Source: Theristus sp. LFF4_11
Lineage: Eukaryota > Nematoda > Chromadorea > Monhysterida > Xyalidae
DNA length: 64,000 nt
Direction: 5' to 3'
Assembly: GCA_030248135.1 (NCBI GenBank)
Contig: JASANC010002389.1
Location: 32,130-96,129, forward strand
Positions 1 through 64,000 of the stretch are shown in pieces. A program made the position numbers and the translations under genes. Under the pieces are notes generated by a model. It did no database searches, was not told where the DNA came from, and saw only the letters and a program-made list of their open reading frames with translations. Each line of letters starts with the position of its first letter. Position 1 is the stretch's first letter.

Positions 1-1381
1 GTTGTTTCTCGGGAAGAAAAAATGTTCTGAAGGTTCTGGGATTAGATTACATTAGCCCCAGAGCAACCTCCCACAAGTTCCGACTGTAACGAGAAACGAG
101 AACAAAAATTAAAGAAACAATGTAACAATGTTCTTTGAAAATAGTCGAACTCCGGAACTTGAACCTGTATGTATGTACAAATTTCATTGACAAGACAATA
201 CCGAACATAAGTTTTCAAAACTGTTCGTTCAAGATCACAAGAACACACCTGCTATAATTACCCGACTTCAGGATTTCCAAACTTAACTGAATGCCACCAG
301 TCACGCGCTCAATGTGTGTGTTCATGTACAGTGTGAGTCAAGGACGAACAGGCTAAAGTTGCTAAAGTTAACAAGAAGATTTTTTTCTGCATTTGAAGCA
401 CGCCTTCCACCGATTCCAGAAGCCCAAGGTACCAAACTCCGGTGGATTTGGGGAATGGACAGCTCACTATCCCGTGGAACCAATGCCCTCGCCACGTGAG
501 GGGGGCCTAGCTTATTCCTTTTTGTTTTGTTTTGTCGTTTTGCGTTGTTGCGATGCGACTGCGACTGAATAAATGGTCTCTGATAAATTGAAACTGATTC
601 ATCTATGGAAAAAAATTTATGATGCCTATCAGATTGTTGACGTTAATGTGGATGCAGATCTTCGTGCAGATGCAAATTCAAATGCAGAAGCACGCATGCA
701 GATGCAGAAAACCACTGCAGATAAAGTCCGGATTCAGTCGCAAAAAAAAAACAAATCAATCAAAGTGGTATGTTGGAACAGCCGCTTTTTGTTTATAAAA
801 ATTTTATCCGTCTGCATCAATATTTGCACCAACACCGTCAACTGCATGTGCTTTCCGCGTGTATGTTTTTTCAAACCGACGTCAAAGAACACAATTTTAA
901 GGTGTGGAAACTTGATGGGTGCAAACAAACAAAATACCAACTGTCCGAAGCACCTATTCAGAATTGAAGCTGAGGTTTTTTTAGTTTTCAATTTGCAATT
1001 TTCAAACTACCGGCATGCCTATTGAATTACCCTGTACGTTTATACGTCATACCACGCAAGTTTGCATTAATAGTTGCCTAAACATGAATTTTTTAAACCG
1101 CATATGAAAATGAACACCACAAAAGAGACCTATCAAAAAACGCAAATATGTACATTTCCGACCACGCACTGCAAAAATTTTGAGGTTGCCGCACAACTTT
1201 ATACCAAAACGAAAATACAGTGGGACTTTTCTTTCTAGTGCATTTTGTTTCTATCACTTCGTTTTCTGTTATACACAATGTTTCTGGCGTTCAACAGGCT
1301 GAGAAAGAAAACAGCCGAAAATGAATCCGTCAAAAACTTCTTCGCTCGCACACAGTTGCTGCACAAGAAGTTCTAGCGTTT

Positions 1382-1656
1382 TTAAAAGCTGCCGGCGGTT
1401 TTTTTGTCGAACATCGGCGCCCAGTGGTTCGTTCCGAAGGAGGCGTGCGTGCGAAACATCAGCTGCTGCAGGGACGCGTGCACACGTCCGTCCGGCGTCG
1501 TCGGCGGCCGCCTCGTGACCACGTGCGCGTTCTGCAGCCCGATCACACTCGCCGCCACTCGCCACTTGTCCTTGTCCGAGTGCACTCTCGCTTTGTCCAT
1601 GTCATTCTGCAGCAGTCGCAGGTAACGTGACGACAGGTGGATGCTGCGTTTCTCGT
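1382..1656 (-). CDS. Last exon of an unidentified protein (partial)
   Basis: Seen: on the minus strand an exon opens after a good acceptor (complement of 1657-1659 is CAG) and reads 90 codons to TAA at 1382-1384. Its codon use is GC-rich, like the confident exons in this window. The peptide is basic and probably soluble, with no signal peptide or membrane segment; it begins near DEKRSIHLSSRYLRLLQ and ends FGTNHWAPMFDKKTAGSF. Two bases complete a split codon, so an upstream exon ending in phase 1 must exist at higher coordinates. I did not find it: 1.7-3.1 kb holds only AT-rich sequence and a TIR element. I do not recognise the family. The frame on the opposite strand is also open here, but it lacks a convincing start and splice sites. 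Confidence 0.5.
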
Positions 1657-2756
1657 CTGCAGTGGATGCAACGAACAAAATAACAGAAAATCAAAGTGAG
1701 AGCACACTGTGATCTCTTGGCGTTCGGAAACGCAAGACACTGACTGGTGAAGTACCGACATATTGCGTTCCTTGCGTTTTCGTTTGGTTTCCGAGCTATA
1801 CTGAATTTTACCACTCACTTTTTTGTTTCGATTGTCAAGAATATTTTGTATGTATTTGATCTAGCTAGAGTAGTTTTAATCGAGAAAAAAAAAACCGGAT
1901 CGACCATCACAGCTGATGATGCAAATCAGGACACAAGCGAACACAAAAGCGGACAAAATTCGAAGTTCCATTTTCCTTAAAGCGGAGTATGGAATAAGTT
2001 GGAAATTTCAAGTTCCAAGTTCAAATTTTATTGATAAACGTGAATGATTGATTCAGCGTTTCTATTTTCAACTTTCACTTTTTGCGTTTTAAGGAGGAAA
2101 ATGAGATTAAAAAGTATACTCTCTCTGCAGACTGGTCACAAAACAACTGTATCTATGATATTGTAGGTTCATGAAAGCGCCTTTCATAAACTTTTATGGC
2201 ATTTCTCAAGTTGACCTCACAAACAGCAAAAGTTTTATGTGAGTAACGCAACGCGAAGTCCACATTTTTTATTAGTTTCTTTTATTGCAGTTCCAATCGT
2301 CATACCATTGTTTTGCATGAAAACGTTGTGTGTGTCTTCGTCGCCTCTGACGTATAATGTCCAAACACATGAAAATTGATTGATTTTGCATGGGCGTAAC
2401 AATCTTTTGACATGGATTTTGATGGAGATTGATGGCTCTCTGCATTTCATTGTTGACTTAATGAATGACACATATCCATAGTCAAACGTCGTCGTCGTTT
2501 TTTTTCTGAAAAAAATAATAATTCGCCTTAAACTTTACTTTTTTTGATTTTCTGCATTTCATAAATCACAAACAAGTTTTGTCCATTGAAAATTCAAACA
2601 TTCATCAACACAAACACTCAAAAAAATAGAAATTTAAAAAAAGCAAAGTGCAATTTGAACGGCCCGCGTTTGAATCTGATTACGGTAACGCACCAGCCAA
2701 TCAGCTAATGCCCGAAATTATCCAGGCCAACTATAGATACAAGTCTATTTGAATGA

Positions 2757-2997
2757 CACATATTATCTTTTCTTTAAGACCTGCGACTCAGTGCGGTTGC
2801 AGCCGTGACAGGAAACTAGTTTCAACCTTTATGTGGCGATTCAGAATAGCCCAAGTGACCCGGCCTTACAATGTATTTAGAGGACTCGGATCCCTTTGCC
2901 AATTTTGAATTCCCGCGTCGTGCATGAGACTGCTTTGCTTACCAATCTATGCGCGCATTGAGGCGTGGGACCCAAATAAAAGATATTACTTTGGCCT
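2757..2997. mobile_element. TIR element, family B, copy 1
   Basis: About 240 bp with inverted ends of the type TTATCTTTT...GACTCAATGCG / CGCATTGAG...AAAAGATA. The inner part carries the recurring motif CAATTTTGAATTCC. Further copies lie at 16.86, 20.93 (interrupted), 39.85, 44.44 and 51.12 kb. There is no coding capacity, so it is a non-autonomous element. Confidence 0.7.
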
Positions 2998-3119
2998 GTT
3001 GTAGTGGCCGATGAAACATTCCATGTCACTTCAAATTTTTTTAAATAAAAACAGCGATTTTTCACACACAAAAACATGCGATTAATAACGTACCCGAACG
3101 CCTACCAAAACATGTGCAC

Positions 3120-4688
3120 AGACCCAACATGTGCCACAAATACGTGCCAGGCCCCAAACGTGCCAGGACAAGTGTCCGGCGCCAACACGTGTCCTAGATA
3201 CGTGCCCGGCCCCAATACGTGCCAGGACAAGTGTCCGGCGCCAACACGTGCCCTAGATACATTGTGCGTGCCCGGCCCCAATACGTGCCAGGACAAGTGT
3301 CCGGCGCCAACACGTGCCCTAGATACGTGCCCGGCCCCAATACGTGCCAGGACAAGTGTCCGGCGCCAACACATGCCCTAAATACGTGCCCGGCCCCAAA
3401 CGTGCCAGGACAAGTGTCCGGCGCTAACACGTGCCCTAGATACGTGCCCGGCCCCAATACGTGCCAGGCCAAGTGTCCGGCGCCAACACGTGCCCTAGAT
3501 ACGTGCCCGGCCCCAATACGTGCCAGGCCAAGTGTCCGGCGCCAACACGTGCCCTAGATACGTGCCCGGCCCCAATACGTGCCAGGACAAGTGTCCGGCG
3601 CCAACACGTGCCCTAAATACGTGCCCGGCCCCAAACGTGCCAGGACAAGAGTCCGGCGCCAACACATGCCCTAAATACGTGCCCGACCCCAATACGTGCC
3701 AGGACAAGTGTCCGGCGCCAACACATGCCCTAAATACGCGCCCGGCCCCAAACGTGCCAGGACAAGTGTCCGGCGCCAACACGTGCCCTAGATACGTGCC
3801 CGGCCCCAATACGTGCCAGGACAAGTGTCCGGCGCCAACACGTGCCCTAGATACGTGCCCGGCCCCAATACGTGCCAGGACAAGTGTCCGGCGCCAACAC
3901 GTGCCCTAGATACGTGCCCGGCCCCAATATGTGCCAGGACAAGTGTCCGGCGCCCACACATGCCCTAAATACGTGCCCGGCCCCAATACGTGCCAGGACA
4001 AGTGTCCGGCGCCAACACGTGCCCTAGATACGTGCCCGCCCCCCCCCAATACGTGCCAGGACAAGTGTCCGGCGCCAACACGTGCCCTAGATACGTGCTC
4101 GGCCCCAATACGTGCCAGGACAAGTGTCCGGCGCCAACACGTGCCCTAGATACGTGCCCGGCCCCAATACGTGCCAGGACAAGTGTCCGGCGCCAACACG
4201 TGCCCTAGATACGTGCCCGGCCCCAATACGTGCCAGGACAAGTGTCCGGCGCCAACACATGCCCTAAATACGTGCCCGGCCCCAATACGTGCCAGGACAA
4301 GTGTCAGGCGCAACACGTGCCCTAGATACGTGCCCGGCCCCAATACGTGCCAGGACAAGTGTCCGGCGCCAACACGTGCCCTAGATACGTGCCCGGCCCC
4401 AATACGTGCCAGGACAAGTGTCCGGCGCCAACACGTGCCCTAGATACGTGCCCGGCCCCAATACGTGCCAGGACAAGTGTCCGGCGCCAACACGTGCCCT
4501 AGATACATGCCCGGCCCCAATACGTGCCAGGACAAGTGTCCGGCGCCAACACGTGCCCTAGATACGTGCCCGGCCCCAATACGTGCCAGGACAAGTGTCC
4601 GGCGCCAACACGTGCCCGGCCCCAATACGTGCCAGGACAAGTGTCCGGCCCCAACACGTGCCCTAAATACGTGCCCGACCCCGAACGC
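3120..4688. repeat. 59-bp GC-rich minisatellite
   Basis: About 26 tandem copies of a 59-bp unit built from sub-motifs such as GTGTCCGGCGCCAACACGTG and ACGTGCCAGGACAA. Units differ by single substitutions (for example TAGATAC versus TAAATAC) and rare deletions: 4309-4316 lacks bases and 4030-4040 has a run of C. Because 59 is not a multiple of three, each unit changes frame, yet long stretches stay free of stops on both strands. The Cys/Pro/Thr-rich open frames are a by-product of the repeat, with no start context or splice sites. Confidence 0.95.
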
Positions 4689-4689
4689 G

Positions 4690-6167
4690 TGCATTGATTG
4701 ATTGTGGTAAACGTCCATGACGATCACGTTTTTTTCAGCGTGGAGGTCCTTGAAATTAGATTTTTTTCGCAATAAAATGGCGTCAAAATAATGAATTACA
4801 TGAAAATAAGAGAAAAAAATAATAAAGTAGTTTGATGGGGCATGCGCTGATGGGGGTTCATTGTAGAGAAACTAAAAAGTGTGATTTCATTTGACGATCT
4901 TTGTAGATGTTCATTATTACAAACACAATGACCGATATAAATTGGATTTTTTTATTAAAAAACTACAAGGAACGCTTTTAAATAATGTTTTTGTAAACCA
5001 ACACAGAAAACGAACGAATAGAAACAGTTTTGCCGGTGTATATTCTTCTCACTGTCCCATCCCATCTGTTTGCAATAAAACACCTGCCGAGTGCAATAAA
5101 GCCATGGCACCTTTAACGACAAATTTTCCTGGATAAAACATAATAAGTTGTTAAAAACTTAACGAAATTTGGTTCTATAAAATAGACCACATCAGTGCTC
5201 GATGAATTCAGTTGAACCCGGTAGCAAATCAAACAACAGGCAATATGCAGGGTGTTGCGAAAAAATACAATGGGCAAAAAGGCTCGTTCTCGAGTTTGGT
5301 CCACATTATGGTATGAAATTTGGACCACAGCTTGAAAGAGGAACCGCGGAAACCGGTTTTTTGAATTTTTTTAATTTCTTAGTTTTTTAAGCTTGCTTGA
5401 GATTGCACAAACAAGCTATTATGTTTCTTATTAAACGTGACCCAATATGCGTTTGCACGCACAGATAGAGAAAATGTTTTATGGCTGCGCGGCAATTTGA
5501 AATCAGCAAATCTTAACGTATTCTGACGGCAGAGTTGTGCAAGAAATTGGGAAAAAAACTAATCACAATCTTTTCTCACAAAATAACATCATTTTATTTC
5601 GTATTCGAATTTCGTTCGGGTGCTAAACAACTTTTCAGCTGTGCGTCTTTTCCACACATCATTCAACATTACTCCGCCTCCTTCACATGAAAAGATGGTA
5701 CATGTACATACAGTGTATGAACACGATTTCGCTTCTTTTTCCAAGCACATACGAATTCTTTGTTTGTCCGTTCAAATTTTACATGTGTGCTCTTTACCTT
5801 GGAAAACTATAGCATCTTTTTTGTTTGGATTATCGAATAATTTAAAAACGTTTAGGGTTGTTTTCTCAATGTAAATATTTTCGCAGCACATGTTTAATAT
5901 CCACGTGTTTTATTGGTTTCTGAATTTGGTTTGGTGAGAATCAGCTGCACGACAACCAGTTTTACAAAACTTTCTCACGGGAACCCTTCAACATATGGTA
6001 ATTGGATTGTATTAGATGGGAATGCTAGAAGTTCCGTAACAATTGATGCGTGAAAATGATTTCTTGGCATACCAACATTGAGTAGCCGCAGCGGTCATTC
6101 AACAAAATGTTCAACATTTTGTCGAGCTTATATTTCTCAGTGTGTATCCCATACAATAACCACAATT
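4690..6167. other. Intergenic AT-rich sequence
   Basis: No open frame with convincing codon use or splice sites and no clear repeat element was seen. It contains the upstream region of the secreted-protein gene that starts at 6168. Confidence 0.5.
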
Positions 6168-7527
6168 ATGGATATAATTTCGAAAGTTTTCCTGCTGGTG
6201 GCGGTGTTCGTATGCGAGCGTGTCCAGGGCCAGGCGGACTATATATACCCGAACTGCGAGGCAATCTGCACCGGTACAAAAGTGGGCGACGAGTATGAGG
6301 ACAGTCTGATTGCGATGGTCAGAGAAGAGTAAGCGTTATTTATTTCGGTTTTTTGGCTCTTCTAACTGCGAATATTAAAATACTATAGTTTTAATGAACC
6401 ATCGCATGGATAAAGTGAGTGATTTTGAATTCGACTGACTGCATTTCCATGCTCCGCTCAAGAACACACCACTGGATCACAACGACATATTGACATTTCC
6501 GTGAAAAAATCTTGAAAAGCAACGACACACTGCTTTCATAGCAAACGTTCTACATATGTATGTTCTCGATCCTCGAAAACTTGCTGCACAAGGTCTTTAC
6601 AGTTGCAAAGCATCTGTCTGTAATGCACCTTTTATTTTTTTGAGTTTTTTTAGTTTGAGAAAATTTGGTTTCAATTACGGCGGACAGGTAACAAGTTTTT
6701 CGTTGGTCTTTGGTGATTTTTGTTTTTGTTCTATTTTCTGTCTGCATGAAGCCATGTAAGGTCAATTCATGCACACAAATTTTTACGGCACGTCACGTCA
6801 CGTCACGTCACGTCTTCACTCATGGTGCAAAAAATAGCAATCCGGCACGTCAAGTTATCTTTAGAACACGTGCTCGTTTATATACGCATTCATACATGAC
6901 GTGCCGTGACGTGACGTGCCGGATATATACGTCGTGCATTAGCACTGCATCTGTAAAAAATACAGTCAGTCAGTCAGTTTCAGTCATTTTTAAGGATGCA
7001 GTGCAAAAGGGGCAATTTTTTCTGCGTGGGAGGGTGGGGGAACAGTTTGTTCAATCAATAAACTAACAAGGTTAGAATTTCATAACATTTATAAATTATT
7101 GATTTTTCAAAAGAGGCAATCACGCCAAAAATTGTCCGAACCCGTGCCCGATGGCGTGTCCTGCGTCGTGTCCTGTCCCACGCGATGTCCCGAAAATGAA
7201 AAAAAAATTTTTAAATTCATTTTTCCTGGACAGGACACCCAGTGTGACACGCCACCGGAAACGAGTTCGGACATTTTGATTCAGCGTGATTCCCGTTTGC
7301 AGCACGCGTCGTTTTGCAAGTTGAACAAGTACTATAAGGCGCACATGAAGTATTACGATATCTACCCGTGTCGTTTCTGCGACGAGTTTCTGGATCCGAG
7401 CATACCAAAATACCCGCATACGTTATTCCACTACCACGGCAATGTCAAGTATGATGATCGCGTCTGCTGCGGTTATTCGTTCATGGTTCTCGCTCCGTAC
7501 TGCCACATGCGCACGGACATACAGTAG
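6168..7527 (+). CDS. Small secreted Cys-rich protein, unknown family
   Basis: Two exons, 6168-6328 and 7116-7527, join in phase (161 + 412 bp) to give 190 residues. Residues 1-22 (MDIISKVFLLVAVFVCERVQG) are a typical signal peptide. The mature part has about a dozen cysteines, including CxxxC spacings (CVVSCPTRC), CRFCDEF and CCGYS, and is rich in Tyr and His. No membrane segment follows. The donor AGAAGA|GTAAGCG is strong; the acceptor at 7115 is plain. A second acceptor at 7233 exists but would break the frame. A likely poly(A) signal AATAAA lies about 30 bp past the stop. Inferred: a secreted disulphide-bonded protein of unknown role. The 6329-7115 intron holds the fold-back repeats listed separately. 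Confidence 0.65.
6783..6926. repeat. CACGT fold-back repeat in intron
   Basis: Runs of CACGTCACGTCACGTC near 6787-6815 are answered by the inverted GTGCCGTGACGTGACGTGCC near 6899-6920, so the stretch can form a hairpin. It lies in the intron of the secreted-protein gene. Confidence 0.75.
6940..7032. mobile_element. Truncated 'GCAGTGC' fold-back element, family D
   Basis: Shares with 56858-57018 and 59482-59675 the features GATGCAGTGC, a TCAGTCAGTCAGT-like core and a terminal TTTTTCTGCGTG. The full copies start CACGCAGAAAAA and are palindromic over about 190 bp. Confidence 0.6.
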
Positions 7528-7559
7528 CAGAGAAAGTGACACGATCGTTTGATGAAATA

Positions 7560-9491
7560 AAATTGCTGGTCTGAAGATTGTGCATGCCCAGCCAGTGATG
7601 TTGCACTGCGGCACACCAACAAACACACACACATGCGCACACATACGATATCGCGGCAGCGCGCGTGTGTCAGCGTGTGTGTGCGTGCGTGTGTGCGTTT
7701 GTTGGTGACTTGTGCAACATTGCTGCGTTATATCAGAAAACACACACTGCCTCAAAACAAGAACCTTCAAAACAGTGGTTTAAGAAATTCCGATTCGCTC
7801 TGCTGCTGTCCGTTTGGGCGCCGATTGAGCAAGCTGTTCAGAAACTGCGTTGTTGACGGTGATCACACGAATCAAACGTAGCCAATTGAATTTATCAGTG
7901 GACAGCGTTTTGACAGTGTGACTTTTCTGTCTGACATTGATACTACTTTTTGCATGGTTGACTTTTTCTACATTGTATAACGTGCTTAATTGGATCATAT
8001 ATAGAAGAGCTGCATGTGGAACTTCTGTTGTCGCTTTTATAAACTTTAAACACTATCATTATCTCGCGCTTGCGGTCTTACAAAAAAACGAAACACAGAA
8101 CTTTAAACTCACCCGATACCCGAATATGAATTGAAAAATGGATTGTTCAACAAAATAGAGGACCCCATGGGACAATTCTAGAATGCACTCAATTTCAATC
8201 CGACAGCAGCAGTTTTCAATCGGAAAAATTAGCCAACAGTTTTGCATTCACACGCAGAAAAGCACTGTTATTGGCTCAACCTCTTTTCTTCAATTTCGAA
8301 ATGTGTGAATGAATCTGTGTGAATACACGTAAATGATACGAAAAATCTATGCGCACAAAAACGTATTTTTGTGACGCACAAATTTCTTGCATAACCGACC
8401 GATATGTAAGGAGGATTGTAGTCGTTGTTGTTACACGCACAGCTTTTTGCTCGATTTTCATCTCTGCTGTGTCAGTGAGTGACGTGTTTTATTTGCGATC
8501 GATCCTAAAAATAAAAAAAAACGTGTTTCATGCAGTTGTTCTGGTAAAAAAAAATTGTCAGTGTTTAGCTTCGTTCCACTTTTTTGAGTGATTGCAATTC
8601 AAGAAATGAACAAGTTTTTTTTGTTGTGTGATTTGTTCAGTTATGGCCATTTCAGTTTTGTCCAGAAAACTGGCTTTTTCGTCTTTTGACAATCTCTTCT
8701 GCGAACGCACAAAAGTGATGAAAAAATAGGATTTTAAGATGAATTTTGTTGGTACACGAATGCATGTTCTGATGTTTTAAATCAACATTCATCAAAGAAG
8801 AACAAAAGTTTATTTATTTTGAAAATTGCAAATAAAACTTCTTCGTTTTTTGTAACCCACCAATGATCTTTTAAATTTTGAAACTACTGCTGAAATTTTG
8901 AGCAATTTTCATGTTTGGCTTCAAAGCAAAACGTACAGCTTTTGTGTACGCATGTGTATTTTATTTTTTTGGAAAACATTGTTTTGTTGTGTTTGTTAGT
9001 TCGGTTTGTGATGGTACACCGGGGCAAGGTGCACCAGCGCGTTTTTTGTTTTCACCATTTTCCGTCAGCGCACAATTTTTACCGCGTGTTTTTGATGCAC
9101 TTTTAGCTTTCCATTTGCACCAAACACACCAACCCAAAGCTTATCGGCGCTGTGTTTTTGGGTCGTTTTTGTTGGGGAGCACAGCTTGTCAGGTTTGTTA
9201 TCGCTTAGAAAAAGTTGGGCTTGTGCTGACAGCGCCAAATTTACAAATAAAAGATTATTATCAGTTTGCATTCTGCAGTTCCGTTTCAATAATTGTACCA
9301 CGCATTGCAGCTGATTGTTAAAACTTTTTATGTAAGTTGTTGTAGGTTGATTGAGCATGATGCAGCCAGAGTGAATAGATCAGGTTTGAATATTGACAAC
9401 AACCTCTACAATATTTTTTTTCAGCGACATGTTTGACAGAAATCGAAAATAGGAAATTTTATTAGCACACGCCACAAACGAACGGACGAAC
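7560..9491. other. Intergenic sequence, no gene seen
   Basis: AT-rich, with a short GTGTGTGCGTG run near 7663-7705. Open frames here have codon use unlike the real exons and no flanking splice sites. Confidence 0.5.
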
Positions 9492-12400
9492 ATGGAAAGT
9501 CTTGTCACGAATTTATTGTTCACTCTCGAATTGTTGTACACACTCCTGCAGGTGCTCGCTTATTGGCTGGTCGGCATTGTAAAGGTCAGTGTCAAGCGAA
9601 AAAAACAAAAACGCGCGTTGATTGGCTGTGGTATAATGCGACCAGCAGTCAATTCCTCAACTTAATTTTCCAGCTTTTGCATGCCCCTCTCTTTGCAATA
9701 AGACAGTAAAACGTGCATTTCGGGTACCCCGACAAATGGTTTCTTTTTCCACAATTAATTTTTGACAAAAGTTTGTTTTTGGCGTACCGTACTCGTGAAG
9801 GTATTTGTGACCGCACTTTTTAGATTTTTGTTTTGTTCGATAGGAATTTGAGTTTTTTCAAAATCAACTTGTTTTAGGCACTGTGTCCCATTGGAGTGCT
9901 ACCGCGGAAGTCCGTAGTTGGTCATCAGGTGCTAATCACAGGTACAATTGTAAAACAGATCTGGTTTGTTACGGACTGCTGAGTTCAGAACATAGTTCCG
10001 CCGATTAGTGTATTGCTGCCGCCATTCCGCTAAATCCATCGTTTTTTCAATTAAAAAAAAACAAAAGTTTTTTATCCAGAAAACTAACAATGTAACCCTG
10101 CAGCTTCAATGTTTTTCCTTGTCCTCGTGGCCTGGGTGATGGCGCGTTAGACTATTGGGTTCGGGGGTCGAGCATCGCCGACGGGTGTATAGTCATTCAA
10201 TGACTGAGAAAACTCGATGGGCGCCCTATTAGACGTAGTTCAGTGTGCTTTTCTGGTTAGCCTTGGTTAAAAACATCGCCTAAAATCACAGTCCGTTCGT
10301 TCCAATCACGCAGGTTCCGGTAGTGGCATCGGTCGTTTGATGGCGATCGAATTCGCGAAACTTGGTGCTCAGCTGATTCTAGTGGATATTAATGAGAAAT
10401 CAATCGAACAGACACGAGAGCAGATTGAGGCGCTTGGTGGCACTGCACGATGCTACCGGTGTAATCTGGCAGACAGAAATGACATCAGACAGTACGCCGG
10501 TCTTGATTTTTCTCAGATTTTATAAGTCTATATGCTTATAACCTAAATTTTCATGCTGACGAATGGGCGTAATTTGTTGTTTCTGCTGCTACAACAAACA
10601 TTCAAATTTTGAAAATCGGCACCAGCCAATCAGAGGTTGCACGAAAAAATGTAAATTATTCGGTTTCCGTCTTTTAGAGTGATCTCACGAGTTGAACAAG
10701 AAGCCGGCGAAGTTGACATTCTGATCAACAACGCTGGAATCGTTACTGGCGGCCAACTGGTGGACTGCGGCGATGAGAAAATTGAGCTCACAATGAAAGT
10801 AAATGCTCTGGCGCATCTATACGTGAGTCCATTTTGACGAATTTGTATATTAGCGGCAGCTATCTCGCCTCAGTATGCTGAGCAGCACACAACACTCAAC
10901 ACACAGCACAAGCCAAGGCAGTCAACACACAGAGCACCCGACACGCAACACACACCGCGAGGCATGCAACACACACCGCGAGGCATGCAACACACAGTAC
11001 AGTATGGCCGAATAAATAGGGCAGTCCATCAAGGCGGGATCAGTCGCAAACTAGGAGTTGCCTTTTTCTAGAACGCCAAGATAATTCCCAATATTGTGTG
11101 CAAGTGCGAAAGAATGAGCAGAATAGCACGAAAGAATCAATCAGCTTAAAAAACACGTCAAAATTGACACACAATTGGGTTTCTTAACGTTTTTTCACTT
11201 TCATTCAAATTTCGCGCGCTCGCTCCTTGCACCCTGAAAAAAGCTGCCATGTTTAATCGGCCATTCCGTACAAAACAGGCGACACACACCGCAAGCACGC
11301 AACGCACAGCACAAAGCACGTAACATACACCACAAGGCACGCAACGCACTGCACAAAGCACGTAACATACACCACAAGGCACGCAACGCACAGCGCACCG
11401 CTCATAGCACATAGCGCACCGCGTATGTACGTACCATAGTACATTACACAGCATATACCACAGACAAGTACCGCCATGGGGCAGAGGATGCACATTTCCA
11501 GGATTTATCGCAATTACCGTATTACCTCTATTAAATCCCCCCCCCCCCCAAAATTAACCCCCCCCAAAATAAACCCCCACCCCCTGGACAAGTTTCCAAA
11601 TAATCCCCCCCCCCAAAAATAATCCCCCATGGGGGATTATTGAAACCTGTTTGAAACACATACCCAGCGAATTCAGTGGCTGGTTGCAGTGAAAATGATG
11701 AAATTGTGCTACCAAAGCCCCCAAATGGATGATTGAGTTAATGGTAATTTCATTACAAAAGGCTGTTGTAAAAGGAAATTTCTATGTAGAGTAGAAGTTT
11801 CTGCGACTTCCTTCCTGCCATGGAAAGTATTTTTGCCATTTTGCCCACTCCTAAAAATGGTTTCCAAATAAACCCCCCCCCCCAAAAAAATAAAGCCCCA
11901 CCCCCAGAAGTCGCTGAAGAAATAAACCCCCATGGGGGTTTATTAGAGGTAATACGGTATTTTTTCAACTGTGCAGCTGCTAAAATGCGTGCTCCCGTCA
12001 ATGCAACGCCGTAACACCGGCCACGTTGTGACAATCGCTAGTGGCGCCGGTCTATTCGGCTGTGCCGATCTGATAGACTACTGTAGCAGTAAATTCGCGG
12101 CCGTCGGACTATCAGAGTCACTTTTTCTTGAGGATCACGCGCACGGGTACAGTGGTAGGTCGCAAAGACGTTCTTGATGAATCCACTTTAAAGTGTCCGT
12201 GGAAGAATGATAACAATCTGGTCTTCAAAGGTTTTTAATGTTATTTTTTGGATGATTGTCGAATGTCTTCAAACGTTTCAGGCATCAAGCACACGTTGAT
12301 CTGCCCTTACTACATCAATACGGGCATGTTTGACGGTGTGACAACAAGGTACACTACTGTATTTCAATGTTTTTATTAAATTCAATTGTTCAATATTATT

Positions 12401-12906
12401 AAATAGATACTTACCACAAATTTTGATGAAATTGTCATGTGCGTGTCACTCAGAAAGAATTAAATAACCGGTAACGTTTTCTGATTTGAAATTTTTGTGA
12501 AACTTTTTTGTTCTTCCTCAGATTTCCGCGTCTGCTACCGATTCTCGACCCCGAACTTGCCGTATCGCGTATCATGGAGGCGATTTTGACAAACCAATTG
12601 ATGTTGTTGATGCCGAGAATTCTTTATGTCCTCTACTTTGTCAAAGGGTACGTTTTTTGATAAGCATTTCGGACTTTTAAGGGTGGGGGTTTATTGGTTG
12701 GGGGGGATTAATGGGGGGGGTTAATGGGGGTAATACGGTATAAAATTCAAGTATCGCAAAACTTGCCAAGCAATTTAAACAAAATTCTTTGCTTCAGATT
12801 ACTTCCGGTTGAATGCGCGCTGATCTTAGCCGATTTCTCAGGTATCACCAGATCAATGGACCATTTTGTGGGACGCAACGGAAATGCGAAGACGAAGAAT
12901 TGTTGA
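9492..12906 (+). CDS. Short-chain dehydrogenase/reductase, HSD17B11/RDH10-like (SDR16C type)
   Basis: Eight exons: 9492-9584, 9878-9941, 10314-10491, 10678-10822, 11977-12154, 12282-12348, 12522-12647, 12798-12906. All phases close, giving 319 residues. Residues 1-31 form a hydrophobic N-terminal anchor. The cofactor motif TGSGSGIG is at 52-59, NNAG at 129-132, and the catalytic Ser182, Tyr195 and Lys199 (YCSSK) are in place. The length and the N-terminal hairpin fit the 17-beta-HSD 11/13 and retinol dehydrogenase 10 group, which are NAD(P)-dependent oxidoreductases of lipid droplet or ER membranes acting on steroids, retinoids or other lipid alcohols. The substrate cannot be read from sequence. 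Introns carry a SINE (10.12-10.31 kb) and inverted-repeat elements (11.0 and 11.5 kb). The gene looks intact. Confidence 0.93.
10122..10306 (+). mobile_element. tRNA-derived SINE, family 2, copy 1
   Basis: Carries a box A-like GTGGCCTGGGTGATGGCG and a box B-like GGGTCGAGCATC, then a tail ending TAAAATCACAGTCCGTTCGTTC. A second copy at 59185-59325 shares the GTGGCC head, the GGATCGAGCCCC box and the tail CTAAAATCACCGTTCG. It ends only about 8 bp before the splice acceptor of exon 3 of the dehydrogenase gene. Confidence 0.65.
10870..10997. repeat. CACACACC/CAACACACAG-type degenerate repeat
   Basis: Loosely repeated CAACACACA, CACCGCGAGGCATG units. Related units (CACAAAGCACGTAACATACAC) follow the adjacent element at 11280-11440, suggesting that the element inserted into one array. 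Confidence 0.6.
10998..11270. mobile_element. TA-flanked inverted-repeat element, family A, copy 1
   Basis: Ends TACAGTATGGCCGAATAAAT and (inverted) TACGGAATGGCCGATTAAAC; 273 bp. Inner sequence includes CGGGATCAGTCGCAAACTAG. Copies at 37961-38233 (exactly 273 bp) and 50648-50868. The TA plus CAGT start is typical of Tc1/mariner-derived MITEs. It lies in intron 4 of the dehydrogenase gene. Confidence 0.8.
11516..11959. mobile_element. TA-flanked element, family E, with poly-C/poly-G ends
   Basis: Ends TACCGTATTACC and GGTAATACGGTA, with C-runs and CCCCATGGGGG motifs inside the ends, about 440 bp. The core around 11740-11850 matches, inverted, the core of the copy at 32922-33370. A 3' end fragment is at 12660-12740. 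It lies in intron 4 of the dehydrogenase gene. Confidence 0.8.
12660..12740. mobile_element. End fragment of family E element
   Basis: GGGTGGGGGTTTATTGG... through AATGGGGGTAATACGGTATA, the right end of family E only. It lies in the last intron of the dehydrogenase gene. Confidence 0.7.
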
Positions 12907-13309
12907 TTAGACCTTTTGTTTCTTTGCAGAGTCTTGTCTCTGTCTTTTTTGTCTTTACCTTTTTTCAGTTGTCTGTTTGCCATAGATTTCTAGACATTTT
13001 CGTTTCTTTGCTATTCTCCACTTCTTTTCCTTATTGATTGTATTCAAATGCTATAAAGGTTAAGCAGAGACCGTATTTTCAAGTGTGCATTGTTGACTTT
13101 TCGACTATATATAAAGTCACAAAGTCATGTTGTTTAATTCGTTTTTGTTTTGTATTTCAACACTGAAACAAAATAAACTGAACGGATGTGATCTGAAATG
13201 TGTTCTGGAAGCGGTCACCGGGCATGTCTGTTCAGTATTTTATGTTTGAGTAAAGCGCATGCTCAATCGTTCCATTTGAAGAGAAATTTTTTTCCAACAG
13301 AGGCTTTAA

Positions 13310-13527
13310 CTAGGGTTGGCGCGAGACAGGGTACCCGCGAGACGAGACGAGACACGAGACACAGGGTCGCGAGACGAGACGAGACACGAGACAGAGGGTC
13401 GCGAGACGAGACGAGACACGAGACAGGGTCGCGAGACGAGACGAGACACGAGACAGAGGGTCGCGAGACGAGACGAGTCTCGTGTCTCGTCTCGTCTCGC
13501 GGGTACCCTGTCTCGCGGCAACCCTAG
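13310..13527. repeat. GAGAC fold-back element
   Basis: Begins CTAGGGTTG and ends CAACCCTAG. It is filled with GAGACGAGACACGAGACAG units in tandem (about 29 bp, four copies), then inverts to GTCTCGTGTCTCGTC at about 13477. The two ends, about 55 bp each and including the GGTACCC site, are near-perfect reverse complements. Confidence 0.85.
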
Positions 13528-13678
13528 CAATAACCGAACTAGACAACTGACCGCTGTAAAACTGGGCAACCAAAAGCTACAATGTTACAAAGTTAAAAAG
13601 TTTCAAAGTTGAAAAGTTACAAAGTTTTGAAGTTTATAAGCGCACACGTTCATAAGCTAACGCGCAAAGAATTGCAGC

Positions 13679-14012
13679 TGTCCAGTTGACCAGTTTTCCA
13701 GTTGTCAAGTTAGCCAATTTTCCAGTTAGCCATTTTCAGTTAACAAGTTTTCCAATTTACCACTTTTCCTTTTCACCAGTTGGCCATTCTCCAGTTAGTC
13801 AGTTTTCCAGTTGGCCAGTTTTCCAGTTTTCCAGTTACCAGTTTTCCAGTTTTCCAGTTTACCAGTTAAACCTGGTCATCTGGAAAACTGGTAAACTGGA
13901 TAACTAGCCAACTGGAAAACTGGTAACTGGAATACTGGAAAACTGGAAAACTAGCCAACTGGAAAACTGATAATTGGAAAACTGGAAAACTGACCAACTG
14001 GAAAACTTGCAT
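13679..14012. repeat. CCAGTTTT/AAAACTGG simple repeat with inversion
   Basis: Short units CCAGTTTTCCAGTTGGC on the plus strand to about 13868, then the reverse complement AACTGGAAAACTGG to 14012. The whole block can fold into one long hairpin. A further one-sided array lies at 14664-15034. Confidence 0.85.
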
Positions 14013-14114
14013 CCTGCACTGCAAAACCTGCTGCCTGCACTACATGTGCAGACACTGCATCGTTGAATATGTTTTTGAAACTGACGGTTCGGTGCCACTG
14101 TATACATCACCCCC

Positions 14115-14270
14115 TGCCATATGGTGTACCATAAGGTGTACCACCTGGTATAGCATATGGCGTGCGACATTGCGTACTATATGGCGTCCCACTTGGCGTA
14201 CCATATGGCGTACCACATGGCGTACCATATGGCGTACCTTACACCGTCCCATATGGTGTACCAAATGTCG
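14115..14270. repeat. ATGGCGTACCAT-type short repeat
   Basis: About ten units of the type GTACCATATGGC, each itself nearly palindromic. Confidence 0.8.
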
Positions 14271-14579
14271 TGCCCTACTTTCATTTTGCACGTTTACCGC
14301 TGACTGACCAAACCAATTGTTTTTGCGAGGATCTGGAATCAGTACCGAAGATGAGGTGGTGGGGTATACCGTGTACCCTCTAGCACAATTTTGCGCTCTG
14401 TGGGGAGGGTTGGCTGGTCCAAGCCGGGACCCCCGTGGGTACCCCCCCCTCCCTTCTCGATTCGCTACCCCCACATGGGTACCCACCCCCACTCAAAATG
14501 TTCCCACAAATTTTTGTTTTTTAAAAATCACGACTTTTCGGTTCCTAGAATTAAAGGGGCATAATATGCACTAAATATA

Positions 14580-14665
14580 AACTGCTGAAATGCTGAACTG
14601 CTGAACTGCTAAACTGCTAAACTGCTAAACTGCTAAACTGCTAAACTGCTAAACTGCTAAACTGC
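14580..14665. repeat. ACTGCTAA 8-bp microsatellite
   Basis: About ten copies of an 8-bp unit (AACTGCTA) immediately before the second CCAGTTTT array. Confidence 0.85.
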
Positions 14666-15034
14666 TAGTTGTCCAGTTTACCAGTTTTCCAGTTGTCAAG
14701 TTAGCCAGTTTTCCAGTCTTCCAGTTTTGCAGTTAGCAAGTTTTCCAGTTGGTCAGTTTTCCAGTATTCAAGTTACCAGTTTTCCATTTGGCTAGTTCTC
14801 CAGTTTACCAGTTTTCCAGTTGGCCAGTTTTCCAGTTTACCTCTTTTCCTTTTCACCAGTTGGCCAGTTCTCCAGTTAGTTTTCCAGTTGGCCAGTTTTC
14901 CAGTTTACCACTTTTCCTGTTCACCAGTTGGCCAGTTCTCCAGTTAGCCAGTTTTCCAGTTCGCCAGTTTTCCAGTTTTCCAGTTACCAGTTTTCCAGTT
15001 GGCTAGTTTTCCAGTTTTCCAGTTACCAGTTTTC
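14664..15034. repeat. CCAGTTTT simple repeat, second array
   Basis: One-strand array of CCAGTT/TTCCAGTTGGC units. Open frames through it are Phe/Pro/Ser repeats and are not taken as genes. Confidence 0.85.
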
Positions 15035-15624
15035 CTGCGGTGTTAGAATGCGGTGAAAAAAGTATGCATCGTTTCAATAAACAAAAACTGCTTTTCGTCC
15101 TTGGAAAATAAAAAATACATCACTTTTTGGTCTTGGCCCTGGCCAGTTTACTTAAAAAAAAAGTAAAATTTCAAAAATTTCACGGTAATTTTCAGAAAAA
15201 TACACATGTGAAAAAGTTTGAAGTTTGTGAAGTAATCGTGCCACACGTACGTACACCAAATACCCGAGATTTTTGACAAATGAAAAAATTCAATTCACGA
15301 CAACGAATCGTGAGTCACGCCAAAACACACACACTTGAAAGTTACAATAACATTAAAAAACAATTCACACTGTCGAACAACCGACGGGCTGGAGATGCGA
15401 TTGACTTATGGGTCTCTGTGTCTGTGACGAGCCGGAACAGACGTAGCTGCTTAGAACCTGCAGTAAAAAATGTGACGTTGCACAAAAAAACCTGACGCCG
15501 AGATTCTTCTTGCCACATCATCACTGGGTTTCAGAAGACCGGAGGCACGAAAGTTTCACGTCCTTAAGGAAAAGCCACACAACCGAACCAACCCCGTAAA
15601 ACGTCAGCACACGGCGAAATGTGC

Positions 15625-15975
15625 CGGCTGAATGGCTGAGTGGATAGCACTTGGGACTTCCAATCGGAAGGCCCGGGTTCGAATCCGCTCGTGACCACTC
15701 GGCTGCCCCGGGTTGCGTGGGGCTTAATGGTTTGGCAGCATAAACGTCGGCTTTCTTGATTCACAAGATTGCTGTTCCGGTGGCGAGGAACTTAGTGACA
15801 TCGCGCCCATGCATACCAGCGCAGCTTGCCCAACGCCCACTGCTAGAGCAGAAAAACTGCTTCCAACGTCGCAGCCCATGTGGTGGACAATAAAAAATTG
15901 CGACACTGCCTTTCCGCAAGGGCGTTGGGTAAGAATAAAAAGGGGGCAACAAAACAACAACAAACAACACCAACA
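15625..15975 (+). mobile_element. tRNA-derived SINE, family 1
   Basis: Head with box A TGGCTGAGTGGATAGC and box B GGGTTCGAATCC and an anticodon-like loop CTTCCAA, as in tRNA-Gly(UCC). The anticodon and acceptor stems do not pair well, so this is not a functional tRNA. About 250 bp of unrelated body and an A-rich tail (AACAAAACAACAACAAACAA) follow. It ends next to the stop codon of the minus-strand GPCR. Confidence 0.75.
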
Positions 15976-15996
15976 CGGCGAAATGTCTACCGTAAC

Positions 15997-18900
15997 CTAA
16001 TTTTGAATTCCGTAAAACATTTTCCTATCCCCATGTGCAGACGCATTGATTCCCGGAACCAAAAAAATAGACACCTGCCGATAGCGAACATTGTAGACGA
16101 GATAGACGACCGGTGCAAACGCCGAGTTCAGCAGAATCAGCAAACTGCTGATTTCAATCATGATCGCCCAGAGCGGCAGTGTGTGCAGCGGGCACGGCTC
16201 ATTTTGGTGATCACTGTTGCTGTGCGACTTTTGAAACGGCCGAAAGCACTGGCTGATCTCGAGCAAGTTCGCGGCGAATGCGAGCGTGTTGCACGCGAGA
16301 AACAGAACGACCAACGTCACCATCTGACGCGTCACGGCGACGTCACGCTGCTTGCGGCGACACACACTGACGGTCGATGGTTGACTGCAATAGGTGACTG
16401 CAATAGGTGACTGCAATAGGTGACTGCAATAGGTGACTGCAATAGGTGACTGCAATAGGTGACTGAAATAGGTGACTGCAATAGGGGACTGCAATAGGTG
16501 ACTGCAATAGGTGACTGAAATAGGTGACTGCAATAGATGACTGCAATAGGTGGCTGCAATAGGTGACTGCAATAGGTGACTGCAATAGGTGACTGCAATG
16601 GGTGACTGCAATAGGTGACTGCAATAGGTGACTGCAATAGGTGACTGCAATAGGTGACTGCAATAGGTGACTGCAATAGGTGACTGCAATAGGTGACTGC
16701 AATAGGTGACTGCAATAGGTGACTGCAGTAGGTGACTGCAATAGGTAACTGCAATAGGTGACTGCAATAGGTGACTGCAATAGGTGACTGCAATAGGTGA
16801 CTGCAATAGGTGACTGCAATAGGTAACTGCAATAGGTGACTGCAGTATTACAATTTTTTACGTTTGCAGACGTAGAAAGAAAGCTAGTTTCAATCGTCAG
16901 TCGATCAGCGTGCCACCAGACCGACCAAACTGCATGAGTATTGTGTGCGAGTTCGTAAAAGGTGACCACGGACTACATTGACATTCACCCATCACACATA
17001 TTATCTAAAAATGCGGGAGACGCATGTAAAAGGAGAAATATGGCCTTGTGTAAGCAGTGAAAGACTTGGCTCGACAACGCTTTTCAAGTCTCTGATGTGG
17101 TACACACGGATACAAGTACATTAGAGTCCTATTTTTGCGCAGCGTTTGTTGTTTAAAAGCTTGCTGAAAAGCGTAAAAACTTTGAAGTTATCTAGATATT
17201 TTTCAATTGTCCTCTTCAGCTTAGTCTAAAATCACATCATGTGCGAAATTCTGTGTAAAAAAACAGAAACATCAGAGATTGCAAAACATTGCTGCATGTA
17301 GCTTTATCGTTGTTGCTAACGTACGCACCGCTGTGCATACAGCAGCACCAGTGCAAAAAGTGTTGTCTTCCGTTAATTTTCACCCTTTTACAATGTACGA
17401 GGGTTGCCACTTGCAACGGAAATAAAGAATAAACGGCGCAAAAATATGACTCTTATGTACTTGTATCCGTGTGTACCACATCAGAGACTTGAAAAGCGTT
17501 GTCGAGCCAAGTCTTTCACTGCTTACACAAGGCCATATTCCTCCTTTTACATGCGTCTCCCGCATTTTTAGATAATATTCTGACTTTTACATAAGCCCCA
17601 AAGGTCGGACCAAAATCACAATACGTTGGTCATTCTTCTAAACCCCAGACAACTCAGGTTTTTCATTTTTCGTTTTTAGGCCAATTTCGTCTATGCTATT
17701 TCTACGGCCGATTCGCCCAAAATCTTCACGATTCAGTACCTAGAATTGCTCACATAAGAAAACTGACCCAAAAGCCGTGATCGGCGCAATGAATTACCAT
17801 GGAAAACACCGATTTCTTGTTTTTCATTTCTGGACCGGTTTCACTAAATTCCACGGCCGATTCGCCAGAAATCGTCACGATTCGGTATCTAGAGTTGCTC
17901 ACATAAAAAACTAACACAAAATTCGTGATCAGCGCATTGAATTACCCTGAAAACACCCTTTTCTTATTTTTCGTTTCTGGACCGATTTAGCCAATTTCCA
18001 CTGCCGATTCGCCCGAAATCGTCACGATTCAGCATCTAGAGTAGCTCACGTAAGAAAACTAACCAAAATCCGTGATCAGCGCATTGAATTACCCTGGAAA
18101 ACATCTTTTTCTTGTTTTTCGTTTCCGGACCGATTTCGCCAATTTCCACGACCGATTCGCCCGACATCGTCACGATTTAGCATCTAGAGTTGCTTGCATA
18201 AAAAACTAACTTAAAATTCGTGATCAGCGCATTGAATTACCCTGGAAAACACCCTTTTCTTGTTTTTCGTTTCTGGACCGATTTCGCCAATTTCGACGGC
18301 CGATTCGCCCGAAATCATCACGATTCAGTATCTAGAGTTGCTCACGTAAGAAAACTAACCCGAAATCCGTGATCAGCGCATTGAATTACCCTGGAAAACA
18401 CCCTTTTCTTGTTTTTCGTTTCTGGACCGATTTCGCCAATTTCGACGGCCGATTCGCCCGAAATCGTCACGATTCAGCATCTAGAGTTGCTCACGTAAGA
18501 AAACTAACCCAAAATCCGTGATCAGCGCATTGAATTACCCTGGAAAACACCCTTTTCTTGTTTTTCGTTTCTGGACCGATTTCGCCAATTTCGACGGCCG
18601 ATTCGCCCGAAATCGTCACGATTCAGCATCTAGAGTTGCTTGCATAAAAAACTAACCCAAAATTCGTGATCAGCGCATTGAATTACTCTGGAAAACACCC
18701 TTTTCTTGTTTTTCGTTTCTGGACCGATTTCGCCAATTTCGACGGCCGATTCGCCCGAAATCGTCACGATTCAGCATCTAGAGTTGCTCACGTAAAAAAA
18801 CTAACCCAAAATCCGTGATCAGCGCATTGAATTACCCTGGAAAACATCTTTTTCTTGTTTTTCGTTTCCGGACCGATTTCGCCAATTTCCACGACCGATT

Positions 18901-21900
18901 CGCCCGAAATCGTCACGATTCAGCATCTAGAGTTGCTCACGTAAGAAAACTAACCCTATATACGTGATCAGCGCATTGAATTATCCTGTAAAACACCCTT
19001 TTCTTGTTTTTCGTTTCTGGACCGATTTCGCCGATTTCCACGGCCGATTCGCCCGACATCGTCACGATTTAGCATCTAGAGTTGCTTGCATAAAAAACTA
19101 ACCTAAAATTCGTGATCAGCGCATTGAATTACCCTGGAAAACACCCTTTTCTTGTTTTTCGTTTCTGGACCGATTTCGCCAATTTCGACGGCCGATTCGC
19201 CCGAAATGGTCACGATTCAGTATCTAGAGTTGCTCACGTAAGAAAACTAACCTAAAATTCGTGATCAGCGCATTGAATTACCCTGGAAAACACCCTTTTC
19301 TTGTTTTTCGTTTCTGGACCGATTTCGCCAATTTCGACGGCCGATTCGCCCGAAATCGTCACGATTCAGCATCTAGAGTTGCTTGCATAAAAAACTAACC
19401 CAAAATTCGTGATCAGCGCATTGAATTACTCTGGAAAACACCCTTTTCTTGTTTTTCGTTTCTGGACCGATTTCGCCAATTTCGACGGCCGATTCGCCCG
19501 AAATCGTCACGATTCAGTATCTAGAGTTGCTCACGTAAGAAAACTAACCCAAAATTCGTGATCAGCGCATTGAATTACCCTGGAAAACACCCTTTTCTTG
19601 TTTTTCGTTTCTGGACCGATTTCGCCAATTTCGACGGCCGATTCGCCCGAAATCGTCACGATTCAGCATCTAGAGTTGCTCACGTAAGAAAACTAACCCA
19701 AAATCCGTGATCAGCGCATTGAATTACCCTGGAAAACACCCTTTTCTTGTTTTTCGTTTCTGGACCGATTTCGCCAATTTCGACGGCCGATTCGCCCGAA
19801 ATCGTCACGATTCAGCATCTAGAGTTGCTCACGTAAAAAAACTAACCCAAAATCCGTGATCAGCGCATTGAATTACTACGGACTAGACTTTTTTCCTATT
19901 ATTTTTCGTAGCTCAGACAAAATTTGTAAGAGTGAAAAACTGATACTCAGTCAAAATGCTACGAACTTTCAAAAATGCACAATTTTGACTCAAAAAAGTG
20001 CCCGGGCAAAAAAATAAACTAAATTTTCAGAAAATACGAATGAAATTACCCTAGGAAACATTTTTGTTCAACTGTGAAAGTGTCCCAGCTAAAAATTGAA
20101 AGGGCGAACACTTAAAACCAGGTGAAAACCCTCCGAACTTTTAAAAATGCCCAATTTTTTACCCAAAAACAGGGTCTGGGTAAAAAATTAACCCAATTTT
20201 CAAAATCTCCGGATGGAATTACCCCAGGTAACATTTTTGTTCGACTGTGAAAGTGTCGCAGGTAAAAATTGAAAGGGCGCACACATGTTGATTACATATC
20301 TGAAAAAAAATACAAAGGGAAAGAAGTAACACGATTTTCAGAATAGGTTTTTCGTGTCTACAGCGTATGAAAAGTAGTCGGATAAAAATTTTTTCGCGGC
20401 TCCAAGCACAACTTTGGGTGTTCGTTTCGTGTGCACGGAACCAAGTTTGTGGCTTATACTATGCTCGCTGGACGCAGCGAGCAAATTTGAAAAAAGCGCG
20501 CGAGGGGATAACGGCTCATATTATGCGTGATGCGCTCTCCGCTCGCTGCGCTCGCTCGCGCATCCGCATGATAAAATTCAGATTATAAATCTGCGTTTTG
20601 AAATATCTAGATTCTAGCGCACCATCTTTGATTGTACCTGTTCACGTTTGATAGCTCCGGCCAAAGATATTCCATATAAATAATGGTTTCTTTTAAGCTG
20701 TCTCCCGTGTTTGCCACCGTCGATGACACACATGGCACCGTCTGAATTTCAAACCATCGTGGCAGCGTCACCAGCATTGAGAAAAGCTAAAAAATCGTTT
20801 TTCACTGAAAATCGTCAATAAATACACAAACTAACCTGCGTCCGAACAACGTTTTTTTACCGCGGCGAGTGGAGACTTACACGCTCATGGCATGTCTGAC
20901 TATTATCAATTTTTTAGGTTCTTCAACTTGATGCGTGTGTAGACGTAGAAAGGCAATTAGTTTCAATAAATAATGTGGCAATTCAAAATTGCCTGAGTGA
21001 CTCGGCTCTATTTTGGGGACTCGGATTACTGTGCCAATTTTGAATTCCTGTGCGTCATAATTGAAACTGTTAACACCGTTTGCAAATAAGAGTGGGGGGG
21101 CCCTAGGAACATTCCGTGATACATGGAAAAGTTTTTAAACCAAGGGTGCAGGGACATTCTACTAATCAAGGCGCTTCAGGTTTACCCCCTGAGTACCCCC
21201 TGATTATGCCTATAAAGGTCGTTTTTAGGGTGCGGAAGTTGAAAAACCCTCGATTTTTTGCGACTTTTCGCAAAGTGTACCTTTTTAGCCCTACCGTATC
21301 TCGTAGTTGCACAGTTTCTGGAACCTCACACAATATTCACGTGAAAGATCTTGCGGAGTTCTTTAAGGCCCTGTATCAATGAGCCCTTGCAAGGGGGGTC
21401 TCTGAGGCGCTACGACGCTAGTTAAAATTACTTTTTTTTTTAAATTACGCTATTTTTTTAAAACATTTTTGAGCTCATAAACACAATTTTTCGATTTTCA
21501 TTTTTGGTTCTACAGGGGGGTTTTCGGGGTCGTTGAATTCGAATCTGATCTTAGATTTTTGCCCCGGGCATTTTTTTGTCCTAAAATTGGGCAAAAACAC
21601 ATTTTTTTGCGTTTCCCAGCGTTTTTTGGTTTTAATTTTTAATTTTAAGTGCGGATTTTTTTAACAAAGCTGTTTTACAACAGCCTTACAACCGCTGTAT
21701 CGGAATCAGTTTTAATATTTTGCAACTGACCACTTGCCCACCTAAAAAATGGGTAAAAAGTTGATTTTTTTGCTTTTTGCACACGTTTTTGTTTCACAAT
21801 AAAAAAATCAAGTTAGAAACAACTTGTAATTTTAATTTTTAGTTCTACGTAGAAGGTTTCGGGGTCGCTGAATTCGAATCTGATCTTAGATTTTTGTCCC

Positions 21901-24879
21901 GGGCCTTTTTTTGCTTTAAAAGTTGGGCAAAAACACATTTTTATGCGTTTTCCAGTGGTTTTTTGTTTTAATTTTTAATTTTAAATGCGGATTTTTTTTA
22001 ACAAAGCTGTTTTATAACAGGCATACAACCGCTGTATCTGAATCTGTTTTGATATTTTGCAACTGACCACTTGTCCACTTAAAAAATGGGTAAAAAGTTG
22101 ATTTTTTGCTTTTTGCACACGTTTTCGTTTCACAATGAAAAAATCAAGTTAGAAACAACTTGTAATTTTAATTTTTAGTTTTCCAGGGAGGTTTTCAAAA
22201 TCGCTGAATTCGAATCTGACTTTAGATTTTTGCCCCGGGCATTTTTATTGCTCTAAAAATGGGGCAAAACACATTTTTATGCGTTTTTCAGTGGTTTTGC
22301 CCAATTTTTAAAGTAAAAAAATGCCCGGGGCAAAAATCTAAGGTCAGATTCGAATTCAGCGACTCCGAAAACCTCTCTGTAGAATTAAAAATTAAAATTA
22401 CAAATTGTTTCTAAACTGATTCTTTTACTGTGAAACGAAATAGTGTGCAAAAAGCAAAAAAAAAATCAACTTTTTACCCATTTTTTGGGTGGGCAAGTGG
22501 TCAGTTGCAAAATATCAAAACTGATTCAGATACAGCGGTTGTAAGGCTGTCATGAAACTGTTTTTTAATCAACTCTACATTTAAAACTAAAAATTAAAAC
22601 AAAAAACCACTGGAAAACGCAAAAAAATGTGTTTTTGCCTTATTTTTAGAGCAATAAAAATGCCCGGGGCAAAAATCTAAAGTCAGATTCGAATTCAGAA
22701 ATCTTGAAAACCTCCCTGGAAAACTAAAAATTAAAATTAAAAGTTGTTTCTAACTTGATTTTTTCACTGTGAAACGAAAACGTGTGCAAAAAGCAAAAAA
22801 ATCAACTTTTTACCCATTTTTTAAGTGGACAAGTGGTCAGTTGCAAAATATCAAAACAGATTCAGATACAGCGGTAGTATGGCTGTTATAAAACAGTTTT
22901 GTTAAAAAAAATCCGCACTTAAAATTAAAAATTAAAACAAAAAACCACTGGAAAACGCAGAAAAATGTGTTTTTGCCCAACTTTTAAAGCAAAAAAAACC
23001 CGGGACAAAAATCTAAGGTCAGATTCGAATTCAGCGACCCCGAAAACCTCCGTGTAGAACTAAAAATTTAAATTACAAGTTGTTTCTAACTTGATTTTTT
23101 CACTGTGAAACGAAAACGTGTGCAAAAAGCAAAAAAAATCAACTTTTTACCCATTTTTTGGGTGGGCAAGTGGTCAGTTGCAAAATATCAAAACTGATTC
23201 CGATACAGCGGTTGTAAGGCTGTTGTAAAACAGCTTTGTTAAAAAATCCGCACTTAAAATTAAAAATTAAAACCAAAAAACACTGGAAAACGCAAAAAAA
23301 TGTGTTTTTGCCCAATTTTAGGACAAAAAATGCCCGGGGCAAAAATCTAAGATCAGATTCGAATTCAGCGACCCCAAAAACCCCCCTGTAGAACCAAAAA
23401 TGAAAATCGAAAAATTGTGTTTATGAGCTCAAAAAAATGTTTTAAAAAAATAGCGTAATTTTTCAAAAAAAGTAATTTTAACTAGCGTCGTAGCGCCTCA
23501 GGGACCCCCCTTGCAAGGGCTCATTGATACAGGGCCTTAAAGAACTCCGCAAGATCTTTCACGTGAATACTGTGTGAGGTTCCAGAAACTGTGCAACTAC
23601 GAGATACGGTAGGGCTAAAAAGGTACACTTTGCGAAAAATCGCAAAAAATCGAGGGTTTTTCAACTTCCGCACCCTAAAAACAACCTTTATAGGCATAAT
23701 CAGGGGGTACTCAGGAGGTAAACCTGAAGCGCCTTGATTAGTAGAATGTCCCTGCACCCTTGGTTTGAAAACTTTCCCATGTAGCGCTAGACCCCCCCAC
23801 TCTTATTTGCAAACGGTGTTAACCTACAATGCGCGCATTGAGTCTCGGGACCAAATTAAAAGATCATGGTTTAAATGAACAAACTACGGTATACATGCCA
23901 ACATAACGGCAGCGGCGACAATTATCCGGCGCCTTGTAATCATGCATCTTGTTTTCAACGGAAAACAGACGGCACAAACACGTTGAAGTGCCACCAGAAC
24001 CAAAACCGTGAGTGTCTGGAACGTCATGGCCATGGGGTACATCACTCTAAAAAACACCTTTTTTACGTTTTTGTCTGAGACAGTTTTGTAGAAAACGCCT
24101 ACTCAACAAATTACTGAAGAAAATTGTTGAGTACAGCGGTGTTCTTCTGAGCAGCGCTATTTGGACGGCAACAAACAGCTTGTGGGTCCCTGCATGCTTA
24201 AAAGCACGGATATGACTGGCTGACGAGCAATACTGCGCCAAAGCGTTCAATGTTGCATCAACACTTTCAATTCAATTTTTTGCATTCAATTTTTCTAGAC
24301 GTTTTAAACTATGAAATTGAGAAATGTATCACAAAAGAATATATTTCAGGGCAGTTCTTGGTCGGTTTCAATATGATTCTCAAAGTTCCAAGGTTCTGAC
24401 TTCTGATAACCAATTTCGAATTTCAAACCCAATAATTCAACAACACTCGTGCTCTCCGTTCACACATTAGATTGCGCTCATCAAGTAGAGTCAAAATGCA
24501 AACTTGACGAAGAAGAGAAAACACAAAGTTAAGAATCCAGCACAGTTCTGCCTTCTGCTGACCGGAGCACACGCGGATAAAGGCGCCGCGAGAGGGACGC
24601 ACTGAATCGGTCGGCGGCCAGCGGCACCACCAGGAAGCCGAAGCTCGACACGCACAGCGCCACGTCGGCGGCGGCCAACGCGATCAGCAGCAGCGAGTTC
24701 TTGCTGGCGCGCAACTCCGGCGACAGAAACACGCCGACACTGACGCCGTTCGTCAGCACACCGAGCAGCGTCGTCGGCGCCACGAAGCCGAGGCGAATGA
24801 GCGCCTGCTCGCGTGTGTACAGCGCCGAAATGCTCGGGCACGCGCGCTCGGTCGTGTTCATTAGGACCGTTGTGGCCAT
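15997..24879 (-). CDS. FMRFamide/myosuppressin-receptor-like GPCR, fragmented by repeats
   Basis: Recognised exons on the minus strand: 24603-24879 (start ATG, an NTT glycosylation site, TM1 at residues 29-52, TM2 at 61-86), 23895-24044 (TM3, with QRVCAVCFPLK in the DRY region, and the start of TM4), 20638-20786 (end of TM4, LPRWFE, extracellular loop 2) and about 16362 down to 15997 (TM6, ACNTLAFAANLLE; TM7, NSAFAPVVYLVYNVRYR; stop). LPRWFE and CNTLAF are hallmarks of invertebrate FMRFamide-type receptors. Problems: no exon for TM5 was found, and the strongest donor of the TM3 exon (GCAT|GTATAC) leaves a phase that does not fit the next exon; GCC|GTTATG would fit. Introns are packed with satellites and transposons. 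It is either a working gene with one exon I missed or a decaying one. Confidence 0.7.
16372..16850. repeat. 13-bp minisatellite GGTGACTGCAATA
   Basis: About 36 tandem copies with rare variants (GGTAACTGCAATA, GGTGACTGAAATA). It directly abuts the acceptor of the last GPCR exon. On the minus strand three units (39 bp) encode 13 residues without a stop, so the GPCR frame runs open through the whole array. Confidence 0.95.
16998..17578. mobile_element. Fold-back element with ~150-bp inverted ends
   Basis: Left end ATATTATCTAAAAATGCGGG..., right end ...CCCGCATTTTTAGATAATAT. About 150 bp of each end match as reverse complements, including TACACACGGATACAAGTACA. The spacer holds no ORF. Located within a GPCR intron. 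Confidence 0.8.
17640..19880. repeat. 149-bp satellite
   Basis: About 15 tandem copies of a 149-bp unit containing GACGGCCGATTCGCCCGAAA, ATTCAGCATCTAGAGTTGCT and GTGATCAGCGCATTGAATTA. The first three copies are the most diverged; those from 18.2 to 19.85 kb are nearly identical. It sits inside the GPCR gene interval. Degenerate relatives trail to about 20.3 kb. Confidence 0.95.
20930..23870. mobile_element. Family B TIR element split by a palindromic insertion
   Basis: The family B left part (20930-21073, with CAATTTTGAATTCC) and right end (23819-23870, AATGCGCGCATTGAGTCTCGG) are separated exactly by the TTAA-flanked palindrome at 21074-23818. Confidence 0.7.
21074..23818. mobile_element. 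2.7-kb palindromic element with TTAA target duplication (piggyBac-like, non-autonomous)
   Basis: Flanked by TTAA at 21070-21073 and 23819-23822. Ends CACCGTTTGCAAATAAGAG and its reverse complement. The two arms of roughly 1.2 kb are near-identical inverted copies, and each arm contains about three sub-repeats of roughly 320 bp (AATTCGAATCTGA...TTTTTGCCCCGGGCA). A matching frame of about 78-88 codons occurs in both arms (21116-21382 plus, 23521-23757 minus), with no transposase motif. The TTAA duplication is the hallmark of piggyBac-type insertion. Only the target site, not a protein, supports that assignment. Confidence 0.75.
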
Positions 24880-24946
24880 GCGATGCGTGCGTGCGCGTTT
24901 GTGGATTGTTTTCTGCTCTTGCAAAACTAAAAGTACGAGCTTCACA

Positions 24947-25113
24947 CAGTCGAACTGTAAATTGTAGGGGGTCAGCTGATTGGTCGCGATTACGGCATAC
25001 ATGCTTTCTAGGCAGGCATTGCTGTGGAGGCGGAGTTTGGCTTGCACAGAAAGCATGCATACCGTAATCACCAACGAATCAGCTGATTTCCTAAAATTTA
25101 GAGTTCGACTGTA
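24947..25113. mobile_element. CAGTCGAAC-ended inverted-repeat element
   Basis: Ends CAGTCGAACTGTAAATT and AGAGTTCGACTGTA. Inner inverted motifs TCAGCTGATTGGT, TTACGG(C/T)AT(A/G)CATGC and AGGCAGGCA. It lies just upstream of the GPCR start codon. Related ends occur at 31.85-32.01 kb. Confidence 0.6.
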
Positions 25114-25619
25114 TTATTAAAAAAAATCTTTTGTAATTCTGATCCTAATAGAGCGCTATAAGGCTTTTGTTCGACAATAATTGGAAAATGAAAGGTTTGA
25201 AATTTCACGCCTCTTCTTTACATTCGCCCTCCTAGCTCTGAAAATGCAGTTTGACAAAATGAGGCGTTCGGTGCACGTGCAAACAGATGTGTGCGTGCTC
25301 AAGCGAGCCAACAGCAACAAAATCTGAAACGAGTCAACGACAACGTGTGCTTACTGTTTGATTGCTTCACTGAAGTTTTTTGCTTTCTGGTTACTTTTTA
25401 TCACATGTGTAATCCTAAGTGTTCATTTTCAAGTGTCTGTGACACCGATCGTTGCTGACACGAGTCCAAACGGTGTCGGCGTAACGAATAATTGGCGAAA
25501 CGCTTACGGTAGCAGATTTACCAAATAATTTGATTGTATCTGTTTTACAAAAATTGGCTTCGCGTAAGCATCAAATGAGTAATGTTCAGATTTACTGTAA
25601 TAATCACGTGTTCACATGA

Positions 25620-26115
25620 TACCCCACAATATGAATCTGTCCATTCGTCTCTGCCAGCTGTTTTCCAGAACATTCTTAACGTTAATGCCCCACGCGAAAT
25701 ACACTGGCACATACAATAGCTTTTTATTGTGGCACTTTTGGGTTTCTTCTTCTTGACAATGCGGGCGGACCAGCAAAATCGTGCAATCAGTGGACTGGCG
25801 AAACCTGCAAAACGAACTGTGACAAGCCTTCTGTGTGCGTCCTTTGCCATTTTGCAGATCACCCATGTGATAGCACGGAACATGCGCTCGTTATCGCGAA
25901 CTTTATGAAAACATATTTTCATCAGCAGATTTTTTCTAAACTGCAAAAATGAGTACGTTTCTTAATGAAATATAGGAGTGGGTGGCGGTTGAAGTCACTG
26001 GAAGCGAGTTATTGGGCTGGGCCAGTAATGGGTGGACCGATAATGGGTGGGCCGGAAATAACGGGACGCAAATGAACGCAAGCCCGATACCACTCACTGA
26101 CAGCAACGCCACCAT
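25620..26115 (-). CDS. Possible small secreted protein (doubtful)
   Basis: On the minus strand an ATG at about 26115 opens a hydrophobic leader (MVALLSVSGIGLAFICVPLF). Further on, at about 25620-25830, a frame reads a Cys-rich stretch (KACHSSFCRFRQSTDC..., then HCQEEETQKC) preceded by possible acceptors CACACAG and TTTTGCAG. The exons cannot be joined with certainty, and a strong donor (TCA|GTGAGT) sits inside the leader. This could be chance. Confidence 0.25.
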
Positions 26116-26778
26116 TTCCCGCAATTCTCTTTATTGAAAACTGCAAGCGCACAAAACGATTTTTCATTGTTGTTCATTGGTAGAAACATTGACAAACGAG
26201 ATTTTTTTTTAAAGTTATCACATTTATTCAGTGCAGTGAGTATTCCCTGTGTTTCCATTTCAACTGATGAACGATTATTGAATTACCAGTAGACATACAA
26301 TGTGTCGTGCGCAAGAGCAAGAAAAAACATGATGCGCATAACCAAATCACACCGAACGATCACAAACAAAAATTGAAATCCACTCAAATAAAAAAAATCT
26401 TTCGTTTTGTGCATTTTTTGTGGTTTGAACGTGCAAACTACAAACGTTGAAACTTTGCTTGTGGATGTTCAAAAACTTCTACCGTAATCAGCATCCGACG
26501 ACAAAAACGCGTTTTTATTGTTTGGAATTTTGGGAAAAACTGAACAAAATGGTGTGCTTACAAAACTGGGGTTCGTTGTCATGTAATTGTTCAAAAGACG
26601 TTGGAAATGGGCACTTAAACTTATCAAAAAGGTCGATGATGAACAAGGAGAAATTATGAGCTAGATAAGACTTTGTTGTTATCAAGAAATGCACCATCAA
26701 TAAAGAAAAACACACATCAACGTGCAACATTTGGAAAACTTCGGATTTTTATAGTCTTTGAAGAAACACCCGTTCAAA

Positions 26779-28905
26779 ATGGCTGATTCAAATGTGAGAA
26801 CACCGAAATGCCAAGTGCAAGTGCTCGACGCACCCAGCGAGTTCGAGTCGATCGACCGATTCGGCCGCCTGGGCATTCTCGAGGTAGCGACTGAGTTCGT
26901 TTGTGCTGAAGAAATTCGGAAAATGCTGCCGAATGGCATCAGCACGCACATCAACCGCATTGACAACGGACAGGTGCGAGTGTGACTCTGCATTTGGCAG
27001 GGGCTGTCACGGAATTTAAAGGCATGAAATCTGACGGACCGTTGATCAGTCAAATGGTCGATGCATCGCAATTAATCAGACGCAAATGTGCGTCAAAGAT
27101 TGGCTTCCTGATTTGTCTCCAAACTCTTGTGTTGTGCTGCGACAGTGAGAAAAGCGACCAATCAACTTCAGTCAATCGCTTCTTTTCTGACTCCGCTGAA
27201 GTCAGAATATAAATGAAACAAAAAGAAACGTTTTTTGAAAAACAGCGCACCTTCACTAGGCCAGTCTCAGTACGGTGTCTCAGCTGCGCGCGCTGGCAGA
27301 CGACGTGACCCGGGCCACTGGCAGCATTCTGCCTGATGTTGGCGTGCACGCGGTCATGTTCGGCTGTGAGTTGCTGCTTTATAATAAACTTTCACGCCGA
27401 CAAAAATTGCCAAACTACGTAAAATTAAATTTCTAGTTGGTGATTCTGTATGAGCACCAAACTTACTGGTATAAGCAAGCTCCTTGGAAGCGTTTTTCTG
27501 GTCGTTTTGTCGACTGTTTCGAACTATACGCTGATTGGTCAGCGGGTGATTGTGATTACGCATCGCCGATACATGTTGCAAATGACCGAAAAACGCTTCC
27601 AGAAACTTTTACGGTGAGTCTGGAGCTCAGAAACGCTTAGATTTTAGTTTCACGTTGTTTGACAAAACCAAAAACAAAAAAGCTGTTTCACAAAAAGTTT
27701 GACAATTAGAGTTAGACTTTCTTTAACGGCCAACCAGTGCGGAAACGTTCAGAAAACGTTTTCTCAAAGGCACAAAACCAGGCATTTCTTTCTCAGGCAC
27801 TTCCTCTGGTTCAGTGCTCGGGCACGCTGAAATCAATCGGCTGATCCGCGCCGCTCAACCGAACGCTCGAGCGACCGATCCGTTTTACGCGTCAAAATTG
27901 GCACTGAAAACGATCGGCGCCACCAAGATCTCCGTGCTGACACCGTATCTGAAGGTTTGGTGGTGCTGTTTGCGAGCCGCTGCTTCACTCGCTGCCAAAA
28001 CAACCAGAATAACCCAAACTTTGCAAAAAAGCAGATCTACACAAATGTACTGCGCATCATCACCCATTGGTCGCGCGTTTTGTACAGTTCATGATCATTG
28101 AACTTTCGTAACATTTATTTAACAAAACTGTTGTTTCCCACGACTTTCTCCAGCCAGTGGACGAGCAAATGTGCGCCGAGTTGGAGGCAGCCGGCTTCGA
28201 GGTGCTCAGTTTCGGCGGTCTCGGACTCGGCGATCGCATCGAGCGAATCAGCAAAGTGCCGCCGAGTTTTCTGAAGAAATCGGCGTTGCACATTTGCCAC
28301 GCTGACGCGGACGCGCTGTTCATTTCGTGCACCTCCGTGAGAATCGTGGATGTGATTCAGGTATGGCCTATTTTTTTAAACGTGTCCCACTGAAATGACG
28401 TCATGTGCCACAAAACATGCGCTTGTCGTTCACAGCAAACCAGACTATCCGTTTAGCTGATTTCTTCCCGTAAACAAATGGTGAATGTCGAATCAGTCAC
28501 ACCAAACCACTAATATTGTTGAGTTACATCACTGGTCAACAGTATCTACATTATCAACTACGTTTCCTGACAGGAAGCGGTGACCGCAAGGTGACAAGCT
28601 ACCTTAAAATTGCGTGATGTGCCGACTGGTTGCGCAGCGCATGTGTGCACCATGGATGGATCATTGCACCAGCCAATCAGCGCGCTATAATCCCCACGTG
28701 AATTTTTAATTATTTGTGACGTCCTTTAACTTTAAACGATCAAAATCCTCTGCAGGATTTGGAAAATGAACTTGGCAAATCGGTGGTAACCGCGAATCAA
28801 GCAATGACCTGGCACGCGCTGCATTTGCTCACTGACGCCGGAAACCCGCGCGCGCCTGATGTACGCGGATTCGGAAAACTGTTCAGTCTCAGAGCGAACG
28901 TATAA
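26779..28905 (+). CDS. Asp/Glu racemase-superfamily enzyme (maleate cis-trans isomerase / arylmalonate decarboxylase-like)
   Basis: Five exons, 26779-26973, 27260-27365, 27797-27954, 28154-28360 and 28756-28905, join in phase to 271 residues, the family's usual length. GRLGILEVAT opens the first Rossmann-like half. The first active-site Cys is in FGCTSSGS (split by an intron), the second in ISCTSVR, followed by VIQDLENELGKSVVTANQAMTWHAL, the typical C-terminal signature. Family knowledge: maleate isomerases and racemases use two cysteines for proton transfer or addition, while arylmalonate decarboxylase keeps only the second. Both are present here, which favours isomerase or racemase chemistry. 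The substrate is unknown; the enzyme is presumably cytosolic, since it has no leader. The family is mainly bacterial and fungal; introns and local base composition show that this is a settled nuclear gene. Confidence 0.85.
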
Positions 28906-29029
28906 AAATGCGATCCTACAGTCTGCGGACACGCGTTTTGTGATTTTTATGGCAACCAACAAGGAATGATATAAGAGTAAGCAAAAAAATTGAAGAGAAG
29001 TTGTTTCAAAAAAGAGAAATTGTTCGAGT

Positions 29030-29036
29030 TAACAAT

Positions 29037-29108
<72 letters not shown>

Positions 29109-29200
29109 TTAATTCATTTAATCACTCAATTAACCAATCAATCAAATCAAATCACTTAATCAATCACTTAGTCCATCAATCAATCAATCAATCAAACAGG
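29030..29200. repeat. (AATC)n microsatellite
   Basis: About 20 perfect AATC units, then degenerate ones up to 29200, ending close to the 3' end of the acetyltransferase coding region. Confidence 0.95.
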
Positions 29201-32200
29201 CCAATATTCATGCGTCGAGTATACTTTTGCCATGTCCAATGATTCAGCGTACGCCACAGCAGCTTTGTTCACGTTTCGCGTTTCATTCTCGGTGCGTTGC
29301 ATGCTGAAAAACTTGGCCCAATAATGGAGAACCCTCCGTTTCGCCAACGCTGTGATGTAGACTGGCGTTGGCTGCGTCAGTTGGGCCAAAAGTGACAAAA
29401 GCAGTCGCGAGGCGATTGTGTCCGTGTTCGCGTACAGTGGCATCAACGCGTAGTTGCCAGACATCCTGAAAGTTCATGTGGTTCGCTTTAGTTGAGCCAG
29501 GTCGCTGTTGTCGGTAGTTCGTGTGCAGTGCCATGCATGATGCCAAGTGTTCGCATTCAAGTGCGATCGAGCTCAGCGAACTCGATCGAGTTTGCCATTT
29601 TTAGTGGTTAGAAAAAATGTGTCGCTCCTTGGCTTTGCTGTTGGATTTTTGGTCTGCTTGGTTGGTGTTTTTTTTGTCAGCCTTATTTGTTTGTACTCTA
29701 GGCTGCTGTTCTGATGATAATGTCCATGTTCCATTGAAATGTCAACAATAAAGATCAGTATAATTTATGTGGTGAGTCGCTCTGTAATCAATATGATTTC
29801 TCACACTTAGCATGCGCGGCACTGTACATGTTAACATCAGCAGTAATTCTTGCGACCAATCAGCGCATTGCCTTCAAATATGCATAACCAAGTATGAAAG
29901 CGATTGTCACCAATAAACCAAAAAATCGCACACACCACCGCATCGCGCCGTATCCAACCAGCTGACATTCGTTATCACCATTTTTTTTCAGTTTTGTACG
30001 CCACCACTGCAATGCACAGTTTTGGCTTTTCTGTTGATTCTGTTGAAAATTTGTCCGTCAACCAACGACGCAGAAATTCGGACCGGTCCAACTTTATGAT
30101 GTCACGATCGTATTGAAACAGGCGACAAAGGTCGCTCGTGTCGTTGAGAACTTCAATTTTCAACAAATCATTGTCGAGCAATTTAGTTTTAGACGAATGA
30201 GCATCGAATAGGTTAGCTTCATCGAGTCGCACGGCGCGCGCCACCAGTGTCGGATCAATGAGTCCATAGAAACCGATTTTTCGGTCGAGCCAAATTTCGA
30301 AAAAGTCCGGATAACACCAGACAGAATATTTTGTCGAGCTTGCCATGAATGGATCACTCAGTCTGTAGTTGCGTGCGTGGTTGAACAGACTCGTTAGGCC
30401 CATGCTACGGTAGTCCTGTTTTTTGTTGAAGAATTAGAAAAAAGATCAAATTTAATTCTGAGTCATAAAACTGTCCATACTGCACGGAATGACTCAGTAA
30501 GGGCATCTTTTCAATTTTCACGCTTTCCTGAATAAAAGATAGCACCTGCGACTAATCCCGCCTTGTTTATGAGAATACAAGTACAGTCTATCTCGCTAAT
30601 ATATGCAACTCGCTGATTGGTCGGCTCCTCACGCTCCGCACCCCTGGGAACGGGATTCAGAAAATATCATGTTTTTTTGTTGTTCAGCGGTTTGTTTTCA
30701 TTTTTTTTCATGCCGAAAAAATTCTAAATCAAAAACTACAAAATTCCAAACGTTTGAATTGGTAAAAAATTAGTAAACTGAAGTTTTTTTGGTTGATTGA
30801 CGGCGACGACGTCGTCGAGAATTTTTGCTTTCAAACGTACCGCTGGCCGCTGCTGCGTGTTCAAAACAAATTTAAAACAAACAAACAAAATAACAAAACT
30901 TGCTTCCAACGATTTCGACGGTTTTCATCCCGCTTTTAACAATTGATTCATTGGGTGCGCCATGTCCATTCATTGTTGTTCAAAGATTGTTCACATTGTC
31001 AATAAATACTGTCACCTGCTGCGTTCTTCTTCTCTGTGCTTCGGACACACAGTAGCGGCCAGCGGCGGCACGCTCTTTTCATGCCTAAAGGCAAAAACTA
31101 AACCAAAAACCATAGACGACGTCGTCGCAGTCAATCAACCAAAAAAGACATTTTTTTGACATTGTGACCAATGCAAATTTTTGGAATTCGGTAGTTTTTT
31201 TATTTAGAATGTTTTTTCGGCATGAAATAAACGAAAACAAACCGTTGAACAATGAAAAACATGATTTTTTCTGAATCCCGTTCCCAAGGGTGCGGAGCGT
31301 GAGGAGCCGACCAATCAGCGAGTTGCATATATTAGCGAGATAGACTGTAGTGCCAGGGTACAAGAAGATGTCATTTTGTTCCAATTTTGTACTTTAGGAG
31401 CTGCATGCATGACAGCATCTTTGCTTTGTAACCACTTTCCATAAGTCCTGGTTTAAAGACATCGTACTCTGTTATAACAGTAACACATTAACGTTGCACA
31501 GTCACAACGCACGCACGCGCGCGCTCCCGTGCAGCGTATCGTCTCTGTGTGGGCATGTGGTTTGTTTTATTGCGACATTACAGTGTTAAACTAAACTGTT
31601 AACTACAGATATGCTCGTTTTTACAAATCTGTCACTTCTTTCGTACATTACAGAGCATACGAAACTTTCAGTTGCAGTAAGAAAGATCAGCGCCTCGGGT
31701 TTTGTTGAAATCAAACAGTCTAGCTGTTGTTTCTTATTTTATTTTTTTTTCTTGCAATCCTGATCCCGTTCATTCCTTTTTTCGCGACCTCTGTATTCTG
31801 AGAAAACAGTGACAGGTTTAAACAAACATACCGTACACATCATCAGACTATCTTCAGACTCAATAACATATTATCCAACTAGCAGATTGGTTGGTGGTCA
31901 CGTGATGCATGGATTCTATGCAAACCAAACTTCGACAACTCCAGCAATTCATGCACAGAATGCACACGCAACCAATCAGCTAGTTGGATATGCTATTGAG
32001 TTCGACTGTAATACCTCTCTGGTCATGATCATGTACGCGTAGACGAGCTGCTCGTTGACTTTGTGGTCGACCTCGAAGGCGACAATTTCCTCGTTCGCAT
32101 TGACGACAATCAGCCAGTACTCCGGCGACGACGACTCAAAGTACAGCCGGAGATTGTGCACGCCGACGTTCCAGTGGATTCGCTTGGCGCACGCCTCCAA

Positions 32201-32275
32201 CGCGTCGAAGTCGTTCGACGTCATCGCGCGCAGCGTCAACAGTTCGCCGGTGCGCGTGCGGATCGTGGTTTTCAT
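29192..32275 (-). CDS. GNAT-family N-acetyltransferase with C-terminal Acetyltransf_18-like domain
   Basis: Three exons on the minus strand, 32015-32275, 30000-30415 and 29192-29465, join in phase to 316 residues. The N-terminal half (residues 1-110) is a GNAT fold: EYWLIVVNANEEIVAF for the central strands, then YAYMIMTRE|DYRSMGLTSLF, in which RSMGLT stands at the acetyl-CoA pyrophosphate loop (Q/RxxGxG/A). The second half (DRSEFLRRWL, NYALMPLYANTDTIASRLL, the VY strand and the final KVYSTHEY) matches the C-terminal domain found in many nematode and YitH-type acetyltransferases. The GxG position is weak (GLT), so activity is not certain. It acts presumably in the cytosol on an unknown amine. 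Intron 1 (1.6 kb) contains a 764-bp palindromic transposon. Confidence 0.8.
30584..31347. mobile_element. TA-flanked palindromic element (CAGTCTATCTCGC ends)
   Basis: Flanked by TA at 30582-30583 and 31348-31349. Ends CAGTCTATCTCGCTAATATA and its reverse complement. Arms of about 260 bp match, including GGTCGGCTCCTCACGCTCCG and GACGACGTCGTCG. Tc1/mariner-type target site, no transposase. It appears to have inserted into a remnant related to family A (GCGACTAATCCCGCCTTG just upstream). Confidence 0.8.
31850..32013. mobile_element. Inverted-repeat element overlapping the donor of a GNAT exon
   Basis: GACTCAATAACATATTATCC...AACTAGCAGATTGGTTG on the left matches CAACCAATCAGCTAGTTGG...TATTGAGTTCGACTGTA on the right. 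The right end touches 32013-32014, the GT of the first intron of the acetyltransferase gene. A relative with GTTGGTGATCACGTGATGCA is at 57030-57150. Confidence 0.65.
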
Positions 32276-32344
32276 GGCGGCGTTTTGTGCGAGGGTGAGT
32301 TAGGTGATTTTATGGTGATCTGTGATTATACAAATACCTTGTAA

Positions 32345-32588
32345 AGTCTTGCATATAAGGTCTCCTCATATAAATTTGAAAGTTTCTGAAAAAGTGGAAC
32401 TTTGTGTGACAACCTTATAAGTGCGAGGAGGTCTTCTTATAAAGTGAATATTAGGATATCCCTCCTTATAAACGAGGTGGGATTTCGACCAAGTCAAAAT
32501 TTTGATTTTTTTAGTTTTCCGCCATGTGACACTCCACCCATTTTTGGGTGGGGGTCTCATAAATGGGAGGAACCTTATATGCAAGACT
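32345..32588. mobile_element. Inverted-repeat element with possible TAAA duplication, family C
   Basis: Ends GTCTTGCATATAAGGT and ACCTTATATGCAAGAC, each flanked by TAAA. Inner inverted motifs around CTCATATAAA/CTCATAAATGG. About 240 bp, single copy in this window. Confidence 0.7.
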
Positions 32589-32921
32589 AAACGGTAAGTA
32601 TGTATAAGGATGCTTCTTATTGTCTTGAGAACAGTATTACACACTTCGGTATTGGAAGGAAGAAAACTTTTTTAAATTACTTCAAGCATCTGAGCTCTTT
32701 ACCACCCTTACCACGGATTGCTATGAAGGCTCACTACAAACGTGGTGGCGTGGTACACCACTACTCTGCTCCTTTTTGTGAAAGAACCAGACAAGAATGG
32801 TCTGCATTTTCAACATGTCGTCTTGACAGCATTTTCAACACTAAAAAGGGGAAACCATTTAAAAAGACCATTTTAATCGTAGTTTATGGTATGTTATTAG
32901 TATTGCACCAAAGCCAAACTA

Positions 32922-33370
32922 CCGTATTACCCCCAATAGACCCCCATGGGGGATTAATACGTCAGCGACTTTTAGGGGTGGGGGTTTATTGGTGGGGGGA
33001 GGGGTTATTGGTGGGGGGGGGTTTATTTACAAAAAATTCTAGGGGTGGGGGTTTGTTGAAAAATGGCAAAAATACCTTGCATGGCAGGCAAGAAAGTCGC
33101 AGAAACTTCTACTTTTCACAGAGATTTCCTTTTGTAACAGCCTTTTGTAATGAAATTACCATTAACTCATCCCTTTGGGGCCTTTGGTAGGACAATTTCA
33201 CCAATGTCACTGCATTCAGCCACTGAATTCGCTGGGTTCAAACAGGTTTCCAATTAACCCCCATGGAGGATTATTTGTGGGGGGGATTATTCGGAAACTT
33301 GTCGGGGGGGGGGGGGTAGGGGTTTATTGGTGGGGGGAATAATGGGGGGTTTAATGGGGGTAATACGGTA
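32922..33370. mobile_element. TA-flanked element, family E, second full copy
   Basis: Ends TACCGTATTACCCCCAATAG and GGGGGTAATACGGTA. Its core is the reverse complement of the core of the copy at 11516-11959. A long plus-strand open frame (32600-33190) runs into it and is not taken as a gene. Confidence 0.8.
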
Positions 33371-35492
33371 CCATCTTTTGGCAGCGTTTGCAAATACATA
33401 GATAAAGTGTGCGTGTATTTCCACCACAAATTATGAAATGGAAAGAAACATCTTTTTAGCCAAACATTGAACAAAAGGTTTGTTGTGTTTACCAACATCA
33501 GTTTCTGTCACAAACACCCTACATTTTTTCTTTATCGTTTTTCAGGTAAGCAACCAACAATCAACACATCATCAACATGTTATCGAACTGGATGGAACCA
33601 CTGCCCATAATAACCAGGTATACGATTGGGGCAAGTAAAAATTCGAATATTTTTGTACGAGCAAACAAAAAGTCGATTTCAATTTCGCCGATTTTTTCCT
33701 ATCCCGTTTAAATTCCAGAAAATGTCACGAACACTAACCACGGAAAATTCTTTATTAACCATTGCGTTCTGCGTTTTTTCTTCATTTGATTGTCGAAAAT
33801 TAACTGCGGCAACTTTTATTGTTTATTTCCATGAATGACCAATCAAAAAAAATGTTGAGACGTTTCTGAACATGCACATATCCGTGTTCACCAAACGCGC
33901 CGATTTCCAAACAACAGAGAACATCCTTTTTTTCCGTGGCGGTGCATGTCAACCAATTTTGCGCAACACACAACTTTTTCCTTCCCGCGCTCAGCATTTT
34001 AAAAACACAAAACAATCAACCATTTTTTGATAACTGTTACAACGTAATGCGCAATAAAGGAAACATTTTTTGAGCCGATCACGAAAGGGAAATGATAAAA
34101 TGAAAAATCGCATCTGTCGATGAAATTCGATAACTTGCATGGATTGCGCCGCCGCCGCCGCTGAACAATGTTGAAAACTGTGATCTGTATCAGAACGAAA
34201 TGGCTCGTGGCACAACGCAGGTTTACGGTTGTTCCTACTTTTACTGTCTCGCGCCAATTACTCTACGCTCTAATGATTATTTAAGATTTGTCGACAAACA
34301 GTACGGAAGATCGAAGCAAATAAAGTTGAACAAAAAATCAATTTCTGTCCTTCCGACAGCACAAACTGTGTGCACAGTTAAGTTATCTGACTTGAAGTTG
34401 TTTCGATTTTCACCCGTGAAAAGGCGTTCACTTTTAATCTTGTGCCAGACCCAGGCAAAACACCAAAAAGAAAAAAATTAACTTTTTTAACATAGTGATC
34501 CAATTATTTGTGACAGACGATTCACTTTTTTGCTCTTACCACAATTGACTTCTGTTGTACTGAGAAAGATCTTGGTCACAGATCATAGAACCGGTCACAT
34601 TTTGTTGCATGGACTGACAAATTGTTCATATTTCTTGGCCCATAAAAGATTTATGTGTTTCCATTATTTGTTTTTGCATTCAATATCTGACTAATTACTT
34701 TTGACAGCGACCAGAAAAAAGAGAAAGTCAACGAAAGTTTTTTCGATTCAGTTTATTGAAAGGTTTTGCTCGGTTTTGTTAATTCCATAATTTGTTGAAA
34801 CAAAAGAATGGACTGTAATTTATTATTTTTGTGGTTTGCTTTTGTTATCGTTACTTATTCTTCTTACCGGTTGTGATTGTAATTATCGATATACTGTTGT
34901 TTATTACCGAAAACCAGTTGACAGTAGTAGTTGATTGACAGCGTAAACCGAGAGCTGATTGATTCGAATATTGAAGCGAAACACATAAAACAGAATGCAA
35001 ACTACTGCAAACATTTCATAGTTGTCTCAGGTTCATGGGTTATTTAGGTACTAGAATCAGTGGTAGTGGTAATCAGTAGCTGTAGAGTTCTCATTATTGC
35101 AGATGCCTTAGCCGGCTACTGCTGCAAGATGCGAGCCCGCATAGCAGATTGGTTGGTGCGGCTTTTCTGGCACTCAATCAGACCCCGTCTGGTCGATCTG
35201 CCTATCAGCGTGTTGTTTAAACCTGTCACTTTTTCGAAAAATACAGAGCTCGCAAAAGAAGAAAGACCGGCATCGCAGTTGCAAGAAGATCTATTCAACC
35301 ACAAATGGGGCCTTTGATTCTAGCCAACCCAGATGCATTCGTTTTTCTTGCTGCAATTCAAAGTTCTCATGCTCTGTATTATTCCGCAAAAAAAGAGATG
35401 ACAGCTTCACAGAAACAATTGTTTTTGATACATAGGGGATTCTGCTCCAAAAAAAATAACAGAGGGCACTACTCGAAAAGACGAAGTGGACG
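33371..35492. other. Intergenic sequence upstream of the collagen gene
   Basis: No confident gene. A short ATG frame at about 33578 ending in a good donor (ACCAG|GTATAC) and a plus-strand open stretch at 35100-35317 were seen, but neither connects to further exons. Confidence 0.4.
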
Positions 35493-37638
35493 ATGGGCGA
35501 TGAAAGCTACGAGAAGATGGACACGGATACGGCGCGCAAGTACGCCGAGGCACAGACGCTGCGCAGACTGGCGTTCGTCGCGGTGGCGCTGAGCACGATG
35601 GCGACGTTGATGTGCGTGGTGACCGTGCCGATGCTCTACAACTACATGCAGCGGCTGCATCCGCTCATCGAGAGCGAGATTGACTTCTGCAAGGTTCGTT
35701 ACACATCGTCTTGTTGGTGTTCTTTATATTGTCGCCGTTGGTAGCGCACCATATTAGCAGCATCCATGCCGGCACGTGAGCAATGATATTTGTTCACCAC
35801 GTTCAGAACGCACCCAATATTCCAGCGCATTCTAACACTACTCAGGAGTACACTTATTTCGTATTTGGATTTCGTTACATTCTGTACACTCTTGTATTTC
35901 GTTCACGAACGTCAACATTTGGAGATCGAAATCTTGCTTTCTGTTCAGGCGAGAACAATCGATCTCTGGCGTGAGGTTGCTCGTGCATCTTCGGTCGTCG
36001 GTCCGGCCGCCCATCGACCGCTGGCTGCCGCCGAGCATCCACGTCAGCGGCGTTACGGCGGCGGCGGCGGCTACGGCGTTGCACCCGAGGAACAACTGGC
36101 GCAATGGGCTGCCTACGAACAGGCACAGGCACAGGCGAACGCTCACGCGCACGCACAGGCGAATGCACAGGCGCACGCACAGGCACAGGCACAGGCGCAC
36201 GCACAGGCACAGGCACAGGCGCACGCCCAGGCACAGGCACAGGCACAGGCACAGGCTCAGGCACAAGCGCACTCAGTCTTCCATCGTCCGGAAGCGGCAG
36301 CCGCTGCTGCGGCGCATTTGGGCGCCCGCTGGCCGCACGCGGAGCTGCCCGTTGCTCCGCCCACTCGACCGGCATTCGGCCCCGACGGCCATCCGTTGCC
36401 GTTGCCCGCACACCACGCGGCGATTGCTCCCGCACATGGCCTTCCGCCACAACATTTGCCGCCGCCTCACCACGAACTGCCGCCACCGCACCCGCAGCCG
36501 CACCATCCTCAGCCACGACCGCACCACGCCGTGCCCGTTTTCCATCATCAACCGCCGCCTCCACCACCCCCTCCTCCACCTCCACCACCTCCACCACCAC
36601 CACCACTGTTCGTCGCGCCTCCCGTCTGTAAGTTCAGTTGGCGATTGTTGCAACATTTGGGGAATGATCTTCAATTTTTTGTATTTTTTTCAAAACGAAT
36701 CGTTTTTGTTCCAATTCAGGCTGCACCTGCCAGCAAGGACCCTCGGGACCACCAGGTCCACCGGGTCGGCCGGGTCGAAACGGTGTGGACGGGAAACCGG
36801 GCCGCAGCGGGCGACCGGGCAGCGACGGTGCCCCGGGAAGTTGGAACCCGTGCCAGCTGCATGCTGACTGCGTGAACTGTCCGCCCGCACCGCCCGGACC
36901 TCCGGGTCGACCGGGCACTCCGGGCCGCAAGGGTAGCCCGGGGAGGCCCGCACCGCCAGCAGATGAGCTGCCGCCTCCTGAGCCAGGCAAGCCTGGCGCG
37001 CCCGGTGAACCCGGCAAAGCGGGACGACCTGGTCCGAAGGTGGGCAGCCGCAATTGTTGTGTTACCGAAGAAACTCTGATTTTGCGAACTGTATGTTTTC
37101 GTTCAGCTAAGATCTTGTCAATGAACCTTGCAAAACTGATTTTTGCTCATGTTGTTGAAGGAGAACAGATGACACGTTTCAGCTACATAAACGATTGCTG
37201 ATTACAGTGCAATCAAGAATTCACTGAGTGCTTTTTGAATAATTTTTTCAGGGAGTACCTGGCAAGGACGGCCGCCGTGTGCCCGGCAAGGGGCCGCAAG
37301 GCAGTCCTGGACAACCAGGACAACCTGGTCAGTGCAAGTGTTCTCACGATGTGATTGCAAATTATACAATCTGCTTTTGAAAAAATTGGTAAACGCTCAA
37401 TATATAGAATCAAAACAGAGCACGCAGCATATTTCCAGGAGAGAAAGGCGACCCTGGCTCGCCGGGTCTGGACGGCGGTCATCATGAGCGGGGCGAACAG
37501 GGCCCGCCCGGAGACGACGGCAGCCCGGGCAGGCCCGGCACACCAGGACGCCCGGGTGCGCCCGGACGCAGCGGCACCCCCGGCGGCAGTGGCGGCTGCC
37601 ACCATTGTCCGCCGCCGCGAACCGGCCCTGGATATTAG
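35493..37638 (+). CDS. Nematode cuticle collagen with Ala/Gln/His- and Pro-rich insert
   Basis: Five exons, 35493-35693, 35949-36627, 36720-37039, 37252-37327 and 37439-37638, join in phase to 491 residues. Residues 1-67 are the cuticle-collagen N-terminal domain: a cytosolic stretch, then a membrane/signal-anchor helix ([23 protein letters not shown]) and a short juxtamembrane region. RQRR at 99-102 fits the subtilisin-like processing site of this family. Residues about 125-178 are [12 protein letters not shown] repeats, about 230-290 are His/Pro-rich with an 18-residue proline run, then CCTCQQ and interrupted Gly-X-Y blocks separated by Cys clusters ([14 protein letters not shown]) and ending [13 protein letters not shown]. 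Known role: trimerises and is cross-linked into the cuticle. The 200-residue non-collagenous insert between the processing site and the Gly-X-Y region is unusual. Confidence 0.92.
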
Positions 37639-37960
37639 GGCCGTTTTGGTGATACACTGTTGTTGAGATGAGAGTAGTGCTCCGGTTGTTTTTTGCTTGC
37701 TACAATGTTAGGCTGGCTGTGGCTCTTACAAAAGGGTTTGCTTTGTACATTCATGTTTATACACTGGGAAAAACATGCACTTGATTTTTCATGGAGTTCG
37801 TTCAGATGATTCGTGCGTACGTACACTTCCATGAACCAGAAATGTGCCAATGCACACAAAATTCAGTTGCAAGAATAGTTGCGCGTCCAAAAACCTTGTT
37901 TGCAACAAGAGGACGCGCTAAAAAATTACATTTAGACGTCACTGGTGCGAATGTGTACTG

Positions 37961-38233
37961 TACAGCATGTCCGATTAAACATCGCAGCTTTTTTCAGGGT
38001 GCAAGGAGCGCGCGAAATTTGAATCAATGAAAAAAAGATGTTCAGAAACCCAATTGCGTGTCAAACTTTTCATGTTTCTCAAAATTAAGTGGTAATTCGT
38101 GCTATTCTGTTTATTATTTCTTCCTTTGCACACTCGATTGGCGGAAATCTTATCATTTTTGAGAAAGGCAGCTCCTAGTCTGCGACTAATTTCGCCTTGA
38201 TTGAGACTGCCATATTTATTCGGCCATACCGTA
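37961..38233. mobile_element. TA-flanked inverted-repeat element, family A, copy 2
   Basis: 273 bp, ends TACAGCATGTCCGATTAAAC and (inverted) TACGGTATGGCCGAATAAAT. Inner CAGGGTGCAAGGAGCGCGCG and CTAGTCTGCGACTAAT are shared with the other copies. It lies between the collagen and the adhesion-type receptor. Confidence 0.85.
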
Positions 38234-38732
38234 CATGAACAAGCGCACACAACGTTCGACCCGCACCAAAATCAACCAAAAAAACAACTGCGGGTATGTG
38301 AACGGCAAGCACGGAAAATATATGACACAAACAAAGCAAGAATAACCAGATAGACGGAGCAAGTGAAGGTGCAATCATGGGAAAAGGATGGACGAAACAA
38401 CCCGGTAACGCTCTGACGCAGGGAGGAAGACTGCGTGTTACAGCGGACGTGTGCGGGAATTTGAATCGGCTGCGTGTTGGCTACAGCATGAAATCGTGTC
38501 ACGAACCGTTGGAGACTCATTACGAGGAGAGTCCCTCTCACAAGCCTCACAATGGGACGAGCCATAACCTGCTACTGCCACTCTGTCCCATCAAGGGCAG
38601 TAGGGCACACCGATACGTATAGACTCAAGGCAAATCGACAGCTAAAATCGGTTGAAAGGAAAGCCGGAGTTTTCGAGAATTTGATCAAACACCTCGATGA
38701 ACGTAAGAATTTAAAAGAACACAAAGTAAATA

Positions 38733-41700
38733 TCACGTTTTATAACTGCGACAACGACAGCAACACAACATTGTTAATAACGCTCTGGCTCGGGCACTAC
38801 CGGAAGTGTGAAACAAGAGAACACAGCTGACCAATGCAGCATTGGACAACGAAGCAAACGAATAGAGGGCAACGTCGCTGTAGTGAACGGCCGTGACGCC
38901 AATAAGCCACATAATAAAAGCCAATAGGGGCAGCAGAATGCCACCTTTTGAGTTGACCAGAGCTGATGTCGTCTGCGATCGGTTGGCAGCAACGTGATCT
39001 GGGTAGTCGATCATGCCTGGAAATAACTGGTGCTACAGTACCTTTGTTAGAACCTGTCAGACAAAGACGACACCTTCGTGGACAGAGGAGGCACGAATAA
39101 TTTTGGTCAACTTACTTAACAGTGGTTGCGTGCTTGCATTTTAGCTGCACTGAACTGACGAACATTAGATCCGATCAAAAATTGGTGTTCTCTGAAAAAA
39201 ACTGTTGCACCGGGGTCCTCGACGCCATTCAGAAAGCGGGCTTCACTAAGAGAGAAACTTTTCACTGCTTCTATTCTGATTTCAGAAATGTTCTTTTCTA
39301 TTGTCTTTTTATGTTCACAGGCAGGCCAGTCGATATCGGCTTTGAAGCCAAAATTGCATAAATCATATATGAAACCAACCGGTGGCCTCTGAGAGCACGA
39401 CCGTGAGCACGGTCATGAGCGCGATTGGCGCCAATTCGAACGCCACATTCGGCGCCGACGCGCAGTTCAGCCAGCAGGTGCGCGCGTGCGTGTACGAGTG
39501 ACGCCAGCCGGCGACAGCTGGCACGACGAACGCCAACGGCGCGAGCGCACTGAGCGTCACGAGCGTGCGGCGCGTCAGTGGAGGGCGCGACGGACAGACG
39601 TTCGTGTAGACGGTGTAGTTGTGCAGCGCCTCCAGTAGAGCGCTCGTGAAGTAGACGAGAAACAGATAGTGCAGGATGACGGCGACCACCGTGCACTGGT
39701 CGGTCGACAGTGGCGCCGGCGGCCGCGCAGCCGGCGCGAAGCAGAACGAGTCGAGGCCGAACAGGGTGCCGGTGCGCGCCGGCAGGATGAGCAGTTGCGC
39801 CGCCAGCAAACTGCCCTGCAAATCGTCCTTTTTTATGTCGTTTTCTTTCAGTTCTGCGACTCAGTGCGTTTTTGCAGACGTTGAATGGAGCTCAGTTTCA
39901 TGCGCTTGATGCGCCAATTCAAAATAGCCCCAGTGACTCAATCGTTTCTCAGGGACACGGGTCGTTTCACCAATTTTGAATTCCCTCGTCAGCCATGAAA
40001 CTGCTTTCCTCCATGTGTGCATTGAGTCACAGAACCAAGAGCAATGATAAGACAATGAGCAAAATGCACGATGTCTTTTTTCAATTTTCAATTTTAAAGT
40101 TTAATGCCACCAGTTGGTGCTCGGGTATTTTCTCACTCGTTTTTGGGCGAGTAAACGATCACTCATGAATTTTTCCTTCTTAAACGGCATTCATGAAGCA
40201 GTATTTGGTGACGCGTGTGTTAAAACATAGCTACGTACATATTATCTTTTGTTTTGGTATTCGTATTCATTTCGTATTCATGCATGCAACGATTCGGCCG
40301 CATACAAGCTAATGTTTCACCCGGTTTAAAACAAGAACCCTTAGTTGCGTGCTGAAATCAATGTTTTTGTGTGTTTTGCTCTGTCATTCGTGTGCAGGTA
40401 AATGAATTTCTCTTAAATTTTGCACAAATCTAAGCTGTACTTTCTTGAACAACTGTCTTAAATTTCATTGAATATGGTTCTACGCAACTCGAGAAATAAC
40501 GCGTCAAACACCGACCCACTACTTCTGAAACATCCTGTAGTTTTGACGCTGTTCCGTATTCCTAAACCGCAAAGCAAATGCTCGCCCACCTCCTGCACCA
40601 TGTGATAGGTACGTTCAATGCTGAAATCGGCAATGAAGACGAACAAAGCGAGCAACAGCGAGAGCGCCACGATCAGATACAAGCTGGAGAGCGTGTACGA
40701 GCCGAGACTGATGCTTTTCGCCACTTGGTTGCCTCCTTCGACGCATCGCCGTTCCTGCACAGGCGGTGAACAGTGAACCTCAGGTGCTCGCTGCGACCAA
40801 GACTTCTCGCCTGAAATCATATCATGAAAGTAGCATATTTTGAATTCCATAAATTGGCTTCATATCAACAGTTTTGGATGTCAACGTTCAAGTTTATAAT
40901 TCGCAACAAAAAATTGTCTTGTCATTGACCACGATTATATCAAAACAGCTGTCTTCAAATCGTCCAAACGGCAGTGTTTTACCAGTGCAGCGGACAGAAG
41001 TGGCGATTTCTGTTGATTCGGCCGTCAAAACGTAACCGGCAACACACTGGATTGCCACTGTTCCACCAACTGCGGTATGAGTGCTCGAGTTGAACTGGGC
41101 TGCCGTTGGTGACGGTATGACGTCACTAAATGACGTGATCGTGGCGTTGTCGCCGGCGCTCAGCGGTTTCTCGCAGCAGGCCGGCGGTGCGGTGTCTGGA
41201 GCCGAATTGATTTGTTAATTTTTTTTGAGATTGGCCACACACAGACTGGCCACAACGTGTTGCTGAAACCAATCAGCAAGTTAGAATTCAAATGCACTAT
41301 AATAACTTCATAAACCCGCACCAATTCTGCAGACAAACGGTGCTGCATAGCTGCGGTCAACGGATCGCAAGCCGTTCCTGCATTGAACCGCAGTCATCAG
41401 TTCGTTCGTGGTTGCGAGATTTGCGGGTTGACCAGCGTCCCAGAGATCTTTTGCCGAGAACGCCGTGTGCGCGCCGCACGGATTGCGCCACGCCCAATGG
41501 CCCCCGGTGGCCTCGTCCTGTTGGTCAACTTGGAAGCCGGCAACGTGGAAACAGTCGATTGAAGTGCCCTGGAAGCGAACAAATGAACAGATGCAACTGG
41601 GTGCTTTCATGGCACGGGCCAATCCAGAAAAGTGTACTGAACACCGTCAAGTAAGCGCCCATAGAGATCATTTCTGTCCTTAAAATGCTCGCACACCTTA

Positions 41701-44700
41701 CGGTGGGGGCTCTTCTCGTTCGTGTACACCGGGACAAAGTGCTACAGCAGGTGTCATATGAGAAGAAAAGTTAGGCTTCGGTTTAGGCTTAGGCTTTGTA
41801 CCACAGCTTTCGTTCCACTCACCACAAATTCTCTCATAATCGACTTCACGGGAAAGTCGTCCAAAACCACTAATTCGCCGACGAAACCAAGTGAGCCGTC
41901 TCGACATTGCTTCTGCGCTTCCACCGCCGTCGCACTGGCAGACACCAGATGGAAACAGCCAATTTCTGCATAGTGCGGATCCAAATGGCGGCAGATGCCC
42001 CCGTTCGGGCAACTTGCTGGCGAACATTTTGCTGGGGGTCCTGTAGAGGTTTCATTCAATTGTTATGTTGGTTCGAAAGTCAACCACAGACAACTGTGCA
42101 AATTCATCAAACTGCACAAAGTTTGGGCACTCCACGCAGGTGCACCAATCAGAAAGTCTCATAAAATTGCAAGACAAAGATATTTCTCGTGATATTTGCA
42201 GGGTGCTGTTTTCAAAAGCGTGGAGCGGAACTCTTTTCGATCGGCGACTATGTCGACCGAACTGACCATACTGCAGATGCGTTTGTACGGTCCGGCACAG
42301 GGCATGTCATTGATGCCGTCTTTCCAGGTGCACAGACAGTGCTGTACACCGTTGACGTTGTTCGGTTGGCCCGTCATCCACGGCACCATGCCTGCGGTGG
42401 TGCCGCCGGAATTCAACGGGAACTCCCATTTCTCGTTCGTCCGTGGTGCGTGCCACTGCCAGTGACCGTGCGGCTCCATTGCGCTGTCGTACTGCGCAGC
42501 GCCGAGGAACACGTGCTGTGAGTACCAACCCAGCGGAACCTAAACGGCAGCAACAAGGCGGGAAATGTTAGGCTGCTATGAATACATGGTAGGAATTTGA
42601 ATGCGCTTCAATATGGATGGCCCTTGAAGAATAAATCTCTACTTTTTGGAATCTCAGGCATGAAGCTGTTGACCTTCAATAAGAAGCAGCGTTTTACCAA
42701 GACGTTGTTCTTGATGTGTGCCGCAATCGCTTTCGTGTCGACCACGGCCAGCTGCCCATCACTGTGCTGGCCACCGTCAATGCCAGGCACCGGCGCAGTG
42801 TGACACTTCGTCTGTGCTGTCTGCCAGTTGGTCGTGTCAGACATCGCCACATAGCACACGCCATTTAGTGGCGTTGCCAGTTGCGTCGTCAGTACTCCGC
42901 CACAAGAGTACACTTTAGTGCACGAAATCTGTGTGCGTGCGTCAAAAAAGCAGTTTACTTGATTGGATTGTGTGCGCACGAACATGTTCCTGTACATGTG
43001 CATTCTTCTTCTGCGTGCAATGTTTCGGTTGATTTTGGAATAATGGTTCGTGTAATGTAACGTGATAAAATTCAGACACGATGATCGATTTGTTTCAGTA
43101 AACATTTGGTGTTTGGTGTGACTAAGTTTTTTGGCGTGCCCCATCAATGCATCAGCCGTTCCATTTACCGTGCTAGCATCGACAGTCCACGCGCGATTCT
43201 CGCCGCAGGTGATTGTTTTCGATGTTTTCGTGAGATCACCGGTGATGCGATGTCCTGCGTTACAGCGTATGGTGGCTATGGCGCCGTGCAGCGCGTGCGT
43301 GCTCGTGTTGATGTGCAGGCCGGCGTCGCCGCTGTGGCTGGCCACGAACGCGTTCGCACCAGCCGACGCCGGCTTCGCACAGCAGCGGTCGGGCGCTTCA
43401 TCTGGCAGAATCGATGAACTGAATGCGGAGCTCTCAATTTGACTGATCGTCCAAATCGATCAATATGCGGTGATGATTCGTCAAGAGCGATTGATTGTTC
43501 AATAGAGAAAGAGACAATTCGGTGTTTCGGAAATTCGCACAGACTTTAGAAAGCGCCACTCTAATATGGCGAATAGTAACTGTAACTGTAATCGCCACTT
43601 TGCGAAGACACCAATAGCCACTTTGTCAAGCGTGAAACGTTTGCGTTGCAAATGACCACACTTGGCTCACCAAAACGACAGACGTACGGCAAGCCAGCGG
43701 CTCCATTCAGGTCGTTCGCGGTCGCTGAGTTCACGTAGAACTGCACCGAGTGCTCGTTGCCGCCCCAGTCGTTCGGTTCGTTCGGATTCCAGAACGCCGG
43801 ATTGAACGGCAGAATCTGGCCGCACGGATTGTACCAGTACCAGTTTCCAGCCGGCTCGTCGTCTTGCGTCAGCTGCTTCGCGCCCAGGTAGACGCTGTTG
43901 CCGCCGTGTTCGTTCTGTTGGATAATGCGCACGCAAATGGAAACGGACAATGGAAACACCGAGACTACAAAGTTTTTGCGTTGCGTTACTGTTCTGAAAA
44001 AGTAGCTTTCACGTTGTTAAGAATAAGTACCGTAATTATGGGTCCCGTATCTCATGCTGTCTTAACAATTTTAACGGAGCGTCCTGCATTCTTGCAAAAT
44101 AAAATCAATGAATGAAGTACCGTTCAACATCATATTCTTCGAGCCATTCTTCATGCCAAACTTAATGCCAACATGTTATTTTACATGCCAAAATTTATGC
44201 CATGCTATTTTTGTGCAAAAAATTGATGGTGGTTAAAAAACTGCCGATGCGTTGCATACACGCGAACCTGAGATGCTCAGGTGGATGCGTTTTCAGGCCA
44301 ATATACCAGCATGGCCACCGCGACCAACCAATTGGTGGTGATGACGCAATTCGGTGATCACGGTGGAGGCGCTGCTATTGGTCTGAAGGCGCTTCCAAGC
44401 GCATCTTTTATTATAATCCAAGTTCATAATTCAGAGACCATGTATTATCTTTTATTTTGGTCCTGCAACTCAATGCGCCGCCCATAGATAGGTAAACAGC
44501 TGCATGCAGGACGCGGGAATTCAAAATTGGTAAAGTGATCCGAGTCCTCTACATAGGGCGAATCACTTAGGCGACTTGAATTGCCGCATAAAGATTGAAA
44601 CTAGTTTTCTTTTTACGTCTGCACACGCATTCAGTCGCGGAACCGAAAAAAATGACATTAGTCTGACGGGGCTTTTTTCAGCCATTGATTTTCATCACAA

Positions 44701-45107
44701 AAAAGTTTTTCATTTTTAAAAAAAATGAAACGATTTAAAAAACGAAATGGAAAACTTGGGTGAATAATACGAAGCAACCGACCACAAAACTTTGCACTGC
44801 CGTCTGCAGGTCGACCGTCGTCAACATGGCCAGCTCACCGATGCCGCCGTGCGTGCCGTCCATGCAGTTCGTGGCAGCCTCACGAGAAGTTGTTTTTGTA
44901 AATTTCAAATGGAACGGGTGTAAGATTTCCAAAGTTATACAGAAACTGGTAAACAATATAATTCCAAACGCTCTGAGAACATTTTGCGACGAGCCTGATA
45001 GTCAGCAGTGGCGGTCGCCTCGTAGTGAAAGCAGCCGTGTGCGGTGTTGGCCCTGTTGATGAAGCGGCACACGCCGGCCGGGCACGCGCTGGCGCAGACG
45101 CCGAACG
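38733..45107 (-). CDS. Adhesion-type (7tm_2) receptor with C-type lectin and sushi-like ectodomain, 5' end not found
   Basis: Twelve exons on the minus strand: 44995-45107, 44783-44878, 43671-43914, 43169-43401, 42698-42928, 42272-42515, 41823-42040, 41322-41568, 40983-41195, 40590-40810, 39380-39815, 38733-39016. Phases close throughout, giving 926 codons. Order: lectin 1 (NPNEPNDWGG), sushi-like 1 (CCAKPASAGANA), lectin 2 (GVCYVAMSD...; TGQPNNVNG), lectin 3 (GCFHLVSASATA; HWAWRNPCG), sushi-like 2 (CCEKPLSAGDNA...CTGEKSWSQRAPEVHC), then seven helices. TM3 CTVVAVILHYLFLVYF...LLEALHNY, the loop ARTCWLN and TM7 YSFASLSNAALVSCVLLFH are adhesion-GPCR signatures. No GPS cleavage motif is visible before TM1. 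The lectin exons have equal phases and near-equal lengths (244, 244, 247 bp), so they arose by duplication. The signal peptide exon lies upstream of 45107 and was not found. The first exon would need a GC donor at 44994. Likely a plasma-membrane receptor binding a glycan or glycoprotein. Confidence 0.82.
39853..40045. mobile_element. TIR element, family B, in receptor intron
   Basis: CTGCGACTCAGTGCG...CCAATTTTGAATTCCC...TGTGCATTGAGTCACAGAACC, matching the other family B copies. It starts about 40 bp upstream (in gene direction) of the TM2 exon acceptor. Confidence 0.7.
44440..44668. mobile_element. TIR element, family B, in receptor intron
   Basis: TTATCTTTTATTTTGGTCCT at the left, GGAATTCAAAATTGG inside, CACGCATTCAGTCGCGGAACC at the right. 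It lies between the second and third lectin exons of the adhesion-type receptor. Confidence 0.75.
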
Positions 45108-45328
45108 CTGCGTTCAAGTGTGTTGCGGTCAGTGAAATGAAAACGTCCGCTTCTGTCATAATGCCATGAGAAATGTTGCACGCACAAACTTTGTTGTAGC
45201 ACCACCGTAAAAACAAGTTGCCTTTTGGTGTCCGCACCCCTCCTTAGTATCATTTGCGGTGCCCTTGGCGCACCGTTTTGAAAATAACCGTGAGGCAAAA
45301 ATAAACTCTTTGTGGTGTACCACTCTTA

Positions 45329-47227
45329 TCTATAATACTAAGATAGTAACTGTGTATGTAAGTCAGGTCCGTTCCGCTACGTTGATTGGCTATTAAAATT
45401 TTCAAGTTTGAGCCAATTTTGCTATTTATGTCATTTAAGTCATCATCAGCTGAATACTCATACTCCATTTTCTAATGACAATGCAAAGTTCAAGTTGTCA
45501 TTCCACATGACTTTAGTCATCATGATGCCTTTTGCTCAAGAGCGACAACAAACAAGCGAGACAATCGTAAGAATTGCAAGGACTCCATTGTAGACGATGG
45601 AGTTTTTTCACAAAAAACGAGTTTTTAAAACAATCGCTTGCAAGTTGATCGCTCTTTTCGCAAGGTAGACTTTTTATAAAGCCGGTGTTTACAACGAGTA
45701 TTTAGAAAATCGTTGCTTTTTCCTTCATTTGTTTTTATCATAGAAAATGCGTCACTTAGGATAGAAAAGCCACATAACAAAACAAAAGCGACCGTTTTAC
45801 ACAATGGGTACTCAGAAACGTGTTGCTTTTTGTTGCACTCAATCAAAAAGAACTGGCTTAGGTTAGGGTAAGCGGGGAAAAGAAGTAAACATTCAAAACA
45901 AAAGCGGGAGCTTTAAGTGCTACGGGTGTTCAGTAAAATGTAGAAAATTGTTGCTTTTTCCTTCATTTGTTTTTTTTTATCATAGAAAATGCATCACTTA
46001 GGATAGAAAAGCTACATAACAAAACAAAAGCGACCGTTTTACACAATGGGTACTCAGAAACGTGTTGCTTTTTGTTGCACTCGATCAAAAAGAACTGGCT
46101 TAGGTTAGAGTAAGCGGGGAAAAGAAGTAAACATTCAAAACAAAAGCGGGAGCTTTGCTACGGATATTCAGTAAAATGTTGCTGTTTTGTCATTTCCATT
46201 CTATCAAAAATCCTTGGCTAAGGTTAGGGTTGAAAATAAGAGCAGTAAACGTACCACACAAAAGTGGCTGTTTTGCAGCGAATATTCAGAAAAGTTTTGC
46301 ATTTTTCGTCATTTAAACTTTAAAAGGCTTGGCTTAGGTGAGCTTTGCTACAGGTATTCAGTAAAATGTTGCTGTTTTGTCATTTCCATTCTATCAAAAA
46401 TCCTTGGCTAAGGTTAGGGTTAAAGGTAAGAGTAGTAAACATACCACACAAAAGTGGCCGTTTTGCAGCGAATATTCAGAAATTTTTTGCATTTTTCGTC
46501 ATTTAAACTTTAAAAACCTTAGCTTAGGTTAGAGTAAGCGGGAAAAAGAAGCAACTTATCAAAACGAAAGTTGGCGTTTTGCAACAATTGTTCAGAAGTG
46601 TTGCCTTTTTGACATTTACACTCTAAAAGGCCTGGCTTAGGTTAGGGTAAGCGGGTAAAAAACCATTACCAAGTCAAAAGCGGGTGCTTTCCAATGGGTA
46701 TTTAGAACAGTGTTGCCTATTCAGAAATGACAGCTGCCTGAAGCAGATTGCTTTTCTTAAACCTGTATTTTAAACTGGAACAAAAACTTAAACCGGTATC
46801 AGTTAATTGTTGTTAACCAAACGACATTGTTTTTTTTATAATTTTTTTAAAAGGAATGGCGATTGAACAACATGTGACGACATTGAAAAGCTAACCAAAC
46901 AAGATTAATTTTAAAACTTTAAGCGGGAATGGCTGTTAATTGATGCTGATCAAAGGAGATTGTTTTTTTGATACTTTAAACGGGAAGGACAGTGGAATGC
47001 AACTGATTAGAAAAGAATGAAAGGACAAATAAGCGACATTGAAAAGCTAATAAATGCGAGAATTGATTTTGATACTTTAATAGGGAATGGCAGTTGTTTG
47101 TTGCTGATTAAAAAGGTTGCGGATTTTGAGTCCGCGTCGTGGGCAAGGTCAAAAGGGGAAAACCAACTCAAAAATAATAGTTGTATTTATCAGCTAACCG
47201 TGCCGTAGGCACGGGTCAATTTGCTAG
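45329..47227 (+). mobile_element. Helitron (non-autonomous), copy A
   Basis: Begins TCTATAATACTAAGATAG after an A. Ends with the hairpin CCGTGCCGTAGGCACGG then GTCAATTTGCTAG and is followed by T. TC start, CTAG end, 3' hairpin and A/T insertion site are the Helitron hallmarks. 1.9 kb. The inside holds degenerate ~130-bp modules, each containing GGCTTAGGTTAGGGTAAGCG. No Rep/helicase frame is present. Confidence 0.8.
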
Positions 47228-47639
47228 TGGAGGCTAACAACGATATCAGTAGAAGCGCGGTGCTCACAGCTCCGTCTTGTTTGTGCCAATTTATAATCTC
47301 GCTGTTTATTGATAAGGCACCAAAATGGTCACCACTTGAGCCAATTTTGCTACTTAAGTCATCATCAGCTGAATACTCATGCTCCATTTTCTAATGACAG
47401 TGCAAAGTTCAAATCGTCATTCCACATGACTTTAGTCATCATGATGCCTTTTGCTCAAGAGCGACAACCAACAAGCGAGAAAATCGTAAGAATTGCAAGG
47501 ACTCAATTGTAGACGATGGAGTTTTTTCACAAAAAACGAGTTTTTTTTAAAAACAATCGCTTGCAAGTTAATCGTTCTTTTCACAAGGTAGACTTTTTAT
47601 AAAGCCAGTGTTTACAACGAGTATTTAGAAAATGCGTCA

Positions 47640-48793
47640 CTTGTATACACAGAAAATTGCGATTGTATACACTCGCAAAACACCGGGTCCCTTGTGGCTT
47701 TATTGCCCGGGATGGTTGTTTTTGTGAGATTTTACTACCTAGGTTCGCTGATGTTTTGCCCAGACTATAAGATCTGTCTGTGGTAAAACACCTTCGGCAG
47801 TTCTGCCTGGTGTCCGTCGCATTGACGAGCCAGGGGGCACCGCGGTATGCGTCTACCTGGCGAAACCGCAAACAGCGAACTTCATGTATTGTATACACTC
47901 GCAAAACACCGGGTCCCTTGTGGCTTTATTGCCCGGGATGGTTGTTTTTGTGAGATTTTACTACCTAGGTTCGCTGATGTTTTGCCCAGACTATAAGATC
48001 TGTCTGTGGTAAAACACCTTCGGCAGTTCTGCCTGGTGTCCGTCGCACTGACGAGCCAGGGGGCACCGCGGTATGCGTCTACCTGGCGAAACCGCAAACA
48101 GCGAACTTCATGTATTGTATACACTCGCAAAACACCGGATCCCTTGTGGCTTTATTGCCCGGGATGGTTGTTTTTGTGAGATTTTACTACCTAGGTTCGC
48201 TGATGTTTTGCCCAGACTATAAGATCTGTCTGTGGTAAAACACCTTCGGCAGTTCTGCCTGGTGTCCGTCGCACTGACGAGCCAGGGGGGCACCGCGGTA
48301 TGCGTCTACCTGGCGAAACCGCAAACAGCGAACTTCATGGTATTGTATACACTCGCAAAACACCGGGTCCCTTGTGGCTTTATTGCCCGGGATGGTTGTT
48401 TTTGTGAGATTTTACTACCTAGGTTCGCTGATGTTTTGCCCAGACTATAAGATCTGTCTGTGGTAAAACACCTTCGTCAGTTCTGCCTGGTGTCCGTCGC
48501 ACTGACGAGCCAGGGGGCACCGCGGTATGCGTCTACCTGGCGAAACCGCAACCAGCGAACTTCATGTATTGTATACACTCGCAAAACACCGGGTCCCTTG
48601 TGGCTTTATTGCCCGGGATGGTTGTTTTTGTGAGATTTTACTACCTAGGTTCGCTGATGTTTTGCCCAGACTATAAGATCTGTCTGTGGTAAAACACCTT
48701 CGGCAGTTCTGCCTGGTGTCCGTCGCACTGACGAGCCAGGGGGCACCGCGGTATGCGTCTACCTGGCGAAACCGCAAACAGCGAACTTCATGT
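47640..48793 (+). repeat. Five tandem 226-bp units inside a Helitron
   Basis: Units start at GTATACACTCGC (47665, 47891, 48117, 48345, 48571) and are more than 95% alike. Each contains GGCAGTTCTGCC (a hairpin) and, in copies 2-5, CTGACGA-GCCAGG-(21 nt)-CCTGGC-GAAA, with TTGACGA in copy 1. The minus strand reads an 82-codon frame in each unit, starting MRVYTIHE, which is probably incidental. Confidence 0.95.
48048..48097 (+). ncRNA. Hammerhead-ribozyme-like core (candidate), repeated in units 2-5
   Basis: CTGACGA (48048-48054) followed by GCCAGG, a 21-nt loop, CCTGGC and GAAA (48088-48091): the conserved catalytic core with the G10.1-C11.1 closing pair and a perfect 6-bp stem II. Same core at 48274, 48502 and 48728. 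The cognate cleavage strand GCGGTA|TGCG, able to pair with the flanking CGCA and ACCGC, is present but sits in the stem II loop, which is not the usual topology. It is therefore a candidate only. Confidence 0.35.
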
Positions 48794-49432
48794 TTAGGAT
48801 AGAAAAGCTACATAACAAAACAAAAGCGACCGTTTTACACAATGGGGTACTCAGAAACGTGTTGCTTTTTGTTGCACTCGATCAAAAAGAATTGGCTTAG
48901 GTTAGGGTAAGCGGGGAAAATAAGTAAACATTCGAAACAAAAGCGGGAGCTTTGCTACCGGTATTCAGTAAAATGTTGCTGTTTTGTCATTTCCATTCTA
49001 TCAAAAGTCCTTGGCTAAGGTTAGGGTGAAAGGTTAGAGAAGTAAACATACCACACAAAAATGGCCGTTTTGCAGCGAATATTCAGAAAAGTTTTGCATT
49101 TTTTCGTCATTTAAACTTTAAAAAGCTTGGCTTAGGTTAGAGTTAGCGGAAAAAGAAGCAACTTATCAAGACGAAAGTTGGCGTTTTGCAACAATTGTTT
49201 AGAAGTGCTGCCTTTTTGTCATTTACACTCTAAAAGGTCTGGCTTAGGTTAGGGTAAGCGGGTAAAAAACCATGTAAGCAAGTCAAAAGCGGGAGCTTTC
49301 CAATGGGTATTTAGAAGTGTTGCAATGCATTTTGACTCCGCGTCGTGGGCAAGGTCAAAAGGGAAAACCAACTCAAAAATAATAGTTGTATTTATCAGCT
49401 AACCGTGCCGTAGGCACGAGTCAATTTGCTAG

Positions 49433-50421
49433 TGGGCACCAAAGTGATCACCACAATGGCAAACAACTGTTTTATGGTCCCGTGTCATAATATTTTTCAG
49501 CTTTAAATTGAGTATGAGAAGTAAAAGCGTGATTTTTCGGTTTACGAAACCGACTGACCTTCACTTTCACGCCATTTTATAGCCGTTAGTGATGTTACGA
49601 GCAAATGAAACATCACGCGCCAAATATTAACAACATTGCTAAATTCTGAATTTTAAACTGAAGTCTAATTGGCTCGGGTGAAAATGCTCGCCAGAACAGA
49701 TGATTTGTTCTTTCAAATGCGAAAGTGCGTAGCGGACTGAAAAATTGGTTCCATTTTATTCAACGAAAAAGTTTACAGTGTCTTCTTTTGACACTAACTG
49801 AAAAATGCACGAACGCAGCAAATTTTTGTTCAACCATGCGAAAGTCAGTTTTCTCAAAAATGCATCAACTACCGATGAAGTTTTCGCTTTGCGTGGGCTG
49901 TTTGTATCGACCATTGTAGGTCACCTTGGACACCTGGCGCATACGTAAAATCGTTCAACTGTGTCAAAATCGAGCACGTTTTTGGTTCATTTTTTTCAAA
50001 AAAGTAAAAGAGGAAACACACAAACACAAGGACCGGGCTAAGGGCAAGAAAATGCATGTAACTTCGAGCTTTTAGTTTGAGCTCTTTGATCGTAAGTTTC
50101 ATTCAGTTTGTGTATTTCATTTTCGAATTTTTTCGCGTCTTATTTTTTCAATTTTTTTTAAAATCTGCTTTTCTGAATTTTTGATTTTTCCAATTTTCAT
50201 CGAAAGTGTCAACAAATTTCATTAGTAAGAAACGAGGAAAGTTAACGGAAGAGAAACTAAATAACAGAAAAACACAGAAGAAATTGCATCACACATTGGA
50301 CAATAAAACTTGTCGAAACACTGATGAGATTTTGAAACGAGATTGCAAAACAACAAAAAAACATTAAAACGACCGTTGAACAACAAAGATCACCACAAGG
50401 CGCGCGCACCGTGCACCGGTT
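49433..50421. other. Intergenic AT-rich sequence
   Basis: No element or gene seen between the second Helitron and the LDLa gene. The missing first exon of the adhesion-type receptor could lie here or in 45.1-45.3 kb, but I cannot point to it. Confidence 0.4.
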
Positions 50422-51499
50422 TCAACAGCGGCCGAATCGCTCGTCCGACAGATCACCGCAGTCGTTGTCGCCGTCGCACTCCCAGCTGCCCGGGATGCAA
50501 CGTCCCGATCGACCAACAGGACTCGCGCATCGGAAGCCGCTGCCCGAACAAACTGAAAGCACAAAGTACGCACAGTATTATCGCTGCTTTTGGTAAAAAG
50601 GTAAGGTCGGCATTGTCAGTGTCAAAATAAGTGTTTTAATATAAGTGTACGGTATGGCCGGTTAAACATGGCAGCTTTTTTCAGGGTGCAAGGAGCGCGC
50701 GAATTTTGAATGAAAGAAAAAAGACGTTCAGAGGGTATTCTGTTCATTCTTTATCCCTTGTACACATGATTGGGAATTACGTTGGCTTTTTGAAAAAGAC
50801 ACTTCCAACTCCTAGTCTGCGGCTGATCCCGCCTTGATGGCCTGCCTCATTTATTCGGCCATACTGTATCCGGGCGCAAAAAAACAGAATCAATGAACTC
50901 ACATCCGCATCCACGTCCGTAGCGCTCGTCCGAGTTGTCTCCGCAGTCGTTGTCGTCATCGCAGACCCAGCTGTTCGGGATGTTGCGCGAGCCATTGTGA
51001 CAACGGAACGCTGAAGAAAATGTAAACAGAAGCCTGGCGCAAAAAAGCGACAATGGCGTTTCGCCGGTGCAAATTCCAATCAGCGCTGATTGGTTGATTG
51101 TTTAGCATAATTATGTAATATCTTTTATTTTTGTCCCGCGTCTCAACGCGCGAATAGATGGGTAAGCAAGTCTCATGCACGACGCGCGAATTCAAAAAAA
51201 TTGGCAAAGGGATCCGAGTCCCCTAAATATGGCCGGGTCACTTAGGCTGTTCTGAATTACCACTTACAGATTGAAACCTTTCACGTCCACAACCGCATTG
51301 AGTAGCAGGTCTTAAAGAAAAGATAATAGGAATAGGAATAGGACTGTGTTGCGTCTACATGCGCCAGCTTCCGGCATTGTGGCGAATCAACACTTTACAC
51401 GAATCAAAACAAAACGACACGACACTACACATGCCGCATACCGAAGGTGCGCTCCAACGAGACGAGCACAACGATGGCGATGATCAGCTTGAAGTGCAT
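50422..51499 (-). CDS. Small secreted protein with two LDL-receptor class A modules
   Basis: Three exons on the minus strand, 51442-51499, 50903-51010 and 50422-50552, join in phase to 98 residues. [20 protein letters not shown] is a signal peptide. Exon 2 encodes [21 protein letters not shown]...[13 protein letters not shown], a LDLa module lacking its first Cys. Exon 3 encodes a second module ([28 protein letters not shown]) ending FGRC-stop. The Ca-binding acidic cluster (DxDNDCGDxSDE) is complete in both. Known for the module: Ca-dependent ligand binding. As a free two-module protein it may be an extracellular ligand or decoy; this is inference. One exon per module suggests exon duplication. 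A family A element lies in the second intron. Confidence 0.8.
50648..50868. mobile_element. TA-flanked inverted-repeat element, family A, copy 3
   Basis: Ends TACGGTATGGCCGGTTAAAC and (inverted) TACAGTATGGCCGAATAAAT; 221 bp, shorter inside than the other two. In the intron of the LDLa gene. Confidence 0.85.
51116..51333. mobile_element. TIR element, family B, in LDLa intron
   Basis: TAATATCTTTTATTTTTGTCCCG...ACAACCGCATTGAGTAGC...AAAGAAAAGATAAT, with GCGAATTCAAAAAAATTGGC inside. In the first intron of the LDLa gene. Confidence 0.75.
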
Positions 51500-52586
51500 G
51501 ACGAGACGCTTGTGGTTGCGGTGGACGGAAAACAAGAAATGAAAAACACTGGAAACTGATGGAAAATAGAAACCGTGGACGTTCTTCAGCAAAAAGCTAA
51601 CGATGTTGATGAATAATCTCGAGAATGTCAAGTTTTTATGGCGATTCGTAACCAATCACTGATCGGTGAACCGTGGAAAAACGCTTAACGTCGCTCATTG
51701 AAAGTAGCTTAGCGTTGACCGAATGTTGTACGCGATGAGTTAATTTCAGAGTTTCAACTATATTCAGAGTTGATTCACTACGAACTTTGATTTTTCTGTT
51801 GAACTATAGAGATCGAAAACTATTGATTTGTAAAAATTCAATCAAAACCTGTGTGATAGCATGATTTGAACGTGAACTATTGAATTTTAACGCTAAACTA
51901 TTTATTTCACCAAAAATTAGCCGCATGTTGGCGATCGACTTATATAACAGGCTGCCACAAAAACCAAGTCAATTTGTGGCAACTGTGGTAAAATTAACTG
52001 TTTTAGCAACACACCGGTAACCATGTTGACTGCAATGCGTTTCAGTGCGTAAGTTTGCTCATCTCTTTTCGACCCATTGGTCTCACCATGCATGACATTG
52101 CAGTTTTATCATTAGCACAAACCTTTTGAACTTTTTTCCACGTTTTTTTTTTCAAAAAAATCATGTTATCAATTTGAGGTACCCAAATTTGAAGCATTGT
52201 TGGGTGATCCCTCTCAAGCTCATGACTGATGCTGTAAGATGCTTTCAAAAAACGAAAGTTTGTGGTTTGTGATTATCAAATTACTAAATTAGCCTTTGTT
52301 GAATCAACATTGCTAAAATCTGCCATAAGTGTACCTGTGAGTGCGGTATCTGCCGTAATTGGTCCCGACATAATTTTACTGCATACATACAATGAAAAAC
52401 AATATAAAAATGCAGGAATTTCATTTCGGTGTAACAGAAATTTCATATCAAGAACAGCAGAAATATTTTCACGCGCTACATTGTGCCAACATGAACCTGA
52501 ATCAAATGAACGCAACATAATTTAGAAATATTGAAATTTGAAAATTGAAACTTTTAAAGATTGGCTGTACATGCAGTGTTTTTCTT
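51500..52586. other. Intergenic sequence
   Basis: AT-rich, no gene or clear repeat seen. It contains the 3' flank of the degenerin and the upstream region of the LDLa gene. Confidence 0.45.
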
Positions 52587-55500
52587 TCAAAAATTATCGT
52601 GCGGAGAGCCAAAGTATTTGTAATGCGGCCCATGATACGGTGGCGGGTTGCTGTCATGACAGCTGGCATTGACAGCGTCAAACTCTTCCGACACTACCGC
52701 CGGTCTCACGATGCCATTTCTGGCGTGATAGTTTGGTCGAAACTGGTGTGTGACGGAGCGAAATGGCGGATAGATGACACCAGTGAGACTAGCACCGTTG
52801 ATGTTGTGCGACATTGTCCACGGCGGTGACTGCAAAACATCGTCATTGTTTCCGTGGCGATTTATGCGATTTCGATGGTCAAAACACGGAAAGTCCTGTG
52901 CAAAATAATCGCTTTCCGATGAACTTGTTGAGTCTATGAATCGGCCCGTCCGATCAGGAGCCCCAGGCGCCATCGGCGTCTTCATCCCGTGAGGCGAAAG
53001 CGACCAATTATTATTTGTGTACGCACGTCGCCGTGGCCGCTGTTTCCTCAGGCGTTTTGCTTTGTGCTCTTTCTGCGTCTGCTGTTTTCGTTTTCGCCGC
53101 TTCGCGCAGAACATCTTCGCTGATTCGTAGCCGACCTTGAAGAGCGTCACTAGACTCGGCCCGAGCCAGAGGCCGAACAGGCCACCGATGTTCGCCAGGA
53201 AATTGTTCAACGTCATCGCGTACTCCTGCGCAATTCCATTGCGATGTATCCTCGGTTTTTCCTTATTTTTAGATTGAAGTTTCAGGTTTTGGTGTATTCT
53301 TTTTCCATAGTCTGGTGCCGCCAATCAGCGGACTGTGTTCAACTTTCCAACCACGAACAGACCCACCTCTTCAATACTGACGTATTCCAACAACGGATAA
53401 AAGATATCAATGAGTATTTTGTCTTTTTGCCGTGACGCTTTGAAATACGATTGATAACGGTTTTTCAGTTGATCATCTGAAAAAAAATTCATTGATTTCT
53501 GACAAGTTCTCAGCATTCAAATTCAAACGGGGCCGGTTCAAATTTGCTCCAAAAAACATCACCATGAACTAGATCTTCGATCAACGCCGCTGTGAGAACC
53601 GCTCGCTTCGACCGATTTTGAGCTGAAGTTGCATTTTCAACAAACTCAATGAAATTTGGCGGCATCGGAAAGTCATGGAAATCTATTGGTGTTTCCTGGC
53701 GAGATTTGGTGGCGATTTCTGGTTGATTGCTATTCAGATTCTGACGGATATTTTGATCAATTTGCGAATTTCTGCTTTTAGAAGTCTCCAAAACATTGAT
53801 TATTCTCTCAGTATCAGTGCCGTTTTTCAGCTCAATTTCATCATTGTCACGCAGTTTTTCCCGCTCACTAGTGTTTGAATTGCCGCCCATTTTGGCGACC
53901 ACGCCAGGTAGATCAGTGAAACTTGGTGACGCCGACGGTTCAAATGTGAACTGATCATAATTTGAATACAACTGTTCCGAATCGTCGTTGGCCGCATTAT
54001 TTATTACTGGTGTAAATGGCGGGAAAATTCGATTTTGATTATCGTTGAAATTGGCGAAACTGTGGTCACGTGACTCGGCGGCAAACGCTCGTGACGGGAA
54101 CATCGTGTCGCTGAAAATGGCCGTGTATTGACTGTGCGCGCACGGGGCAAGACATGACGCGAGACAAGTGCTGTAATTGAAAGTAAAGTGAAGTGTATAC
54201 GAGCAAAACAATTGTGATGAACAAACAAAATCTGAAAACAGCACATTATCACTTTCCATTTGCAGGAGGGGCTGTTCGAATAGTCATTTAAGGTATGCGA
54301 GTTTTTCAAACGATGCTTTTCGGTAAATTGTTCTATTGCTCGTTGGACACATCAAACCGAAAGTTATTTCCACAAATTAGCTACGGATATAAAAGAATTT
54401 GAGTTGGTACGTCCTTATTTCAAATAGAACCAATGCGCAAGCCGAATTTCAACGCAGCAAATCAGTGCACACACACATCGCATAAATAACCACGACACAT
54501 TCGCACACCTTGCCGTCTCGTCAGCACCGTCATAGCCGCAATTTGTCATTTCATCCGGTGTACAGGGTGGCCGAGATATGTCGATTCGAACGAATCGGCT
54601 ATCGGCTGGCGCCACACACCGACAACGAGCAAGAATGGACGCGTACGCACAATCGAGCTGGCACGTTGACAACGAATATGAGAGTGCGCTGATGTTGAAT
54701 ACCTGCGTTGCTAAACAGAATCCGTTCAACATTAAGCAGCACAACCAAATGTTGCTTCTGAAAATTACCGACCTCTTGCGTAGCTGCCAGTTGCAGCTGT
54801 ACAAAATTGTTGAGCTGCGTTCTGATTAAAAAAGTTGCAGAAAAATTCGCTCATTAAAACGAATGAATGCAGCCAAAGCCTTTGAAGCTTCAAATTGCTA
54901 AGAAATGCAAAAATAGTCAAGTAGGTATCCACATCCAGCTGTTGACGCGTTGAATGCTGATGCAGCACATGTACAGTGTATGTACAACGACATCTTTAGT
55001 CAACAGTATGTTCCACACATTGTTGAGCAAAATTTGTGAACATTGTTTTTCAAAAAAGTGTCGTCAACTTTTTTAAATTTACATACGTTCATTTGAAACC
55101 GCTTCTGTTCGCGTTCATCCAAGCATCGCTTTCGACCTCGCAAGCCGCTCCACCAAGGCAACGGCCGTTCAAACTGTCGCAGCGTGAAGTGTCGCAGTCG
55201 CATCAGTGCTTTCGTGTATGTCCCCGGTTGAAGCATCATCGACGTATCGCTGCCACTGAGCTCACGGCGCCCGGGGTCCAGTAGGCTTACGTGTACTGCG
55301 TCATAAGGTGTCTAAAATGGGAAAACCGTAACACAAAAACATTTTTTTTGAATCGCCGTTTTTTGAGTGACTGCGAACGTGCGAAACACGCACTATTTTA
55401 AAAGCTCGACCTACCTTTTATTGACTGTACCTTTTAACCCTTTGAAATTAGATTTTTTGAAGAGCCCTTAAGAAATCCATTATTTATTGAGTTTCAAGAA

Positions 55501-57736
55501 CACCGAAAATAGTCAAAGGAAACTCCCCCAAAAAAGGAACATTCAAAGCAGTCTCACATGGACCAGGTGTCGCGGGTTGGCCGGATCATTGAGATTTCCG
55601 AACTCGCGCACCGTCCACTCGGTCGCGTCCAGATCCAGCAGCAGACTCAGTCCGAAGTTTCCGTTCAGCGTCTGCGATCGAGCCGGGTTCACTAGAAAGC
55701 ACTTTCCGCGATCCGAATCGAACACCTCGCTGGTGATGGCGGCGCACGACACCCGCGCGTTGCCGAAGGCGCACTCACGGAGCAGCGTGTCAACGGGGTA
55801 GCCGACGGCCAGGAAGTATTCGGCGACGCTCGGAGGCGTCCAGACTGGAAAATTCGCAAACTGTGCAAGCGAAACAAAACTGAAATTGACCGTTGAAACG
55901 GCTGCTAAACGATCTCCAACCCTGCAAACAGCGCAGTGTCTCCGGTGCAACGGCGTATGTCGTCGGATTGTGGCTGTGCGCGCTCCAAGCAACCGTGTAC
56001 ACCCAAAGTCCGCTCTCGCTGCATTCCAGCTCGATCGGCCGTTCGTGACCGTCCGCCGCGCCGTCGTACGCAAGCACGTGACCGTATTCACACCAGGCGG
56101 TCGCCTTTTCGCCCGGTTTGCTCGTTGGCTCGTTTGAATTTGGCGCCAAATTTGAAGCTTGTTCTGATGCATTTTTTAGTTGTGCGGGTTCTGCCGAGTC
56201 CGTTGAGTTTTCTGACTCGAACAGAAGATACAGATGCTTCGGTGATTCTGGTCGGGTGTTGCGGCAGACTATGACAAGAATGAATTTCAAGCTTGATTGA
56301 TAAGCAGTTAAATAGACTGATTGCTTAATCGAACGCTGTTTAGCAAGCATGACACGGCAGCCAATCATCAGGGAGAAACCTAAAGTTCCCAATAAACTTT
56401 GTCACACAGAAAACAACTAATCAACTTTGATTTTTTTAGACATTTTTGCCCAAAATTGAATTTTTTACATATAAGTTTCAAACATTTATATGCAGTTAAA
56501 TCTAACACAATTAAACTAACATATTGAATCGGGTTCTCCCAGAAATTCGTAGTTATAATCTGAGAATTCTTCAAACGGCGGCGGTGGTGGTGGGGCAGCG
56601 ATCAGCACCCCTTGACTGGTGGTCAATTTGTCGAACAAGAATCCGTTCAAGTTCGTTCGATTGCCCGAGTATCGCAGCAAATTAGCGGCGTTTTCAGCGT
56701 ACCATGTTTTGTTCAACGTCAATGCGACCGATCTGGTAAAAGAGAAACAAGGAAAATTCACCGAATCATTGTCTGGCTTGCGTTGAGCATTTTTTGCAAC
56801 TATAGACAGAGATAATAAAACTTTCTCAACCTGCTGTTGACTATTCTTGTGATCCACACAGAGAAAAATTGCATCATGCATTCCAAAACCCGTCTGCATC
56901 CTGCACTGCAATTAAAACTGCACTGCATCCTGTACTAGATATATTTAAAAAATTTAATAAACTGACTGACTCTAAAATGCAGTGCAAGATGAGTGCTGGA
57001 TACAATTTTTGCGTGTTTTTGTTGAACTCTAAACTACAGGCACTCAGCTGATTTGGTTGGTGATCACGTGATGCATGCATGCTGTGCAGGCATTGATGTG
57101 CCTGCATCACATGATCACCATCCAACCACCAAAAAGCAACGCTGCTACTGCTACTACCGTGTGTTTTCCGCCGATCTCTTCGACAAAAACAACACGGAGA
57201 CGCAACAAATAAAAGCGACACCTGTAATTGTACTGCGCGTTGCTCGGACAGAGATAAACGGCCGGAAACGCCAGTCCGTGCGGCTGCAGTCGAAGCGAGT
57301 ACGCCGTGACGATTGGCTTCTCGAAAAACTCGACCGACTCATTGATGACGAAATACAGCAGGCCAACCAGTGCCAGCAGGAACACGAACAGCCACATCAG
57401 ACCCTCGCAGCGGCGCTGTTTCACCATGAAATTCTCGTAAAACTCTCTCAGGCCGTGCAGCTCGGTGCGGCGACAGAATTTCGCAATCGCGCCTCGTTTG
57501 TTCGTCCGTTTCCGTCGGAACGTGCCGCCGGCGACGGGCGTCGGTGTTGCGGTTCGGATGCCGGTTGGACGGCTTTTGCCGCTGGCCACCCGGTGCGGCA
57601 GCATTACGCTGACGGCGGTTCGCTTCGGTGTGCGCTGCGTTTTCGCGGAGAAACTTGGGAACGTCGGCAGTGTTCTTATCGGTTTCGTTCGTGGCTTAAC
57701 GTACGTCATTGGCGGCATCACAATTGAGAAGGACAT
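52587..57736 (-). CDS. Degenerin/epithelial sodium channel (DEG/ENaC) subunit
   Basis: Nine exons on the minus strand: 57222-57736, 56521-56732, 55921-56268, 55558-55844, 55087-55311, 54509-54702, 53563-54170, 53367-53476, 52587-53225. All phases close: 1045 residues. N-terminal gating motif TELHG at 91-95, TM1 about 114-131, then FPAVYLCPSN. The Cys-rich domain (YSLSTCQLDCAYAS...CRC, CLASCLAPC...YTAIFSDTMFPS) and YVSIEE lead to TM2 with NIGGLFGLWLGPSLVTLF; G855-P-S857 is the G/SxS selectivity-filter position. Known role: trimeric amiloride-sensitive Na+ channel in neurons or epithelia, often mechanosensory. Odd points: a sushi-like Cys module in the extracellular part (exon 3), an Asn/Ser-rich insert of about 180 residues in exon 7 and a basic 180-residue C-tail. 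The gene looks complete and intact. Confidence 0.9.
56858..57018. mobile_element. 'GCAGTGC' fold-back element, family D, in degenerin intron
   Basis: CACACAGAGAAAAATTGCATC ... GCATCCTGCACTGCA ... ATGCAGTGCAAGATGAG ... ATACAATTTTTGCGTG: nearly palindromic, in the first intron of the degenerin gene. Confidence 0.7.
57030..57150. repeat. Short palindrome GTTGGTGATCACGTGATGCATGC
   Basis: The left half, TTGGTTGGTGATCACGTGAT, is repeated inverted as ATCACATGATCACCATCCAACC. Related to the element at 31.85 kb. In the first intron of the degenerin. Confidence 0.7.
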
Positions 57737-58698
57737 TTTTGAAACGACGGGGTTGTCCAGTTTTTTTGTTTGAAAACAAAGTCGGCTGATGGAAAAAAAG
57801 ACTGTTGCTCGTTTGAGAGGCAGAACAGAACTTTTACTGGTAGCAATGCGTACTTCAATGCTTTTTGATAAAAAATGCTTTTTATTACGCACACACACAC
57901 AATTGCGTTCGAATGAGCTTTTGGCTATCAAAAATTCATAAACAATCACGTTTTTTTATTATCTGCTAAAAACTGATTTCGTTGAAAACTGCCTGAAAAA
58001 GCGTGCCAAGCATATTAGTTGAATACGAAACTGAGATCGCACCCAACCGTTGACATTTTTGCAACTACTGCGCGCTTTTTTGTTGTTTGATATAAATTCA
58101 CCATTGTTCGATCGAAAATCACTGCATCATGTTACGCATGCTATTATCCAATTGAAGGTTGTAGTTCGGCTTTTGATTTTACATTGTGATGGCGGATGTT
58201 ATTTAATATAGTCAACACTTTTTAGGCCATACCCATAGAAAAATCTGTATTTTCATTTTGTGACGCACGTAAAATTCGCAATCATCGTCTGCTTGTTTCA
58301 CCGCACGCAAATGCAGTTTTTTTTCAGCCTATTATTTTTACTCGACGATCGATGAAATAAATTGATAATGGCTTTTGAAGAGTGAACACAGTTGTGCTTT
58401 TTCGAATGAATGAATCTTGTCACTCCGTGGGATGTGACAAGAACGAAAATCATATGGTGATGGATTAAAACATGAAGCATTCTGTCACAAATTTTACAGC
58501 TTTGGTACAGTCTTGGTGGTGGAAATTGACCGAAAAACAATTTAAAAATAATATTTTTATTGCGAGATACCGTTGAAATTATTGTTCCGAACCAACTTGC
58601 AAGCTAAGGTTCAAATTTGTACATTCAAATGTACGTATTTCGTGCATAAAAGAAACGAAGCTTTTCAGGTACCGGTAGATCAAAAATTTTGCGCAGTT
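57737..58698. other. Divergent intergenic region
   Basis: Lies between the starts of the minus-strand degenerin and the plus-strand Cys-rich gene, so it must hold both promoters. AT-rich, with a short (CA)n at 57890; no clear motif recognised. Confidence 0.5.
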
Positions 58699-60287
58699 AT
58701 GATGATGCGGGTCATGTGTTTGGTTGTCGTGGCGGTTGGCGCAGTTGCAGCTTTGGTTGGATACAGTGACATGTTTTCATCTTTGTTCAAAATGCAATCG
58801 ACTTGTTTTTTACGCTGAAAAAACTGGAAAATCTATTCCAAAATTTATTCCATGTGAAAATCCACTTTGAGATTCATTCCATGCCAAAATCCACTTCAAA
58901 ACTTTCGCATGGCATAGAATTTTGGATTTTGGAATAGATTTTGGCATTTATTCAGCATGTTTGTTCGAAAAAGTTTTGCACAGACTCTGAAATAGTAACT
59001 CAAAATTTTCCACTTATCCAGTTGCCCCCAAATAATTCGTTGATAATCGGCGCACACGACGACGACGCTCGTAGAGTTTTGGTCGGAGCATGGGCTGCGA
59101 ACCCAGGTGACCACAATTTTGTGTTGAACATTGTTTTTTAACTTATAGAACATTAAATCGTTGTGTTCATGGCACAAAATGCCATGTCACGGTGGCCTAA
59201 AACACCATGGCCTCGGTCGTAGCGCGTTTGACTTACTCTTGTCGGTGCGTGCGGCGGATCGAGCCCCGCGCCGAGAGGTGTGCCCTGGATAAAAACACTG
59301 CCTAAAATCACCGTTCGCTCGTTCGCATGTCATTTTTGTTATTACTTTTGAGTTGCAGAAAGAACTGGGTGCCAAGCACGCCATAGATTTGCGCGAGTGA
59401 TAAGAAAATTCATAAATCGCTCAGTTCTTTAAAACATGCGCGAAAATGCCAAGGCCGTTTGAACTTCTCTTCTAATTTCACGCAGAAAAAAATTGCATAC
59501 TGCACTGCAAACCGCAACCGCACTGCATTTCGCACTGCATTTAAAACTGCACCGCATCTTTAAAAAATAACTGAATCCTGAATGACTGTGTTTTTTAAAG
59601 ATGCAATGCGCAGTTGTAATACGGTGCAAAGTGCAGTGCCGTTTGCAGTGCAGGATGCAATTTTTCTGCGTGTTTTAGAATTTCTCCCAGTTCTTTTAGT
59701 TTTTTCCACAAAACTTCCAACTGATGGTATTTGAAACATAATGAAAAATAACATGGTATTTTATGCCATGAACGCAGCGGAATGTTTGGTCGAATCTTCT
59801 GTGACGGACTTGTTTTTGAAGATCCCTGTGAAACGTCTCGTTGCCCGCCGCAGTACAAATGCGAGTTTGAACGAAGCGACAGTTGCGTCGATGCGTATCG
59901 TGCCGTGTGCGTGCCGACGCCGCTTGGTTCGAAATTATAATAAACCACACTATGAGATCATTTAATCGACACGTAGAAAAGGCTTTTTCCCAAAAACTCT
60001 TCAGACAAACGCGCATTATTTATGTGCGCAACAGTCCTCGAACACATGATTCATGCAAAACTTATGATTGGCTGCATCTTGCAAGCGGTTGGGTTGATGT
60101 AGGAATGGGTTACGGTCGAAAATAAACCCGCATTTTTACCATTTCAGGAACGTGCACAGCAAAGAACAAATGTGAGCTAGCCGGACTGTTGTGCGTGTCG
60201 GTGCAAAATGTCTGCTTAGATTGTCCCGCGTTTTGTTTCACGACAGAGGAATGGGTGCGATATAAACCGTTTATCCGAGGGGCATGA
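58699..60287 (+). CDS. Small secreted Cys-rich protein
   Basis: Exons 58699-58755 (MMMRVMCLVVVAVGAVAAL, signal peptide), 59022-59106 (LPPNNSLIIGAHDDDARR...WAANP), a tentative exon from 59359, then 59778-59926 and 60148-60287. The last two join perfectly and encode FCDGLVFEDPCETSRCPPQY, KCEF...DSCVDAYRAVCVPT, TCTAKNKCELAGLLC and VCLDCPAFC, ending FIRGA-stop. The spacing resembles repeated follistatin/antistasin-like Cys units of many nematode secreted proteins, but I cannot assign a family. The phase between the third and fourth exon does not close with the donors I see, so the middle is uncertain. A SINE (59185-59325) and a fold-back element (59482-59675) lie in the introns. Confidence 0.55.
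59185..59325 (+). mobile_element. tRNA-derived SINE, family 2, copy 2
   Basis: GTGGCC...AGCGCGTTTGAC head, GGATCGAGCCCCGC box B-like element, and a tail TGCCTAAAATCACCGTTCG shared with 10122-10306. Confidence 0.65.
59482..59675. mobile_element. 'GCAGTGC' fold-back element, family D, full copy
   Basis: Begins CACGCAGAAAAAAATTGCAT and ends ATGCAATTTTTCTGCGTG, with many ACTGCA/TGCAGT units arranged as an imperfect palindrome around 59580. Confidence 0.8.
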
Positions 60288-61701
60288 TGGGGAAAAAATT
60301 TCTGAGAAACGAACCATTTTCTGATGATCAGCATCAGGTATTTCGGTCAAGGTGTTTGGAAAGTCAAATGGAATTCGCATTGAAACTTTATTTGTGCCTT
60401 GCGACATTTTTGTGCATCGAACGGCTGGAACAGATGTCTTTAAACAGGGTACACATTGAATGGCAAAAAGATTGAACAGCCAAAAAACGCAAGTAAAAAA
60501 AGACAAACCAATGAAATTCAGATTGACTGAACAAATGTAAAAAGTCGAATATCAAAATTTCAATTGTTTCTTTTGCAAAAATTTGGAAGTTAACAAAGCA
60601 TGCATTTCTTGAACACAACTTTTTCAGTTCGAAAAAGACCGTGAGCCTGTGACGTCTTCGGCTGACTTTGACTCAAAAGCAAATTGCGACCAAGAATGAC
60701 AATGAATTCGTGCTTGTATCTTTGACATGAACCTTTTAAATTTGGAACGAAATTGTACTTTAGAACTTTTGACCTTTGAATTTTAGAAGATAAAAATCCA
60801 AAAATAGCTTTGTTTTGAAGTCTTCTTTGTTTAACTAAGAGCCATTCATGAAATAGTTGGTAGCAATGCATAGTCAATATGTTCATGAAAAAATTCATGC
60901 GATTTCTGTTGCAAATTCATAACTGCAGACTCTTTTGAACGAGGGTTCAAGATTGATGTCGCTTATTATTCGTGACTGAATCATGAAGTTGGTTCAGAGG
61001 ATCAGAAAGGATCAGAAAGGTTCAGAAGACAAAGTCACCGTCATGTGAAAAGTCTTTTGTGCTAACTGAAGCGACATAGAATAAGGTACAGTGGCGGCCA
61101 AAAGTTTGGAAACCCCATGCGCGCGCTTGTGCGTGGTGGTATATGCGTGCTTTTATTGTGCGTCTCTCCCCAACACATGCTAGTTTTGTTTTTGTGAACA
61201 CAACAGTTGCTTGTTCCAAAAATCAAAAAATATTTGCTTACCGTATGTGCATAGTAATAACGAAAAAATGCGCGATCTACAGCGCACGCAGGGGTTTCCA
61301 AACTTTTGACCACCACATATAGCATCTTGTGTCGCGGTTCGTGCGCAATTATAAATCTGTGCCTTATCTCTGTTTATGCAGTTCTGTCCGCAAGCAATAA
61401 CGGTCTTCTGCTATGAAAAGCAAGAAATCTCATTAAAAATATAAAATAATGGACCAGTTCATAATAAGTATCTAGATACATACAATCTCTAGCTGGACTA
61501 GACGTTAATAAAATGCCTACGCGTTCAAAAACGGGATAAAACGCACCAGTTGCAATCTGTAGAGTGGTCCAAAAGTAGTGGGTACAACTTTGAATCGCTC
61601 TAACTCGCCAACAGTTAGACCGTTTAAGTGTGTGACTGAAAACTAGTGGTAATTGGTACATTTTTGAATTTCAACTCATTGAAAGTTGAACATTCGTGAT
61701 A
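60288..61701. other. Intergenic sequence upstream of the class A GPCR
   Basis: No gene seen. Contains the Tc1-type element at 61089-61317. Confidence 0.45.
61089..61317. mobile_element. Tc1-type MITE
   Basis: Flanked by TA. Ends CAGTGGCGGCCAAAAGTTTGG and, inverted, CCAAACTTTTGACCACCACA, about 28 bp of good match. CAGTG..GGCCAAAAGT closely resembles the ends of Tc1-family transposons. 229 bp, no coding capacity. Confidence 0.88.
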
Positions 61702-62416
61702 ATGTTAATGGCTGCGAACGAGTCACTCGTCTGCCTGATGGACTACCGGCAATATTTCGACAGCAACTCTGACAAAGCGCTCTTTGAGGATGATGACAAC
61801 GATGAGCACAGCTGGCTTCTGTTCATCGTGCGTGTTGCGTTCAGCGTCGTCTATGCGACGATCTTCTTTGTCGGTTCACTGATGAACGCCGGAGTGTTGT
61901 TTGCGATCGCGTGCAGACGACGCTACAGATGCACCGCGCAGGTCAGTGCTCTGCATCAGACGTTTCTTGGAAAACGAAAAACGTATCAAAAAGTTTGAGT
62001 TGGATTTTCTTGAGAAACGTGTCGTGATAAAAATTGCATTAAACTTTTTTTTATTTAATAATTTTATTTGGTGTCAAAAATTCTTCAACTCATATGCGCC
62101 ACGCGAACGCACGTGCATCCGTGTGTGTCGCAGGGCATCCTGCTGATGAACGTGCTGTGGCCATGTCTGCTGCTGTGCGTTGTGGCGGTGCCGATGTCAC
62201 CAGTGGCCATCATTGCCATCCGCTGGCTGGCTGACGTCATTGGCGAGGCATCTGTCATCTGCCGCTTGATCGATCGCCTGCAATGCGCCGTGGCGTTTGT
62301 GTGCGCTTGGATGTTCGCTGCAATCGCGCTTGACAAATACGTGCATGTCGCACAGGTGATGTCATGCATTGAAGACAGTGCACTCGGTTGTAACACTGTA
62401 TTGTTGCCCAGTCGCA

Positions 62417-62449
<33 letters not shown>

Positions 62450-63726
62450 GCGGGATGGGGAGGGGGAGGGGGGGGGGTGAGGCGGGGGGGTGGTGGTGCG
62501 GAGCGTGGTGAGTGCATGCACGCATGCTGCACACTCGCGTAATACATGTTGCGTGCGTGCGTGCGTGCGAGCGTGCGTGAGTGCGTGCGTGCGTGCGTGA
62601 GTGCGTGCGTGCGTGCGTGAGTGCGTGCGTGCGTGCGTGCGTGAGTGCGTGCGTGCGTCCGTGCGTGCGTGCACTAGCACCGGATTCAAACTGGTTTTGG
62701 CTGATCTGATTCTGTTGAACCGTAAAACTTTTTCTGAACCAATGCATCACGGTTGGGTGCTATGACGAACACCGGTGTTTTTTGGTTGTTTTGTTTTTAT
62801 TGTCACCGTTATGTTTGCAGCCCCTTCGTCAGCGCACACCAGCGCACGTGGCTGTGTTTACTTGCGTGACCGTTTGGCTGTTGGCGGCGCTCATTGGTCA
62901 CCCGTTGATGGGCCTCAGTCGATTGGTCGATCCGACTGGTGAGTTTGTCGAAAGTTCAACTGTCTCAAAAGCCAGAAATTCGCTTTTAGTAACCATTTAT
63001 AATGTGCATAAATTGAGCTCCTTTTGCCAATCATATCAATCGGCTGATTAAAAACTTATTAAGAAACGTTTTTGTTTAACTGGAACTCGCTCGATTACCA
63101 AGCACGGCATGAAAAAACTTTTGTAATTTCCAGCATTCGCTCGCACCTGGCGTGACCACATCATATATCACGTGACAAGCGCGCTGATTGGCTACGTGCT
63201 GCCACTGGTGCTTGTGTGCTACGCGTACTACAGGGTGTGGCGAACGGTGCAAAACGAGAACGTCGAAGATGAACAGAGTGGCGAATTGCTGCCGCAGTCC
63301 GGCCGTGACAAGTCAGTTTGTTCAAAAAAAATCAATTCAGTTTTTTTTAATTTAACCATGAAAATTCGATTTATCTCGTCAGTTGGAAATTCCAAGTTCC
63401 AATTAAGTTACAACCCCGTTGAAAATTGTTCTGTGCATGTTCAACTTTCTCCAGACAGACAGCCTTTTGATAGTGTTGATAATTCTCTTTCTGTTGTATT
63501 ACAAAAACCAACGTTTGATGACAAAGTGTTCAGCAAATTTGGTCTTATACACCATCGTTGTGTCCCGTCAAAGCTCTCCTTTCTCGTGAACTTTACGCTA
63601 TTTCTTGCAGCAACGGACGTACGCAAAAGCAACAGCAACGTGCGAACTACCGCATTTTGGCGTCCATCCTAGCGTACACCTTCGGGTGGCTTCCGATGGC
63701 GTTCATGAACCTGATGCATGACCTCG
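61702..63726 (+). CDS. Class A peptide GPCR (NPY/neuropeptide-receptor-like), 3' end outside the window
   Basis: Five exons, 61702-61941, 62134-62355, 62821-62938, 63134-63311 and 63611-63726, all in phase, about 290 residues so far. Extracellular N-terminus with NES glycosylation site and an acidic stretch. TM1 ends in GSLMNAGV (the conserved Asn). TM2 starts at residue 81. TM3 runs from the conserved Cys (ICRL) to DKY, a variant of DRY. TM4 has the conserved Trp (VTVWLLAALIG), TM5 its Pro (GYVLPLVLVCYAYY), and TM6 reads LASILAYTFGWLPMAF, the FxxxWxP switch with Gly before Trp. TM7 must lie beyond 64000 or after 63727. Probably Gi/Gq-coupled on neurons. The ligand is unknown; resemblance is to nematode NPR-type receptors. 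Confidence 0.82.
62419..62682. repeat. G-tract and (GTGC)n microsatellite in GPCR intron
   Basis: A run of about 30 G at 62419-62448, further G-rich sequence to 62505, then GTGCGTGC/GTGAGTGC repeats from 62555 to 62670. Both lie in the second intron of the class A GPCR. Confidence 0.95.
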
Positions 63727-64000
63727 GTAAATTTTAACTGGATTTTAACAAATTTTTTATTGTGACAGCCCATGTACAAGTAGTTCGACAGAAAAAAACA
63801 CATTTGATAAAACAAATCTGCGGGCAAATTCATTGGTATTCAGATTAGATCATTAAAACGTATGAGAAAAACAAGCCACTGACACTAAGAAAACAATACG
63901 CTACAGATTACCTGTGGAAAGTTCCGTCACGGTTTCCTCCACGTGATTTGGTTGTGGTCGATGATAACTTTCAGCTGCGTGCGTGTAACACAGTATATAA

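What the first reader, a model, noticed from the sequence alone, without database searches (positions are those of the whole stretch)
38733..45107. Adhesion-type seven-helix receptor with lectin-lectin-sushi ectodomain and no visible GPS
Twelve exons join without a phase error into three C-type lectin domains, two sushi-like modules of a shared type (CC-KP-SAG-NA) and a 7tm_2 bundle. The adhesion receptors I know from C. elegans (latrophilins, flamingo) do not have this architecture, and the GPS autocleavage site expected before TM1 is absent. Equal exon phases show that lectin and sushi exons were duplicated as cassettes. A lectin-type ligand-sensing GPCR in a nematode would be notable.
Basis: partly seen in the sequence, partly recalled or inferred. 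Interest (0 to 1): 0.75.

Follow-up and report, generated by a model that had tools for sequence, protein, structure and literature searches.

The report
Lectin-headed adhesion-type receptor lacking GAIN
A worm-like genome encodes a cell-surface receptor with lectin-type modules outside and an adhesion-receptor-type seven-helix bundle in the membrane, without the self-cutting domain that nearly all such receptors carry, and it has at least seven relatives in that genome with differing outer parts.

Summary
On the minus strand 13 exons (45107-38733) join in frame into CTLD1-sushi1-CTLD2-CTLD3-sushi2-7TM (967 aa, open at the 5' end); one of 12 donors is GC. A signal-peptide exon probably lies at 51499-51442. 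The helices are 7tm_2 (1.2e-10) and match only adhesion GPCRs among solved structures (14 of 14 hits). No GPS or GAIN reaches E<=10; 29 residues and a 172-bp intron leave no room for GAIN. The 7TM has at least seven relatives in the genome (33-44% identity), with sushi arrays, a CTLD plus nine EGF, or other EGF repeats upstream; in C2072 EGF and TM1 share one open frame. So this is a family of GAIN-less adhesion-type receptors with exchanged outer modules. CTLD1 keeps an EPN..E..ND sugar-site pattern. Outer-module scores are modest. Transcripts, phylum and orthologues elsewhere were not established.

The parts
51442..51499 (-). probable 5' exon: signal peptide MHFKLIIAIVVLVSLERTF + split codon (A on joining)
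   Evidence: ATG, 11-residue core of mean hydropathy 3.5, donor GTATGC in phase 1 as exon 45107 needs; the only such site on either strand of the 64 kb at criteria that were tightened after the site was first seen. An intron of 6334 bases would follow.
44995..45107 (-). CTLD1 exon a
   Evidence: frame and likeness to CTLD3; donor is GC, not GT
44783..44878 (-). CTLD1 exon b
   Evidence: ends at the same phase-0 point as CTLD2a and CTLD3a
43671..43914 (-). CTLD1 exon c, with EPN...GNEH...ND (Ca2+/sugar-site pattern)
   Evidence: aligns with the langerin EPN/NEH stretch
43169..43401 (-). sushi 1
   Evidence: Pfam Sushi 2.8e-4 as a piece, model
42698..42928 (-). end of sushi 1 and CTLD2 exon a
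42272..42539 (-). CTLD2 exon b (QPN, both inner cysteines kept)
   Evidence: (15.1 bits, under cut-off)
41823..42040 (-). CTLD3 exon a
41643..41741 (-). CTLD3 exon b (insert peculiar to CTLD3)
   Evidence: open in frame, GT-AG both sides; no homology support of its own
41322..41568 (-). CTLD3 exon c (QPA: sugar-site pattern lost)
40983..41195 (-). sushi 2, first three cysteines
   Evidence: likeness to sushi 1 5e-11
40590..40810 (-). end of sushi 2 (W...C), 29-residue linker, TM1
   Evidence: the Pfam sushi match (0.011, under cut-off) runs across the junction to profile position 56/56; linker length; TM1 conserved in paralogues
39380..39815 (-). TM2-TM5 with CWLN in ECL2
   Evidence: paralogues at 41-59% identity over the matched stretch; Pfam 7tm_2
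38733..39016 (-). TM6-TM7, short Cys-rich C-terminus, stop
   Evidence: paralogues; the join SEATG|MIDYP matches paralogue C454, uninterrupted there (SEATGMVEYP)

Best explanation
A single-gene, apparently intact cell-surface receptor: signal peptide, three C-type-lectin-like domains and two sushi modules outside, then a 29-residue linker and a class B2 (adhesion-type) seven-helix bundle. It has no GAIN domain, so it cannot be self-cleaved at a GPS nor use a GAIN-buried tethered agonist. It is one of at least eight receptors in this genome that share the 7TM but differ in outer modules (sushi arrays, EGF repeats, CTLDs). Shown by sequence: architecture, lack of GPS, family, open frames. Inferred: CTLD1 binds a Ca2+-held mannose-type glycan or glycoprotein (EPN, E, ND kept); CTLD2, CTLD3 and the sushi modules act as further contacts or spacers; binding or pulling on the ectodomain is passed straight through the sushi 2-linker unit to the helices, which signal through a G protein.
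For: Model in phase over 13 exons. 7tm_2 1.2e-10, no GPS/GAIN at E<=10. Against solved structures the single 7TM matches only adhesion GPCRs (14 of 14, best ADGRD1 2.9e-10); the 8-row family profile 21 of 22, the other being GLP2R. Seven further 7TM places, grouped 94/97 (just under the tool's mark of 95) apart from a latrophilin-like receptor and C1714/C2529. 29 invariant columns incl. C103, C176-W177 in 8 rows joined by eye. In C2072 an EGF module (Pfam EGF 1e-4, 22.9 bits, cut-off 21.5) and TM1 lie in one 158-codon open frame, so outer modules abut TM1 without GAIN. Module counts on the gene strand: C1090 19 sushi + 1 EGF, C3047 13 sushi + 1 EGF and 2 sushi in the next stretch, C454 9 EGF, C2098 4 EGF, C2072 3 EGF, C1003 2 sushi; none on the other strand. 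C454 CTLD half 23.7 bits, over cut-off. Sugar-site pattern. Signal peptide.
Against: No transcript, protein or ligand data. One GC donor (44994), CAG|GCTCGT, not a good GC-AG consensus, so exon CTLD1a could be mis-bounded. CTLD1 lacks both inner cysteines; CTLD2 has QPN and CTLD3 QPA. The whole-protein scan shows no Sushi at E<=10 and Lectin_C just under its cut-off; by pieces only sushi1 passes. Protein-collection searches found no relative (7,997 candidates scored; 8,000), though I do not know how well animals are covered there. C3255 showed no outer module (its contig starts just upstream; an EGF-type match of 0.045); C1003 showed 2 sushi but none with the earlier profiles. That all modules upstream of a paralogue's TM1 belong to one gene is inferred.
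Confidence: 0.66

Rival explanations
1. Two neighbouring genes, a secreted lectin/sushi protein and a bare 7TM receptor, were wrongly joined.
For: Exon joins rest on sequence alone; no transcript data. The intron 40589-39816 is 774 bases. The sushi2 Pfam match is weak (0.011).
Against: The sushi2 match runs from exon 41195-40983 into the TM1 exon up to the profile end; that intron is 172 bp. Outer modules abut TM1 in paralogues, in C2072 in the same open frame.
Confidence: 0.06
2. A canonical adhesion GPCR whose GAIN/GPS is too diverged to be seen.
For: GAIN sequence is poorly conserved (general knowledge); PMC13197933 (passage) calls GAIN near universal in the class.
Against: Only 29 residues separate the last sushi cysteine from TM1; the Pfam GPS model alone has 45 positions. 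No GPS at E<=10, while 9 places elsewhere in the genome pass the cut-off.
Confidence: 0.03
3. A working adhesion or scavenger protein whose 7TM is mainly an anchor, or a receptor for a protein ligand; no glycan sensing.
For: CTLDs can bind ligands other than sugars (PMC7308585, passage); CTLD2 and CTLD3 lack EPN and CTLD1 its inner disulfide.
Against: 7TM positions are kept among paralogues incl. CW in ECL2 and FHxxGxxxAR after TM7; CTLD1 and the C454 CTLD show EPN, E and ND.
Confidence: 0.3
4. A recently decaying gene.
For: One non-GT donor.
Against: 2.9 kb open without stop or frameshift, G+C contrast, the 29 invariant 7TM columns.
Confidence: 0.06

Closest known systems
Bursaphelenchus xylophilus Bxy|Bu_11124 (PMC9085898, passages read)
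   Same: CTLDs (two) joined to a latrophilin-like class B2 7TM in a nematode
   Different: has a GPS; the passage names no sushi module for it; its sequence was not compared here
Adhesion GPCRs ADGRD1, ADGRE5 (CD97), ADGRL (solved structures)
   Same: 7TM type: best sequence matches; ADGRE5 also has EGF repeats (recalled)
   Different: they carry GAIN/GPS and no C-type lectin domain (recalled)
Eutherian ADGRA1
   Same: named in PMC13197933 (passage) as the exception without GAIN among adhesion GPCRs
   Different: its ectodomain is short (recalled); here a long modular ectodomain is kept
C. elegans LAT-1, LAT-2, FMI-1
   Same: adhesion GPCRs of a nematode; PMC13197933 (passage) says C. elegans has these three
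   Different: other outer domains and a GPS (recalled); the latrophilin-like receptor of this genome is 25% identical in the 7TM
Amphioxus adhesion GPCRs with Lectin_C (PMC2246102, passages)
   Same: C-type lectin domain in an adhesion GPCR ectodomain
   Different: another phylum; the paper says many of its adhesion GPCRs have GPS

Membership tests
Adhesion GPCR (class B2) | 7tm_2 helices nearer to adhesion than to secretin receptors | tested here: met
   Pfam 7tm_2 1.2e-10; 14 of 14 and 21 of 22 solved-structure matches are adhesion GPCRs
Adhesion GPCR (class B2) | GAIN domain with GPS next to TM1 | tested here: not met
   none at E<=10; 29-residue linker, 172-bp intron; GPS found elsewhere in the genome
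Adhesion GPCR (class B2) | long modular ectodomain | tested here: met
   about 700 residues, three CTLD and two sushi, with modest scores
Adhesion GPCR (class B2) | TM3-ECL2 cysteine pair, CW motif in ECL2 (recalled as typical) | tested here: met
   C103, C176, W177 invariant in 8 of 8 rows
Adhesion GPCR (class B2) | G-protein signalling | not testable with these tools
   no functional data
Latrophilin | RBL/olfactomedin/HormR ectodomain (recalled) and GPS | tested here: not met
   Pfam lists only 7tm_2, Lectin_C and DUF3165 at E<=10
[quoted passage not shown]
   Lectin_C 2.5e-4, but 22.2 bits against a cut-off of 22.6; CTLD1 matches langerin at 4e-4; CTLD3 only by likeness to CTLD1
Sugar-binding C-type lectin | EPN/QPD, E, ND residues of the Ca2+ site (recalled rule) | tested here: inconclusive
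   CTLD1 EPN/E/ND kept but inner cysteines lost; CTLD2 QPN; CTLD3 QPA
Nematode gene | phylum of the genome | tested here: inconclusive
   collagen and DEG/ENaC neighbours fit; SL1 RNA not found (no control rang either); rRNA and cuticle-collagen searches did not complete

The most novel reading that the evidence does not exclude
A lineage of adhesion-type receptors that dropped GAIN altogether yet kept and diversified large ectodomains, so that glycan or microbe recognition by swappable lectin, sushi and EGF modules is passed to the helices through a short conserved juxtamembrane unit (in most relatives L[TS][TS]C, then MASQTxSSxSL into TM1) that replaces the tethered agonist; a receptor set for environment or immunity sensing.
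Probability: 0.3. Interest if true: 0.8.

Novelty: new variant of a known kind. Interest (0 to 1): 0.58.

Why it matters
PMC13197933 (passages read) calls GAIN the only outer element found in nearly all adhesion GPCRs, eutherian ADGRA1 being the exception, and credits C. elegans with three such receptors. A set of at least eight receptors of this 7TM type without GAIN next to TM1, but with long exchanged ectodomains, would give a natural test of whether an adhesion-type bundle can be driven by its ectodomain without autoproteolysis or a GAIN-buried agonist. It also offers lectin-bearing GPCR candidates for glycan or microbe sensing.

Tried and rejected
Protein searches of the 5.8-billion set with the single sushi2+7TM part and the 8-row profile gave nothing, so no orthologue in another species is in hand. 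Paper searches for a nematode receptor of this type listed, as far as titles, abstracts and the passages I opened show, only the Bursaphelenchus case. A recalled C. elegans lead, F47C12.1, was searched: one paper lists it as 'notch family'; the other hit proved to be F47C12.10 in a list. I recall F47C12.1 as a modular 7TM protein but could not check that. Passages of PMC6208332, PMC12716839 and PMC3534327 were read and gave no nearer precedent. Organism: SL1 negative without a ringing control; SSU rRNA and cuticle-collagen searches unanswered. I considered that the GPS-bearing loci C545 and C2015 belong to the same family: the 7TM-exon search does not list them; they were not put in the tree. 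C1714 and C2529, with a Lectin_C match each and no GPS match on their contigs, group apart (97/94): probably a second, separately built lectin-type receptor pair; not followed further.

Weak points of my own work: the tree has 11 rows, 1 of 8 inner branches starred, 6 open (drawn open under the family's own fork, which has 94/97) and a very long latrophilin-like row. Paralogue 7TM rows were joined by eye across introns, edges not verified, several rows incomplete.
Full report
What is there. The window is bases 32130-96129 of contig C1538 in a 159-Mb assembly of 3,744 contigs. On the minus strand I joined 13 exons from 45107 to 38733. They give 967 residues without a stop, open at the 5' end. 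Acceptors are AG in 13 of 13 cases; donors are GT in 11 of 12, the first being GC. That GC donor is chosen because it gives 16 residues between the two cysteines there, as in CTLD2 and CTLD3; its consensus is poor, so this border is the least certain.

Order of parts. CTLD1, sushi 1, CTLD2, CTLD3, sushi 2, 29-residue linker, seven helices, short cysteine-rich tail. Pfam on the whole protein at E<=10 lists 7tm_2 at 1.2e-10 (41.5 bits, cut-off 20.6), Lectin_C at 2.5e-4 with two stretches (22.2 bits, just under the cut-off of 22.6) and DUF3165 (0.031, 15.1 bits, cut-off 25); it lists no GPS, no GAIN and also no Sushi. By pieces, sushi 1 passes its cut-off (21.7 against 20.7), sushi 2 does not (16.6), CTLD1 and CTLD2 do not (17.1, 15.1 against 22.6), CTLD3 gets no Pfam match. 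CTLD3 and sushi 2 are therefore named by likeness to CTLD1 (3.5e-8, 2.8e-5) and sushi 1 (5e-11) within the gene. The genome-wide Lectin_C and Sushi searches, exon by exon and best candidates only, do not list C1538.

Exon phases. Introns between modules are phase 1, save the one in the end of sushi 1 before CTLD2 (phase 0; the like intron in sushi 2 is phase 1). Each CTLD is cut at the same place by a phase-0 intron (3 of 3); CTLD1 and CTLD3 have one more phase-0 intron each. Phase alone does not tell these two apart.

One gene, not two. Sushi 2 has its first three cysteines in exon 41195-40983 and its W...C end in the TM1 exon; the (weak) Pfam match runs over the junction to profile position 56 of 56. 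That intron is 172 bases. In the paralogue on C2072 an EGF module over its Pfam cut-off and TM1 lie in one open frame of 158 codons. By eye, an EGF-type end (GTHCE; GVHCE) lies in the TM1 frame in C454 and C3255 too; Pfam gives only 0.045 for the latter. The TM5-TM6 join SEATG|MIDYP is the same as the uninterrupted SEATGMVEYP of C454.

Signal peptide. Scanning the minus strand above the first lectin exon for ATG-led hydrophobic starts that end in a phase-1 donor gave seven starts, one with a strong core and a good donor, 51499-51442 (sequence). Joined, it reads ...LERTFA then FGVCASAC. With tightened criteria it is the only such site on both strands of the whole window; the criteria were set after seeing it. 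The intron would be 6,334 bases and hold tandem repeats. I treat it as probable.

Which receptor class. The single 7TM part matches 14 distinct solved sequences at E<=10, all adhesion GPCRs, best ADGRD1 at 2.9e-10. The 8-row profile matches 22 at E<=0.01, of which 21 are adhesion GPCRs (best ADGRE5, 5.1e-15) and one GLP2R (4.5e-4). Seven of the eight rows match Pfam 7tm_2. So the bundle is adhesion-type.

No GAIN. From the last sushi cysteine to TM1 are 29 residues. The Pfam GPS model is 45 positions long. In the same genome GPS is seen over its cut-off at 9 places (12 at E<=1; some probably haplotype doubles), one beside a latrophilin-like 7TM on C2567, none on C1538. Absence here is thus not a failure of the search.

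A family. The TM2-TM5 exon finds itself and seven other places: C3047 46%, C454 43%, C1003 42%, C1090 44%, C2072 41%, C2098 42%, C3255 59% over the stretch matched (13 candidates scored). Over the joined 7TM the identity to this gene is 33-44%. The eight group together with 94/97 support, which the tool does not star (95 needed), apart from C1714/C2529 and the latrophilin-like C2567 (11 rows, most inner branches unresolved). Outer modules counted with profiles cut from the loci themselves, gene strand / other strand: C1090 19 sushi and 1 EGF / 0; C3047 13 sushi and 1 EGF, with 2 sushi more in the adjoining stretch / 0; C454 9 EGF / 0; C2098 4 EGF / 0; C2072 3 EGF / 0; C1003 2 sushi / 0; C3255 none / 0; this gene 2 sushi and 2 CTLD halves, the latter being the seeds themselves / 0. 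The profiles were trained on some of these modules, so the counts are not independent; the empty other strand is a control. An earlier run with flawed seeds gave 20 sushi for C1090, 8 EGF for C454 and none for C1003. The C454 CTLD half passes Pfam (23.7 bits, cut-off 22.6). Upstream DNA was fetched for each paralogue only in part, and that all modules there belong to one gene is inferred. None of these seven contigs is in the GPS list.

Shared linker. Of the eight rows, C454, C3047, C2072 and C3255 have L(T/S)(T/S)C with that cysteine after 6 residues from the last module's cysteine, and C2098 has LTSC at an unmeasured distance; this gene has a cysteine after 8 residues and no LTTC; the C1003 and C1090 rows begin too late to tell. 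Before TM1 the consensus is MASQTLSSxSL.

Sugar site. CTLD1 has EPN, then E in GNEH, then ND in ANDLN; its two inner cysteines are both missing. The best solved match is langerin (4e-4), aligned over FWxPxEPNxxGxNEH. CTLD2 has QPN with ND and inner cysteines; CTLD3 has QPA. The C454 CTLD reads EPN...NEDC...WND. That these residues make a Ca2+/mannose site is recalled knowledge. Sugar binding is thus plausible for CTLD1, doubtful for CTLD2, unlikely for CTLD3.

Mechanism. Best reading: ligand or cell contact at the lectin end, passed directly to the helices over sushi 2 and the linker, without cleavage into two chains. The last step is inference. Whether the linker acts as an uncleaved agonist or the ectodomain itself leans on the helices cannot be told from sequence.

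What is known. PMC9085898 (passages) describes a Bursaphelenchus xylophilus protein with two CTLDs, a GPS and a latrophilin-like 7TM. PMC2246102 (passages) reports C-type lectin domains in amphioxus adhesion GPCRs. PMC13197933 (passages; only part of its text is held) lists LAT-1, LAT-2 and FMI-1 as the three C. elegans adhesion GPCRs and names eutherian ADGRA1 as the exception without GAIN. In my paper searches I saw no report of GAIN-less lectin/sushi/EGF receptors of this kind in nematodes; I saw listings and passages, not whole papers, and subscription journals are mostly not held. So I rate it a new variant of adhesion GPCR, not a new kind of system.

Limits. No expression data, no named organism, no orthologue outside this genome.

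Noticed in passing
36668-37201 (+): Collagen-type open frame (Pfam Collagen 1.3e-12) downstream of the receptor gene, on the other strand; looks by eye like a cuticle collagen.
   Followed up: partly
52587-53324 (-), perhaps on to about 58000: C-terminal exon of a DEG/ENaC channel (Pfam ASC 9.8e-7); further open frames up to 57.9 kb look like the same gene by eye.
   Followed up: partly
47662-48793: Five near-identical 226-base tandem copies (98%) in the presumed first intron, with two further 2-copy arrays at 45703-46529.
   Followed up: no
3049-4871: Tandem repeat with long open frames on both strands (AGHVSRARVGAGHLSWHVLGP type).
   Followed up: no
15997-16972 (-): Tandem repeat coding SHLLQSPIAVTYC-like units in three frames, one running into a stretch that looks by eye like the end of a class A GPCR.
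   Followed up: no
24491-25113 (-) and 61690-63672 (+): Open frames that look by eye like class A GPCR helices; not tested.
   Followed up: no
L027 (C1714), L028 (C2529): A second receptor pair: Lectin_C match each, by eye alternating CTLD and sushi-like exons (the one sushi-like frame tested got no Pfam match), 7TM 72% alike and 20-28% to the present family, no GPS match on their contigs.
   Followed up: partly
L030 (C545), L029 (C2015): Receptor loci with a GPS over the cut-off; C545 reads CTCVCTHTTNYALRM. Sushi and Lectin_C matches lie on the same strand of C545 some 20 kb upstream, sushi arrays on C2015.
   Followed up: partly
contigs C771/C3669 and C1819/C2805: Pairs of contigs with identical family scores: probably uncollapsed haplotypes in the assembly.
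   Followed up: no
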